Shown here piece after piece: positions 1 through 64,000 of a DNA stretch of 64,000 nucleotides; within the stretch, counting starts at the first letter, position 1, and each line of letters opens with the position of its first letter. The notes beneath the pieces are model-generated. The model had not been told where the DNA came from. It saw only the letters and a list, made by a program, of their open reading frames with translations, and searched no databases. Both the position numbers and the translations under genes were made by a program. The stretch comes from Antedon mediterranea (Eukaryota > Echinodermata > Crinoidea > Comatulida > Antedonidae): positions 5,862,312 to 5,926,311 of the forward strand of contig NC_092675.1 of NCBI RefSeq assembly GCF_964355755.1, in the 5' to 3' direction.

Positions 1-739
1 AAGTTTCGCGCTTCCACCATTCAAATGCTTTGCACCAAATGGCTCCAGATTTGTTTATCATAAATGCAGTTGCAATAATGGTGACCACAATATGACGTTT
101 AATAACAAAGGTAGATGAACACCAATTCACGTCATTCGTTTGCATTGTACATGTGTAATCAGTTCCCTCATCTCTATCCATTGCTATGAACATAGCACTA
201 CTAATAACCTTGTTCTTATTTGTAGTATTAGTAAAAACTGCGTGTTTAGGGAAATTTTCAACATCCCAGTACAGCTTCAAAGATGGATACGGGTATGTTT
301 CACAACTTAATGTGACATTTTCACCGACAAAGTACTCTGATTTTGAATTTCTACATACTGGATTTGATGGTATCGGCAGTACTACTAGTTTCATCTTACG
401 AGAATTAACAAGTAATCCATCGCCTTGATATATACATTTGTAAAAACCACTGTCTGTTTCACTTAGATTTGAAAGAACAATTTTTATCCGCAGTTTGTCC
501 GTTAACATTGACCAATGTGTAGAGTAAATTTCAACATCATTTTTCTTCCAAATAGTATTGCCAATGAAGGTTTGTGTTTCTGATCCTTTATAAATATCAA
601 AATCGCAATAAAATGTAAACGATTCACCAAAAACCGCATAACTAACATCATTTTCAGGATAGCATTGTAGAGGCTGAGTTGATTTAATTATGGGTAAGAA
701 GAGAAGAAACAGGTAAACGATAACCAACAAAAGACTCAT
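1..739 (-). CDS. Ig-superfamily membrane receptor, gene D (3' part outside window)
   Basis: The reverse strand is open without a stop from an ATG at 739 to the window edge (246 codons). It opens with a hydrophobic signal peptide ending near Ile-Lys-Ser. Two Ig domains follow, each with the Cys / Trp / Asp-x-Gly-x-Tyr-x-Cys pattern, and then the start of a third. The protein aligns along its length with gene E (17854-19032), including the shared segment PYPSLKLYWDVEN, so the missing part should hold the rest of Ig3 and a membrane helix. A pyrimidine-rich tract ending in CAG lies directly before the ATG, as in E, which suggests a 5'UTR intron. It faces away from gene A (head to head, about 4 kb apart). 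A cell-surface recognition role is inferred from architecture; the ligand is unknown. Confidence 0.85.
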   Translation of the reverse strand, partial: MSLLLVIVYLFLLFLPIIKSTQPLQCYPENDVSYAVFGESFTFYCDFDIYKGSETQTFIGNTIWKKNDVEIYSTHWSMLTDKLRIKIVLSNLSETDSGFYKCIYQGDGLLVNSRKMKLVVLPIPSNPVCRNSKSEYFVGENVTLSCETYPYPSLKLYWDVENFPKHAVFTNTTNKNKVISSAMFIAMDRDEGTDYTCTMQTNDVNWCSSTFVIKRHIVVTIIATAFMINKSGAIWCKAFEWWKRET

Positions 740-2689
740 ACTGAAAACAGAAAATGCTTCCCAGTGTGAAAATATACCGGTATCAGCTTAAAAAGAAAAA
801 CACTGTTTACTTGATATACCTGTTGTCAATGATACAGGACCAAACTACAGCGAACTAAAGTGGTTTGACAACGCTTTTCCTAATGATTCGTTTGATAATA
901 CTGTTGTTGGTCTTGCAATGCATTTTTTCAATTACCTTATTTTCATCAATTCTTGTTAAACTTGTATGAATCATAAAAATCAACTATTTATTGGATATAG
1001 AAACAATATTTGAATGGAAATGAATCAGACGCCACTTTGAACTACAAATGCTTGATATAAATAATTCGCTAATGATAGTAATAAATCTACTAAGATTAAC
1101 ACAAATAAATACATAAACAATAATTATAAAACAAATTATCAATAAAAACCCTATAAACAAGATAAATGCTATATTTGTGGATAACCTTACATAACCAGTT
1201 AATTAAATTACCGTAAACGTGCAAAAAAGGAGAAATTATACATGGAAAATGAAGAGGCATGTAACATAAACGAACTGTTGGTCTGAACATTACGATTTTA
1301 ATTGATTTCATTTGTGTATACACAAATTTCAGTTTCATAATACAATATGTTCGTTTTTATTAATGAATAATTTTACCACATAAGTCGTTTATTCTTTTAT
1401 TTGTTTTAATGGATTATGATATGATATTTCTTACTCGTCTAGACCGTTCCAACCCAAACTGACCCTTTGCCATCCGGCCTTTGCACCCTCTTTGCCACCG
1501 CTCCTAGGCCATTTGCCACCGACAATTATCGACCAATTTATGATCTTTCTTTCCTTCAATGCACATATATATCAACAATGTTTGTTCTGAAGTTTTTGTT
1601 AATATTTATACATTAATGGTTTACCCAGTGTATATCTGACATACTTTTTTTTATATCTTTATGCTGATGACACTACAATTTTTAATTCACAAACAAATTG
1701 GAGAACGTTAATGATTGTTTCAAACAAACTTTCAATTAATATCAGCAAATGCCATTATGCTTGATTAATACCTGATTAATTTACTTTTAATTTACCTTGT
1801 TGTCCATAAACTTAGAGTGAAATAAACTAAGAATTAAACTTCAAAACCCACATTAAAGAAATAGAAACTAAAATATCTAAAAATGTCCGAATATTATATC
1901 GTCTTTCTATTTAACTTACCTAAACAAATCCTTCGCATTATTTACTGTTCATTCATTTCAATTATCTACCTACTAAACTTTCTTGCAGATTCATAAAAAT
2001 GACAATGACATTCATAATTATAACACTTTTTTTTCAATCTTTCATTTCAATAGTACTTTACAAAAACAATGAACATTACAGATATAATAAATCAATTTCC
2101 TATAGCAAACATATAAAGAGTGGGTATCACTATTAATATGATCCCCATCTTCCACTTCCCTCATGAAAGTAAATTTTAAATTTTTAAATTGTTCACATTA
2201 AAACAAATCTTGCTTCAACAATATCTTCCAGTAAATATTAAAAAACGCGCTTTCATGGTTTTTTTTAGGAAAACCTGAACTACTATTAAGAAAACCAATT
2301 TAAATTTTTTAGACTAATATGGGGACTCTTTCAAGCAAACCTTCGTGGTTTCCTGAGACCCTATTTCACTATTTTATTTTTTAAAACATTGTACATAGGC
2401 CTATCATTATTTCACATTATGATTTGATGAATAAACGTTTGTATTTGTAACATAATTGTCTTGTCTTTTTGTGCTTTGCTTATTTGTCTGTCCTGTTTTT
2501 TTTTTGTGCATATTAAATTGAGCATTGAACATTAAATTTGATTACAATTTTCTGCTTTTCTGCTCACAAATTTAATTGGAGACCTTAAATGTATTGCTAC
2601 CATTTTTTTCCTCTTTAATATTCATATTTATAAATGTTGTATCGAATTGTAAATATTGTTCAATTTAATGTATAGGCCTAATACAAATG
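740..2689. other. AT-rich intergenic spacer between genes D and A, left half
   Basis: No coding frame with domain or codon support was found. The stretch is very AT-rich with long A and T runs. A segment near 970-1010 resembles sequence near 17410-17450 and 19200-19230 beside gene E, consistent with both Ig loci descending from one duplicated block. A short CT-rich patch around 1455-1520 has no recognisable function. Confidence 0.5.
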
Positions 2690-3620
2690 TATTATACAAA
2701 TCAATACAAATACAACCATTCTTTATTTGTCAAAAAGCATAAATACAATCAGATAAAAAAGATTCATAGACAAAAGGAATCATTGTTAGGCTTGTTATAC
2801 AAGCAGGGAGGGGCCAATACCTAATCATATAAAATCACAACTAAACCCACAAGAAATAGTAATAATCAGCAGTACTTAGTACATTAATCACTAGTATAAG
2901 AATAATTAAAATAAGATAAAAATATTGATATTTAAAGGACTTGATTGAATTAATTCTATAATAACCGGGCCAATATTGTTCCACAGATGAGGCCCAGTGC
3001 AACCGACATGAGGACTAGACAAAACATTATTATGATAAATCTTATGGAGTTCTAAGATCGAACTTTCTGGTACAATACTAGTGACACTGACCATCAGTAT
3101 GGATAAATAAGGCCAGATATGTTTATATTTAATTTGTTAACATCATTGTACATAAAGATAGCAGTTTGATATTTATTGTCAGATAATTAAGAAAACTTCA
3201 ACTATGAAATAGCGGAGCAGTATGAGCATCGAGGAGAGACCGTGTGATGGCTCTTACTTTTTTTTTTCTGAATGATAACAAGTTTACTTAATCTTGTGTT
3301 ATAATTAGTACACCAGGCAATGTTGCAATATAGTACAATAAGTATAATTCGTCAGTCAAGACACCAAGATATTTATTATATTTAGGCTAACCCTATCGAT
3401 ATTTTAAAAGTTAATATTTAAATTAAGTACATACATTTATAAAATTTGTTTTTGTTACATTGAGTGAGAGTTTGTTACATTGAAAATATTCATTTAGCTT
3501 TAAAAACAATTCTATATTAACGGTGTCCTGAAGAGTAAGCCCATTTAAAAACAGATTAGTATCATCAGCATAAGGTCATAGAAAAAATGACAGAAGAATG
3601 TAAAATCATCTATAACAGTA
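2690..3620 (-). mobile_element. decayed non-LTR retrotransposon (RT fragment and 3' end)
   Basis: Read on the reverse strand, the block near 3567 encodes the RT catalytic motif in YADDTNLFLNG, followed by a continuous stretch typical of the RT palm/thumb (NEYFQCNKLSLNVTKTNF). Further along, about 2906-3060, the frame gives CTGPHLWNNIG, a motif common in C-terminal tails of CR1/Jockey-like elements. The element appears to end near 2690 in a TTGTATTTGTAT-like repeat after an AATAAA. Several frameshifts and stops show it is dead. The clade assignment is tentative. Confidence 0.55.
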
Positions 3621-3906
3621 TACTGCTCTCTGCCTTCAAGATCAATTTAATTCCACGATTCCATAGTGCATAAGTTTATTAAACAGAATGCCATGATTTA
3701 TAATTGTATCGGAACTGGAATTACACGATTTTCAATAGCAGTATGGATTTTCTTAATAAGATTCATACCATATAAGTTGAGTTGTTTTAAGGAAAACCAT
3801 ATTGACAATGTTATATTTATCAATATACGAGTACAATCTGTTGAGGGATTGTGGTAAAGCGGATTCTCTCCTTTCTATTTTGTTTGTATCTCTATAATTT
3901 TTTAAA

Positions 3907-4092
3907 TTAGCATCTGAAGTTGGTTCAAATATCACTCGAGGCTCAACCTTTAAATTAAAGAAACCTAGATGGAACTCAACTAAACGGAATAATTTTTTTG
4001 ATACTAGAGTAATTAACAAGTGGAACTCGCTGCCCGAATCTGTTGTCAATAGCAAGAGTGTAAATTCATTCAAAAACAAACTTGACAAATAC
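3907..4092 (+). mobile_element. non-LTR retrotransposon C-terminal tail fragment
   Basis: One plus-strand frame reads FFDTRVINKWNSLPESVV followed by NSKSVNSFKNKLDKY. This is the familiar C-terminal signature of CR1/Jockey-type LINE ORF2 proteins (RVI..WNSLPE.VV....VN.FK..LD). Only this tail survives. Sequence just downstream (4221-4300) recurs at 11330-11400 in front of gene B, so the fragment was probably carried along when the Ig gene block duplicated. Confidence 0.65.
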
Positions 4093-4539
4093 ACACACAT
4101 ACACACATATGAGAAAAGAGGCTCCCTACGAGTTTTAAAAAAAAAACTCATTGCCTCTTAACTTTACTAAAGGTAAGAATTACTAAAGGTAAGAATCTAC
4201 CAAAACTATCATTACCAATACACTAATCTTGTATTATCTTACAGCCACCATGACTACTACATGATACATTAGCTCCGTTAAACTTGCTTATCGGTGCCCG
4301 GTTGGTTACGCGTGGGAACGAAACAGTAATTTAAAACTGTACTAAGGCTTATGTCTACAGCCATTCTTTTTGTAAACAAAATAATTTGAAAAAATTACAA
4401 CAATAATAATTTATTAAATTTAAGACCCGACTCGTCGTCATGTACCTTGTGTTTTAGATTTAAATTTTGGTTTTGCATTTTATTAGTAATAGCTTTGTTT
4501 GTGATGATTTTGATTACAATGATAATAGCTAATAGCTTT

Positions 4540-4572
4540 AGTGGTGGTGGTGGTGATGATGATGATGATTAA
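4540..4572 (+). repeat. GGT/GAT trinucleotide microsatellite
   Basis: A short run of GGT followed by GAT repeats. A related GAT-rich tract occurs about 300-400 bp upstream of gene B (11975-12045), so it belongs to the duplicated promoter-side block. Confidence 0.7.
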
Positions 4573-4804
4573 CCTGATGCCTAGTGTTTAGAATGCCATT
4601 ACAAATTATGGGCTTAGCAATATGTTGTTTGACCTTGTGACACTTAATTTTGTGTACAAACAATACTTGTCAACAGCAAAGGTTTACAGATAATAAACAA
4701 TCATAATACCATAATATACCTTATCCTTAAAAACCCGGACATTGTCCTTTGTCAAAAAGGGTAAATATCATTAACCAACCATGATTGCTGTTAACATGTT
4801 GGAT

Positions 4805-4887
4805 GGGTAAATATATATATGATTAGAGCATTCGAGTTGGTTACATTGCGTTGCTGAAAAGAGTCAAAAATTGTATTCATTATCAAG
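4805..4887 (+). other. putative promoter and 5'UTR exon of gene A
   Basis: A TATATATAT run at about 4811 precedes a segment (GAGTTGGTTACATTG) that is nearly repeated before genes B and C. The block ends in a consensus splice donor, AAG|GTATGTG, with exon end at 4887. The matching acceptor is ATATTTTCAG ending at 5180, which places a 293-bp intron before the coding exon. Conservation of the exon, donor and acceptor in all three paralogues supports the call; the exact transcription start is inferred. Confidence 0.6.
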
Positions 4888-5207
4888 GTATGTGTTACTT
4901 TTTTACAATATTATATATTCTATAATTGTACCTCCTTCTACCGTCCAATGTTTTGGGGATAAATATGTTATCCAGGATTATAAGTTTCTGGCACAATAGC
5001 CGTAGTTAACTCAATTCAATTTTTAAGATTAATATGTCATTATGAGGATCATTTATATTTTGATACTTAATTAAGTGGAACTTGATTTTTCTTTAATAAA
5101 CTACATTTCAAGTGTTATCATCGAACACTTTTTGCTTGTTGGTTGGTATTTCCATTAAATACATTGTTTTATATTTTCAGACTAATGTACTGAGTACAGA
5201 GACGACA

Positions 5208-6196
5208 ATGTACAAAGCTAGATGTAAATACAATGTCATATTTATCATTGTACTATTTTGCCAGAAATGTTTTGCGTTCAGATTTCTTTATCAACCAATG
5301 GACCATTCAGCAGTAGAAGGGACTAAAGCGTATGTCAATTGCATTTTTAAAGATGTTTCAGAAAACATGAAACGTAAATACGACGTCATCTGGACCAAAG
5401 GTTCTTACATTATCAGCGAACCAAGTAATGGATTTGATTTGGAACGTATTACTATTACGATAGATATGAAGATACAAGACACTTTTTGAGGATTGATTCA
5501 GTAAAAAGAGAGGATGCAGGAGATTACCAATGCTATCTAAGACATAATGGCAATATTCTGCTTACTTCCACGATTGGGAAGCTTACTGTGCGAGAAATAC
5601 CATCAAAAGAATATCCTATTGTTCGGTTTATGAAGTCAGCTTACAGAATTGGAAAAGTTGCCGATGTAACTTGTACTACTGAAAAGACAAACCCCGAACC
5701 AGAATTAACGTGGGACCCAGTATCAAGAGTTATTTTTTCACGTGATAATTGGCCAATGAAATCAAACAATACACACATTTGGATTGAAGAATCACAAATA
5801 GCATCAACCCTTACAAATGGCTCTCGATACATTTGTAGATTAAAAGTACCAGATGAAGTTGCTCCAAGATATACTGGTAGTAAACCACTTTACGTCATAA
5901 ACGATACTGTTAAAGAGACAAGTACTCCTGGCTGGACGACACTAGAAAGAAAAGATGCTGTTTCTAGCAATCGTTTGTCAACTGCAAATCAGGAGTCAGG
6001 CATTATTGATAACAACCATTTATACATATATGTCAGCATAGCAGTAGTAGTAGTCTTAGTAGCTATAATAGTTGTAATAGTTTGGAGACTTGTATCTACT
6101 AAAAAGACATTGAAAATGTTGAAGGACAATAAAAAAGCATTTGAAGAATTAATGGACAATACACAAGTATCACATATAATTCAGAAGGAACAGTAA
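5208..6196 (+). pseudogene. two-Ig-domain membrane receptor, gene A (frameshifted)
   Basis: From ATG 5208 the frame encodes a signal peptide and most of a V-like Ig domain, then stops at 5487-5489. Compared with genes B and C, one C is missing between 5456 and 5457 (ACTATT-ACGATA against ACTATTCACGATA). After that point the other frame stays open to TAA 6194-6196. It encodes the end of IgV (DAGDYQC), a second Ig domain (Cys, Trp, RYICRLKV), a Ser/Thr-rich stalk, a Val/Ile-rich membrane helix and a lysine-rich tail. Allowing for the lost base, the protein would have about 329 residues. The tail differs from the Arg-rich ends of B and C. The break could be a young null allele or an assembly error, because nothing else in the frame has decayed. 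AATAAA at 6423 is a plausible poly(A) signal. Confidence 0.8.
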
Positions 6197-7268
6197 GGTT
6201 TTTCCCAGAAGAGTGGACAGACTGCGTATGCGAATCAAAGCACCGTAAAGAGCCGCGGTAGTGTCCACTTTTAGGTGGCCAAGTGAAACAGTCGGGAAGA
6301 CGACGATCTTGTGTTCGCTAGAGCATAAAATCATATTCAGTCAACGTTTTATTAGTTACGCACCCTTGCACGAAGACGACGACGACGACGACGACCGGCG
6401 CGCGCATTGATTGTAAACCTCTAATAAAACTTTGTATTTATTCATTATTTTATTATTCAACTTCTGTTTCCAATAATTGCCAATATAAACAATTAATTTG
6501 TATTATTATCATTACTGTAAATAATCACTGTATATATTTTATAATTTTTTTTTTGTAAACATCACTGTAAATACACGTTATTATGGTTAACATTATAATA
6601 CCAAAAAAATGCACGATTGATAAATAATAATAATAAAGAATAAAGTTCACATATATCTTCATTTACCTATCTTCATGTCTCTTCCCTCCCTCTGTCTCGC
6701 GGCGCGGGGCCTTCCTGAATCGCTTGGCTCTGGTGACACAGCATATGGCCTAGCCTTCCTCTATGGGCCTCGCACTCAAGCGCCGCGCAATTTGTATTGC
6801 TTTTAAATTTAACACATTTTAACCCAATAAAAATGTTATTTCGTTAAACAATTAAATTAGAAGTTCAAATATTATTTAGAGTTTTGAAAATTCCACGTTT
6901 AAGTGTAATTTGAACTATATTATTTAAGGTTATGTACTATTTCTATTCGTTCTCCGTAAACGGAAAAATGACAACTTTATCGTCTTCAAAAGGTTAAGAC
7001 GACAGAATTTCACGCTAAGCCCCGCCCACTTATTCAATTATTCATGAGCACCGTCCTATGGCTTCCCGTCGTGTTTCGTAAAGTCCGTATTGTTTACCAG
7101 AAGACGACTGTTTACCTATGTTATGTAGCCTATAATATGATTTTTGTTTTTTTTTTCCTTTCTATTTTATTTGTGTGTTTAAATATAATCTTTGTCTAAG
7201 AATGTCGTCCACAAGCATTTTGCTTTTTCTAAACATGCCTTCTTCAACTTTTATCGTTTATCTTTTTA
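6197..7268. other. gene A 3' region and spacer
   Basis: The probable 3'UTR of gene A is unusually GC-rich (6200-6410) and includes a (GAC)n microsatellite at about 6376-6397. An AATAAA lies at 6423. The rest, including a second GC-richer patch at 6690-6785, shows no gene I can support. Confidence 0.45.
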
Positions 7269-7293
7269 GTCGCGTACAACGCGACTCTACAGG

Positions 7294-7651
7294 ACAGGAC
7301 AGGATTATCAAAAGCCGGTGAGCAGTCTTAAATTAACAAGTAAACTTAAATTATTGCATTTTCTCGGGAACTACTTGTCCAAAAAATGTTTGTACAAGAG
7401 GCAAGAGTTATAATTTGTGATTTGTAATTTTAAAACTGAATTAGATTTATTATAGAGGTTTTTTGATGCGAGTAGTTTACAAAACCTATTTCTTTTCAAA
7501 TTCACCCGTGTGTTTTTCGCGTTGCTATTCTATTGTTAGTCGACTGAAGCTATTGTTAGTTGAAAGACTGGTTACATAACCTTTACACCAAACTCGTATA
7601 CACATGATTGTAGTGAAATTAGCCTAAATCACACAGCATAAGACACACACT
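7294..7651 (+). repeat. 350-bp direct repeat, unit 1
   Basis: This unit and 7888-8253 match over their length (AAAAGCCGG, GAGCAGTCTTAAA, CTACTTGTCCAAAAAA, TAGCCTAAATCACA and so on) with scattered substitutions and small indels. They start about 590 bp apart. Part of the same sequence recurs inverted near 20700-20860 and 21255-21310. Confidence 0.8.
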
Positions 7652-7887
7652 TTTGGCGAAAATCAGGGTCAATGTCAGGAGGCCAATTTTGATTTGGCCA
7701 AGTATCGCGCTATGCGCGAAGGCTAGTTTGTTTGTTAGCAGGATTACTCAAAAAGTAATTACAAGATATTTACCAAAATGAACATACAGATAGATATGGG
7801 GTCAAGGACCATTCCATTAAATTTTGGGACCATTGTCCCAATTCTGGACCACTTTTTAGTATACTTTTCAGACCTGCTAGTGTTAAA

Positions 7888-8253
7888 AGATAGGACAGAA
7901 TTTTTCAAAAGCCGGCGAGCAGTCTTAAAGTAACAAGTATACTGAAATTGCATTTTCTCGAGAACTACTTGTCCAAAAAACTTCATTTTTGTACAAGAGG
8001 CAAGAGTTATAATTTGTAATTTGTAATTTTAAAACATAATTTGATTTAATGTTCACGTTTTTTGATGCCAGTAGTTTAAAAAAACCTATTTTCTTTTCAA
8101 ATTCACTCGTTTGATTTTCGCGTTGCTGTTCTATTGTTAGTCAACTGAAGCTATTGTTAATTGAAAGGCTTGTTACATAACCATTACACCAAACTCGCAT
8201 ACACATGCTTGTAGTGAAATTAGCCTAAATCACAAACAGCATTAAGACACACA
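7888..8253 (+). repeat. 350-bp direct repeat, unit 2
   Basis: Second copy of the 7294-7651 repeat. Downstream of it, 8278-8345 is also found inverted at 20709-20760, showing that the repeat is part of a dispersed family. Confidence 0.8.
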
Positions 8254-8990
8254 CAAATATATATATATTTTTTTTTACCGGACAAATCTTATGTAGGAGA
8301 ATTTTACAGTAGGCGGAGGTATGCACTCTCGGAGTGGCTTTCTAGTTTTTCTATGTTTTTGTCACTATTATTTTATGTTTATTGCCGAAATGAATAAAAT
8401 GTGGTTATGTTTTTAAGATACGCAATCAAAAATTACGCGGTCTACGCACGATTTAATGAAATCACGTTTGTAATCAATCTTCAAGCATAAATCACAATTA
8501 AATAAAATTTGGTACTCATAAATTTCAGGTCATATTTCATCATATGGCAATACAATTACGTGCGTAGCGCATATAACGTATGCGTACGCGCGCTTAAAAT
8601 TGTCAAAATTTATTTTCGATGAAATTAGAGAACGCTTCAGGCATTTTTAAGCGTTTAAAAAATTGCCATGAACGCACTGCGCGTTAAACCATAATATGCA
8701 CCCGATTTCTGTTTTACAACCTTTCTTTAATGATATCATCAAGAATCTCCATGTAGGGCTTTCTCTTTCCAGCCCTTTGTTTTCTGCTCTTGCCACCTCT
8801 TCTGATAATCTATAAGATTTCCTTTTTCATCTAACACCTTCTCCTTTAAAGCAAATTGCAGCATCCACTGTAGTATTTTTACTCTACTCTACAGCTCACT
8901 ATGTCGGTCGGTTGGTCGGTCGGTTTGTCGGTCGGTAAACACTAACTCAAATTTGAGCACGCGACTGCAGCCATGTATATGGCCATGTTT

Positions 8991-10230
8991 CCCTTCATTC
9001 TTGTTTTATTAACGAATCCCCGTCCGTAGCTATAAATTTCAAATTATAATCAATTTAGATCAATTATTGTGCATGGTCTACAGTATCTATTCGTTTTTTA
9101 TTTTTTTCCGCGAAAACTCCTAAGGGAGTCCAAAATGTGTCCCCTACTGTATTCGAAACCATCTATGAGCACGACCTTGATGGTAGATCTACACGAGCGA
9201 AGCGAGCGTACCAATACCATCTAGTTTTTTAAATTACTGTATTAACATTTTCTTGTAATTATTCCCATCATGTAAGTTTCACAATAAGGTAAACGTTGAT
9301 TTCAATAGCTCTTACACGGATTGTTGAACAAATTTACTTTTAATACAAGATGCTATACTACTTATAAACGTACCTTCCAATAGGCCTATGGCGGGAGTCC
9401 CGTCATTTCCCGATAAAATGCAATTTTCTCTTGATATTTTGGATAAACAAAACAAAAAAAATTCTAATTTCTCTTAATCTTAATAACCAAAAATAGAAAA
9501 TATGTTAAATATAGGTCTGCAAGATAAGTTTGTAATAAATTAATGTATTGTTCAATAAGTTAAATAGGATAGCCAAACTATATATTGTTCACGCCATACA
9601 ATGCAAATAGTCTGGGAGCCCAGAAGGTTTTAATTAGCAATTTGAGTACAAAAGGTTTCAGGTGTGGAGTATGTAGATATAGTCTATGGGACCCAGAAAT
9701 GGCAATTCTTAAGTAACGGGTCCTATTCAATTTTAAGGGGATTTTAACCACTCAAATTACCCCTAAAAAATTGATTTAATTAGCATTTCGAGTACATGGA
9801 CCGAACCATATATATTATATAGTGTTGCTACATGTGTTATTGTTTATTGTAAATGTTTATTCTTATGGTGTTTTTATCCTTAAGGGCCACAATGGAAATA
9901 AGTTAGACCTTTGGTTACTTTTTTGTGTTACCCGGAATTCATTCTTTACTTAAGAACGCCCTTAATTAGCGCTAATTAGACATTTAATTAGTATTTTGAG
10001 TACATCAACAAAATTCACCCACTGAATCGTCCCAGCTAGCTTGGGGTCTACTTTCCCAGGTTTGGTCGGATTGAGAAGCCGAGGAGGTAAATGTTGAGAG
10101 CTAACGGGCTTGCTTTCTGATAGGAAATGTATATAAATTTTGTGTGGTATTTATAAAGTTGTTAAAGGTGTACTTTATTTATATTGGCAATGTTGATATA
10201 ATTATATAAAACTAAATTACTAAAAAAATA
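8991..10230. other. AT-rich spacer without recognisable gene
   Basis: I see no coding frame, RNA gene or clear repeat. A motif GAGCGAAGCGAGCGTACCA followed by CCATCTAG near 9190-9225 resembles the CTAGATGG...CGTACCATCTAG palindrome at 15794 and may be a fragment of the same repeat. Confidence 0.4.
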
Positions 10231-10737
10231 CCAATACCTTTGCACAGAGCCATATACCGTATATAAAGAGTTACGAGATTGGATTATAGTCACGTGATAT
10301 GCAGATCAATTTGTGTCAAACTTTTCTCCGTTAGTGCATGTAAAGTATAGGAGCAAGAAAATACTTTAAACTTTTTCTTATATTTAAAAAAATGTATTTG
10401 CACATTTTACGGTGAAATATCGACGTGCACAGCGTACAGAACTACTTGCGCCAATAAATATTATCCTAACTTGCATGTAGGCCCTAGCATTTATTCTTTG
10501 TTATTATAGACACAATATATATATGTTACCAAATTAATAAAATTAATTACTAAAATAAAAACGGAATCTAAGCGTTATTTCATTGACAACAAAATCTAAA
10601 AATAATGCATGGAACTACAGGAAAACGCTATACAAAAGAGACGCGCGCGCCCTCAGCGTGCGAATTCTTTGATACAAAAATGGCTTCTAATCTTCAATGT
10701 CGTAACTCTCTTTATATATGGCTCTCTGCCTTTGCAT
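10231..10737. mobile_element. 500-bp element with imperfect terminal inverted repeats
   Basis: The left end (TTTGCACAGAGCCATATA, then TATAAAGAGTTACGA) is the inverse of the right end (TCGTAACTCTCTTTATATATGG, then CTCTGCCTTTGCA). The arms are about 45-60 bp with a 5-bp indel and a few mismatches. There is no internal coding frame, consistent with a MITE. The target duplication is not clear. Confidence 0.55.
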
Positions 10738-12330
10738 TTTAAATAGCACCCTCTATAGATTGATGTATTTTTAAAATACTATAGTGCCCTCTATAGTTTG
10801 GATATAATTTCGTTAAAGGTTTCTTTATTTCATTTTGGCTTACAGAATTTGTCAATTCGAGACCTTTATTAGTACTGTGATTCTATCAGTAAATAATAAA
10901 TCATTGGTTAGAAGATAAATTTGTTTTTTAAATGCAAAATGTTTCGTCATCCAAAAGTTCTATTGGGGAATTTAGCGAAATCATTTTAAGAGGCAGTGCA
11001 TAGGCCTATATAGTTTCTTCATTTTTGTTGCAAAGCTAAAACAAGAATCCGGCATTATCATTTGGCATGTTTGATCGCAGTCTAAACGTTTAAAATGCAC
11101 AAAATTATTATTAGCTCCTGTGGACATTGTTAAATTTTTCTAAAGTATAATATAATGGCTTGATACAAACAAACACACAATCTTCGGTACCGATTGCATA
11201 AGGAACAGAATAATACAAGAAATGCACACTGAGGGATTGTGTAGTAAATTGTTGCGGATTCTTTCCATTTTTTTAGGTACAAATATCTACCGAATATATT
11301 TAAAAATACACTCATGTTACTATCTTTATCTTACAGCCAATGTGACTACTACATGATAAATTAACTCCGTTAAAACTTGCTTATCGGTCGTGGTGATTAT
11401 TGTTTGGTCGACTCAGAATCTTTTATCTATCTTACGTCATGGTTTATTGTAGTCTCACCATACACTGATATTGTCAAATATTTAGATATTGATAACTATT
11501 TCATAATTTTCCAGTGATCATATATATTCCTTTTATTGTATTTTTCGAATTAGCAGTAAATTAGACTTAGGCTATATTTAGAGCATATTACGATAAAAAT
11601 ATATTTGTATAATCAAAATTATTTGTATGAGGCACTTTACAATTTCGTTATTTTATGGTTCGGTTGGTTGTTATGTACCTTGTTTAGTGTAAATCTGGTT
11701 AATTGCAGTTAGTGTATTTACAACTTTAATTTAATGACACATGTAGGCCAATAGGTATTTACAACACAATGCCGTTCTTTATACAAAAACTATGTAACAA
11801 TTTATATAGCAGAATATTTTACCGCCTGATATAAAATAATCTCTACGCTGTTATTGCTCTCTACGTTTCGATGTACTGTTTTCATGATATGTTTGGGTTT
11901 ATCTTTTTGTATAATACTGTAATACAGTAGTCATCTACGAGGTTTTTTAGTTGTGATCTTGATTACAATGATAGTAAATAACTTTGATGATGATGATGTA
12001 TTATGATTTTGATGATGTTGATGATAGATAATGATGATGATTGATACTCGTCATTATGGTAACTTTATGATCTCTATTTTTGGAATTTGCCATTTCCCCA
12101 AGATACCATATACAGATTAATAATAAGCCTAACAATGTTGTTTGATTTTGTGACATTGATTGTTGTGTACGAAAACACTTGTCAAAGCCAAAGTTAACAG
12201 ATAAAGATCATAATCACGTTGCTATACCTTTTATTATACTTAATTTTTAAAACCGTACCTTGTCCCCTTTGACAAAAAAAGTAAACATATTCTTATCATG
12301 ATCGCTGTAATGTGTTTGATAAAGTAACAT
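10738..12330. other. spacer upstream of gene B, duplicated block
   Basis: No gene supported. From about 11330 the sequence parallels the region upstream of gene A: CTTACAGCCA...TGACTACTACATGATA, TAGCTCCGTTAAA-like sequence, a GAT microsatellite at 11975-12045, then ACTTGTCAA and the CCTTGTCC...TTTGACAAAAA stretch just before exon 1. This is evidence for a segmental duplication covering promoter and gene. Confidence 0.5.
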
Positions 12331-12344
12331 GTTTGACTTGAATA

Positions 12345-12397
12345 TTCAATCCAAGTTAGTTGCATTGAAGTCAACTGTATTGATTATCAACTTTAAG
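12345..12397 (+). other. putative 5'UTR exon of gene B
   Basis: The segment ATCCAAGTTAGTTGCATTGA resembles the exon before A and C. It ends in TTTAAG|GTATGTA, a consensus donor with exon end at 12397. The acceptor TATTTTCAG ends at 12534, giving a 137-bp intron that stops 28 bp before the ATG. The exon start is estimated. Confidence 0.6.
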
Positions 12398-12562
12398 GTA
12401 TGTATAAGTTTACTCAATTAAATTTGTTGAGGTTAATTATGTCATCGTGAGCATCAATGTATTTTTTACATTTTAAATGTTTTTTACTTGTAGGTCGGCA
12501 TTTCCACTGTATAATATCCTGCTAATATTTTCAGATTAAAGATCCCGAGAACAGAGGTGACA

Positions 12563-13609
12563 ATGTACAAATGTACTAGATATAAACACAGTGTCATGCT
12601 AATCATTGTACTATTCTGCCAGAAAAGTTTTGCTGTTAGTTTTGCCTATCAACCGACGGACCATTCAACAGTAGAAGGCAAAGAAGGACATATGACCTGT
12701 ATCTTCGGAGATATACCAGAAGACATGAAAGATAAATATGTCGTAATCTGGACCAAAGACAATTACGTTATCAGCCAGCTAAGCAATGGGTTTGATTTGG
12801 AACGTCTAACTATTCACGATCAATATGATGATGCAAAACATTGTTTGAAAATTGATCCAGTCAAAAGAGAAGATGCAGGAGATTATCAATGTTATTTAAA
12901 ACATAATGGCAATATTCTGCTTACTTCAAGTGTTGGAAAGCTTACCGTGCGCGAAATACCATCAGATAAATATCCAATGGTGAGGTTTAAGAAACCATCT
13001 TACAACACTGAAGAACCTGTTATTGCGATCTGTTTGAGTGAAAAGACAAATCCTGAACCAGAGTTAGCCTGGGACAAGGCATCGGAGTTTCATCTTTCAC
13101 AGGAAAATTGGTCAATTAAATCAAATACTACACACATTTGGATTGAAGAATCACAAATAGCCTCTACCTTAACAAATGGCTCTCGATACGTTTGTAGATT
13201 AAAAGTACCAGATGAAGTTGCTCCGAGATATAATATAACTAAACCACTTTACGTCATAAACAAAGATTTAAAGGAAACAACTACTGTTTTGACTTCACCA
13301 GAAAGAAAACATGTTACTGCTAAACCTAGTTTGTTAACCACTCTAAAGCAGGTATCAGACATGAAGTATCAAGAACATGCGGATAAAAACATATATTTCC
13401 TTGTCAGTGTTGGCCTACTTGTAATAGTATTAGGCCTAGTAATTATAGTGTTACTCATAAAACTATATTGTGCTCAAACTGAACTGAAAAAAGTAGCGAA
13501 AAAACTAAATGAATCAAAAACACCTGTGAAAAACGACGAAGATCAAAACCCCAGGCGTAGGCTCTTGGGGGGTGGTCATAAAACCCCAATCGGATCGGAG
13601 AGTAAATAA
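12563..13609 (+). CDS. two-Ig-domain type I membrane receptor, gene B
   Basis: An intact 348-residue protein. Residues 1-24 are a signal peptide ending at Phe-Ala. The V-like Ig domain spans about 26-130, with Cys46, Trp63 and DAGDYQC ending at Cys110. The second Ig domain uses Cys157, Trp170 and Cys211, and its NPEPELAWD resembles the C2-set domains of B7/CD80-like proteins. A Thr-rich stalk with TTTVLTSPERK follows, then a membrane helix at about 277-302 and a 46-residue tail with an RRR motif. N-glycosylation sequons include NTT, NGS and NIT. ATG 12563 is chosen because it matches A and C and follows the acceptor by 28 bp. An extra Cys94 in IgV is absent from C. It is probably a cell-surface recognition receptor; ligand and signalling are unknown. 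Confidence 0.9.
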   Translation: MYKCTRYKHSVMLIIVLFCQKSFAVSFAYQPTDHSTVEGKEGHMTCIFGDIPEDMKDKYVVIWTKDNYVISQLSNGFDLERLTIHDQYDDAKHCLKIDPVKREDAGDYQCYLKHNGNILLTSSVGKLTVREIPSDKYPMVRFKKPSYNTEEPVIAICLSEKTNPEPELAWDKASEFHLSQENWSIKSNTTHIWIEESQIASTLTNGSRYVCRLKVPDEVAPRYNITKPLYVINKDLKETTTVLTSPERKHVTAKPSLLTTLKQVSDMKYQEHADKNIYFLVSVGLLVIVLGLVIIVLLIKLYCAQTELKKVAKKLNESKTPVKNDEDQNPRRRLLGGGHKTPIGSESK

Positions 13610-14490
13610 ATATTCAATTGTACTTTCCACTTACTTTCTGTATTGAAAATTGTACACAGGTGTTATTGGGGGTAATGAACAAATTAGCCCGATTAAACCT
13701 TCTCGCCCCTGTACCTACTCATAATACCCCAACATTTAAATTAATTAGCATAATCGAGCACATAAATGAAACCAGTGAGTCTAATCGAAGATCCACTTAA
13801 GTATCAACCTAGCCGCTTAAGACATTAGCGCTAATATTTTAATCAGCATAATCGAGTACATCATTGGAACCTTCAAAAATGCAATAACTAGGGTTCAAAC
13901 TAAGAAACGGTAATTCTTAATTCAAAACCTGTACTATGACCGCTTAAAAGGGTCAAAGGTCAGTTTCTGTTTCAATTAACTTGATTGTGCATAATGAGTA
14001 GCCCTACACTGAAGAAATGATAAATATTTATCTTTCTTACGTGGCAAATTCTGTTAACTTGTGCAATGCCATAACCTGTTCAGATCAGTGCCTCTTCCCC
14101 TGTACTTATTTAGTAAGATAGTCTTTATACTTTTAATTAAATAAAAGACGTAGATACTTCGTATTTAACCAAAACTTTGTTTTTTCTAGCAGTAGGCCTA
14201 ATAGAAAATGAATTGAGAACTTTGCAATTTGAAAAAGTTTTATTACGATACTATTATAAATATATAATAAGTATTCTGTAAAGATGTACGTAAATGTGTA
14301 TACAATACTTACTATTTTGTTATATAATTGGATCTGTATTTATGGATTAAATGTAATAAAAATCATTTGCCTAATCAGAAATAAGCTGATTTCAGCCTAA
14401 ATCTTGTTTATTTTATCAAATTTATTGCGAGACAGAGATAAAAGATATAATTTAAAAAATAATAAATTACAGTACGATCAATAATTTAAT
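13610..14490. other. gene B 3' region
   Basis: This is the probable 3'UTR and spacer. An open stretch at 13618-13800 has no domain or homology support and begins 8 bp after the stop codon of gene B, so I treat it as chance. AATAAA at about 14140 is a candidate poly(A) signal. Confidence 0.4.
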
Positions 14491-15793
14491 AGACTAGATG
14501 GTCGTGTCCACAGATGTTTCTCGAATACACAGTAATTTCAGCGTAAAAGAACTGGCGATTTCAAATGTACGTACCGCAGGACTATAATATATTGTCGTTT
14601 CAAAAACAAATTAAATAGACACGATGATTTATGTAGTCAACTAAAATTAGCACCCTGAGAATTAGGCTTACTTCCGAAAGAGAAACTTGTCATTAATGAG
14701 TCCAAATTTTTGATTTGGACTCATTTAAACAAACCAAATTTGTGTTTTGTATGTATTAGGGTTGAGGGATGGGAAAGAGGATGGGTACAAAGAGGAACTA
14801 TGTTTAGTCGCCTGCAACGCGACTCTATAGCTCACTATGTCGGTCGGTCGGTAAACACTAACTCAGATTCATATTTTTTCGTTATTTTTACAGTGGATTT
14901 TAATACTTGGAGGCAAATATAAATGTTTTTTTTTTTTAAATTTCAACATTTTTTAACATTTTCAGCAATTTTGGTCGGTTGGTCGGTCGGTCGGTCAGTA
15001 AACACTAATTCAAATTTTCTCACGCGACTGTAGCCATGTATATGGCCTGTTAAATATTATTCTTTAATCAATCAATAACGAAATATTTGTTTTCATGTTC
15101 TATAGGCTGATAAATAATATACCACTAAATACAAAAAAAAAATTGCGATTTAATACTTTTTTAAAACTGTCACTGTCATAGTCGATTAAAATAGTTAAGT
15201 GCATGTAACGATCCACCACTATGACGTATATTTTTTTTTTGCGATTCAAATGGTGTGTAAAAATGGTTAATACGTATTTACAGTATTGTTCAAGTATTGC
15301 AATACTATATCTAAAGGGCCCATAAATTTACCTACAGGTACTTGTGTTAGGCTAAACCAAATAATTATATTGGAATATTCCATTCATTGCAAATCAATAC
15401 ATTTGTATAAACGTAAATTAAATCAAAATAGCATTTTTTAAAGAAAATTAGTATTTTTTAGAGAAAATTGGCCTGCCTTCAACATTTTGATGCTGTACTC
15501 GGGCTGTAGAAGGAGATAGGTAAATGCGAAGAATCCTTGTACTATTATGTGCGGTTATTTTCCAAGATGGACGTCCATTAGACAGTGTATACTACGATAG
15601 GAAAACACCCCTATTTGGGGCAAATCGTTGAACCTAAATTCATTTCAATTGTCAATAACTAATTAAACAGGATTAAATCAGGTGGTTAAAATCAGTACCG
15701 AACGTACGAACCAACTTTATATACCATCGAGTAAACATTCTAGAAATAACGCACGATTTACCGAATTTTGCCCTTACGTAAATTTATATATAA
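14491..15793 (+). repeat. 1.3-kb tandem duplication, unit 1
   Basis: This unit and 15794-17013 match from CTAGATGG...TCGTGTCCACAGATG through GTACGTACCGCAGGACTAT, TAGACACGATGATTTATGTA and TTGAGGGATGGG, to the shared end TTTACCGAATTTTGCCCTTA. Identity is high but imperfect, with several indels. Unit 1 alone carries the CGGT-type element at 14807-15047. No coding frame is conserved between the units. Confidence 0.8.
14807..15047 (+). mobile_element. 240-bp GTCGCG...ATGGCC element (MITE)
   Basis: It begins near GTCGCCTGCAACGCGACTC and ends ACGCGACTGTAGCCATGTAT...ATGGCC, with two (CGGT)n tracts and two TAAACACTAA motifs inside. It is missing from the parallel site in the second tandem unit (around 16060), so it inserted after that duplication or was lost from one copy. 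The flanks TGTTTA and TGTTAA may be a weak target duplication. Confidence 0.7.
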
Positions 15794-15821
15794 CTAGATG
15801 GTACGCTCGCGTACCATCTAG
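15794..15821. repeat. 28-bp palindrome at tandem-unit junction
   Basis: The arms CTAGATGGTACGC and GCGTACCATCTAG are perfect inverse complements separated by TC. The palindrome sits exactly at the junction of the two tandem units. Confidence 0.85.
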
Positions 15822-17013
15822 GTCGTGTCCACAGATGGTTCTCGAATACACAGTAATTTCAGCGTAAAAAATGTACGTACCGCAGGACTATAGTATATTG
15901 TCGTTTACAGAAAAGAATAAATAGACACGATGATTTATGTAAAATTAGCATCCTGGGAATTAGGCCTTGTCTTAAAAATGAGTTCAATTTTTTTATTTGA
16001 ACACATTTAAACAAACCCAATTTGTGCTTTGTATATAACATTAGAGTTGAGGGATGGGGAAGAGGATGGAAAGAACAATTTTTAAATATATTCTCTATCC
16101 AGTCAGCAACAAAATATTGTTTTAAATGTTTTATAGGCTTATCAATAATATACCACTAATCACACTAAAACATTTACGATTTATCATACTTTTTAAAAAC
16201 TGTCCCTGTTGTAGTCGATTGAAATAGTAAAGTACAACGATACACCACTACGACGCTTATATTTTTTATAATTATTAATTAATACAAACGTTGAGAAGCA
16301 ACTGTCAGTATTCTACCCACAGTCACAGTAATAAATGTTCTTTGTATATTTTGTTTATATATCTAACAGTAACCACATTCACAGTAAGACAGTCACAATT
16401 TCTATTCAATGGCGAACAAAAATGGTTAATACGTACAGTATTTACAATATTGTCAAGGTATTGCAATACTATATATAAGTTTTATTCTCCAAGGGCCCAT
16501 AAATTTACCTACTTGTGTTAAACCAAGGGCTCATAAATTTACCTACAAACTGGGAGTCTGAGAGATTGAAATGTTCCATTCATCGCTAATCAATACATTT
16601 GTATAAACGTATATTAAATCTACAAAATACTATTTAAAAAAAAAAAAATCGGCCTGTCTTCAACATTATGATACTCTACTCGAGCTGTTCAACCGGTTTT
16701 CAGCTATTAAAAACAATTATCGTAGGAGGAGATAGGAAAATGCGAAGTATCCTCGTATTATTGTGTACAGGTATTTTTCATGAGGACATCCATTAGACAG
16801 TGTATACCACGATCGGAAAACACCCCTATTTGGGGCAAATTCGTTTTAATTGTCAATAACTAATTATCTAACTAAATTTAATTAGTAAACAGGGTTACAT
16901 CAGGTGGTTAAAATCAGTACCGAGATTCTAACAAACTTTATACACCATCGAGTAAACATTCTAGAAATAACGCGCGATTTACCGAATTTTGCCCTTACGT
17001 AAATTTATATATA
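15794..17013 (+). repeat. 1.3-kb tandem duplication, unit 2
   Basis: Second copy of 14491-15793, without the CGGT element. It starts with a 28-bp near-perfect palindrome (15794-15821, 13-bp arms CTAGATGGTACGC). Its end TTTACCGAATTTTGCCCTTA matches the end of unit 1. Confidence 0.8.
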
Positions 17014-17783
17014 GATTCCTAATAAGCTTTTCAGCATGATCACTCATCCGTGACGTTATTTATACAACATTTTATGAAATCACATTATCTATCATATTTC
17101 CATAACTCGTATCAATGAAATTCACTATACATAAAATTCAGGTAAAGTGTAAAATATCTTCAAACTGCGCGTTCAAAATGTAAAATGCTCTAAAATGCGC
17201 ACATTAATTTCACAAAAATTAAAGGGTTCTGAAATATACATATTTTGTTGAAACATGTCGTTGCCATCTGTTTGATTGAAGATAAAGTTGGTTCAATTGG
17301 GGGAAAGCAAACCAATTAACGTTGAGAAACAACTGCTACATGGCGTGACATCACCAGAAGGAAAATATTTTATTTTCATTATCAGTAGCCTATCAATGGT
17401 ATTTAGTTTTTATGAACCAATAACATCAACTATTTATTAGAAATAGAAACAAAAATTCGATTTGATTACAATTCTACAAATTAAATCACTTTGTTTATCT
17501 TTACATAAACAATGTAAAAGTTTCTAGTTGCAGTTTAAATTGTATTGCATTACAAATTTAGTGATGTGTCAAAAACGCAGGACGAGAAATCTCTCAACAT
17601 GCAATTAAGCAATAAACCAAACAAGATGTTGTAATAACGTTACTTATTACAATGATGGAAATAAAAACATAATTGTACAATTTTAAGATTATACACACAA
17701 TGATTTGCCTCAGAAACTACATTTGTTTTACTTTAAAACAAAATAAACTTGAAATGACTAGATGGCATAAAAACAATATATTA
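17014..17783. other. AT-rich spacer downstream of gene E
   Basis: No gene supported. Sequence around 17400-17450 resembles 970-1010 near gene D. Confidence 0.4.
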
Positions 17784-17789
17784 TTTATT
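17784..17789 (-). terminator. candidate poly(A) signal of gene E
   Basis: AATAAA on the reverse strand about 65 nt after the stop codon of gene E. This supports the single coding exon ending at 17854. Confidence 0.5.
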
Positions 17790-17853
17790 TTAAACTACAT
17801 ACATATACACATTTCTAGTAATATAATTAGTTTACGTTAGTATACATGGTAGA

Positions 17854-19032
17854 TTACGTACTTGTAATTTTGTCAAAATATATCAGACATTGCAAGCTGA
17901 CCAATATGATAAGATAAAGAAACATGATTGACTGAACTGATAAGAGAAGTATCGTAATAATAGGATTAACCATCGTTTTAGATGCCTCAGGAAGCTGAGA
18001 TTCTTCAGAATTGAGAGTTTTACCAGAAGCGTAAGGAACTTTTGTGCTGACATTGTACGTCCGACATTCTCCTATTTGTAGGGCCATGGTAGTTGATTTC
18101 AAAATATCACCAGTATTTGCTGTACATGTTATGTGTTCTTCTTGCATTTCACAAGAAACACGTCTGATGAACAACGTATTTGACCAATTAGCTTGCTGAA
18201 TTGCCTCGCTAAAAATCGCATCGTTTGTTGAATTCCATTTGAATTGGATTTCTTTATTGTTTATCTGTTTGAGTTTGCTTTTTCCAGCATTCAATGTAGT
18301 TTGTGGTTTTAATTCATATGCATTGCACCAAATTGCTACCGAATTGTTAACTATAAATTCAGTTGCGTTAATGTTGATCACAATGTGACGTTTGATGACA
18401 ATGGTAGATGCACACTGGTGTGGTACGTTATTCGTTGTCATTGTGCATGTGTAATCAGTTCCCTCATCTCTATCCAGTGCTTTGAACATAGCACTACTAA
18501 TAACTTTGTTTTTATTTGTGATATTAGTAATAACTACGTGTTTATGGACATTTTCAACATCCCAGTACAGCTTCAAAGATGGATACGGGTATGTTTCACA
18601 ACTTAATGTGACATTGTCTCCGATAAAGTACTCTGATTTTGAAGGGCTACATACTGGATTTGATGGTATAGGCAGCACTACTAGTTCCATCTTACGAGAA
18701 TTAACAATTAGTCCATCGCCTTGGTATATACACTGGTAAACGCCACTGTCTGTTTCTTTTAGGTCTGAGAGAGTCATTTCTATCCGTAGTTTTCCCATTG
18801 ATATTGACAAATATGTACTGTCAACTTGCATATCATTTCTCTTCCAAACGGTATTGTTAATAATGGTTTGTATTTCAGATCCATATCTACCAATCAACTC
18901 ACAATAAAATGTAAACGTTTTTCCGGCAACAGCATAACTAACATCATGTTCAGGATAGCATTGCAGAACATCAGATTTAATTATGGGAAAGAAGATAACC
19001 AGGTGAACGAGAAACTTAAACAAACGAATCAT
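17854..19032 (-). CDS. three-Ig-domain membrane protein, gene E
   Basis: An intact 392-residue protein. Residues 1-20 are a signal peptide. Ig1 uses Cys44, Trp63 and DSGVYQC to Cys101. Ig2 uses Cys145, Trp157 and GTDYTC to Cys196. A third Ig-like domain starts near Cys236. A membrane helix at about 359-381 is followed by a tail of roughly 11 residues, so signalling would need a partner or be absent. Many N-x-S/T sequons lie in the ectodomain. The ATG at 19032 directly follows TTATTTCCAG, a strong acceptor, implying a 5'UTR intron. Near the stop, CAA|GTACGTAA could act as a donor, so an alternative spliced tail is possible. It is paralogous to gene D and head to head with gene C (about 2.6 kb apart). 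Confidence 0.9.
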   Translation of the reverse strand: MIRLFKFLVHLVIFFPIIKSDVLQCYPEHDVSYAVAGKTFTFYCELIGRYGSEIQTIINNTVWKRNDMQVDSTYLSISMGKLRIEMTLSDLKETDSGVYQCIYQGDGLIVNSRKMELVVLPIPSNPVCSPSKSEYFIGDNVTLSCETYPYPSLKLYWDVENVHKHVVITNITNKNKVISSAMFKALDRDEGTDYTCTMTTNNVPHQCASTIVIKRHIVININATEFIVNNSVAIWCNAYELKPQTTLNAGKSKLKQINNKEIQFKWNSTNDAIFSEAIQQANWSNTLFIRRVSCEMQEEHITCTANTGDILKSTTMALQIGECRTYNVSTKVPYASGKTLNSEESQLPEASKTMVNPIITILLLSVQSIMFLYLIILVSLQCLIYFDKITST

Positions 19033-19350
19033 CTGGAAATAAACAGTTATTCTGATTGCTTGAAAATAATGTTATGCAATGCCTGTCTAAAACGTTCTTT
19101 GTTTTGCTGGTTCATTGTCATGTATAATTCTAAAATGCATTCTGTATATTTAATGGGTACTTTAATTTAATTACTAGTTTTAATTCGTGTTTATTTCTAA
19201 TGAATCTATAATATTAACTATTTATTAGAAATAAAAAAACCATTATAAACCTTTCGATTTTATTTATAAACTTAATGCACCTTGAGCTATGTTCATTGGA
19301 CCACAGAACGAGCTAATTTAGACTTCCAGGCACAGAAGAAGTTCCCCGCC

Positions 19351-20143
19351 AGCGATTTTTTTTTCGTACATAAGTTGGGGACCCCTCATGAAACCTTACA
19401 AAAAAAACATGAATAATTCATCAGTTAAATTTGTTGTTCCGTGTGCACCCAAGCATATAGCAACAAGTGATTGCAACTGCGATACGATTCTTTCTAAGCC
19501 TAGGATTCTAGGTCATTTCACGTGATTGCCTTCGCGCACTCTTCTTCACACACACACACACACCACTATGCAAAATGTGTCGAGGCTAATCGACAGCTAG
19601 GCAAGACATTAAACTAAGTAGTAATTGGACATAGCCCAAAGAAAGCATAGACCCACGAGAATAAAAAATGTGTATTATGTGTGTACTGTAATTTTTTAAT
19701 TCTGCTATTTTATTATCAAACAATATGCATGTACTCAAAGGAACTTTAAAAATGCGCGTATATGAACACATGAGATAGAAAGATTAGACCCACGAGAATA
19801 AAAAATGTATTTTTATGTAATGGGCTTTAGAGTAATAATAGTATTAATAGAAACTATAATTTTATCACGTAATTCTTTAGTAATAAATTCTATTAAACAA
19901 CACCATAAACTAAAGGCTGATTATTTCGACAATCCACACAAAACACCGCTATTCTTTTATGAAATCACACGCACGCAACCACAGCGGAGCCAAGAACCAT
20001 ATTGCAGTTGACTTGTGTAATCGCTTCTTGTTGCTATACGCTTAGGTGCACACGGAACAAGAACATTTAACTGATGAATTATTCATGTTTATTTTGTGAC
20101 GTTCCATGAGGGTTCCCCAACTTATGTACGAAAAAAAATCGCT
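19351..20143. mobile_element. 793-bp element with long terminal inverted repeats and 7-bp target duplication
   Basis: The ends are AGCGATTTTT and AAAAATCGCT. The inverted arms run about 140-150 bp each and share ACATAAGTTGGGGA, CAGTTAAAT, TTCCGTGTGCACC and TAGCAACAAG in inverse orientation. CCCCGCC flanks both ends (19344-19350 and 20144-20150), a clear 7-bp target-site duplication (8 bp if the adjoining T is counted). The interior carries a short direct repeat (ACCCACGAGAATAAAAAATG at about 19650 and 19790). There is no transposase frame, so it is a non-autonomous DNA element or foldback element. Confidence 0.75.
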
Positions 20144-20699
20144 CCCCGCCACCATACTTACCCCACTCAGGTGATGTTTAAAAATAAATCCTTTTCTGTT
20201 CTGTACACATTCTAGTTTTGTTAACCCGTCACTCACAACCTACAACCCCCTCAGTGGCGGTTTTCAATAAAAGTATAAGTTCGGTAATTGTAATAAGCCT
20301 ATTCCAGGCACCACAAACTCCCAACCCCTTCCCGGGGGGCGCGAACAGAATCCAAAGTGGGGCATTTTGACGCTAACTTGGATCTGAATATGGCGGATGT
20401 TCAAATATAGCTTAAAACCTCCCGATACAATTGAGATCATTCTGATCACATTTTTTTTCATGCGCGAAGTAACAAAAATGTGTAGGCCAACAAATGAAAG
20501 CACTCAGAAACTGAGTGAAGCGCTTGGCAAAATATTGCCACAGAGGGCGCCATATTGATATTTCCACCCATGTTAAAAGAATACAAATTTTTCTTTTTTG
20601 TTATTTGTGAAGGTTTTCTTGAATTTCAATATGTTCTGTAAGTACCGTATACACCTATTTACACCGAAAAATAACTTGTAGGCGCTATCGTGCTAATTC

Positions 20700-21320
20700 A
20701 TTATTAACTAGAAGGTACCACTGCCTACTGTAAAATTACCCTACATAAGATTTCCCCCAGATAATTTGTAATGTGTAATAATTTTAATTTTAGTAACAAT
20801 CTTGAATGTCAGTTTGGTGTAATGGCTATGTATCCAGCCTTTTACAGTTCTGATAATTTTATAAAATATTTTATTTATGATATTTTTAAATATTAAAAAT
20901 ATTTTTTATATTGTTTTTACTATGATCCTAACTTCAACACATGAATGGAAACTTACCTGTAGACAATGAGTAATACTGTAAATAGTTTGTTTGTGGATTG
21001 TGACCTTGAACTTTTAAATGAATATAAAAAGAAAATAACTATATGTATTTTTTTTTTAAATAGGGGTTTTGTGCCTGTAATTCCCTTAATAATAGAAATT
21101 CAGCTGATCTTGTTCTTGTTCATCTCCCTAAGGCAACGATGCTCAGAATTAACCACGCGCAGGGCCATACCACTTTATTGAGATGTACGTTTTACAGAAT
21201 GAAATAATAATGACACATATGCTGGTACTAACAAAATGCTGCAAATAGTTACAGAATAACATTAATTATATCAACTAACAATAGTTTTAGTTGACAATAG
21301 AACAATAGAGCTTGTGCCGT
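20700..21320 (-). repeat. fragments of the 7.3-8.3 kb dispersed repeat, inverted
   Basis: At 20709-20760, AACTAGAAGGTACCACTGCC...TAAAATTACCCTACATAAG is the inverse of 8278-8345. At 20812-20850, AGTTTGGTGTAATGGCTATG is the inverse of 8166-8196. At 21260-21310, CAACTAACAATAGTTTTAGT echoes the same family. The pieces are interrupted by AT-rich DNA. Confidence 0.55.
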
Positions 21321-21644
21321 GGTTCTTTTAGGCCAACCTGTGGTCAGATGGCGCCAGACGGCCATCATCATCAACATTGATTGATGATCTCTATTTTTTA
21401 GAATTGTTCATGTCCCAACGATACCACATACACATTAATAATAGGCCTATCAATAGGTTGTTTGATCTGAGTGTTGCAACGTTGACATACAGATCATAAT
21501 CATGTTGCTTAACCATGTACCTATTATCATTATTATTATTATTAATCTTTAAAACCGTACCTTGTCCTCCGAATAAAACAAGTAAATATATCCTATCATG
21601 ATTTCTGTGACGCATAGCAATGTTTGATTTCATTTATGACTGAG

Positions 21645-21709
21645 CATTCGATCCGAGTTGGTTGCATTGTCTTATTGCAGAATCAACTACATTAAATATC
21701 AAGTTCAAG
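21645..21709 (+). other. putative 5'UTR exon of gene C
   Basis: The segment CATTCGATCCGAGTTGGTTG closely matches exon 1 of gene A. It ends in TTCAAG|GTATGTG with exon end at 21709. The acceptor TTGTTTTCAG ends at 21964, giving a 255-bp intron. The exon start is estimated. Confidence 0.6.
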
Positions 21710-21995
21710 GTATGTGTAACATTTTACAATAATGTTGTATTCATTGCATTCATCGAATTTTTTGGGGATAAATAGACCTAATGTTATCCGAAGGATTACA
21801 ATGTCTAAACAAATGTAATACCGTAGTTTTCACAATTAAATATTTTGGAGAATAATTATGTCATTGTGAAGATCAAAGTATAGTGGAACTTTATTTTTAA
21901 CGCCGAACACATTTTACTTGTTGGTTTGCATTTCAACTGTAATATACAATATACTTGTTTTCAGACAAAAATATTTACTAAGCACAAAGGTGACA

Positions 21996-23039
21996 ATGTA
22001 CAAAGCCAGATGTAAACACAGTGTCATACTTCTCATTGTACTATTTTGCCAGAAAAGTTTTGCTGTTAGATTTGCCTATCAACCAATGGACCATTCAGCA
22101 GTAGAAGGCAGAGAAACACACATCACCTGTATCTTCGGAGATATCCCAGAAGACATGAAACGTAAATATGACGTCATCTGGACCAAAGTTTTTTACGTTA
22201 TCAGCCAACCAAGCAATGGATTTGACATGGAACGTATTACTATTCACGATAGATATGAATATGCAAGACACTTTTTGAGGATTGATCCAGTCAAGAGAGA
22301 AGATACAGGAGATTACCAATGTAAATTAAAATACAATGGCAATGTTCTTCTCACTTCTAGAATTTGGAACCTTTCTGTACGTGAAATACCATCAAATGAA
22401 TATCCAATTGTCAGGTTTAATAAGTCAGCTTACAGAATTGGAGAAGCTGCTATTGCGATCTGTGTGAGTGAAAAGACAAACCCTATACCAGAATTAGAGT
22501 GGGAAGTATCAGATTTTTATTTTTCACCTGATAATTCGCAAATGAAATTAAATAACACACACATTTGGATAGAAGGATCAGAAATAGCATCCATCCTTAC
22601 AAATGGCTCTCGATACGTTTGTAGATTAAAAATACCAGATGAAATTGTTCCAAGATATGCTGAAAGCAAACCACTTTACGTCATAAACAAAGATTTAAAG
22701 GAAACAACTACTGTTTTGACTTCACCAGAAAGAAAACGATTTACTTCTAAACCTAGTTTGACTGTAAACCAGAATTCAGACATCAAAGATCAAGTACATG
22801 CAGATAATGTTAGTTATGGAAGTCGAATCCTATTTGCAATTGTAATATCAGGCCTAATTATTCTACTCTTAATAATAATGATAATCTTGAAACTATTTCG
22901 TGGACAAACTGAACTGACGGAAGTAATGGAAAGAATTTTAACGGAATCAGAAACAACTGAGAAAAACGACTCTAGTCTAAACATCAGACGTAGACTAAAT
23001 CGAGGCAATGAAACTACAATCGGATCGGATAGTAAATAA
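21996..23039 (+). CDS. two-Ig-domain type I membrane receptor, gene C
   Basis: An intact 347-residue paralogue of A and B. It has a signal peptide to Phe-Ala, a V-like Ig domain (HITCIF, VIWTKV, DTGDYQC), a second Ig domain (AICVSEKTNP, LEWE, RYVCRLKI), a stalk with the same TTTVLTSPERK motif as B, an Ile/Leu-rich membrane helix and a tail with an RRR cluster ending in TIGSDSK, close to B. ATG 21996 lies 31 bp after the acceptor at 21964 and matches the starts of A and B. AATAAA overlaps the stop codon (23035-23040). The close similarity of the B and C tails suggests the tail is functional, in contrast to gene A. It pairs head to head with gene E. Confidence 0.9.
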   Translation: MYKARCKHSVILLIVLFCQKSFAVRFAYQPMDHSAVEGRETHITCIFGDIPEDMKRKYDVIWTKVFYVISQPSNGFDMERITIHDRYEYARHFLRIDPVKREDTGDYQCKLKYNGNVLLTSRIWNLSVREIPSNEYPIVRFNKSAYRIGEAAIAICVSEKTNPIPELEWEVSDFYFSPDNSQMKLNNTHIWIEGSEIASILTNGSRYVCRLKIPDEIVPRYAESKPLYVINKDLKETTTVLTSPERKRFTSKPSLTVNQNSDIKDQVHADNVSYGSRILFAIVISGLIILLLIIMIILKLFRGQTELTEVMERILTESETTEKNDSSLNIRRRLNRGNETTIGSDSK

Positions 23040-23040
23040 A

Positions 23041-23515
23041 TATACATTTTGTATTCTACACATTAAAAACATGAAAGTTAAAATAGTTATGTTTAGTTGT
23101 TTTTTTTTTTTAATATAACATTTTAAGCGTTTGATTGTGTTTGATTAATTTGATTATAGATTAAAAAGAAAGATAAAAAAAATAACCATTGTATTTTAAA
23201 TGTTTAAATAATGAAATGTAGTGCAACTACTAGATATATTGACGACATATTACATCATAAACATACAATCAATTAGGGTATATAATACCTTGGTTTACAA
23301 AGTAAGCTCTATAAATCAGAAGAAAAGTTGTTTTTCATTATAATGAAAGGCAAAAAACGCAGCAGCTATACTCTCTAGAATTAAATAGCTTCACGCAAAG
23401 TATTATATATATTTTATATTTATTTATGAATTGTAAATTTGACTATGTAATGTTGTTTTTAAAATTTTAATTAGGAAGTTGCAATGTTTTCAATGTTTTC
23501 CTTTTTATTTGGGGC
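23041..23515. other. gene C 3' region
   Basis: AT-rich with T runs and no coding support. It probably contains the 3'UTR of gene C. Confidence 0.4.
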
Positions 23516-23890
23516 CCCCAATGGAAATAAGTTTGTTTTATTATCAAAGATGTATTGTACCCCAAAAAACATGAAAAATGAAGATTAATTAAATGAGACA
23601 TTGAATATGTTATTTTGTAGTTTTAATAAAGTTAATCACTTCCGTAGAAAAAAAACAAAGACAAAAATAATATTTTCACATAACAAATGGTTAAATTCAA
23701 TCGAAATTTATTGGCTGGCAGCCAATTTTACCATATTTTTGCTTTAAATTACATTTTTTCAGGTAAATACATTTTGTTTAGATCCAATTTTTGCTCAAAG
23801 TGGATAACTATTATGTGACATTAAAATGGCATGTTAAAAAAAAATGTAAACACTATTTTTCAGTGGGACAATACTTGGGTTATCCTCAGT
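23516..23890 (+). repeat. AT-rich dispersed repeat, copy 1
   Basis: It shares TTTTAATAAAGTTAATCACTTCC, ATTACATTTTTTCAGGTAAA and GATCCAATTTTTG...CAAAGTG with 56040-56330, and weaker or inverted matches with 42475-42860 and 49080-49290. It is probably a MITE family without coding capacity. Confidence 0.6.
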
Positions 23891-24675
23891 TTATTCAGTT
23901 ATTGTTCTATTGTACATTTTATTTTATTTTTATTTTTGTAAAATTGAATGAAATAAAATGAAATATATTGATCACTTTCCTCTTATTTTCTCTTTATTTA
24001 TTTAATCCATTTACAACTATGCCGCGATATTATACATAAAGACTAATAAACAGCTGTTGGTGTAAGGGTGACCCAGAAGATTGCTTTAATTACACCAATA
24101 TATAAAAGGAAAGGGAGATTTTAGTAATCGTGGACATTTTACTGATAAATCACAGATAAACTATATGAAAGAAGCATAGAAAATAGAGAGTTAGACAGCA
24201 GACATAACAAAAGATGGGCCTATAACATGATTATAGAAAGAACACTAACCACTGATAATCAGATCCTTGGTGGAAAAGTCATGGGAATTCAACAAACCTA
24301 CTTATTCCACATTCATCTTTTTAAATAAAGCTTTGATTCTATACCCATGCCCGTGCAAGAGTAGGACATGCTAGGAAAAAAACAGAAATGAAACTGGAGT
24401 AAAACAGGTAAACGTATGTCTTACCTATACTATTGTATATATGAACCGCGTCGTAAGACATTTTAAATTAAAACAATCCACCCACCACAATTCTCGAAAG
24501 AGAAGATCTTGAGAGAGCAATTATAGATCATAGATCATGAATGCTTCAGAAGAGCTACTCTTCTTGTCATCCATTCTCTTCAAATGACCAAGCCAGCTTA
24601 ACTTAGATGATGGACAGATCTAGGTGGAGAAAGAGACTAGCACTACTGGATTGGAGCTTATATCAAGTTATATCA
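23891..24675. other. spacer without recognisable gene
   Basis: Short retroelement-like segments are suspected (for example CACCAATATATAAAAGGAAAGGG near 24092), but none has a frame or match that I can support. Confidence 0.35.
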
Positions 24676-25534
24676 CATAGCCTATGTAAATACGTGAACG
24701 TGATTGGTTGAAACTGCATCACATGACTACCGCTGCGAGGATCGTAAATCGTATATATCCTCGAGAACGATGATATTGACTGAGTAATTTTCGCGTAATT
24801 ATCGTGTCCCTGTCATTAATTATATAAATTCTCGATGATATTGTAATTTTTGTGTGGCAACACTCGCGTTTGCCGATAAATAAACAAAAGTCATCTACTG
24901 GGTCTTGAACTCGCGATGAAATTGTCACTCCATCACAAGACAACGCTACATGCTAAACTATTTAAACTATGCATACATAGCGCCCTCATTTGTTATTAGT
25001 CCTCTCTAGATGTTATGAAAGACCGTTTGTGATTGGTTAATACTCACAGTAGTAACCGATACGCGCGCGACGCACTGAACATCCGGTGATTCGGCTCGAT
25101 CATCGAAGAAGACGAATTATTATTTATTCGGCCTACCTGATAATAATATTATTATTATTAATGTAGGCTTATTGATAGGAATTCTTCTGTTATTATTTAA
25201 ACGACCTAGGCTAGTGAATATTTTATTGCCATTAATTAGTAATTATCTGTATATTATTCTTCGAAAGGTAAGGTGTCTGGGCAGCTTGTTTACATACAAT
25301 AAAAAAAGGAGGCCTAGCCTAGCTACCCGACCCAGCAGATATTCTACTTGTTGTTGGCTATGTAATATAACATATATCGCCTTTTATATCGGTAAAATAT
25401 AAGATTAGACATCCCCTCGGGAATGATATTAAGTTCTCGGGAATTATATATTTCCTCGAACATAATATCATTCCCTCGGGGATGTCAAATCTTATATTTA
25501 ACCTCTCAGCAGTCAATATCTGTATAATATTACA
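24676..25534 (+). repeat. 860-bp tandem repeat, unit 1
   Basis: It starts at CATAGCCTATGTAAATACGTG and matches 25535-26466 through GTGATTGGTTGAAACTGC, GTCATCTACTGG, TGCATACATAGCGCCCTC and the terminal hairpin ending ATTTAACCTCT. Unit 2 has about 70 bp more, partly because of a duplicated tRNA-like A-box segment. No protein is encoded. Confidence 0.85.
25395..25499. repeat. inverted repeat (hairpin) in tandem unit 1
   Basis: The arms of about 45 bp read AAGATTAGACATCCCCTCGG...ATGATATTAAGTTCTCGG and, inverted, CTCGAACATAATATCATTCC...GATGTCAAATCTTATATT, with an AT-rich loop. The same hairpin recurs at 26328-26437. Confidence 0.8.
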
Positions 25535-26466
25535 TAGCCTATGTAAATACGTGAACGTGATTGGTTGAAACTGCGTCACATGACTACCGCTGCAAGGATC
25601 GTAAATCGTATATCGAGAACGATGATATTGACGGAGTAATTTTCGCGTAATTATCGTGTCCCCTGTCATTAATCATATAAATTCTCGAGTTCGATGATAT
25701 TGACTGTGTAATTTTCGTGTGCAACACTCGCGTTTGCCAATAAATAAACAAAAGTCATCTACTGGATCTTGAACTCGGGATAGAATTGTCACTCCATCAC
25801 AAGACAACGCTTCAACCGCTGCGCCACGGAACGCTTCAACCACTGCGCCACTGAACTTGCTTGAAGAAATTAATCTTTTAAACTATTTAAGCTATGCATA
25901 CATAGCGCCCTCATTTGTTATTAGTCCTCCCTAAATGTGATGAAACACCGTTTGTGATTGGTCAAAACTCACGGTAGTAACCTAGTAACTAGTACGCGCT
26001 GAACATCCGGCGATTCGGCTCCTCGAAGAGAAGAAGACGAATTGTTTATTCGGCGTACCTGATTATAATATTATTATTAATAGGCTTATTGATGGAAATT
26101 CTTCTGTTAATTTAAACGACCTAGGCCAAAGTGAATATTTTATTGCCAAGGAATCATTAATTAGTAATTATCTGTATATTATTCTACGCAAGGTAAGGTG
26201 TCTAGGCAGGCTTGTTTACATACAATACAAATACTATACTAATAGGAGGCCTAGGCCTAGCCCACCCAACCCAGCAGACTTGTTCTTGGCTATATAATAT
26301 AACAGATATCGCCTTTTATATCGGTTAAATATAAGATTTGACATCTCCTCGCGAATGATATTAAGTTCTCGGGGAATATATATTTCATCGAACTAATAAT
26401 ATCATTCCCTCGGGGATGTCAAATCTTATATTTAACCTCTAAGCAGTCAATATCTGTATAATATTG
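25535..26466 (+). repeat. 860-bp tandem repeat, unit 2
   Basis: Second copy of 24676-25534, ending in the same hairpin (26328-26437) and AGCAGTCAATATCTGTATAAT. It contains the better-preserved tRNA-like segment at 25760-25852. Confidence 0.85.
25760..25852 (-). mobile_element. tRNA-derived SINE head with duplicated A-box segment
   Basis: Read in reverse, GTGGCGCAGCGGTTGAAGCG resembles a tRNA-type A box and GAGTTCAAGATCC a B box, about 35 bp apart. Immediately before it GTGGCGCAGTGGTTGAAGCG is repeated, so the A-box segment is doubled. A fold to a functional tRNA is not evident. A decayed version without the doubled box is in unit 1 (about 24893-24950). Confidence 0.55.
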
Positions 26467-26469
26467 TAT

Positions 26470-26730
26470 TGATTCTTCAAAGTTACCATTCGAGTAAACA
26501 ATAACACCTAAATAATTAAACCTATTAAATGTGATTGTCTTTGTATAACGAATATAGATTTAACGGTAAGTGTAAGTACAAAACTTGCTAGTATGTCAAT
26601 GAGTTCCTGTGCCACTTATCATATTAAATAAAAGGTTTTGAAGAGTGACAAAGAGGATCCTTGTTGAATACCAACTGAATGTTTAAATGAAAAAAACAAT
26701 TGTACAGTCTGCATATTATATAAAACGCGA
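26470..26730 (-). mobile_element. decayed LINE reverse-transcriptase fragment
   Basis: On the reverse strand one frame gives SVGIQQGSSLS, the RT motif usually written G-x-x-QGS-x-L. Another gives INRFNYLGVIVYSNGNFEES, which resembles the K-x-F-x-YLGV segment after the RT core. Frameshifts separate them. It abuts the end of the 860-bp tandem unit. Confidence 0.5.
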
Positions 26731-27690
26731 AATAAAGCCATATTTTTTAAAATCTCAAAAGAACCACATTGAATTTAATATTATTGAAATTGTATTTAAA
26801 AAAATTAAATGTTGAAAGTGGACTGTATTGGTATATGCAAATGATAAGGGTCTAACTGTGCAACAGTAAATCAGCTCTATGAAATAATATTGTTTTTAAA
26901 GTGGAGCTCCACTCAGACTTTCAGCTTATATTATGTTTAAGTATGTTTAATTGAAAACGATTACATCAAAAAAAAAGGAAAAATTTTCACAAAAACTAAT
27001 TTCTAAAAAATCGGTCAGAAAATAGTGTTTTTTAATACATTACAAATTTCAGTAACTTGAGGGTTATTAGTTTACAATACGTCGCAGTATAAGTTACACT
27101 TGGCGACTGACGCGTTTTAGTCGTCGGTGAACGCGTAGGTGTAATATATCATCCTTTGGTAAATTATAGTGTCGAAAAATGGCGAATCAATTTTATACAC
27201 ACAATTAATGGGATTTGTTTAGACCCAAGTAATATTTCACATACAAATGTCAGTATAATTTACATGTAACATCATAATTTGCACTGTACAACAACATAAC
27301 ATTCTTTATCAAATTGATTTTTAGTTTTAAGCCAGGCTAGCTAGGCCAAGCAGCATCGGTACCTACCTAGTAGGCCTAGGCCTTGCTGTATTGAATATAT
27401 AGCCACGTCTTTCTCAGATCTCATTAAATTTGACATTTTAGTTATAATCTCATTATCACATTATTACACTGTAAAACATGATAAGGTCACACATCCAGAA
27501 TGTTTTAATACACTTTTCGCCCGTCAAAAATAGCATCGCGACGATAACAGATCGCCAGCTGCCTGCATGATCGTGAAAAAATGTCACGTGATCATACTCC
27601 CTAGTAGCATAATTAATTTTAAAAATCAGTTGCACCCTAAAACGGGGGGAAGTCTCTATTTACGCACATTTGCGCAATGTGTACGCGATT
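26731..27690. other. spacer downstream of lectin copy 1
   Basis: Mostly AT-rich with a GC-richer patch at 27100-27140 and two runs of TAGGCCTA-like sequence near 27360. No gene supported. Confidence 0.4.
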
Positions 27691-27696
27691 GTACGG

Positions 27697-27702
27697 TATT
27701 TA
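27697..27702 (-). terminator. candidate poly(A) signal of lectin copy 1 (long form)
   Basis: AATAAA on the reverse strand about 10 nt after the TAA at 27713. It is present at the same place in copy 2. Confidence 0.5.
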
Positions 27703-27712
27703 TTTTTTCCTA

Positions 27713-30700
27713 TTAATTCCACGAAGCGTTGTTATCCTCCATTTTCATAATAAATCCTCCAGTTAATCTGTCACACTTGAGTTTATAGTACCTGTAAAAA
27801 ACAAAAACATTTATTGATTAAAAATCTAGATTTTGTTACTTCTTTGTTGAACCAAAAACAGTAAATACCTTATTTATGTATCTTAATTAGCTTAATTTGA
27901 CAATGCTTTGGCTCTAAAACTTCTTTCTTTTCTTATCCACTCATTAGAACTTGCAAGAAAAAACATTCATTTTATGCTCCGTTCAATTTCTGCTAGGATC
28001 GCTTCCTACCGCATTAGATCTACTCCACACTTATATCGAAGTTAGTAGCATTAACTTATATATGGCCGACTTCTGTCGTAAACGACAATGTTAATTAATG
28101 TTGCATTTATCTGAATGATGACTGAGCCAGCACTGTTTTAAAGCACCTTTGGCTGGTCCCCACATTGACCAAGGGCTTCTCTCGTCCAGTAGGGCCTACC
28201 CACCTTAACCAGAGGAGAGGCATAAGCCAATACGTTTAAAGCAGCAACTAGATGCAGGGGCTGCCATAAGAGTCAGCAGTGCCTAATGGGACTCCATCTC
28301 CATATACAGCACCCGGTATTCCCAAAATGTGGTCGGTAAGGCCGTTCATTAACTTATCCATCAAATATATCATGTTTTTGTTTACGTACGTTTTATTTAT
28401 TATTTTTTTGTTAACATAATTATTATGTTCAATTTATTTTCTGTAAAATTATTTAAACTAAGTTACAATGTAGACCTATGGCGTTATTGTTTTGTTTTTG
28501 GTGTTTTTTTTAAATTAATTTTGTTGATTTTTACATCTGCATGTCATTGATCCCTGTACCTTTTTATTTCTGGTAATTAAATAAAAAAAATAATATTTGG
28601 CAAAAATATATAAATCACTTCTCAAACCTTGCTATGATGATGTTTGCTAATACCAATATAAGTACCATGATACCAAGAACAGCAACGGCTGCTGTAAGGT
28701 AACCACGTGTGACGTCAGATACATCCTTATCTTGGGATGAAGCTTTAAAGACTAAGAATTCATAAAAACGTTAAGATGTATTGTCAATGACAAAAATGAA
28801 TTCCACAAATTCATGTGTCGTAAGTTTGCTTCATACTCTATTTCTGATAAGTGGAAGGAATGGTTTATTAGAAACCCAGATCCTTCTGTTGTGTCTTGAA
28901 GGAACTAAGTGTTTAATAGTCCGTTGTGTAAAACAACCCTACGCTTTACTACAGTGAAGCTAATTATTTTATTAAACTTGAGAATAAATAAATCAAAATG
29001 ATATTCTTAATTACATTTTGTAATTAATTATATCATTACAGTTTGATGTTTATACATTTGTAAGTATGTAATTTAATTAAAAATGAACTGAAATAAAATG
29101 TATACACTCCAAGAATGTTCTACACGTCCTTTTTGGTTATAATTTTGAGGTAATAGTTATAGGTTAGTATATGACGACCTTTTAGACCTACCTTGTGGTG
29201 CCTTGGGACTTGTAACATCAACAAAAAAAGAACAGTTGCCATTGTTTCCAAATGAATTAGTTACTGAACATGTGACCTGTGTTGATCCACGTGAAAAGAG
29301 ATCACCAGATGAAGGTATGCAGGTTGCCACTAAATCGCTGTCAAAATCATCCATCACCTTTGGATCATTCCATGTCACTGGTTGCAAAGATTTATCAGAG
29401 CATGTTGAGATGCTAGGGGGACACATAACGATAGGGATATCTACAAAAGAATGGAAGTTGATTTAAATAGCAGATAATGTACGAATATCTTGCTAAGATA
29501 GTAGTAGTTGTGAAGGAAACCCCCTTAATAAAACTTTACCTGGAAGGAATGTATGACCTATGACATGTACAACAAACGAACAAATTCCTACTTTTCCAGT
29601 ACCATCTGTTGCCGAACACGTGACAATAGTTGAACCAACGTCAAAGATTGATCCAGATTCATGTGTACACGTTGCTGATATATCTTTATGTACGTTGTCG
29701 ATTACTGTGGGTTCGTTCCAAGTTACAGGATTTTCAGACTGGTCAACGTCATGGTTCACGGTAATGTGTTCGGGACAAGTGATGGTAGGCTCTGTGTCAT
29801 CTAAATATAGTATATTGTATAGAAAGTGTTATCAAATAAACTGTAAAACATCCAAGTAAGAATAATATAACAAGTACCTTTGATTTTTAGTGTTTTTACT
29901 AAGCAACGATAAACTAATATTTCTGTATTTATGTTTTATTAACATTTCTTATTTTTGCCATAAAAAATCTCTGTATAGATAGGCCTATAATAAACAAAAT
30001 TGCCATTATGCATGCTGAATTAGTACCGTACATAAAATATCATCATTGTTTGGCAATCACACTCTAAAAGATTAGATACTATTTATTCTTTAAAAAAAAA
30101 CATTCTAGTCGAGCATCCAATATTGCAATGACGTGCGAAAATCATACAAAAGTTGTTTTTTGTTTATATTATATTCCATCGTTGTGTTTTACACGGAAAG
30201 AGTGAAATTACATTTTTCTCTTTCAGTTTTGTGTAAACTAAGCGACTAATATTCTTAAATACTAACCTTTGACATGAACTACAAACGAACAATTGCCTTC
30301 ATTTCCACTTGGGTCAGTTGCAGAACAAGTAATCTTGGTGAACCCAACTTCAAATAGAGATCCGGATGGCTTTAAGCAAGTGGCTACGGTGACACCGGTG
30401 TTGTCAATTACAGGAGGACGTCGCCACGTAACAGGATTCAAATTCTGATTGACATCAGAACTTATCTCAATATCGTTTGGACACAAGACATTAGGATTCT
30501 GTATATCTGCAACATGGAATGGAAGATAATCATTTCCTATCTACTGTGTACACAAAGAAAAGAAATTTGGATTTTACAAAAGAAACTGCATAAAACGAAA
30601 TTAAATATCCAAATTGCATTAAACATAATTATTTGAGCATGTACGTATACAGTTTATTTCATAAAACACTAATAGTTTTCGTACTGCAGTATCTTAATAC

Positions 30701-33143
30701 ACACCTTTGTAAACCTTTACTTCACATAAGGTGATTACTCCACTCGTTTTAGATACCGTAACGTACCTCCCAGAAATAGGCGGGTTACAGGTTAGTTCTA
30801 TTGGATTTCTTGAGATTGCATCACTGCGTGAAATCGTTGAATCACATTTTAAATTACTTGAAAATGGTGAAACATTGTTATTGCCAACACAAACCTCTAT
30901 TCCTGTTAACCTCTCCTCTTAAAAGAAAATAGTGAACGTTATTAACCAGTACCACCGTGCACGAAGTAAGCGGTACATGATGTAAAAAAGTACGTAACGA
31001 AACGAGAAAATCGACGAAAGAAAGGTCGGTTAATGGTTGTCCAATGAGAATCGCCTGAAAATAACCTATGTGAAAATTCGCTCTTGGCTACGTCTATATC
31101 AATCGGCCCCGGTAGGTCATTTTAATGTCATATATATATTATTCTATCACCAAAAAATAATGTTCTGCTTTGTTTTTGTTTTTTTTTTTTAAAGAAGAAT
31201 CCTATTCAAATTGTAAATTTTTGTAATGTTTTGGCGTTTAATACATTTTTAATGTAGTCTTACCACAACAATTGTTTCTGTTATATATTACAATCTTTGA
31301 AATTACTGTTTCCGTTTCGAGGTCAACATACCACCATGGATTTTTCTCTGAAGGTGACGCTTGAATAAAAGAATGATAAGATTAAATTAATTGATTAACT
31401 GTTAAAAAGCTAATTAAATCTAAAGTACATTCACTCATGCTTCAGACGTAGTGTAAAGAACATTTTGCGGGTGGGCGGGCAAAACTTTACATGGAGAAAG
31501 TGGCCATTTTGAAATCCAAAATGGCCGCTTTCTCCATGAAAAAATGTCACACTAAAACATGGGCTTCCATGGTGTCATTTGAAATAGAATTGTCATTGAA
31601 TTTATCATTTATTCCTTTACACCCACATAAAAAAGTTAGTTTATACAGTTATTTAGCAATAAACAAGTCATGTGATCAATGAAGGTAAAAAGGTCAACAT
31701 CTAATTTTACTAAATACCGTACTGTTTGGTATCATTAGTTTATTCTGAAATTTATTCTTTTGTCATAATTTTCCAGTTATACATGTTTTCCTTTAATGTG
31801 CACAGGTCTCAGTACAAATATAGATGATATAAAATGTTGATATATTCTTGCTCAGAAAAATTATCTTTCGAATTGTCGTCTTCATGTTTCATTTTGCTTA
31901 TAATAATGTCATCATATCAAAAAGTTACTATGTGGGTCCCGTAAGTAACCTATGCGACACTGTTAGGCCTTTTAATTATACTTAGTAAAAGGAATATTTG
32001 TTTGTTTTATTGTTATGTTAAAATATCACTTACAAGTGGCCGTACATGAATGGGCGACCTCGTAGTTTCCATTTGTTCTGCCGTCAACAGCACGTGCAGC
32101 AATACCACGCCAACCTGTTGAACTTTGTCTGGCTTCTTTAAACTGCGACACTAAACATTGGAGAAACGTACATTAAGCGATTTATATAGTAAGCTAAGTA
32201 AGTAAGTAATATTTATTGCTTTCCAAGAACAGTACAATTTATAAATCAGTCAATTTGAATGAAAATAAATACATAATCTATTATTACAAACAATCTAGGT
32301 AGCATGGTAAAGAAAAAAAAGGAGATTACAATGCTTTATTGAACAAGTATGTCTTAAGAAGCCTCTTCAAAAGAACCACTGACTGTGAATCTCTAATGCA
32401 GTTTGGAAGAGAATTCCAAAGCATAAGAGCTGCATAAGATAATGCACGGTGACCAAATGAGATGGTCTTCACTTTAGCAGGAACAAGACGATTCTGAGAA
32501 TTAGAACGAAGATTGCGACAAGAAGATAGTGGAGTGAGAACATTGTCGATGTACCTCGGTGCAAGACCATGAAGACATTTATATGTGAGCAGCAATATCT
32601 TGAAGTTGACATACTCCTTCACAGGAAGCCAGTGCAGTTCATGCAAGATAGGTGTTATGTGGTCTCTACGCTTAGTTCGACACACTACGGGCAACACTAT
32701 TTTGTAACATCTGCAACTTCCTAAGCAGGGTCTTGGGCAGTGCGATATGATTGTTAGACGTGATGATATAAAGGTATGCACAAGTTGTATGGTTGTTTCC
32801 AGAAACCTACAAATTAGACCAACCTTCCTACCCAACCATAGCAGAACGACAGATGGCATTCAACTTATGCTAAGTTCTGGCAATCATTACCATTATAAAA
32901 ATATACATTCTATTATTTAAAAAAATTCAGTCTATACAATTTGGCCGTAAAATTCCACGCTATTTATGTTTATTGCTATTTAATTGTATGTTGGTACTTT
33001 AAAAGGTCCTATCTGATTTAAGTTAGAGTTAAATTTGCTAACTTACCTAATTCAAACGTATTGTCGTAATATAAAGATATTCTGGATTTCGATGTATGTA
33101 GACAAGTCATAAAGCAGAAAACGATGTATAGTGGTACAATCAT
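27713..33143 (-). CDS. F-type lectin / triple-HYR type I membrane protein, copy 1
   Basis: Nine exons join in frame on the reverse strand: 33143-33047, 32150-32034, 31359-31264, 30917-30705, 30506-30267, 29800-29540, 29440-29192, 28742-28628 and 27791-27713, 1467 nt encoding 488 aa. Introns 1-7 are phase 1 with consensus donors. The protein has a signal peptide (exon 1) and an F-type lectin domain at about 33-174 (ARQSSTGW, ARAVDGRTNGNY, NPWWYVDLE, IVIYNRNNCC, ERLTGIEVCVGN, GRYVTVSK, TLCEVKVY). Three HYR domains follow, one per exon (175-254, 255-341, 342-424), each with CP..I, PVTW and a SATD.(S/T)G or equivalent motif. A membrane helix (about 438-460) and a 27-residue tail end it. The family binds fucose, but the fucose-contacting His is Ala here and the Asp of RxD is Asn, so binding is doubtful. 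The intron 8 donor (AAG|GTTTGA) is weak; reading through stops at 28615 (466 aa). Confidence 0.88.
27847..28345. repeat. 500-bp insertion in intron 8 of lectin copy 1
   Basis: Copy 2 runs directly from CTTCTTTGTTG to AGTTCATTACTTA...CATCAAATAT, while copy 1 has about 500 bp in between. The inserted DNA has a GC-richer core (28130-28330, with GGCTGGTCCCCACATTG and GGGACTCCATCTCC) unlike its surroundings, probably a SINE or MITE of unknown class. Confidence 0.55.
31488..31537. repeat. 22-bp-arm hairpin in intron 2 of lectin copy 1
   Basis: CATGGAGAAAGTGGCCATTT and its near-perfect inverse complement (one G/A difference) are separated by about 5 nt. Copy 2 has a weaker counterpart (43296-43340). 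Confidence 0.75.
32180..32860 (-). mobile_element. CR1/Jockey-like LINE 3' fragment in intron 1 of lectin copy 1
   Basis: The reverse strand encodes RRDHITPILHELHWLPVKEY, FKILLLTYKCLHGLAPRYI, LVPAKVKTISFGHRALSYAA and LWNSLPNCIRDSQSV, the classic C-terminal tail of CR1/Jockey-type ORF2 proteins. It ends in a (TTAC)n tract near 32200. The 5' part, including the RT core, is missing (typical 5' truncation). It lies in intron 1, same strand as the host gene, and is absent at the matching place in copy 2. Confidence 0.8.
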
Positions 33144-33629
33144 CTTGTAAGAATGTTCAACCAGAGAAGTAATATGCAAATATGAATAATGTTCACCAGA
33201 TAACTCAAACCACAATTTCCTCATGATGATTACCATACCAGGCCACTAGACAGTTTGGGCAACATCCGTTTACATTGGATTGAATTTGTTTCACACGTTA
33301 AGATTTATTCGTTGAAAATTTTAAGTTGTTAAACGTACTGACACAGATCACAATTTTTCCCGGAAAAAATATTCAAGAAAATTCAGACAGACCTTATTAT
33401 AAAAATGTTTTCAAGAAAATGATACAGAAGTGGGGAGGCCTAGGACCTAGGCCAGCTGCGCTGATGAATCTAGGCTTACCTTCTACATATCTTTAGCCCT
33501 AAAGTTATTTTGCCCAAATGAAACAAAAAAGTATCCGTATACGTGAGTTTACCTAAACGCTCTGTTATCTGCATGCCACCAAATGCTTACAGTACTTACC
33601 GTCAAATCACTATCTATAATAATTATTTA

Positions 33630-33882
33630 CATGTCTGTTTACCGTATCAAGACACGATCTGCATGTCTGTTTACCGTATCAAGTCACTATCTGCATGTCT
33701 GTTTACCGTATCAAGTCACGATCTGCATGTCTGTTTACCGTATCAAGTCACGATCTGCATGTCTGTTTACCGTATCAAGTCACTATCTGCATGTTTATAG
33801 TATATTTACCCGGGCCTACTATACTGTATGTTAGTATGTATGTCTATTTACCGTATCAAGTCATTATCTGCATGTCTACATT
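33630..33882 (+). repeat. 32-bp minisatellite
   Basis: Five units start at 33630, 33662, 33694, 33726 and 33758, each CATGTCTGTTTACCGTATCA followed by AGTCAC(G/T)ATCTG. A degenerate copy lies at 33840-33882. Because 32 is not a multiple of three, all three frames read the same peptide pattern, which produces spurious overlapping open frames here. Confidence 0.9.
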
Positions 33883-34121
33883 GTCCACCATGAAAGACAT
33901 ATTATGTTTATAGACAAACTGCTTAAATTACGGTTTTCACCGATAAATCTATGTCTACACGAACTACTTTGATAGTGTGGACAGAACTAAGAATGGAAAA
34001 ATTTGAAAATATGCAAATACTGACTGGTTGAACTAATCGTCTTGTTTATTTCTTTTGTTTGGACACCAGTTATTGTCTAAAAATAATAATAGCAAACACC
34101 TCCCGCAAATCTGTTTTCTAA

Positions 34122-35199
34122 GGCCCTGTTCAGACCCATGGCGTTAGACCGTTTTAGCGTACGACGCTAAAAGAATGTGTGTCTGAACAGTTGGGGATTA
34201 GCGTACAACGCGTCGTACAACGGTTGTAGCGTTGTAGTGGAAAACGGTTGATAGTACCGTTTTAGCGTACGACGCTACTGTAAGTCAACGTTGTATCCAA
34301 TCAGAACGTTTCCTGTTATGACGCGAAACAAGGTTTGACCTAGGCTGACATCTTGTATCGTCAATGTGTGAGATGGATTTCAATAACAAAAAGGCCAGAA
34401 TAAATAAGGCCTAACTACACTACAAATACAACTGTTACAAAGGCTACAAACTATTATCAACTGATTACCATTATATTTTCTAACAAATGACATAAATACA
34501 TGCACCTTGTATTTAAACATAGGGACTACGATCCCATCCGCTTTTAGGCCTAGCTAGGCCTAGAGCCATTCACGCATTTCATTCAAGCTAAAAACTAGCG
34601 TGGGACATCAAGTCACTCATTCATACAAGGCAGACTAGACTGGACAAGTTTAATGCTGAAAACCCCCTAACTCCTAAAAAAAATCAGTAAACAAAAACAA
34701 GGGGAGCTGTGTCCCTTTTATTAGCAAGTTAAGGGTTATTTTCTACCGACTGGACCAAATAATATATATCTTTGACTGGATTGGATAGACTAATCACAAT
34801 CATTTTTTTCTTCATTATTACGAGGCCTGCTTTATTTTCGTAACACAAGAGCCTGGGGAAAATGTTTTTTACTACAAAATAAAAACAATAGAAACAGAAA
34901 TTTGGCTTTACTATATTTTTCTTAAATAAATGCTGAGGTATGTTTTATTTACGGCAAATTTTGTCATAATTGTAGGGCTGAGATCTAGGCCTATATACAG
35001 TGGAAATAATGATGAAAACACGTGGGTAAGAGCACATGAATATGCAACTAGAAACAACCTGGATGACGTACTTCCGTTGTAACGATAATCGTACGCTATG
35101 GGTCTGAACACCTCGTTTTTTTCTCTGCGGTTTGTAACGTGACCTTGATAGTAACGTTGTACGCTAAAACGGTCTAACGCCATGGGTCTGAACAGGGCC
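34122..35199. mobile_element. 1.08-kb DNA transposon remnant with terminal inverted repeats (Harbinger-like MITE)
   Basis: The ends GGCCCTGTTCAGACCCATGG (then CGTTAGACCGTTTTAGCGTAC) are inverse complements over about 40 bp. Subterminal GCGTAC(G/A)ACGCT motifs recur. The flanks, TCTGTTTTCTAA before and ACAGAAAACTTATTGAG after, join to give the uninterrupted sequence seen at 49700-49728, so that site serves as an empty paralogue. The flanks fit a TAA target with the right copy mutated, which suggests PIF/Harbinger but is not proven. No transposase frame remains. Confidence 0.7.
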
Positions 35200-35350
35200 A
35201 CAGAAAACTTATTGAGATTGTCGATGATCTATAGCCTCTTCGGTTAAATAGATTGTTCATCGGGATGTGGTTGACAATCATTTAGAACAACATCGGCATT
35301 GTTCGAACTTGTTTTGCAATTGATTGCTTCACTGGAATAAGTTGATGCAT
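35200..35350 (+). repeat. dispersed repeat (TTGAGATTGTTGATGATCTC family), copy 1
   Basis: It shares CCTCTTCGGTTAAATAGATT, GTTCAACGGGA-like and ATTGTTCGAA sequence with 36640-36830 and 49685-49860. Its left part continues at 34085-34121, on the other side of the inserted transposon. Confidence 0.7.
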
Positions 35351-36639
35351 TAAACTACAAATATACTATATTTTTACTTTAGGTTATATAATCATAGAGT
35401 CCATTATTAAGTTTGTTATAATTATGACTTCTGTCCTTAGATGCTATCATCGTCATGCAAATGAAGTGATGTGGTCATGCGCAAAGGTGACTTGACACAA
35501 ATAGGGGTTATTTTCTGGAATGCTAATCATGCATGATATTATAGGCACCGCTTCTGTGACTGGGGCCCGTATACTCCTAATGATTTACATTCATTAGGTA
35601 GAATACATTATATTCGTTATGACATAACTAGGCATATCATATAAGATGTTTATGACCATGTGGTCTTTCTCAAATATTCTTTTTTACGTAGGATATATGG
35701 TATACATGATTTCTAGGTTAGCTGAATTAATTACCGATTGTTTTTTCTTGAAACTGCCTTTTAAATACAAAAGAAATGTTGTCGGGTTAATTAAGAATTT
35801 TAATTAAGGCTTTTTAATAAAAGCATAGTATGTAATTCGCTTTCAGCAATACCAGGTGCAGTTTTGGTTGATTTGCATAATTAAATATTTTCATAAACAC
35901 AATTCTTTCAACTAAGTCTATATTTCATAATATTATGATTTGCTAATTATGATCTTATGAAAGCTCTTTTTACAATTGAATTTTATTATATTTATGCATA
36001 ATCAAAGTTCAATCAATTAGTTTCAGTTATTTAATTAAGCTAAGACAATATTATGTAGGCGCGCGCAGGCAGTCATTTCAATCCATTCTCATTGTTTGAA
36101 TATTTTAATAGTGGCATAGAGTGATTCTTAGACAAGTACGTCGTATTATTATTATTCCAGAATACTCCAGTTCATTCCATCTCTTTTTATTTTGGTGATT
36201 CCAATTGTGCTCTGATTTAACATAGATTTAAAGTATCTACAAAACACATACATCATAAAATGTGTAGCCTAAATAATATTTCGAAACTGGTACAATTAGG
36301 CCAAATGTAACTTATTTTGTAGTCATAGGAAAACTATCTTCATTGAGTGTTCACAAAATATGATTTTTATTGACTGATGAAGTCACCCTCAATTTAAGAC
36401 AGAATACTCTACTACGAAATTTAGAGAAAATCACTAACAGAACAGTGGGTTAAAGTTTAAAAACAAAATGTAATATTAAAAATATAATCGTATAACAATA
36501 TGTGAAGATCAACTGGTATACCGTACTTTGGATAATTAAGTCACATCCTAAACTTAACTAAATACTGGTTGTGTGCATTTGCTACTGAATCTGAATTGTT
36601 TATACTCTTTAGGCGCTAAATGCAAAGTAGTTCAAAGTA
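35351..36639. other. AT-rich spacer
   Basis: No gene, RNA or clear repeat recognised. Confidence 0.4.
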
Positions 36640-36830
36640 GTATTATTGAGATTGTTGATGATCTCTTGACCTCTTCGGTTAAATAGATTGTTCAACGGGA
36701 AGTGGTTGATATTATTGTATATATATACTGTATATGTTTCAGTAACATCATTTGGAACAACGTTAGCATTGTTCGAACTCGTTTAGTTAATAGATTGTTT
36801 CACCGGAGTGGATATATTAAACTAGAAATA
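36640..36830 (+). repeat. dispersed repeat (TTGAGATTGTTGATGATCTC family), copy 2
   Basis: It contains TTGATGATCTCTTGACCTCT, CGGTTAAATAGATTGTTCAA and TTTGGAACAACGTTAGCATT, as in the copies at 35200 and 49685. A short TA-rich interruption lies at 36712-36735. Confidence 0.7.
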
Positions 36831-36956
36831 CCCCATTTAGGTTATAAAACCAGAGTCCATTCAAAATGATCGACAGTTATATGCTTATTTACCCACAGAT
36901 GGTGTGCTTTAATTTGATCTGTGTTGTGAAGTCAACTCAATAATTGTTAAACATTT

Positions 36957-37320
36957 CTACAGCATTCCTTTCTTTCTTCTTTCTTCAGCCCATATCGTCC
37001 CACTGCTGGGCAAAGGCCTCTCCCAATTGATGCCAGTTGTTCCTATATTTTGTAAATCTTGGCCATGCTGTGGTACCGACCTGTCTAACGAGCTTATCCC
37101 TCCATCTCGAATAAGGTATACCTCTCTTTCTTTTCCCATATAATGGTTGCCACTCCGAGTCCGTTGTCAATTGTGTCCATCTATTATCGTGTATCCTTCC
37201 TATATGTCCTGCGCACCTCCATTTTGTATATTTTGCTGTCTTTATTGATAAATAACATACTTTCACGTCATCAACACCGAGTTTGTCCTTTTTCTTAACC
37301 CATACTTGTATGTTAATCAA
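36957..37320 (-). mobile_element. endonuclease/reverse-transcriptase C-terminal fragment (RTE-type LINE)
   Basis: The reverse strand encodes KWRCAGHIGRIHDNRWTQL, EWQPLYGKRKRGIPYSRWRD and NNWHQLGEAFAQQWDDMG. This series (KWRWAGH, NRWT, EWQP, GKR.RG.P..RW.D, W..LGEAFAQQWDD) is the well-known tail of an invertebrate endonuclease-reverse transcriptase family. A frameshift near 37130 splits it. Only the 3' end remains. Confidence 0.8.
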
Positions 37321-37988
37321 CCTCTTTATTTATTCAGCAAATATTTTACTACTAAAAACACCTTTCACGTAGTCTAACCATTTGGATCGAAAACTCGAAT
37401 TGATTGAATTGTCAATCACTTTTTGGTTTCCATTGTCATTTTCAAAGAAGTTGGAATTGGAAAGTTTTGGGGTTTTGAGCTTAGAACAACTTGTGAAAAA
37501 TCGGTGCGATTACGTCGGATTAACCTGAACCATGGAGGTATACCTCCATGCCTGAACCAAGAATTAATGGAGGCAGTTTTTAAAATTGTATATTTGTATA
37601 GTTTAAATAAAACAATTTATCTGGATTTAGAAATGTATTTATAGTTTTACCTGCGATTTGCGAATCTAATATATTACAATACTTAAAATTAAAAAAGCAT
37701 TGTTCACAACTATTATGTAAACAGGATTGAAGTTAAACAAATTTACATTAGTGTACTGTCTCACTAATCTTAAGCCTAGTAATACAAATATATGTTAAAA
37801 AATGGAATCTTGAATTCAAATGTATCATGAATTATTGGGGTTTATTTTAAATATCTGAACTTCCTTCGAAATGGCATTAGTCTGAAGCAATACCGCTGGG
37901 CTTGGTGTTACTATTAGTAAATAACTTTTTTTATCTGTAGGCTTGTATAAATATAGTTTGTAAAATGTACGGTATTTATTTATTCCTA

Positions 37989-40900
37989 TTAATTCCAAGA
38001 AGCGTTGTTATCCTCCATTTTCATAATTAATCCTCCAGCTATTCTGTCACACTTGCGTTTATAGTATCTGCAAAAAACATTTATTGATTAAAAATCTAGA
38101 ATTTGTTACTTCTTTGTTGTTAGTTCATTACTTACCATCAAATATTATATCATATTTAATATTTTTGTTTACGTACGTCAAATTTATTATTTTCTATTTA
38201 TTTTCTGTAAAATAATTTAATTTATCTATTTATAATAATTATGTCTTCTTGCTTGACCTATGGCGTAATTACTGTTTTGTTTTGGTGTTTTTTTAAATAA
38301 TTTTGTTGATTTTTACATCTGCATGTCATTGATCTCTTTATTTCTGGTAATTGAATACAAATAATATTTGCCAGAAATAGATAAATCACTTCCCAAACCT
38401 TGCTATGATGATGTTTGCTAATACCAATATAAGTACCATGATACCAAGAACGGCAACGGCTGCTGTCAGGTAACCACGTGTGACGTCAGATACATCCTTA
38501 TCTTGGGATGAAGCTTTAAAGACTAAGAATTCATAAAAACGTTAAGATGTATTGTCAATGGCAAAAATGAATTCCACAAATTTATGTGTCGTACGTTTGC
38601 TTCATACTCTATTATTTCTGATAAGTTGAAGGAGGATTGGTTTATTAGAAACCCAGATCCTTCTGTTTTTGTCTTAAAGAAATTAGTGTTTGTTGTGTAT
38701 AGGTTTATAAACAACCTTACTCTTTATCTTAATGAGAATGACTAAGTGAAGCTAATTTTTTTAAATTAAACTTGGGAATAAATAAATCAAATGATATTCT
38801 TGAACGAACTAAGTGTTTGGTCCGCTGTGTAAAACAACCCTACACTTTACCTTAATTAGAATTACTACATTGAAGCTAATTATTTTATTAAACTTGTGAA
38901 TAAATAAATCAAAATGATATTCCTAATTACATTATTTGTACGTTAAATTTTATACTTGTTTTATATCATTACAGTTTGATGTTTATACATTTGTAAGTAT
39001 GTAATTTAATTAAAAATGAACTTAAATAAAATGTATACACTCCAAGAATGTTCTACACCTTCTGTTTGGTTATAATTTATAGGTAATAGTTATAGATTAG
39101 TATATGACGACATTTTAGACCTACCTTGTGGTGCCTTGGGACTTGTAACATCAACAAAAAAAGAACAGTTGCCATTGTTTCCAAATGAATTAGTTACTGA
39201 ACATGTGACCTGTGTTGATCCACGTGAAAAGAGATCACCAGATGAAGGTATGCAGGTTGCCACTAAATCGCTATCAAAATCATCCATCACCTTTGGATCA
39301 TTCCATGTCACTGGTTGCAAAGATTCATCAGAGCACGTTGAGATGCTGTGAGGACACATAACGGTAGGGACATCTACAAAAGAAAGGAAGTTGATTTAAA
39401 TAGCAAATAATGTACGCATATCTTGCTTAGATGATTTAACATTTATATGTATTAGGTGTATTCTACAACTCTATATTTAGAGTTTGACTTTCACAGTTTT
39501 CTTCCATAACTTAAAAAAATATATGATTGTGGGTTCAGAAACACTTTGTAGAATAGAGTGCAGTTCCGGTTGTAAACGGTAACACGTACCACTAATAATA
39601 ATAATAATAGTAGTAGTAGTTGTAAAGGAAAACCTTTAATAAAACTTTACCTGGAATGAATGTATGACCTATGACATGTACAACAAACGAACAAATGCCT
39701 ACATTTCCAGTACCATCTGTTGCCGAACACGTGACAATAGTTGAACCAACGTCAAAGATTGATCCAGATGCATGTGTACACGTTGCTGATATATCTTTAT
39801 GTACGTTGTCGATTACTGTGGGTTCGTTCCAAGTTACAGGATTTTCAGACTGGTCAACGTCATGGTTCACGGTAATGTGTTCGGGACAAGTGATGGTAGG
39901 CTCTTTGTCATCTAAATGTTTGTTGTAGAATGTGTTATAAAATAAATTGTAAAACATCACAAGTAAGTATAATATAACAAGTACCTTTGATTTTTAGTGT
40001 TTTTACTAAGCAACGATTAACTAATATTTCTTTTATATTTATGTTGTATTAACATTTCTCAATTTTGCCATAAAAAGTCTCTGTATAGATATAATAAACA
40101 AAATTGTCATTATGCATGCTGAATTAGTACCGTACATAAAATATCATCATTGTTTGGCAATCACACTCCAAAAGATTAGATGCTACAGTATTTATCTGAA
40201 TTCTTTAAAAACAAGGCCATATAGATGGCTGCAGTCGCGTGCTTAGTGTTTACCGACCGACCGACCGACCAACCTACCAACTGACCGAAATTACTGAACA
40301 TGTTTAAAAATGTTGAAATGTTTAAAAACAGTTATATTTTTTTAATTTACACGTGCGTAGCCTGTCACATTTGACGTGCTCGTTTAACGTAATTTCGAGT
40401 TGAAAAGTAAGTCAAGAAAACAGAAATCGGGAAAAAAGAGTGCGCAATAACATTTAACGTGCAGTGCGCGCACAAAAATCTGGGCACTCATGGCAATTTT
40501 GTAAACGCTTAAAATTGCCTGAAACGTTTTAAATGAAATTTTAAGCGCGCGTACGCATGCGTTACATGCGCTACGCACGTAATTGTATTGCCATATGTTG
40601 ATTTATGCCCTGAAATATATGAGTACCAAATTTTATTTAATTGTGATTCATGGTTGTGAAGATATGATTACAAACGTGATTTCGTTAAATCGTGCGTTGA
40701 CCGCGTACTTTTTTATTTTGCACCGTGAAAACATAACCACATCGATTCCTGGCCATAAGGAATATACTGTGAACAATTGACTTAGCTAGATTAAACTGAT
40801 ATCAAGATAAGGTCAGAAAGCAATAAAACGCATAGTGATACCGGACCGACAGACAGACCGACAGACTGACAGACCGACCGACCGACCGACATAGTGAACT

Positions 40901-43900
40901 ATAAGAGTCGCTTCCACGCGACTAAAAACATTCTAGTCGAGTATAAATTATCTACAATATTGTAGTGACGTATACGAAAATGATACAACTTAAGTAGTTT
41001 TTTGTTTTATGTTATATTCCATCGTTGTGTTTTACCCGGAAAGAGTGAAATTACACACTTCCCTGGTTATACAGGGTAAATGACTAACTTTCAGTTCTTC
41101 CGTAAAGCGACTAATATTCTTAAATACTAACCTTTGACATGAACTACAAACGAACAATTGCCTTCATTTCCACTTGGGTCAGTTGCAGAACAAGTAATCT
41201 TGGTGAACCCAACTTCAAATAAGGATCCACATGGCTTTGAGCAAGTGGCTACTGTGACACCGGTGTTTTCAATAACCGTTGGATGTTGCCACCTAACAGG
41301 ATTCAAATTCTGATTGACATCAGAACTTATCTCAATATCCTTTGGACACAAGACATTAGGATTCTGTACATCTGCAACATGGAATGGAAGATAATCATTT
41401 CCTAACTAATGTTTCCATAAAGAGAGTCCAGAACAAAATGTTGATTTTCAATTGCTACTGTTTTGTCCAACTGGAAGGGTTAGACTCTATAAAATAAACT
41501 AAAGATGTACAAGGTATTAACGGGTTTGCCGTTAACCATGTTACTATAATAGTCTGATAAAATAATTTCTTCTAGCTTTTGTATTACTAGATAACTATCA
41601 GGACAGAGGCATTACGCTAAACTCTGTGCGAGCTGCTGGGTTCTGGATAATAGGTGGTGTGGCATCTGTGTCAGGATACTTTCATGACTGCACAGTATGT
41701 CTTCGACGTACAGCATACATAATAAGCCAGTAAATTCGTCGAGAGCGTTTCATATTCGTAAGTACGTGTACGTCGGTTACGTTGCGGCAGAAATTATTCT
41801 TAATTGAGAACCAAGCTTAAGTAGTAAGTAAGTAAGTGAATATCCAAATAGCATTATACACCATTGGCAGCATGTAGTTTACAGTTTATTTCATAAACCC
41901 TAAAAATAGTTTACGTACTGCAGCAACATTTATTAATTATACACACCTTTGTAAACCTTTACTTCACATAAAGTGATTATTCCCATCGCTTTAGATACCG
42001 TAACGTACTTTCCAGAAATAGGCGGGTTACAGGTTAGTTCTACTGGATTTCTTGAGATTGCATCTCTGTGTGAAATCCTCGAATCACATTGTGAATTATT
42101 TGAAAATGGTGAAACTTTGCTATTGCCAACACGAACCTCTATATCTGCTAACCTCTCCTCTTAAAAGAAAACAAAAATGAAAGTTAATAACCAATAAACG
42201 TGAAATGCGGTAAAAGCACAATGGATTTATTGCTGTTCAAATAAATAGCAAACAGGATCAGGCCTAGAGATAGGTTGCACATTAACTTAATAAAGAACTT
42301 ATTAACTGTTTTAAAGCAGATTTTTCAGGTAATTTTGGGTGTTAAAATTTACCTGTAATAAACGCCCCCTAGAAACATCATGTCATTTTAATGTCATAAT
42401 AATTATTCTCCAAAAACAATAGTTAATTAGCCTTGTTTAACTGTTTGTTTTTGCCTGTTTGTTTTTAGGTTTTTTTCGATGAAGGGGAATATTCAAATTT
42501 CATCTTTATTGCTAAAGATATATTAACCCCCTAAAAAAATGGGGTTTTTTTCAATTTTTTGTTTTTGTTTTGAATATGCTATTTTAATGTCACATAATAG
42601 TTAGGCCTATTCACTTTGACAAAAAACTGGAGCGAAAAAAAAAGTATTTACCAGAAAAATGTAATTTAAGACAAAAAAATAATTATATTGTCAGAAAATG
42701 GTTGTTGGTGAAAATTAAACGTTTCTTTTGTTCTTCTATAAGTGAAATAATGATTTCAGTGAATAACTTTATTAAAACTGCAAAATAGCCTATTTAAAAT
42801 CGGATTTTGTTACTCTTCATTTTTTTGGAGGACAATACACCTTTTAGGGTTAATACAATTTTAATGTAGTCTTACCACAACAATTGTCTCTGTTATATAT
42901 AACAATCTTCGAAATGACTGTTTCCGTTCCGAGGTCAACATACCACCATGGATTATTCTCTGACTCTTTCAATGAAATAATGATACGGTTGAATTAATTG
43001 TATTAACTGTTTAAAACGCAATTTTTTTTTAAACTTTACCTTATTGCCAACAAAAACAGCATAAATATAAACAATCTTCATTGAAAAAAGGTGATAAGAT
43101 TTAGTTAAAAGAAACTAGTCAACGATTAACACCAAATAGTAATATGAAATATGTCATATGTTGAAATAATTAATTTAACGTAATGTGAAGGACAATTTAA
43201 AAAGAACGAAGATAATTTGAATCTGAAGTACATGCACTCATGCCTCAGACGTGATGTAAAGACAGTTTTGCAGGAAGAAGGCGGAACTTAGTAAAGCATG
43301 AGAAAGCGCCATTTTGGATTTCAAAATGGCCGGAGAATGCACAACAAAAGACTGTGGATTAATAATTGGTTGGTCTTGTCTATTTATCTATCTTGACTTT
43401 TTTACAATATTTTATAGGTTCGAAATAAAAACCAAATGCGTGTCAGTTGTTTGTAGGCCTAATTAGACCAAAATTCAAATTGATGTTTTGGATAGATATA
43501 TGTTTATATAGTAGCCTATCCAGTTTGACAAAACACAATATACATGATTTTGAACTGTACATATTAGGCCTATAGTATTATACTGTAAACCTGGAAAAAT
43601 ATAAACTTCCAAAATGGCCGCTTTCCCCTGACCAAATTGTGAGCAATTTTATGTTTTTGATCACACCAATGAATAACTGTTATAGTTTTAGAATTTGAAG
43701 GATTTGACTCAAATAAGCACATACTGTAACAGGCCTAATGGATTTTCATCTTTTTCGTCGTAGTTTCACAAATATAAAGTAATGCGCATCTTGCTTCTGT
43801 ATCCATTTTTTTCCAAAATTTAAATATATTCTTGCCCAGACAAATCTTTCGAAATTGTCGTCTTCATGTTTCATTTTACTTATATGCCATCATGTCAAAA

Positions 43901-45201
43901 ATGTACTATATGTGGGTCCTGTAATTTCTCCTATGCGAGACTGTTTTACTTATTGTTATGTTATATAAAGGTTCATACAAATATTATGTAGAATTCGTTA
44001 AAATATCACTTACTAGTGTGCGTGCATGTATGGCCGTTCTCGTAGTTTCCATTTGTTCTGCCGTCAACACCGCGTGCAGGAGGACCATTTGCACCTGTTG
44101 AACTTTGTCTGGTTTGTTTAAACTCCGACACTAAACAATTTTGGGAAACGTACATTAAGCTACTTATATTCATCAATGGTATTAAACTGTATATCATAAT
44201 GATCAATATCTATAAAGATAGACAATTGCATACCCAACAGCGAGAACAAACCAATTACAGGATGGATACACTATTTTATATGTATAGTGCTTATAAAGTG
44301 TCATTTGAGGCTTACGGAGTGGAGTTGAAAGAGTCATGAGTTACAAAGATTGAACCCAGAACCTTGGGATTGGAAGGCAAGTACGTTAACCACCACCACG
44401 GGCAGTGTACGGACTGTAAATTCATAGACGAAAGTGTAGGGATATAGTCACATATTACAAGAATCTTGCCTCTCCATCCATGCTGTCATTTGGAATTATC
44501 TATCTGATAAGTTATAGAATCATCATTCAGCAAAGTAGAAGATTATCTGTTTGCAGAAGACACAAAGACATTTGAGGGAAGATAAGTCTGTCACTAATGT
44601 ATTTTTTCAATCAATCAATCGTTCGATTTATATAGCGCCATTCCAACAGTCATTGCTCATGGCGCTGCCAAAAACAACAGAAAATGTGGGTTTTGAGTAG
44701 TGAAGGTGCTCAATAATGAGGTTTGTTTAATGTTCAAAGGTAGGTGGTTCCAGAGGCTAGGTCCAGCAATGCTGAAGTCCGATATCCCCAACTATGTTTG
44801 CTCCTCGGAATGTCCAGTAGCACCTGATGACTACTGTAGATCCTAGATCTGTTGTCAACACAATTTTAGGAGTGTTATTTCGTATGGTCTGTCTATCAAA
44901 CAACAAGGCACTGAGCTTGAATTATCAAGATAGGCTATTTAATAGATTTGGTATGTGGTTCTTCGACGAATTCATGCAAAGATGTCAAATTCTAGGCTTT
45001 GTAGGCCTATGTGTATTGCTATTAATTTTATGTTGGTACTTTTAAATATCCTATATCTGATTTCTATTCAAGTAAATTTGCTATGCACAATTTCGATAAC
45101 TTACCTAATTCAAACGAATCGTATGAAGACCAGATTATTCTGGATTTCGATATATGCAGACAAGTCATAAAGCAGACAACGATGTATTGTGGTACAATCA
45201 T
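37989..45201 (-). CDS. F-type lectin / triple-HYR type I membrane protein, copy 2
   Basis: Nine exons join in frame on the reverse strand: 45201-45105, 44130-44014, 42965-42876, 42159-41947, 41371-41132, 39911-39651, 39373-39125, 38513-38399 and 38067-37989, 1461 nt encoding 486 aa. The order is signal peptide (MIVPQYIVVCFMTCLHIS), F-type lectin domain (about 33-172), three HYR domains, a membrane helix and a 27-residue tail, the same as copy 1. The lectin domain keeps the binding pattern His (in CTHT), 26 residues, Arg (in YNRDNCC), then Arg four residues after the third position, but that third position is Asn instead of Asp. HYR1 has an extra Cys (KPCGS). Exon 3 is two codons shorter than in copy 1. 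Reading through the weak intron 8 donor (AAG|GTTTGG) stops at 38386 (464 aa). Function as a membrane-bound glycan receptor is inferred. Confidence 0.88.
38690..38930 (+). repeat. 118-bp tandem duplication in intron 7 of lectin copy 2
   Basis: Two adjacent segments share GTGTTTG...TTGTGTA, ACAACC(T)TAC(A)CTTTA, GTGAAGCTAATT and AATAAATAAATCAAA. Copy 1 has this segment once (about 28905-29005). Confidence 0.65.
40206..40213. repeat. 8-bp target-site duplication, left
   Basis: TAAAAACA, repeated at 40923-40930 on the other side of the inserted element. The matching intron of lectin copy 1 (about 30089-30102) lacks the element. Confidence 0.75.
40214..40922 (-). mobile_element. 709-bp GTCGCG...ATGGCC DNA element in intron 5 of lectin copy 2
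   Basis: Inserted with an 8-bp target duplication (TAAAAACA). The plus-strand left end is AGGCCATATAGATGGCTGCA followed by GTCGCGTG, and the right end is GCTTCCACGCGAC, that is, the family in inverse orientation. (CCGA)n tracts lie near both ends. The interior is homologous to 8380-8870. No protein is encoded. The 8-bp duplication points to an hAT-type mechanism, though the ends lack a perfect inverted repeat. Confidence 0.8.
41599..41712 (+). mobile_element. BEL/Pao-like integrase zinc-binding fragment
   Basis: A 38-codon plus-strand stretch reads DRGITLNSVRAAGFWIIGG, then VASVSGYFHDCTVCLRRT. This matches the integrase H2C2-type zinc-binding region of BEL/Pao LTR retrotransposons (LN..R..FWI..G...V......C..C). 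Neither LTR nor other pol domains are visible. It lies in intron 4 of lectin copy 2, within a block (41501-41830) absent from copy 1 that ends in an (AGTA)n tract. Confidence 0.6.
42475..42860 (-). repeat. AT-rich dispersed repeat, copy 2 (inverted)
   Basis: In intron 3 of lectin copy 2. The ends ATTAACCCCCTAAAAAAATG and TTGGAGGACAATACACCTTT...AGGGTTAAT look like loose terminal inverted repeats. The interior has CACTTTGACAAAAAACTGGA and TTTATTAAAACTGCAAAATA, the inverse of sequence in the 23516 and 56040 copies. Confidence 0.6.
44330..44405 (-). mobile_element. tRNA-like SINE fragment in intron 1 of lectin copy 2
   Basis: In reverse, GGTGGTTAACGTACTTGCC resembles an A box and GGTTCTGGGTTCAATC a B box. 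No acceptor stem is evident, so it is a SINE head and not a tRNA gene. Confidence 0.4.
44606..44830 (-). mobile_element. CR1/Rex-like LINE 3' fragment in intron 1 of lectin copy 2
   Basis: The reverse strand reads FSIAGPSLWNHLPLNIKQTS then LLSTF, a decayed LINE C-terminal motif. It is followed by a 3'UTR with GCGCTATATAAATCGAACG and a (GATT)n tail. It differs from the LINE in intron 1 of copy 1, so the two insertions are independent. Confidence 0.65.
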
Positions 45202-46404
45202 CTTGTAAGAATGTTCAACCAGAAAACAGTTTTGGTATGCATGAATAGTGTTCACCAGGTAACTGAAGTTACAACCACAATTTCCTCATAATGATCGTAC
45301 CAGGTCACGTAGGCAGTTGGGCAATATCCGTATAATTATTGCATTGGATTGAATTTCACACTTATTTGTTGTATTAGGCCTAAAGAAAAAACAGACTTTA
45401 GTATAAAATAAAATGACACAGAAGTGTCCATAGGTTAGGCCATGGAGAAATTTCCTCCATGTCTAGGCCTTCCTCCTACATACATTTAGCCCTCTAACAT
45501 AGGCCTACGTAAAATAATTTTGCCCAAATGAAAAATCTATACATTCAAACGTACGTGTGACACTATTTTATTTATTTATTGTGTCTTTATAATGCAAAAA
45601 AAAATGTGATGTGCCTATATCACTACCATATATTTGGGAATATCACTGTCATATTTGGGCATATCACACTTTTTTGGAAAACTACTTTTGGTTGGATACC
45701 AGTTATAGTATAAACAAGAAATATTTTTTTTTTTTTTTGTCTTGTGTGGGGTCTTCCCACTTTTATTATAATTCTCAGATTTATATGTATATATATTATA
45801 TATAAAATAAAGGTACATTGTAGCAATTAATTATTTGTATGAATATTTCTATTTCTGTTGTATATTACTAAGATTGTTACAAGTTAACAAGTAGTTAAAA
45901 AGTAGGCATATTTACATAAAAAGATGATTAATTTCAATATAATAACCATGCTTTCATTTACAATTTTAAAAAGATGTTAATTAAAATATAAAGATAAAAG
46001 ATGGTAATAAAAGTCTATGAACTGTCATTAAAAACGTACTTATAAAATCTTGTTCATGTTCTGGTAGAGAGGCTATAAACTCAGAGGAGGAATATAAAAT
46101 ATCCTCCCTTTTCACCAAGACAAAAAGGATGAGATGAAAAAAGAGGAATGCAAAAGTTTGAAAACTAGATAAGGATGATAGAGTGGAATGAAATATTTAA
46201 ATGAAAACCGTAAGGTTAGAGTCCATACACCGTGCAAGTCCAAGATGCCATTTTGGCTCTGTGTGTATGTGAGACGCTTCATACCCGATGACATCTTATT
46301 ATAATACTACTTCTACTTCTGTATACAATTTGTAATTGGGAAATAAACAAAACATATTGCATTTTAGAAAACATGAAAAAAAAAACACTTCATACAGACT
46401 ATAT
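45202..46404. other. promoter side of lectin copy 2 and spacer
   Basis: Sequence up to about 45360 matches the region upstream of copy 1 (33144-33290) and should include the promoter and 5'UTR, but no TATA box or Inr is clear. A 16-bp T run lies at about 45724-45739. The remainder has no supported gene; the 3'UTR of the LINE below may reach to about 46300. Confidence 0.45.
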
Positions 46405-49049
46405 TCATGCTATCAATTGTAACAGAGTTTCCTTTTTTGCACCCCATTTACGTTGTGCCTTAATGAAGTTACACATATGTTCATTTTCTATTAGATTTTT
46501 AACTTCAGCAGTGAAAAGAATCCAGATCTTTTTTTTATCATCTTTATCTTTTCTTCCACCATTGGATATTATGTGTACCTTGTATATACAGAATAAAAAC
46601 ATAGAAATCAATTCATTTACAATATTGTTTTTTGTTCCTGTAACAATTTTAAACCATGTAATATTATCTTCAGCTGGAAAGCAATTAGCCAGCACACCTT
46701 TAAATTTGTGCCATGTCCATTGAATGGCATTGCATTCAAACAGCATGTGCTGTTCACTTTCTATCTGATTTATACAATTGTCACATAAATTAGTTTCTGC
46801 CAAATTCCATAATTTTAATCTTTTTTTACACGGTAATATTCGATGTAAGAGTTTACAGTTGAATTGAGCAACTTTAACTATATGTTTCATCTTGTATACC
46901 TTATAATACCATACTTTATTCCAATCTATTTCTACGTTATTTAGCTCACATTCCCATTTTCTTTGTGAACCTGGTTCAGTGGAACGTTTGTTTATAAAAT
47001 ATTTATAGTAGATAGATCCTTTAATGTTCTTATGCAACAATGAGTCATTATTACCTACATCTTGATTATTTGTATTGTCTTTTCTAATAATTTCTTTCCA
47101 CCCATTTGGTATGGCATTCATAAGCTGTAAATATTCGATTAAACCATTATGTTTTTTATACAAATTTGAGATTATTTCACCTGCGGTACATACTCTATCA
47201 TTTATAAATATGTCCGAATTACTTTATAATCAGAATATAACCATGATTTGAAGTACAATGATTTATTGTTAGATAGTATAAACTTATTTTCCCATAGTTG
47301 TTGATTTTTTATTTCTATTAAAGTTGTTGGTTCTGAATACACAATATTATTAAATTTTACAACAGCATTAATCATGTTCTTGTAGAATGTAGGCATATCT
47401 CTCAAGTTAGCATGATCATGTACATTAAGTTTAGTACTTTTTATTGTATATTCAATTGGGTGAAGGAAATATTTTGGTATGCATTTCCATTTACCTGGAT
47501 CTGGACTTAACAGTCGCTTGACCCAATTCAGTTTAAGTGATTCAACCACAGAGCTAATATCTGGCATGTTTAAACCACCTTCCTTAATATTTTTAATTAA
47601 GGTTATTCTCTTTATCTTTTCCCTTCTGGTTCCCCATAGGAACGTATATAATAGTTTTTCTATTTGTTTAACTATATCTTTGGGAACATCAATTATACTT
47701 GCGTTATATATAAACTTAGACAATGCAAGTGTTTTAATAATAGTTATTTTACCAAAAAAGGTAAGATTCCTTCTTTTCCATAAATTTAATACGTTTTCTA
47801 GGTTGGTCATTTTTTTGTCCCAGTTTCTCTTTTCACATAAATGCTTATTGTAACCTATATGGATTCCTAAAAATTTAACAGGTTCACTAGTCCATGTAAT
47901 ATCTAATGGTTTTGAAACACTATTTTCGTTTACACCAATCCACATACCATTTGTCTTTTTTCTATTTAATGTTAACCCTGAAACACTACAAAAAGACTCA
48001 ATCTCATTAAAGAAATATTTTAAACTACCTTCGTCATGTGAAAAAATTACGGTGTCATCCGCTAATTGAGCAATTTTAACGATATTATCATCATCGTCAT
48101 TGCTATTAGGTAACGTAATTCCTATACATTTAGAATTATTTCTGATATTTACTGCCATTATTTCTGATACCAGAATAAATAGCAAAGCAGATAATGGGCA
48201 GCCTTGCCTCACACCACACTCCATTTTAAACTTTTCTGACAACCATCCGTTGTTTACTATGACACATTCTGTTTCTTTATACATAACCTTTATCCATTTG
48301 ATAAATGAATTTCCAAAACCAAAGAGTTTTAAAACCTTAAACAGCAGTATTCTGTCTATTGAGTCGAAAGCTTTCGCATAATCAAGAAAAACAATAGCAC
48401 CTGTCATACTTTTTGCTTTTGTGTAGTCTAGTATGTCGTTTACCAGTCTTACATTTTCTCCTCCAAACCTTTTCTTAATATAACCTTTTTGATCTTCATT
48501 TATAATGGAACCTATAACGTTGTGTAACCTATTAGCTAGAATGTGAGCCAATATTTTATAATCCACATTAAGTAGTGTTATTGGTCTCCAATTGTTTAGG
48601 TTTTCCCTCTGTCCATTTTTGTATAAAAGATTAATAATACCTCTTCTTTGTGTTGTTGATAACATGCCTTTAACAAAGCTATAATTCAATGAATCACACA
48701 ATAAATATTTTACATTCTCCCAAAATGTACGATAAAATTCTACACTTAATCCATCAATACCAGGACTCTTATTTATTTTCATTTTAAAAATCGTTTTTGT
48801 GCATTCTTCGACTGTTACAAGACCTTCACATTTTATTACATCTTCCTCTAACAACGTTTTTAATTTTGTGTGCTTTAGATATTTGTTCATATCGTTTAGA
48901 GGTATTTCTTTATTAGAGTATATGTTTTTATAAAATAGAACTTCTTCTTTCAGAATTTCATCATTGTTAGATGTATATTTTCCATTACTTTTTAAAACAG
49001 ATTTAATGTGTTTTCTTTTAGCATTATTCTTTTCTAACCCTAAGAAGAA
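46405..49049 (-). pseudogene. Tx1/L1-like LINE ORF2, 5'-truncated and frameshifted
   Basis: The reverse frame from about 49049 to 47202 encodes the part before RT (FLGLEKNNAKRKHI, DEILKEEVLFYKNIYS) and the RT domain: KSPGIDGLSVEFY, NWRPITLLNVDYKI, FLDYAKAFDSIDR, GVRQGCPLSALLF and LADDTVIF with the catalytic Asp pair intact. The thumb/tail follows, with FLWGTRREKIKRITLI and EGGLNMPDI. It stops at 47202, and a frameshift at about 47210-47220 moves the rest (46405-47200) to another frame: LHRILPCKKRLKLWNLAE, then CDNCINQIESEQHMLFEC, a Cys-rich terminal motif. The endonuclease and ORF1 are missing (5' truncation at about 49050). The clade call rests on these motifs. Confidence 0.88.
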
Positions 49050-49079
49050 TTATTTCTTACAAAAAACGCTGCTCGCTTA

Positions 49080-49290
49080 TTGAAAAATATTTTTTATTTC
49101 AAATGTTTTTGAATGTGTCATTTTATTGTCACATAATAGTTATTTTACCTGAAAAAAATGTAATTTAAAGCAACAAATACTTAAATTGTCTGTCAAACAA
49201 TGGTTTTTAAGTTTCTTTTCTCTTTTTATATGTGAATAACTATTATGTTTTTGTTACAAAAGTGAATACTCAATTTCTGTCACTTTAGTT
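49080..49290 (-). repeat. AT-rich dispersed repeat, copy 3 (partial)
   Basis: Shares TCATTTTATTGTCACATAAT, TTATTTTACCTGAAAAAAAT and GTGAATAACTATTATG with the copies at 23516 and 42475. It borders the truncated 5' end of the LINE, so the LINE probably inserted into this repeat. Confidence 0.5.
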
Positions 49291-49684
49291 AATTTTATTG
49301 CTAAGGTCAAGTCTGGGGGTCTCTTCATCACTCTAGATATTTCAAGTGTGAAGTATCCTATTACAAACACAAACTTTAATGGACTGTTTCGATAATTATT
49401 CAATGAATATCTGACAATTACAGTTAAAAGTCAGTATTATAGTCAAATGGGACTCATAAATACCAGAAAATGCTTTGGGATTTGTAATTTTAGCATGACA
49501 TGTCCTAATAGACTCTTTTCCCAGACGTCTTTTGGGTGTAGCAGCTGGAAATCTATAAATTATAGTGGAGTTTCCATTTTCGCAAAACTGTCCTTAGAAC
49601 TATAACTGCTGCTTGCTTTAGCTTCTGAATTAGTAGTCCTAATGTAGCTGGCTAGAGCAGCAGCGTGAACAAAATAATATCAAG

Positions 49685-49860
49685 ACTCTCCTGCAAATCT
49701 GTTTTCTAAGAAAACTTATTTGAGATTGTTGATGATCTCTTGACCTCTTCGGTTAAATAGATTGTTCAACGTGAAGTTGTTGACACTATTGACATCAATA
49801 TGTTTCAGTAGCATCATTTGAAAGAACGTTAGTATTGTTCGAATTCGTTTTGTAGTTATA
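49685..49860 (+). repeat. dispersed repeat (TTGAGATTGTTGATGATCTC family), copy 3, uninterrupted
   Basis: Contains CTGCAAATCTGTTTTCTAAG followed by AAAACTTATTTGAGATTGTT. It lacks the 1.08-kb transposon found in the copy at 34085-35350. Confidence 0.75.
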
Positions 49861-49996
49861 CCGCAGGACAATAATACATGTCGTTTACAGGAACGAATAA
49901 ATGGGTGGTGGTTTAACTGCAATAATAAAGTTGATTGTACATACATAGACAGCGACTGAAAACGCTAGCTCATTATTCGTTAAAAATACAAATGTG

Positions 49997-50830
49997 TATA
50001 GTAGCGCTAGTGCTGCCAAAATGGGTACCGGTATAGTATCGCACAGTGCTAAACTAAATCCTTTTTATTATCACTATGCGCTAGTGCTACCAAATGGGTA
50101 TAGTAGCGCACAGTGCTAAACTAAATCCTATTTATTAACACTGTGCCCTAGTGATACCAAATGGGTATAATAGCGCAAAGTGCTAAACTAAATCCTTTTT
50201 ATTATCACTATGCGCTAGTGCTACCAAAATGGGTATAATAGCGCACAGTGCTAAACTAATCATATTTATTTTCAATGTGCGCTAGTGCTACCAAATGGGT
50301 ATAGTAGTGCAAAGTGCTAAACTAAATCCTATTTATTAACACTGTGCCCTAGTGCTACCAAATGGGTATAGTAGCGCATAGTGCTAAACTAAATCCTATT
50401 TATTAACACTGTGCCCTAGTGATACCAAATGGGTATAGTAGCGCACAGTTCTAAACTAAATCCTATTTATTAACACTGTGTGCTAGTGCTACCAAATGGG
50501 TATAGTAGCGCACAGTGCTAAACTAAATCCTATTTATTAACACTGTGCGCTAGTGCTACCAAATGGGTATAGTAGCGCACAGTGCTAAACTAAATCCTAT
50601 TTATTAACACTGTGCGCTAGTGCTACCAAATGGGTATAGTAGCGCACAGTGCTAAACTAAATCCTATTTATTAACACTGTGCGCTAGTGCTACCAAATGG
50701 GTATAGTATCGCATAGTGCTAAACTAAATCCTATTTATTATCACTGTGCGTTAGTGCTACCAAAATGGGTATAGTAGCGCATAGTGCTAAACAAAATTCT
50801 ATTTATTATCACTATGCGCTATTCCTACCC
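49997..50830 (+). repeat. 67-bp minisatellite of hairpin units, about 12 copies
   Basis: The unit is AAATGGGTATAGTAGCGCAC, AGTGCTAAACTAAATCCTAT, TTATTAACACTGTGCGCTAG, TGCTACC. Central units are spaced exactly 67 bp (50561, 50628, 50695). Each unit contains inverse arms TAGCGCACAGTG and CACTGTGCGCTA around a 23-nt loop. Edge units are more diverged, central ones nearly identical, as expected for array homogenisation by unequal exchange. Confidence 0.92.
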
Positions 50831-50839
50831 AAAATGTTT

Positions 50840-50942
50840 AAAAAGTGCTATTAAACGATCGTTAAATAGTGCGTACTATTGCACGTCATGTGCTCCACAT
50901 TCGTCGAATCAAATGACAGGAATTTATTTAGGTGTTATATAA
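50840..50942 (+). repeat. dispersed 100-bp repeat with palindromic core, copy 1
   Basis: Matches 54899-54998: CTATTAAACGATCGTT(T)AA, TAGTGCGTACTATTGCAC, CAAATGACAGGAATTTATTT and AGGTGTTATAT. In this copy the palindrome has lost one T. It directly follows the minisatellite. Confidence 0.85.
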
Positions 50943-50944
50943 AA

Positions 50945-51655
50945 TGGAATACCTTTCCAATTGCCTGGATCCGGGCTTAGTAAAGAATTGCAAAAAATTT
51001 ACCATTGTATATAAATTTACCATGTTAATACCTCCCTCTCCTATTCTCCTTATAGGTTTTTCCCCTTAATTGTTTAAGTTTTTTATCCACATACAAATCT
51101 ATATATAATATCTTTTCAACCGAAAATATTCTCTAAGGTACGTATATTATACTGTATTTCAAAATCAATTTTGGATAGTCTCTTAACTATTATGATTCAA
51201 CCAAATAGAGAAAGCTGTCGTATTTTCCAGAGTTTCAGAATTCTTTCTAAATCAATTACTTTATCATCCCATTTTTTTTCCTCACATATATTTTTATCAT
51301 ATCTAACGTAAATAGAAATGAAATGTTTAAAGGCATTGTTATGTTATCTTAGTTAGTCCAAGCCCTTTAGTTTGTCCTCCTTCATTAACTTTAAGCCGGA
51401 TTAACTACAAAATGATTAAATACTTTACACTATTTTCATCCCTAGTAAAAATAACTGTATCATCTAGGCTATGGTGCAAGGCCTTCTATCGTTTCATTTC
51501 GTGATCTCCTATCGGGGAATAAAATACCAAAATCAAGATCTACAAAATTCCTTATTCATCCTTTTTCATATACATAATAATAATGGCCCACAAAATGAAA
51601 AGTTAATATTACAAATTTTTAAAATTAAAATTATACATTGCCTGTTCTATCAATA
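50945..51655 (-). mobile_element. second, heavily decayed Tx1/L1-like RT fragment
   Basis: Reverse-strand matches to the element at 46405-49049 include TTGCCTGGATCCGGGCTTAG (compare TTACCTGGATCTGGACTTAA at 47492) and SLDDTVIFTRDENS, which corresponds to LADDTVIFSHDEGS. Frameshifts and stops are frequent. Confidence 0.7.
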
Positions 51656-51659
51656 GTAT

Positions 51660-54000
51660 GATAAAGAAAAGAATTATGAAAATCTAACTTTTCGATCGAT
51701 AAAAACATCGCCGAAAATAATCGTTTTTAGCTACGAACGAAGTAAACAAATTGTGCCCTCAGTCGGAAATTGTATGAACTTTCGATAAAATAATTACATA
51801 AAATTACGGTTTTTAGTAATATATTTTGTATATCAACATTGTAAAATTCAATAAACATGATATTAAATGTGTATTAAATAAAAAAAAGGGGTTTATTTAA
51901 CCTCTTTCAAAGAATTGCAGTACATTATTTTCCCGTGTAGGCCTATCGGACAGTCCTCAGAGACAACGTGACTTCTTCAGCAGTGTGTTGATTCGCGTCA
52001 ACCAATCAAATCTCTTTTCCCAGGCGTACTTTTGGTCAATCAGCATGGACCTAGTCGAGTTTAAAAACCGTAATAATGAAGCTTTCGCGCGTGAGTTTCC
52101 AAATGATTCCGTCCTCTTAATATAGCTGCCTAAAGCCCCCGGCGCGAAAAACAGGTAAGGTTTATTATTGATACAATACACTTCTCCTCACCAACACCGA
52201 GTCTCTCCTTTTTAACACACAGAGGTCTCTCCATGAATGCCGTTTATAGAGTGACATTCTCTCTTACGGTAGACAAGAGAGGTGGTAGGGCCTTTCGAGA
52301 AAACAGAGTCCTAAAGTAGGCCTAGGCATGTGGATGAATCACACAATAATGCAGCCACCTGTTATATTTCGTGCAATACACTTTATTGAAACAAACTCCC
52401 AGACAAATATTTTTGGTACTTCTTACAAAATAGAAATTCGTAAAAAAACCTAGGCCCTATTATTAAAAGTAAACATTAAGTCGATTAAACAATCATACAA
52501 TTACAAAATGGAGATAAATTCCTTACTTTTGGGTTGTATTGCTATCAACCTGCATAATTCTATATTGATTAAATCTAAGGTATAAATTAAGTTCTTAATG
52601 CATAATTTGGGTGTGATTGTAGGACTACAACATAATATAGTACCAATGGTTGTTAATCACTCTTTGGTTATGGTCCTAAATGCCTGACGTAGGCCTAGAG
52701 TAATATTTCATTATTAAATATAAAATTAGTTTATTAAGTTTTATTAAGTTGTATTTAGTTTTGCTTATAAAAAAATTTTGCTTTTTAAGTTAATCCGCTC
52801 GGCGGGTTAGTGACATTATAAAGCACACTGATATAATTCAGTCTGGAGCACACACATATTTTCAAGAATGTCAAAATCATATTAACAATGAATTAATTGT
52901 AATTACTATCTGAAATCTGAACCGGAGATTCTTTGTTTAAAAACTCAAGGTTTTTTATACAGTGCTTTGAATCAAAACGCCTGTATCAAGTGCCAAAAGT
53001 GCGCCCTCGTCGGTGATGCTGTTATTTTGAGAAACTTCAAGAAACGCTCTTCTGTAATTGCACTGAGTAAATATATCGGCCAGCTAATTCGGCGACACAG
53101 TGAGTCTACCTGAAAAACATACATTGTGAGAGGTTAATAAAATGAAGACATATAGTAAGTTGCATTTACGACAATTGCAGTTGATAACTAGAACAATAGC
53201 TTTGTGGCAGGGAGTATTCGATATATCTGACGTAATTGTACTTGTCAAAAGTTTTCAAGTAGGACTAATTTTCAAGTGAAACTCGAACCCACGGCCTTCT
53301 GTTCGAGTCCTACATTTTTTCCTGAGTTAATAATAACTTTCAATTAGGCAACATTTTACTAAATAGTAGTTGTATGTAGTTGTTCTTTGGAGATTTTAAG
53401 ATCAAATTATAAAACCCGTGTTAGATATGAAAGTAATACCTATATATTCACAGGTGGTAATAAGGTACCGTATCATAGTCATACGTGTTCAGTTACTTAA
53501 TAAAACAAAGTACAGTATCTTATCACGAACTCCTTTTTTTTTTTGCAATCATACGAAATCGTAGCAAACACTGACTTTCATAACACATGCTATAAAATCT
53601 ATATTCAATGTTTTATACATAATTATTTTTAAATTTTAGGTTGAAAAATCGAATTAAAAGTCTATTTAAAAAAGTCTATAATTGTCGGACTATAATTTGA
53701 GCCTGAAACAGGTATCAACTCAAACTTATTTGCAAAAGAACTACATTAAACTAAACTAAACTCGGAACAACACCGAATATACTTTTAAAGATAAATTGAC
53801 ATCAAAGGATCCCATTGAAATGCTACTAAGCTTTTTGAGCTTTCCTGGAGAATAAATTTCTCTGCAATAGTTAATGTTATCACTTGTTATCTTTTATAAA
53901 GATTTCCAATTAAATTAAAGTCAAATCAAATCAAAGATCAAAATAATTTACGAATATTAACTTCCATGTTGACTTCTAGAACATAGACTAATTGTAGCTT
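51660..54000. other. spacer without supported gene
   Basis: At 52080-52150 there is a GC-richer patch. At about 53100 the reverse strand has a good acceptor (TTTTTCAG|GTAGACTCAC) that could start a 3'UTR exon of the EF-hand gene. A B-box-like GGTTCGAGTTT at about 53283 has no matching A box. A short direct inverted pair at 53283-53310 (CTCGAACCC / GTTCGAGTCC) is noted. Confidence 0.35.
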
Positions 54001-54012
54001 ACCTATGGTCTG

Positions 54013-54766
54013 TCAGGACAACATCATCTTTTGGAATTCCTGAAGTGTTACCAATCCGTCACCTGAAAGAGAAAAAACATCTTACTGTAGCAACAATAAT
54101 CTGCGTTGAAACTACTGTATAAGTTTGAATGTTTTAAATAGGATTGTTGTACTGAGTACGTTATGAAATGTAACGCTGATTTTCCACTAGGCGAATTTGT
54201 TCGTAGAATCGAAAGCGTCAGCTTATACGCATGCGTTTTTGAAATTTGGAAGATGAACATTAATATGCGTACCAGCTGAATTCGAAAATCAACTTAAACT
54301 AAATTTTTCTAGCTGCAGTATTTTTTTTCATATATTTACCACAGGAAGTTTTTTATTTTAATTTTATTTTTTTAAACTTTTATTTCCTTATCCAACCAAC
54401 AGCAAACAGGTAATTGTGTGGTACCATACCAACTGATTAAAGTATAGTTTTACCGTTTGTGTCGGCCTTCCGTACAGCGTTTGTCAAGCTTTCAACTACG
54501 CTATCGGTTAAAATCTCATCTAAGTTTACAACACCATCTTCGTTATGATCAAATAATGCAAACAAATCTTGGGTCATCTTGATTACGTCAATTTCTGTCT
54601 TTTCGTTGACGGTTAATGACTTGTCATCAGACGTTATAGGTAGGTTTACGTCCCGTTTCATGGGTCTTGGTGGTATTGGTCGAGCTTTGCGTGGTGCGGT
54701 TGGTCCACATGCCTCGATTGAACCAATGAGGACAGCAAACAAGATGAACAACAAACCTTGAGACAT
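54013..54766 (-). CDS. small secreted EF-hand calcium-binding protein
   Basis: Two coding exons, 54766-54454 and 54062-54013, joined at donor ACG|GTAAAAC and acceptor CTCTTTCAG|GTGACGG (phase 1), give 120 aa. Residues 1-19 are a signal peptide (ending IEA). A Pro/Arg-rich segment ends at a dibasic Lys-Arg that could be a processing site. EF-hand 1 has the loop DHNEDGVVNLDE. EF-hand 2 has its loop DTNGDGLVTLQE built across the splice junction; both have Asp at 1, acidic or polar residues at 3 and 5, Gly at 6 and Glu at 12. It should bind Ca2+ outside the cell or in the secretory pathway. An acceptor (AAATTCAG|ATCCCGC) just upstream of the ATG points to a 5'UTR exon, possibly at 58195-58300. 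The partner is unknown. Confidence 0.88.
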
Positions 54767-54898
54767 GTTGATGATGGTATAGCGGGATCTGAATTTAAAT
54801 TGAAAATAAATAAATCAATAACATTTCATAATATACAAGTAATGATAGTATAAAAAAAATATTTTCCAAACGCGAACACATTTTATTTTCGTACACAA

Positions 54899-54998
54899 AA
54901 AAGTACTATTAAACGATCGTTTAATAGTGCGTACTATTGCACACCAGGTGACTCACAATCGTCCAATCAAATGACAGGAATTTATTTAGGTGTTATAT
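54899..54998 (+). repeat. dispersed 100-bp repeat with palindromic core, copy 2
   Basis: Second copy of 50840-50942. Here a 22-bp sequence centred on ACGATCGT (54904-54925) is a perfect palindrome. The repeat lies upstream of the EF-hand gene. Confidence 0.85.
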
Positions 54999-56039
54999 TG
55001 TTGTAGTGTGGACAATGCTCTCAATGTGGACAAAAAAGCCGATATGATGAACAACTGAAGCCCATGTGATGCACAGAATTCACGAACCCCGATCTACTTT
55101 TGTGCATGTTGATCACATGTGAACATACTTTAGGTATGAAATTTAATTTCATAGCAGGAGAATCTCCGTTTTTTCTCAGTGGGATATGTGTCGTGCTTAT
55201 CGACGCCTCTGACATGACTCATTCACGTCAAAATCATAGTTCCTCATTGTTTATTAAACTTCTCGATAGGAAGCCGGATATTACCTGAATTAATGCCATA
55301 ATTCGGCACGGCTATATACAGTAGTGTCAATTTAAAATGCTGCGCAAGGAAGCACTTCCGACATCCCTCTCATCCATCCAGGGTAATAAGAAGCTGTAAA
55401 TCACCATCAAGATCAATTCTATCCAGGGTAGTTTAATTGGAAAATGATGGATGGCACCAGGGGCTAAGCTAGCGTTCAACGTCCTTGATATTGTTATTCA
55501 TTTAAGACCTTGGACTAAACCAATATCAATTCAGTAATTGTCATATCATATAGGTCTATTTTTCCGGTAGATATTCGGGGCTAGGGAAAAAACAAGTCCT
55601 ACATTTAAAATAACATATTTCCAAGGACACCCAAGCACAAACATGATTATTATCTAATAATGTGACCACGAAGTAGTTTGTACTTTTATATATAAAAACA
55701 ATTTAATTCCCTGCATATAATTAAATTGTATTGCATTATTAACATTCATTTAATTAATATTCGTATTTTGTGTTGACCGGTTATTATATATACAATTCAA
55801 GATATGTTTGTGCTGATTATGGTCCTGTGGTATAGGTTACACATGGCATTCATGATGTATACCAACATTATTATTTTGTTAATAACTAGGGGCCAGAGGC
55901 CTAAAGTAAATAAAGTCAGGCGATAAGCCTGAATGAATGAATGAATGAATGAAAATCATTTTGAACTTGCATAGAATATCTTTTGTAATGCCATGCAGAT
56001 AAACCAATAGTTATTTATATTAATAAATATTATATGTTC
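54999..56039. other. spacer; LINE/SINE-type tail
   Basis: At 55903-55952, GTCAGGCGATAAGCCTG (a small hairpin) followed by (AATG)n looks like the 3' end of a CR1-like LINE or its SINE partner. Nothing else is supported. Confidence 0.4.
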
Positions 56040-56330
56040 AATTTTTTATTGTCCCCCAAAAACAGGAAAAAATCGCGGTCATTTCGCAGTTTTAATAAAG
56101 TTAATCACTTCCATAGAAAACAATTTAAAAACAATTATAAAATAAACGGTAAGATTTAACCAAAAACCAAATTACTTCCAGTCAATTGAACTATATTTTG
56201 TATTAAATTACAGTTTTTTCAGGTAAATCATTTTTTTTTCGATCCAATTTTTGGTCAAAGTGATGAGACATTAAAATGCCATATTCAACAAACAAAAATG
56301 TTTTTTAGGAAAACAATACATCTTTAATGA
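56040..56330 (+). repeat. AT-rich dispersed repeat, copy 4
   Basis: Best match to 23516-23890: TTTTAATAAAGTTAATCACTTCCATAG, GTTTTTTCAGGTAAATCATT and CCAATTTTTGGTCAAAGTGA, then ACATTAAAATGCCAT. It lacks any coding frame. Confidence 0.6.
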
Positions 56331-58190
56331 AATGGAGTTTAGAACAGAATACCATGTAGACAAAGACATTTGTTTAGTGTTTTGAAATGTTTTTACTTAA
56401 TGATTGTTTTTGTTATGGGTTGTGATCAGGGTGTTTTTTGTTTTGTTTATGAAAATGAAAAATGAAATAAAAAATTAACATTTTGAAAAGAAAAAAAACC
56501 ATTTGAACTTCAATAAGAAAAAATTTGAAAGAAAAAAAACATTTGAACTTTGAAAAATATTATAATTTAATTTATAATTAAATAAATTATAATTTACATG
56601 ATCAGACGCCCTTGTACTATATCTTATAAGTAAAGTATATTGTTTTATTAGTATCTTTGCATTGTAGACTTTCTTTGAAGATTTTTCTTTTTTCATCGTT
56701 TAGAAATTCCATACCAACTAAAGTACGTCTCAATTTCAACAAGGTTTATTCATCGACAGCAGGTGCTACAGGGAAATGTCATGTATGAGAAAGGGTATCC
56801 ATACTTCCACAGGTTATCAATCAGCTGATTTTCACATCATATTTTATGCTAAATAACAAAAGGTTAACAAGCGCCATGCAAATAACAGGCAACAGAGAAA
56901 AGTATAGAAAGTAGGCCAGCAAAGACTTTGTTCAAAAGTGGCCTCAAGTAGTCCTACACAATTTTTAACTTTAGTATTCTTTTTTAGTAGGCCTAGTCGA
57001 TAATCATTATGCATATAATGTGGAATAGCCGAAACGTGCTAAAACCCTAATTCATAATCCGCACATTCTTCCATTTGCGGTGAAATTTTACTTTAATGAT
57101 GGAAAGGTTTACGGGAAAAACGACTTATTGTGGTAAATAGAAATTACCCACGTAACATTTTAAAATGATCTGATATGTAAGCTTACGTTAATATTAGGCC
57201 AGTCACCATTGTCATGTTCAGATGTTTGTACAGTATGTCGCAATTACCATGAAAATCATACATTTTTGTTAAATCTAATTTAGGTAACAACGGAGAATAA
57301 TCCTCATGCTGTGTTCTAAGTTTAAATTCAAGATTTGAACTAATGAAATTGATCAACCTATATGCTATGGAGATTCCACACACATGCAGCACAGCATGCT
57401 ATCGTGCGGCATCAGCTGATTTCAAGGTGAGGGAATTCCTAAACTGATTTATCATTCTGCTGCGGTTCTAAAAAGCAAATACCAAATCAATATGCCTACT
57501 TGGGGCCTACTGAAAGTGATATTAATTAATGAACGTGCAACATTCAATACCATATTCAATTTAGTTGAGATCCATATATTTTATGGCCTGTCATTTTTTT
57601 CAATTGCTTTTTTTTAATTTTATTTATTTTATGGATTACTTTTGATTTATGTGAAGCGCTAGACAGTTGGAGGAAAATAGCAAAATCAGCACTGTGACCA
57701 TGTTACAAGAGTTGTCAAAACAATATAGATTATCTGATAAAAATCCTAGAAAGTAGGAAACCTTTTGCCATTTTCCCCTGGCCTACAATTATAAATTAAT
57801 GTGCAACACGTTTATTTACCCAACTTGAAATCGCAGACGTAGGCCTATACACATTTTATATTCTCGATATTTTTCTGATAATCACATAGCAATTCAATGT
57901 GCGCTCATGTTTTTATTTTATTAATTGGTTGTAGCACAGAGAACTCATATTTGTGTAGGCATATTTCCATTTTACAAAAAGCAGGTTAAAAACAATAAAG
58001 TTTTTAATATTAGGCCTACTCTGTAGAAGTTTTAAAATGAAAACTATCTGTAAACGCTTTTTTTAAAATCTGAACTTAAACTACAAACATTTGTATGCAG
58101 GCTTATTGAACTGTGAAAATTCAAATTACATTTTTTAATAATTTTTATCCTAAAATGTACTGTAATTTGTTTTGATAGCCTTACCTGTTT
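56331..58190. other. spacer without supported gene
   Basis: AT-rich. It may be the long 5'UTR intron of the EF-hand gene, if the exon at 58195-58300 belongs to it. Confidence 0.35.
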
Positions 58191-58194
58191 GTGC

Positions 58195-58300
58195 TTTAGT
58201 TTGGTTAGAACCCTCGTCTCTCGGTTTATCCACGCCACGCGACAGCTGATGAGCTTGAAAGGACCGATTTTCAAACTTCGACAAGTTTTAAAGGGGTAGA
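58195..58300 (-). other. candidate 5'UTR exon (possibly of the EF-hand gene)
   Basis: The reverse strand ends in AAACAG|GTAAGG, a near-perfect donor (exon end 58195). The exon is less AT-rich than its surroundings and no ATG opens a supported frame. The next minus-strand acceptor with a gene is at the EF-hand ATG, about 3.4 kb away. The link is inference. Confidence 0.35.
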
Positions 58301-58308
58301 TGACGTCA
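58301..58308. promoter_or_regulatory. CRE-type site TGACGTCA
   Basis: A perfect palindromic CREB/ATF consensus just upstream of the candidate first exon at 58195-58300. Binding is unproven. Confidence 0.35.
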
Positions 58309-58340
58309 TGTAATTTCAGGCTCGCACACTGGCCAATTGC

Positions 58341-58679
58341 TCATACATATATGTCACTCCTATCACACGCCCACGCGCATGCGTTAACGCTCTTCCTTTT
58401 TTCATTTTCAGGGGATGTTTTGCCTCCCAACAAGCTCCCCATCAGCTGATTGGTGAAGATTTTTGTGGCCTGATCTTTCAGCTTCCTATATGTCTGACAA
58501 GCAACATACGCTGAATCAACAACTCTGACATCTATTGAACTCAGAAAGCTTTTTGTCATATTTTGTGCGATCCTACCTCCACCTGTTTTATTGACTTGCC
58601 CATGTAGAGTTGTTTGCGCAATATCCGCTGGACGTACAATCAGTCGATACAATTCTGAAAAACCAGGTCCTGAACTAAT
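58341..58679 (-). CDS. unrecognised terminal coding exon
   Basis: A reverse-strand open stretch with clearly higher GC and gene-like codon use than its flanks, ending at TGA 58341. It encodes ELYRLIVRPADIAQTTLHGQ, FLSSIDVRVVDSAYVACQTY and LMGSLLGGKTSPENEKRKS. Two acceptors precede it: TTTTTTACAG at 58680 and GGTTTTTCAG at about 58655. With the second, an upstream exon ending GCGG|GTAAGT at 59270 (LVGQLLLTVRKTFTA) joins in frame, but I find no ATG for it, because an in-frame TGA lies just upstream. I do not recognise the family; no membrane segment is seen. Confidence 0.4.
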   Translation of the reverse strand: MSSGPGFSELYRLIVRPADIAQTTLHGQVNKTGGGRIAQNMTKSFLSSIDVRVVDSAYVACQTYRKLKDQATKIFTNQLMGSLLGGKTSPENEKRKSVNACAWACDRSDIYV

Positions 58680-59687
58680 CTGTAAAAAATATGGAAAACA
58701 ATTTCACCCCCGTCAAGGACTCCTCAATTAATCATGAAAAATATAAGTCACGTATACTTGTAAATACAAAGTCCACTTTTCCGGAAATATTAAATTAACT
58801 AATTGCATATTTGTTACTTGTTTCAAAACAAATTTTGTTATAATATATTATAATATCCGGTATTAATGATATCTCGATTTATTACTCTTAACTTTTATAA
58901 ATGGTACGGTAGTACCCTGTACCGGTTTCATAGGCTTATTACTGAAATTCTTGTGATCAACTTATCATCATTATCATCTCCATCACCTTTTATAAATTCG
59001 TCACTTTCATCCAGTCGACATACGCTAAACTTTATAAAGGACAGTTTTTATTTAAAATGTGCAGATTTTAGATTGATGTTTGTTAAGTTTGTTTTAACAT
59101 AGTAACAGGTAAATATTTGGGTTTATCTTTATTTAGATTAACAAAAAAAAAGAACGATTGCGATAAATTACAATTATTTCAATAATTTTTATCTATTACA
59201 TTTGACCTTTCATCTTGTACTTTTCCTTACCTTGTTTACCAGACAGATAAATACACCACTCCCACTTACCCGCAGTGAATGTTTTTCGTACTGTCAGCAA
59301 GAGCTGACCAACCAACTTTTTAGTCAATCATAGAAAGTAGCATTAGTAAATGATGTACTACTCAGTAGGTTTGAAGGCACTTATTTAATTAGGCTGCTTC
59401 TCACACCGGAATTAAAGTTGAATACACGCCGTATAAACAAGGATGTAACTTGTTATTTTGATCCGTAGGCCTATGGGTTTTTTGTAGAAATTTTGATGAA
59501 CTAAAAATAGAAATCAACATTACACAGAAAGATGTTAGTGAATTACTCGAAACCAAACTGTATCTGAAAATTTCTAAAATTATAGACTAATAAGCAATAC
59601 TAACAACTGTTTATATAGCCTTCAATTCTTTACAATGTAAAACTGATACGCATTCGGAAAGCAAGACAAATTAAAATTTTTAATCGT
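58680..59687. other. spacer or intron
   Basis: May hold the upstream exon of the unrecognised gene (donor at 59270 on the reverse strand). Otherwise AT-rich without support. Confidence 0.35.
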
Positions 59688-60042
59688 CAGATCACCGAAG
59701 TTAGCGAAGTTAAGCAACGTTGGGCCCGGTTGCGTTCTGGATGGGAGCATGGGTTCGAGGTTATCTGTACCATGCTAATTTCATCCTTAGGCAAGATGCT
59801 TTACTCTCATTGCCTCATCCTTCGGATGGGATGTAAAGCCGTTGGTCCCGTGTACTTAACAGTGCACGTTAAAGAACTTAGTACACTATTCGAAAAGAGT
59901 AGGGGATCGTCTCTCGGTGTGCTGATCTGGTAGGCGCGCTGCACTGCTGGCTGCCGTGGGTCCGTGGAGGGCCTAATCCGAATTTCCTCAGTTTCCAGTT
60001 AAGCTTGAGGACAAATATAAATACCTTTACTTTTACCTTTAA
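59688..60042 (+). mobile_element. 5S-rRNA-derived SINE
   Basis: GATCACCGAAGTTAGCGAAG, TTAAGCAACGTTGGGCCCGG and TTGCGTTCTGGATGGGAGCA follow the internal promoter half of 5S rRNA (GATC.CCGAAGTTAAGCA...GGGCC.GGTTAGTAC.TGGATGGG), with a small internal duplication. The remaining 250 bp is unrelated to 5S and ends near AAATATAAATACCTTTACTTTTACC, a SINE-like body and tail. It is not a functional 5S gene, because the 5' half is lacking. Confidence 0.75.
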
Positions 60043-61033
60043 TCTATATTTGGCTAAGTAACATCGCATTTTCCAAATTGGTGTTATAGGAAACATTACT
60101 TGTAGTCCTAGATTGCACTAGAATATATTTACACATTGAAAGTTTAACTGAAAAACTGAACTGAAAGAAATCAGTCAGAATGATATACAGCACGCAATTA
60201 AAAACTTGAATTTGAGCACTGTGAGCAAGAAATGTAATAAACACTTAAAATAAATGTATCAAATAATTTAAATAAAGGCTTACTGACAGTATAGAAAAGC
60301 AGGAAATGGTAATGTAATTGCTATTCATTCATATAAGTTTAAACTGTTGATGTGTGACGAACATTTAAAAACATGTAATTAAGAAGAACATATATATATA
60401 TACAAGGGCCTATAAAATAGGAACTATATTAAGTAGCCGGGAGTAGTCTAGCATCTCCCTTTTTATAAACCTGATAAACGCCACTGATGACCACAAGAAA
60501 AACAATATCAATTGATATGTTCTTATAACCGTATAACGGAACTACTCTAAATTATAATTGATTAGCCTATATATTAAGTAATTAATTCATGGCGATATTG
60601 AGGCTACATAGAAATTCCTTTCAATAATTTATTACTGCATGTTGGTGTCAATTAATCATATTTTTCAAGATTATTATTAGAACTTTGTTTAATATTAATA
60701 CGTTATTTTTATTACACATATTCTGTACATAAACAGGCTTATTATGAGAACAAAATATAAAAATGTATATATAATAATTATTTTGTATGATAAACCAAAT
60801 AAGTGTGAGATTAAGTATGGACTTAGTGTAAGGCATTACCCATATATTCCCCTGTTATGCAACATAGTATGGTGTCTATCACAGTCGGATATTGATATGG
60901 GATGAACCACTAATATTAACTACCCTATTATGTAAAGGCTGTCCAACGTATCCGTTGAGACTTTACGAACAGGATACCAAGGGTATGTTTCTACTTGCTG
61001 ACGTGCTTAAATGTTGGTAGGCCACTTTTCTAG
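60043..61033. other. AT-rich spacer
   Basis: No gene or RNA supported. Confidence 0.4.
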
Positions 61034-61036
61034 TCG

Positions 61037-61150
61037 CGTGCAAATGCGACTCTACAGAATGATCACTGTGTCGGTCGGTTGGTCGGATGGTTGGTCGGTC
61101 GATCGGTCGGTAAACACTCACATTTGAGCACGCGACTGCATCCATGTACA
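61037..61150 (+). mobile_element. shortest GTCGCG...element (MITE)
   Basis: Starts GTCGCGTGCAAATGCGACTC and ends GCACGCGACTGCATCCATG, with (CGGT)n and TAAACACTCA inside. The termini equal those of the 240-bp, 709-bp and 1.7-kb members; almost no interior is left. Confidence 0.7.
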
Positions 61151-61184
61151 TGTGTGGTCTATTCGTTCACGTCGATAAAGCATG

Positions 61185-61369
61185 GTTCCCCCTAGAACGC
61201 AACGCTGCGACGTATCGACGCAAAATGATGTATTGCGTAATCTTAATCACAAGTGGGAACCGACGAAAATCGCAGGTTTGAGTTCACGCAAGTGGGGGAA
61301 AACACAATTATTGGACGGGTATTTTCTTACGTTGCGTAGGTTGCGTTACGTTGCGTCGCTAGTGGGAAC
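61185..61369. mobile_element. 185-bp MITE with GTTCCC...CTAG...GCAACG ends
   Basis: The left end GTTCCCCCTAGAACGCAACG is the inverse of the right end (TTGCGTCGCTAGTGGGAAC) with a few differences. The interior is rich in ACGCAA/TTGCGT motifs. Open frames across it are due to the repeat. Confidence 0.65.
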
Positions 61370-62788
61370 AATCTTAAGCCTGATCTTTACGTCCAGTGTT
61401 TGGGCCTATGTAATTGAGAACTAAACTGAGACTGAAATGTTTACAGACCTCCTTTAGTATACGTCCATCATGTAACATTGTTTAGTTAACCACATGGGCC
61501 TTTTATTTAGGCCTCATTAGTCTTTCTTTCGTGTACAGTTTATGTTGTTGACCAAGTCCATTTTTTCACCAACAGAAAAAAGGACATTCCTTTTTTTCTC
61601 ATTTTACATACAGACAATTACATCATAAATCTATCAGAACATATATAATAGCATCGTGAAAACAAAACACAATAATTTTTATTTTCCAGAAAAAAAGTAA
61701 TTTTTATTTTGCCTGATTAACCAAAAATACAGCTAATATCTCTCCTCAAAACAAAGCTAACACTGAATACAGATATCGTAAGTTTTGCTCATAAAAGAGT
61801 ATTGCGCAAATTGCAAATCGCACTTGGGACCCTGGATATTGTAAATCGGACCCTGGATATTGTATTTATTCTAAAACTATGGACATGAAAACAGTGCTGA
61901 AACAGCTGTTTGTAAATATAGGTTTTCAAGAAAGGGAAATCTTTAGCAATTTCTGATTAGTGGCTGAACGGGAGGTTATTACCCCAATTAAATACTGACT
62001 AATCGGTATTATGTTTTACAATAACGTTCAAAATATATTTTCGAAAACTCAACGTATGCACATGAAATATGAAAAATACAAAAATATATTGTTAACTTTA
62101 TAATAAACAGATTGGAAAATATCGCTTGTAAAATTTAGCAAAAAAAAAGGTTTGTTTCTACTTTTCTACTATAGCCTACTGTAATAACTGTTGTATAAAC
62201 TTGTTTTAATTGTTTACCCCCTTATGAAAATATTTAGCAAGCAACAATTATTGCAGTGACTGAACCAAACTAAAACGTACATTATTGCAATGAAAGTTTT
62301 ATATTTGTTATCACTAAATTGTCCCCATTACTAAATATACTCTCACTCTCACTTTAATTATTATGCAAAAACAAAGACTTATTTGGCTATTATAGTATTA
62401 AGGGCGGCAATAATGTACTAATGTTTAAAACTAGTTTTTATAAGTTATACAATCCAGGTCTATACTACTTTCGTATGGTGCTTTATAGGTTTTTCAGATA
62501 GGCCTAATTCAAGTTATGCAGTTTTTGCATGATATTTTTCTATGTTAATGTGTTGATGTTTGTGTGTACTTTTTATACTGATTTTATGTAAATGCAATAC
62601 TGTATTTTCAACTTCTGCTGCTTTTTGTATATATTATTATGTTTTTTTATACCGAAATAAATAAATAAATAAATAAATTTATTATCTCAACCTCCCATGT
62701 TATATTGAATGCAAAGAAGAAATACATTCTTTAATTAAAATCCAAGAAAATGTAAGTTACCTAATCCTTTTTTGCAAACCCAAGAAAA
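61370..62788. other. AT-rich spacer with LINE-like tail
   Basis: At 62600-62690 CTTCTGCTGCTTTTTGTATA and an (AATA)n tract resemble a LINE 3' end. Sequence 61560-61740 faintly resembles the AT-rich dispersed repeat. No gene supported. Confidence 0.35.
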
Positions 62789-62995
62789 ATGTCATTGAAC
62801 TGTTTAGCTCTTGGCTGCTTAATTGTGTGTTATGCTATATGCATAGTGGTTTTTAGTAAACCAGAAATTAACCTTCAAAATGTAAAATATTATAAAGCCG
62901 GAAGAATAAATTATTTTACTCGATGCATTCTTCCAAACACAAGAAAATGTACTTTATATTTTAAGATTGATCAAAATGATTTAATAACCAATTAA
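62789..62995 (+). CDS. possible small secreted peptide (68 aa)
   Basis: The frame starts at an ATG in an A-rich context and encodes a hydrophobic N-terminus (LNCLALGCLIVCYAICIVVF) that could be a signal peptide. A basic mature part with two Cys follows (FTRCILPNTRKCTLYF). AATAAA lies about 100 nt after the stop. No family is recognised, and a chance open frame in AT-rich DNA is quite possible. Confidence 0.3.
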   Translation: MSLNCLALGCLIVCYAICIVVFSKPEINLQNVKYYKAGRINYFTRCILPNTRKCTLYFKIDQNDLITN

Positions 62996-63560
62996 GTAAC
63001 CAGTGCGTTTATAATTATAAAAACCACTTATACTCATAATATGTCATATTTATGAAAATATTGAGTGATCGAGTGTTTTAAATAATTAAATTTAAATAAA
63101 CTAAAACTTAACTGACTTTTGGCCTGTGTTTTTGCTGTTTTGCAATATCGTTTATTGTGTAAGACTGTAGCCTATGATTCATGCCTCAACACGTACTTCC
63201 TCTGCCTGCTGCTCGGTGAATCCTAAGTGGATTTCGAAATTTTCTAATTATCGTAATGAGCAATCGGTAAAAACTGGTTTTATCCTGAATATAATATATA
63301 ATATTTAGTCTTTTACTAAAAACATGTGGAGTTTTTAAAAGATTTTTTTGTAATAGTAATATAGGACATTGTATTTACTTTGTTATTAATTAGGCCTATT
63401 TTTAATTTAATATAACAAATGTTAACGGAACTTCTAGTCTTCCAGTTTTTCAGAAATTAGTATTTTAACTAACAGTCAGATGTATATATTGTTTGAAGGT
63501 TTGCATGGCGAAATCAAATGTTGATATAAAGTTTGCGGTATACCACGTATAATTACTTCT
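62996..63560. other. AT-rich spacer
   Basis: No gene supported. Confidence 0.4.
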
Positions 63561-63561
63561 A

Positions 63562-63656
63562 AAAAGAACTGTTGAGTTTCTCGACGTTTCGATCAATATA
63601 CTTTGATCGTCCTCAGGAGTATTGATCGAAACGTCGAGAAACTCAACAGTTCTTTT
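63562..63656. repeat. perfect 37-bp-arm hairpin
   Basis: The arm at 63562-63598 (AAAAGAACTGTTGAGTTTCT, CGACGTTTCGATCAATA) is the exact inverse complement of 63620-63656, with a 21-nt spacer. Perfect arms point to recent origin or a foldback element end. Open frames across it are incidental. Confidence 0.92.
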
Positions 63657-64000
63657 CAAAACTAATCAGATTTATGCTATTAAAACATCCCCATACACAG
63701 TATACAATAATTTCAAATATTATATAAACCTATAATATACTTATTAAATAAAGCAAAGATTTATCCTAAACCGTCCAGCGATGTGATGTACTGAGATATA
63801 TAATTATAATATACTTTATAAGTGCGATAGCGAAATTTATTAAAACTAATCATAAACTAAACATTTATAATGGATACAAACTTTTCCTGATTACAAATAT
63901 TTTATATCTGTATCTGTTTGTAATATAATCCGCTACCAAAACAATACCAGCTAGTATCGTAAAGTATTAATTTCAAAATAGACAAACGTTAATGGATTTT
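63657..64000. other. AT-rich right edge of window
   Basis: No feature recognised. Confidence 0.4.

Follow-up and report, generated by a model that had tools for sequence, protein, structure and literature searches.

How invertebrates that lack vertebrate-type adaptive immunity vary recognition at their surface is an open question. In a window of 64,000 nucleotides of the crinoid Antedon mediterranea (contig NC_092675.1, positions 5,862,312 to 5,926,311), two tandem genes, which we call A and B, appear to join a fucose-type lectin to a membrane anchor, and the question is what such proteins could recognize. The F-type lectins AAA of the eel and FBP32 of the striped bass are soluble. Our main reading, to which we assign a probability of about 0.55, is that A and B are members of a type I membrane lectin family whose heads can be exchanged and whose most likely role is non-self recognition, i.e., the recognition of microbial glycans.

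Genes A (27713-33143) and B (37989-45201) lie on the minus strand, have nine exons each, and encode proteins of 491 and 489 aa that are 86.8% identical, with joined frames open up to the stop codon. All 16 introns are of the GT..AG type, and in both genes the first seven are in phase 1 and the last in phase 2. Hence, rebuilding both genes reproduced exactly the nine-exon chains, GT/AG junctions, and in-register frames proposed in the initial annotation. The exons encode, in order, a signal-peptide-like start, an F-type lectin spread over three exons, three HYR modules of one exon each, a membrane segment, and a 26-residue tail (Table 1). The N-terminus encoded by exon 1 is hydrophobic in both genes, as judged by hydropathy only, and by the same measure the top-scoring stretch of the rebuilt protein, with R-Y-Y-K-x-K after it, starts around residue 445 (mean 3.05). 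We recognized no familiar signalling motif in the tails. The layout first described, a lectin head on an HYR stalk with a membrane helix and a short tail, is right, and a membrane-fixed lectin is its natural reading. A and B are probably real genes, since their stalk and anchor are under purifying selection and their exon chain is repeated in relatives.

Table 1. Exons of the tandem genes and candidate exchange sites (positions in the window)
Feature	Position	Strand	Basis or remark
Gene B exon 1, signal-peptide-like start	45105..45201	-	ATG, hydrophobic stretch, donor GT, phase 1
Gene B exon 2, F-type lectin part 1, His52 present (CTHT)	44014..44130	-	
Gene B exon 3, F-type lectin part 2, NRDNCC = Arg79, Cys82-Cys83, N at Asp81	42876..42965	-	
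Gene B exon 4, F-type lectin part 3, Arg86	41947..42159	-	
Gene B intron 4, likely exchange site	41372..41946	-	exon/intron matches; break placed no finer than the intron
Gene B exon 5, HYR 1	41132..41371	-	Pfam
Gene B exon 6, HYR 2	39651..39911	-	Pfam
Gene B exon 7, HYR 3	39125..39373	-	Pfam
Gene B exon 8, membrane helix	38399..38522	-	hydropathy
Gene B exon 9, tail RYYKRKCDRIAGGLIMKMEDNNASWN and stop	37989..38067	-	
Gene A exon 1, signal-peptide-like start	33047..33143	-	
Gene A exon 2, F-type lectin part 1, His52 lost (CTAT)	32034..32150	-	
Gene A exon 3, F-type lectin part 2, two more residues	31264..31359	-	
Gene A exon 4, F-type lectin part 3, one more cysteine	30705..30917	-	
Gene A intron 4, likely exchange site	30507..30704	-	exon/intron matches; break placed no finer than the intron
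Gene A exon 5, HYR 1	30267..30506	-	Pfam
Gene A exon 6, HYR 2	29540..29800	-	Pfam
Gene A exon 7, HYR 3	29192..29440	-	Pfam
Gene A exon 8, membrane helix, residues identical to those of gene B	28628..28751	-	
Gene A exon 9, tail and stop	27713..27791	-	

The domain content was borne out by a Pfam search of the joined proteins and by PDB matches, including the complete F-lectin domain and the three HYR domains that had been read from the letters. Both lectin profiles score above cut-off in the whole proteins, F5_F8_type_C_2 (E 6.6e-21 in B, 9e-19 in A) as well as F5_F8_type_C (1.6e-12 in B, 6.9e-13 in A). HYR is reported as three stretches in each protein (E 2.1e-37 in B, 1.9e-36 in A), with bit scores of 127.7 and 124.7 for the two proteins against a Pfam cut-off of 21.7. 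Protein B matches FBP32 (3cqo, E 1.2e-33) and the eel lectin (1k12, E 1.9e-17) in the PDB. An F-type lectin domain is defined by about 140 residues homologous to AAA and FBP32, and both proteins have one; that of B counts 140 residues and aligns with FBP32 (E 2.5e-35) and AAA (E 7.2e-18).

The sugar site differs between the two genes. In B the fucose triad His52-Arg79-Arg86 (AAA numbering) is complete; in A it is not, as alanine replaces His52. The cysteines of the AAA disulfides (50-146, 108-124, and 82-83) are all present in A and, by alignment, in B. The head of A has one cysteine more, at AAA position 93, as well as an insertion of two residues close to the sugar site. The F-type lectin motif has an acidic residue at Asp81, according to the available excerpt of PMC5712786; A and B have N at this position, g1 (a paralogue described below) has V, and the other 9 of the 12 heads read have D. 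The H-R-R triad is intact in 10 of these 12. By homology, A carries an F-type lectin domain, from which it does not follow that it is a fucose lectin: with no triad histidine and with N at Asp81, it may fail to bind fucose. The term glycan-sensing, used initially for both genes, thus fits the triad of B and is weakened by the N at Asp81 in both and by the missing histidine of A.

One chromosome holds the 13 loci of this family: A and B, a tandem pair that lies apart, and the other 11, which form a cluster 20 Mb away (C6:25.647-25.752 Mb). The membrane exon was found in 10 of these 11, and at nine loci of the family (A, B, g1, g3 to g7, and g11) the lectin, HYR, and membrane exons follow one another in this order. 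For five cluster loci (g1, g4, g5, g6, and g7), joining the exons gave complete frames of 489-588 aa, with GT/AG at every junction, and Pfam found three or four HYR stretches in each of the three that were searched. Five of the 13 loci appear broken or incomplete in the models built, and exon 2 of g11 lacks an AG at the boundary used, an acceptor being listed two codons upstream. Lectin-exon matches outside the family number 62. Nine lectin regions outside the family, sampled for HYR in 11 pieces of 10 kb, contain lectin exons and no HYR exons, with the 42 HYR matches in the cluster from which the models were built as a control; at C6:0.27-0.29 Mb, HYR matches lie just beyond the pieces examined. 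IgSF-like membrane genes are also present in the vicinity. As to the lineage, COX1 was looked for and not found. One tektin exon reached 290.6 bits against 8snb, a sea urchin structure, and no more than 155.9 against other tektins, a hint that agrees with an echinoderm; a second tektin exon was nearest to Tektin-3 entries, its best score against 8snb being 121.1, and is uninformative.

A tail block is common to most copies of the family. When 993 tail-like frames of the cluster were scored for likeness to the tail of B, the top 11 all coincided or overlapped with tails that had been called, seven of the eight being covered in this way, and the tail of g7 ranked only 29th. Tails of g2, g3, and g10 were looked for in the cluster and not found. 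Shuffle tests gave 0/2000, and 1/5000 for part of the tails, values that are overstated since the tails had been preselected by motif and by likeness to the tail of B; the ranking is used as evidence in their place.

Heads and stalks tell different histories. In the stalk tree, A, B, g9, and g11 form a single clade with support 100/100. The lectin tree, where most forks are weak (3 of 16 starred), places the heads of A and B with subfamily II. It rejects the constraint A + B + g9 + g11 (p-AU 0.0029), a group picked for the test only after the divergence figures had been viewed. Nucleotide matches (blastn, introns included) link exons 1, 2, and 4 of A/B to subfamily II and exons 5-9 with their introns to g11, and the exon 1 peptides agree with this conflict. 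Since the two trees disagree, head-stalk exchange took place at least once; its site, as placed from these matches, is probably intron 4, and the genes that changed heads would be either A/B or g9/g11.

Between A and B, dN/dS is 0.41 for the HYR exons together (HYR 2 alone gives 1.23, resting on five changes) and 0.28 for the membrane exon and tail, the membrane exon having zero replacement changes. The lectin head gives 1.17, a value not distinguished from 1, and 0.30-0.66 in nine other pairs. The lectin value exceeds the HYR value in 8 of the 10 pairs, which are not independent and include g11/g9 without exon 2 and g7/g8 with one HYR exon. Positive selection as a family-wide rule is not borne out, lectin values being below 1 in 9 of the 10 pairs; since only A/B exceeds 1, the figures do not establish a general arms race. 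In lectin exons 2-4, A and B differ by 40 replacement and 10 silent changes, compared with 21 and 16 over the HYR, membrane, and tail exons (p 0.03 in a single post hoc Fisher test leaving out exon 1).

The value of 1.17 fits relaxed constraint equally well as selection, and we regard it as a possibility, if a tentative one, that gene A is decaying or repurposed. Having lost its sugar site, it would be a decoy, a receptor for another ligand, or a young pseudogene, and only B would be a lectin. The alanine, the N at Asp81, the extra cysteine, and the insertion point in this direction. However, the nine-exon frame is open, the splice ends are all intact, the membrane exon is free of replacements, and the HYR exons together are constrained; moreover, some oyster bindin isoforms also lose the triad (PMC5712786, available excerpt). 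Such a fate of A is compatible with our main explanation.

In our main reading, each protein carries, behind a predicted signal peptide, a single F-type (fucose) lectin head on a stalk of three Ig-like HYR modules, followed by a predicted membrane helix and a short basic tail. The head would bind fucosylated or related glycans extracellularly in B and most paralogues, and probably not in A and g6; the HYR modules would act as a spacer, the tail block would bind some partner, and microbial glycans would be met on immune or epithelial cells. Exons 1-4 form a head unit and exons 5-9 a stalk-anchor-tail unit, both flanked by phase-1 introns; given that units so flanked have been exchanged, a new head could go onto an existing stalk. 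Such exchange may be a means of varying what the cells of the animal recognize. We consider it doubtful, if worth stating, that a receptor family moving lectin heads among stalk-anchor units via phase-1 introns, with a conserved tail of its own, amounts to a lectin-based echinoderm system in which recombination serves non-self (or allo-) recognition. If true, the cluster of cell-bound fucose lectins with recombining heads and stalks would be a small, testable recognition system, in which A and B would serve as a natural pair, only B having the histidine of the sugar site, and the conserved tail would offer a handle on a partner.

Known systems share parts of this design. Fish F-type lectins recognize pathogens and opsonise (PMC5712786, in the excerpt available). 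A and B have the domain of AAA and FBP32 with the cysteines of the three AAA disulfides and, in B, the same triad, but here a single lectin domain is carried by a membrane-anchored HYR stalk, Asp81 is replaced by N, and A lacks the histidine. The snail VIgL (FREP, CREP, GREP) are likewise immunity-linked multigene families that combine Ig-type modules with a lectin domain. As described in the accessible part of PMC5433772, they are plasma proteins whose lectin part is of the fibrinogen, C-type, or galectin kind, and FREPs have Ig first and lectin last; with an N-terminal F-type lectin and HYR modules, A and B fall outside the VIgL definition. If it is a recombining system, the family would be like VIgL in logic, but cell-bound and of another lectin fold. 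In the portions of the literature searched, including PMC5877582 and PMC13027682, we found no protein combining an F-type lectin with HYR; the search covered literature only.

It is rather unlikely that the family serves gamete recognition, with heads on egg or sperm binding glycans of the partner gamete in the manner of oyster bindin or sea urchin EBR1_5. The excess of replacements in the A/B lectin exons would fit, as oyster sperm bindins are F-type lectins with positive selection around the fucose pocket, recombination in an intron, and triad loss in some copies (PMC5712786, excerpt). Yet their recombination occurs inside the lectin domain and that of the A/B family between head and stalk. 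Bindins as described there are acrosomal, with one to five lectin domains and no mention of HYR in the excerpt; A and B, whose one head continues into an HYR stalk and membrane helix, lie outside the oyster-type definition. EBR1_5 is an echinoderm protein with HYR repeats and a membrane domain, but it has a SEA domain and seven HYR, and a lectin goes unmentioned in the available part of PMC5521101. Thirteen loci, five of them apparently broken, would also resemble a repertoire more than a single gamete lock. A gamete role, if true, would link oyster-type lectin bindins to HYR membrane proteins of eggs.

HYR modules occur in adhesive extracellular proteins. This, together with the IgSF-like neighbours, agrees with adhesion or self/allo-recognition via glycan binding and no role in defence, as do Drosophila furrowed and CG9095, which join an F-type lectin to further extracellular modules (CCP, C-type lectin) and a predicted membrane domain (PMC5712786, whose excerpt does not mention HYR), furrowed being tied to eye and bristle development by the title of one reference cited there. 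We think this improbable, as tandem expansion, decayed copies, and head exchange would all be unusual for a housekeeping adhesion gene.

Finally, it is very improbable that lectin and HYR exons are unjoined, or only sometimes joined, giving a soluble lectin and an HYR membrane protein or, by retention of intron 4, a soluble form. In favour of this, HYR exons are not adjacent at the other sampled lectin loci, and the frame of exon 4, continued into intron 4, is closed by a stop three residues on in A and four residues on in B, so that a soluble form is possible in principle. Against it, this frame stays open for at least 19 codons in g3, g5, g6, g7, and g8, the lectin and HYR phases match, and the exon order holds at the nine loci.

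The initial annotation had proposed a tandem pair of genes for a membrane-anchored F-type lectin with three HYR domains, and both genes (A and B) were confirmed in place when rebuilt from the window sequence. All 16 introns of the two nine-exon genes are GT..AG, the joined frames are open, and a Pfam domain search of the joined proteins returned three HYR stretches and an F5/8-type C domain in each. Exons 1-4 encode the head (a hydrophobic N-terminus, signal-peptide-like by hydropathy alone, and the lectin), exons 5-7 the three HYR domains, and exons 8 and 9 a predicted membrane helix and the tail. The proteins are 86.8% identical and share their intron phases (phase 1 in seven, phase 2 in the last). 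The structures nearest to the lectin domain are those of the striped bass lectin FBP32 and the eel lectin. In B, the top-scoring hydrophobic stretch spans roughly residues 440-463, with R-Y-Y-K-x-K after it. Intron 5 of B carries a repeat (table), whereas that of A has only 466 bases.

Features in the window, the second cluster and the rest of the genome
Feature	Location	Strand	Details
Gene B	45201-37989	minus	nine exons, 489 residues
Gene A	33143-27713	minus	nine exons, 491 residues
Exon 4 read into intron 4, A	30694-30918	minus	stop after three residues
Exon 4 read into intron 4, B	41933-42160	minus	stop after four residues
Repeat in B intron 5	40240-40928		0.7 kb; 88% identity to copy within second cluster, C6:25687853-25688552
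Tandem repeat	33630-33794		period 32, 5.2 copies, 96% matches; about 0.5 kb upstream of A start codon
Non-LTR retrotransposon	46405-49049	minus	two frames with RVT_1 (E 9.3e-35) and zf-RVT; lies upstream of B by about 1.2 kb
IgSF-like membrane gene or piece	5100-6196	plus	long open frame; Ig model above Pfam cut-off
IgSF-like membrane gene or piece	12515-13609	plus	long open frame; Ig model above Pfam cut-off
IgSF-like membrane gene or piece	17854-19071	minus	long open frame; Ig model above Pfam cut-off
IgSF-like membrane gene or piece	21870-23039	plus	long open frame; Ig model below Pfam cut-off only
Small frame	54437-54814	minus	secretory-looking start; EF-hand matches below cut-off
g2			one HYR exon found; frame break in exon 4
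g3			no tail found
g3 exon-4 matches (L004, L005)	C6:25679588-25679692, C6:25679766-25679981		
g8			HYR exon interrupted
g9			stop at exon 2 start
g10			stops; neither exon 4 nor membrane exon found
Dense HYR clusters	C1:6.55-7.29, 14.30-14.44, 39.05-39.67 Mb; C10:11.87-11.89; C4:29.47-29.49; C3:27.75 Mb		among matches listed
Other F-type lectin exon arrays	C5:25.42-25.43, C7:11.76-11.78, C3:29.7-29.96, C2:18.29-18.31 Mb		HYR exon absent where sampled

There is good indirect evidence for A and B being real genes, since dN/dS between them is low (0.41 for the three HYR exons pooled, 0.28 for the membrane exon and tail) and their exon order and phases are found again in paralogues. Their alignable intron pieces (at least 26 bases) are 75-98% identical.

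The B protein had 102 matches in the genome, the strongest beyond the window at C6:25.65-25.75 Mb, on the same chromosome. The 120 kb at this second cluster hold 11 loci with lectin exons (g1-g11), which with A and B make a family of 13. A membrane exon is present in 10 of the 11, and none was seen for g10 in the cluster sequence. Complete joined proteins of 489-588 residues, with GT/AG at every junction, were obtained for g1, g4, g5, g6 and g7; among the three scanned with Pfam, g1 has three HYR stretches and g4 and g7 have four each. At g11, exons 2 to 9 are present together with an exon 1 candidate resembling one upstream of g9, while g2, g3, g8, g9 and g10 look broken or incomplete as built here. 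Beside its own exon 4, g3 has a partial extra copy resembling that of g4, which points to recent duplication or conversion of the exon. Subfamily I (g9, g10, g11) has A/B-like stalks (the HYR part), and subfamily II (g1-g8) has stalks and membrane helices of another type; accepting E values up to 1, the A/B membrane exon matched the genome at A, B, g9 and g11 only.

Both building blocks are found elsewhere. A lectin exon-4 peptide gave 75 matches, 62 of them beyond the family, and HYR exons number at least 150 (all of the best 150 of 1417 first-look candidates passed when scored). Nine other lectin regions, sampled as 11 pieces of 10 kb, contained lectin exons and no HYR exon; the same HYR models gave 42 matches in the g1-g11 cluster. 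Among the regions examined, the lectin-HYR fusion is limited to the family loci on C6.

Judging from the sequences, heads and stalks have been exchanged within this family. In a stalk tree (HYR 1-2, 10 rows; g2, g8 and g10 omitted), A, B, g9 and g11 form one clade (100/100). In a lectin tree built on exons 3-4 (19 rows, comprising A and B, nine loci of the cluster and 8 of 13 exon-4 copies from other loci; g2 and g10 omitted), with 3 of 16 inner branches starred and g1, g9 and g6 as long rows, A and B fall among subfamily II heads and g9 and g11 among the lectins of other loci. Forcing A, B, g9 and g11 into one group incurs a cost of 20.9 log units (p-AU 0.0029). Measured between B and g11, synonymous divergence falls from 1.45 in the lectin exons to 0.22 in the HYR exons, and nucleotide matches of A/B to g11 run across the HYR exons and introns as far as the 3' flank. 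At the nucleotide level, exons 1, 2 and 4 of A/B match only subfamily II, exon 3 matches both but subfamily II better, and the exon 1 peptides agree with this affinity. These comparisons place the break in or near intron 4. A and B may be the chimeras; alternatively, g9 and g11 may have received new heads. A further mosaic appears to be g2, which looks g5-like in exons 1-3 and g3-like at the rear.

Sugar-binding residues were assigned by alignment to the eel lectin and the motif in PMC5712786. B has His52, Arg79 and Arg86, with N at Asp81. In A, Ala replaces His52, Asp81 is likewise N, two residues are inserted close to the site and there is one cysteine more. The His52-Arg79-Arg86 triad is intact in 10 of the 12 heads read (A, B, g1-g9, g11), the exceptions being A and g6 (His52 to Gln, Arg86 to Ser), and 9 of the 12 have D at position 81. 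Comparing A with B gives 40 replacement and 10 silent changes in lectin exons 2-4, against 21 and 16 in the exons for HYR, membrane and tail (Fisher p 0.03 in a single post hoc test omitting exon 1, which has 11 and 4). Selection for change in the heads is at most suggested by these counts, because nine other pairs give lectin dN/dS of 0.30-0.66, and relaxed constraint on gene A fits the data equally well.

Since the frame stops early in intron 4 of both genes, retention of this intron would yield a soluble lectin, a possible second product. No such stop was seen in g3, g5, g6, g7 or g8 when the frame was read on from exon 4. Despite their differing stalks, the two subfamilies share a tail block, G-x-I-x-M-K-x-E-E-x-x-x-S-W, in which we recognised no known motif. 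The cluster contains 993 acceptor-led frames of 15-45 residues. When they were ranked against the B tail trimmed of six N-terminal residues, the 11 best were tails of g11, g9, g6, g5, g8, g4 and g1 or frames overlapping these, and the g7 tail ranked 29; no tail was found in the cluster for g2, g3 or g10. A whole-genome search with the B tail matched B, A and g11 alone, giving no sign that the tail is used more widely.

In such a protein the lectin would be the outermost part at the cell surface, triad-bearing heads would bind fucose-like glycans, and exchange together with triad loss would give differing specificities on one anchor. Defence and fertilisation are both possible roles, because in fish F-type lectins serve as opsonins and in oysters as gamete bindins (PMC5712786); we would put defence first, as the family is multi-locus with decayed copies. 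The nearest layouts among those compared are those of furrowed, the snail VIgL proteins, oyster bindin and sea urchin EBR1_5. A combination of F-type lectin, HYR and membrane anchor is absent from the descriptions consulted for these.

Four IgSF-like frames lie 5-22 kb from the lectin pair, and those at 12515 and 21870 have related C-terminal tails. Such neighbours would suit a surface-receptor region without proving it. On the other side of the pair is a small frame with a secretory-looking start.
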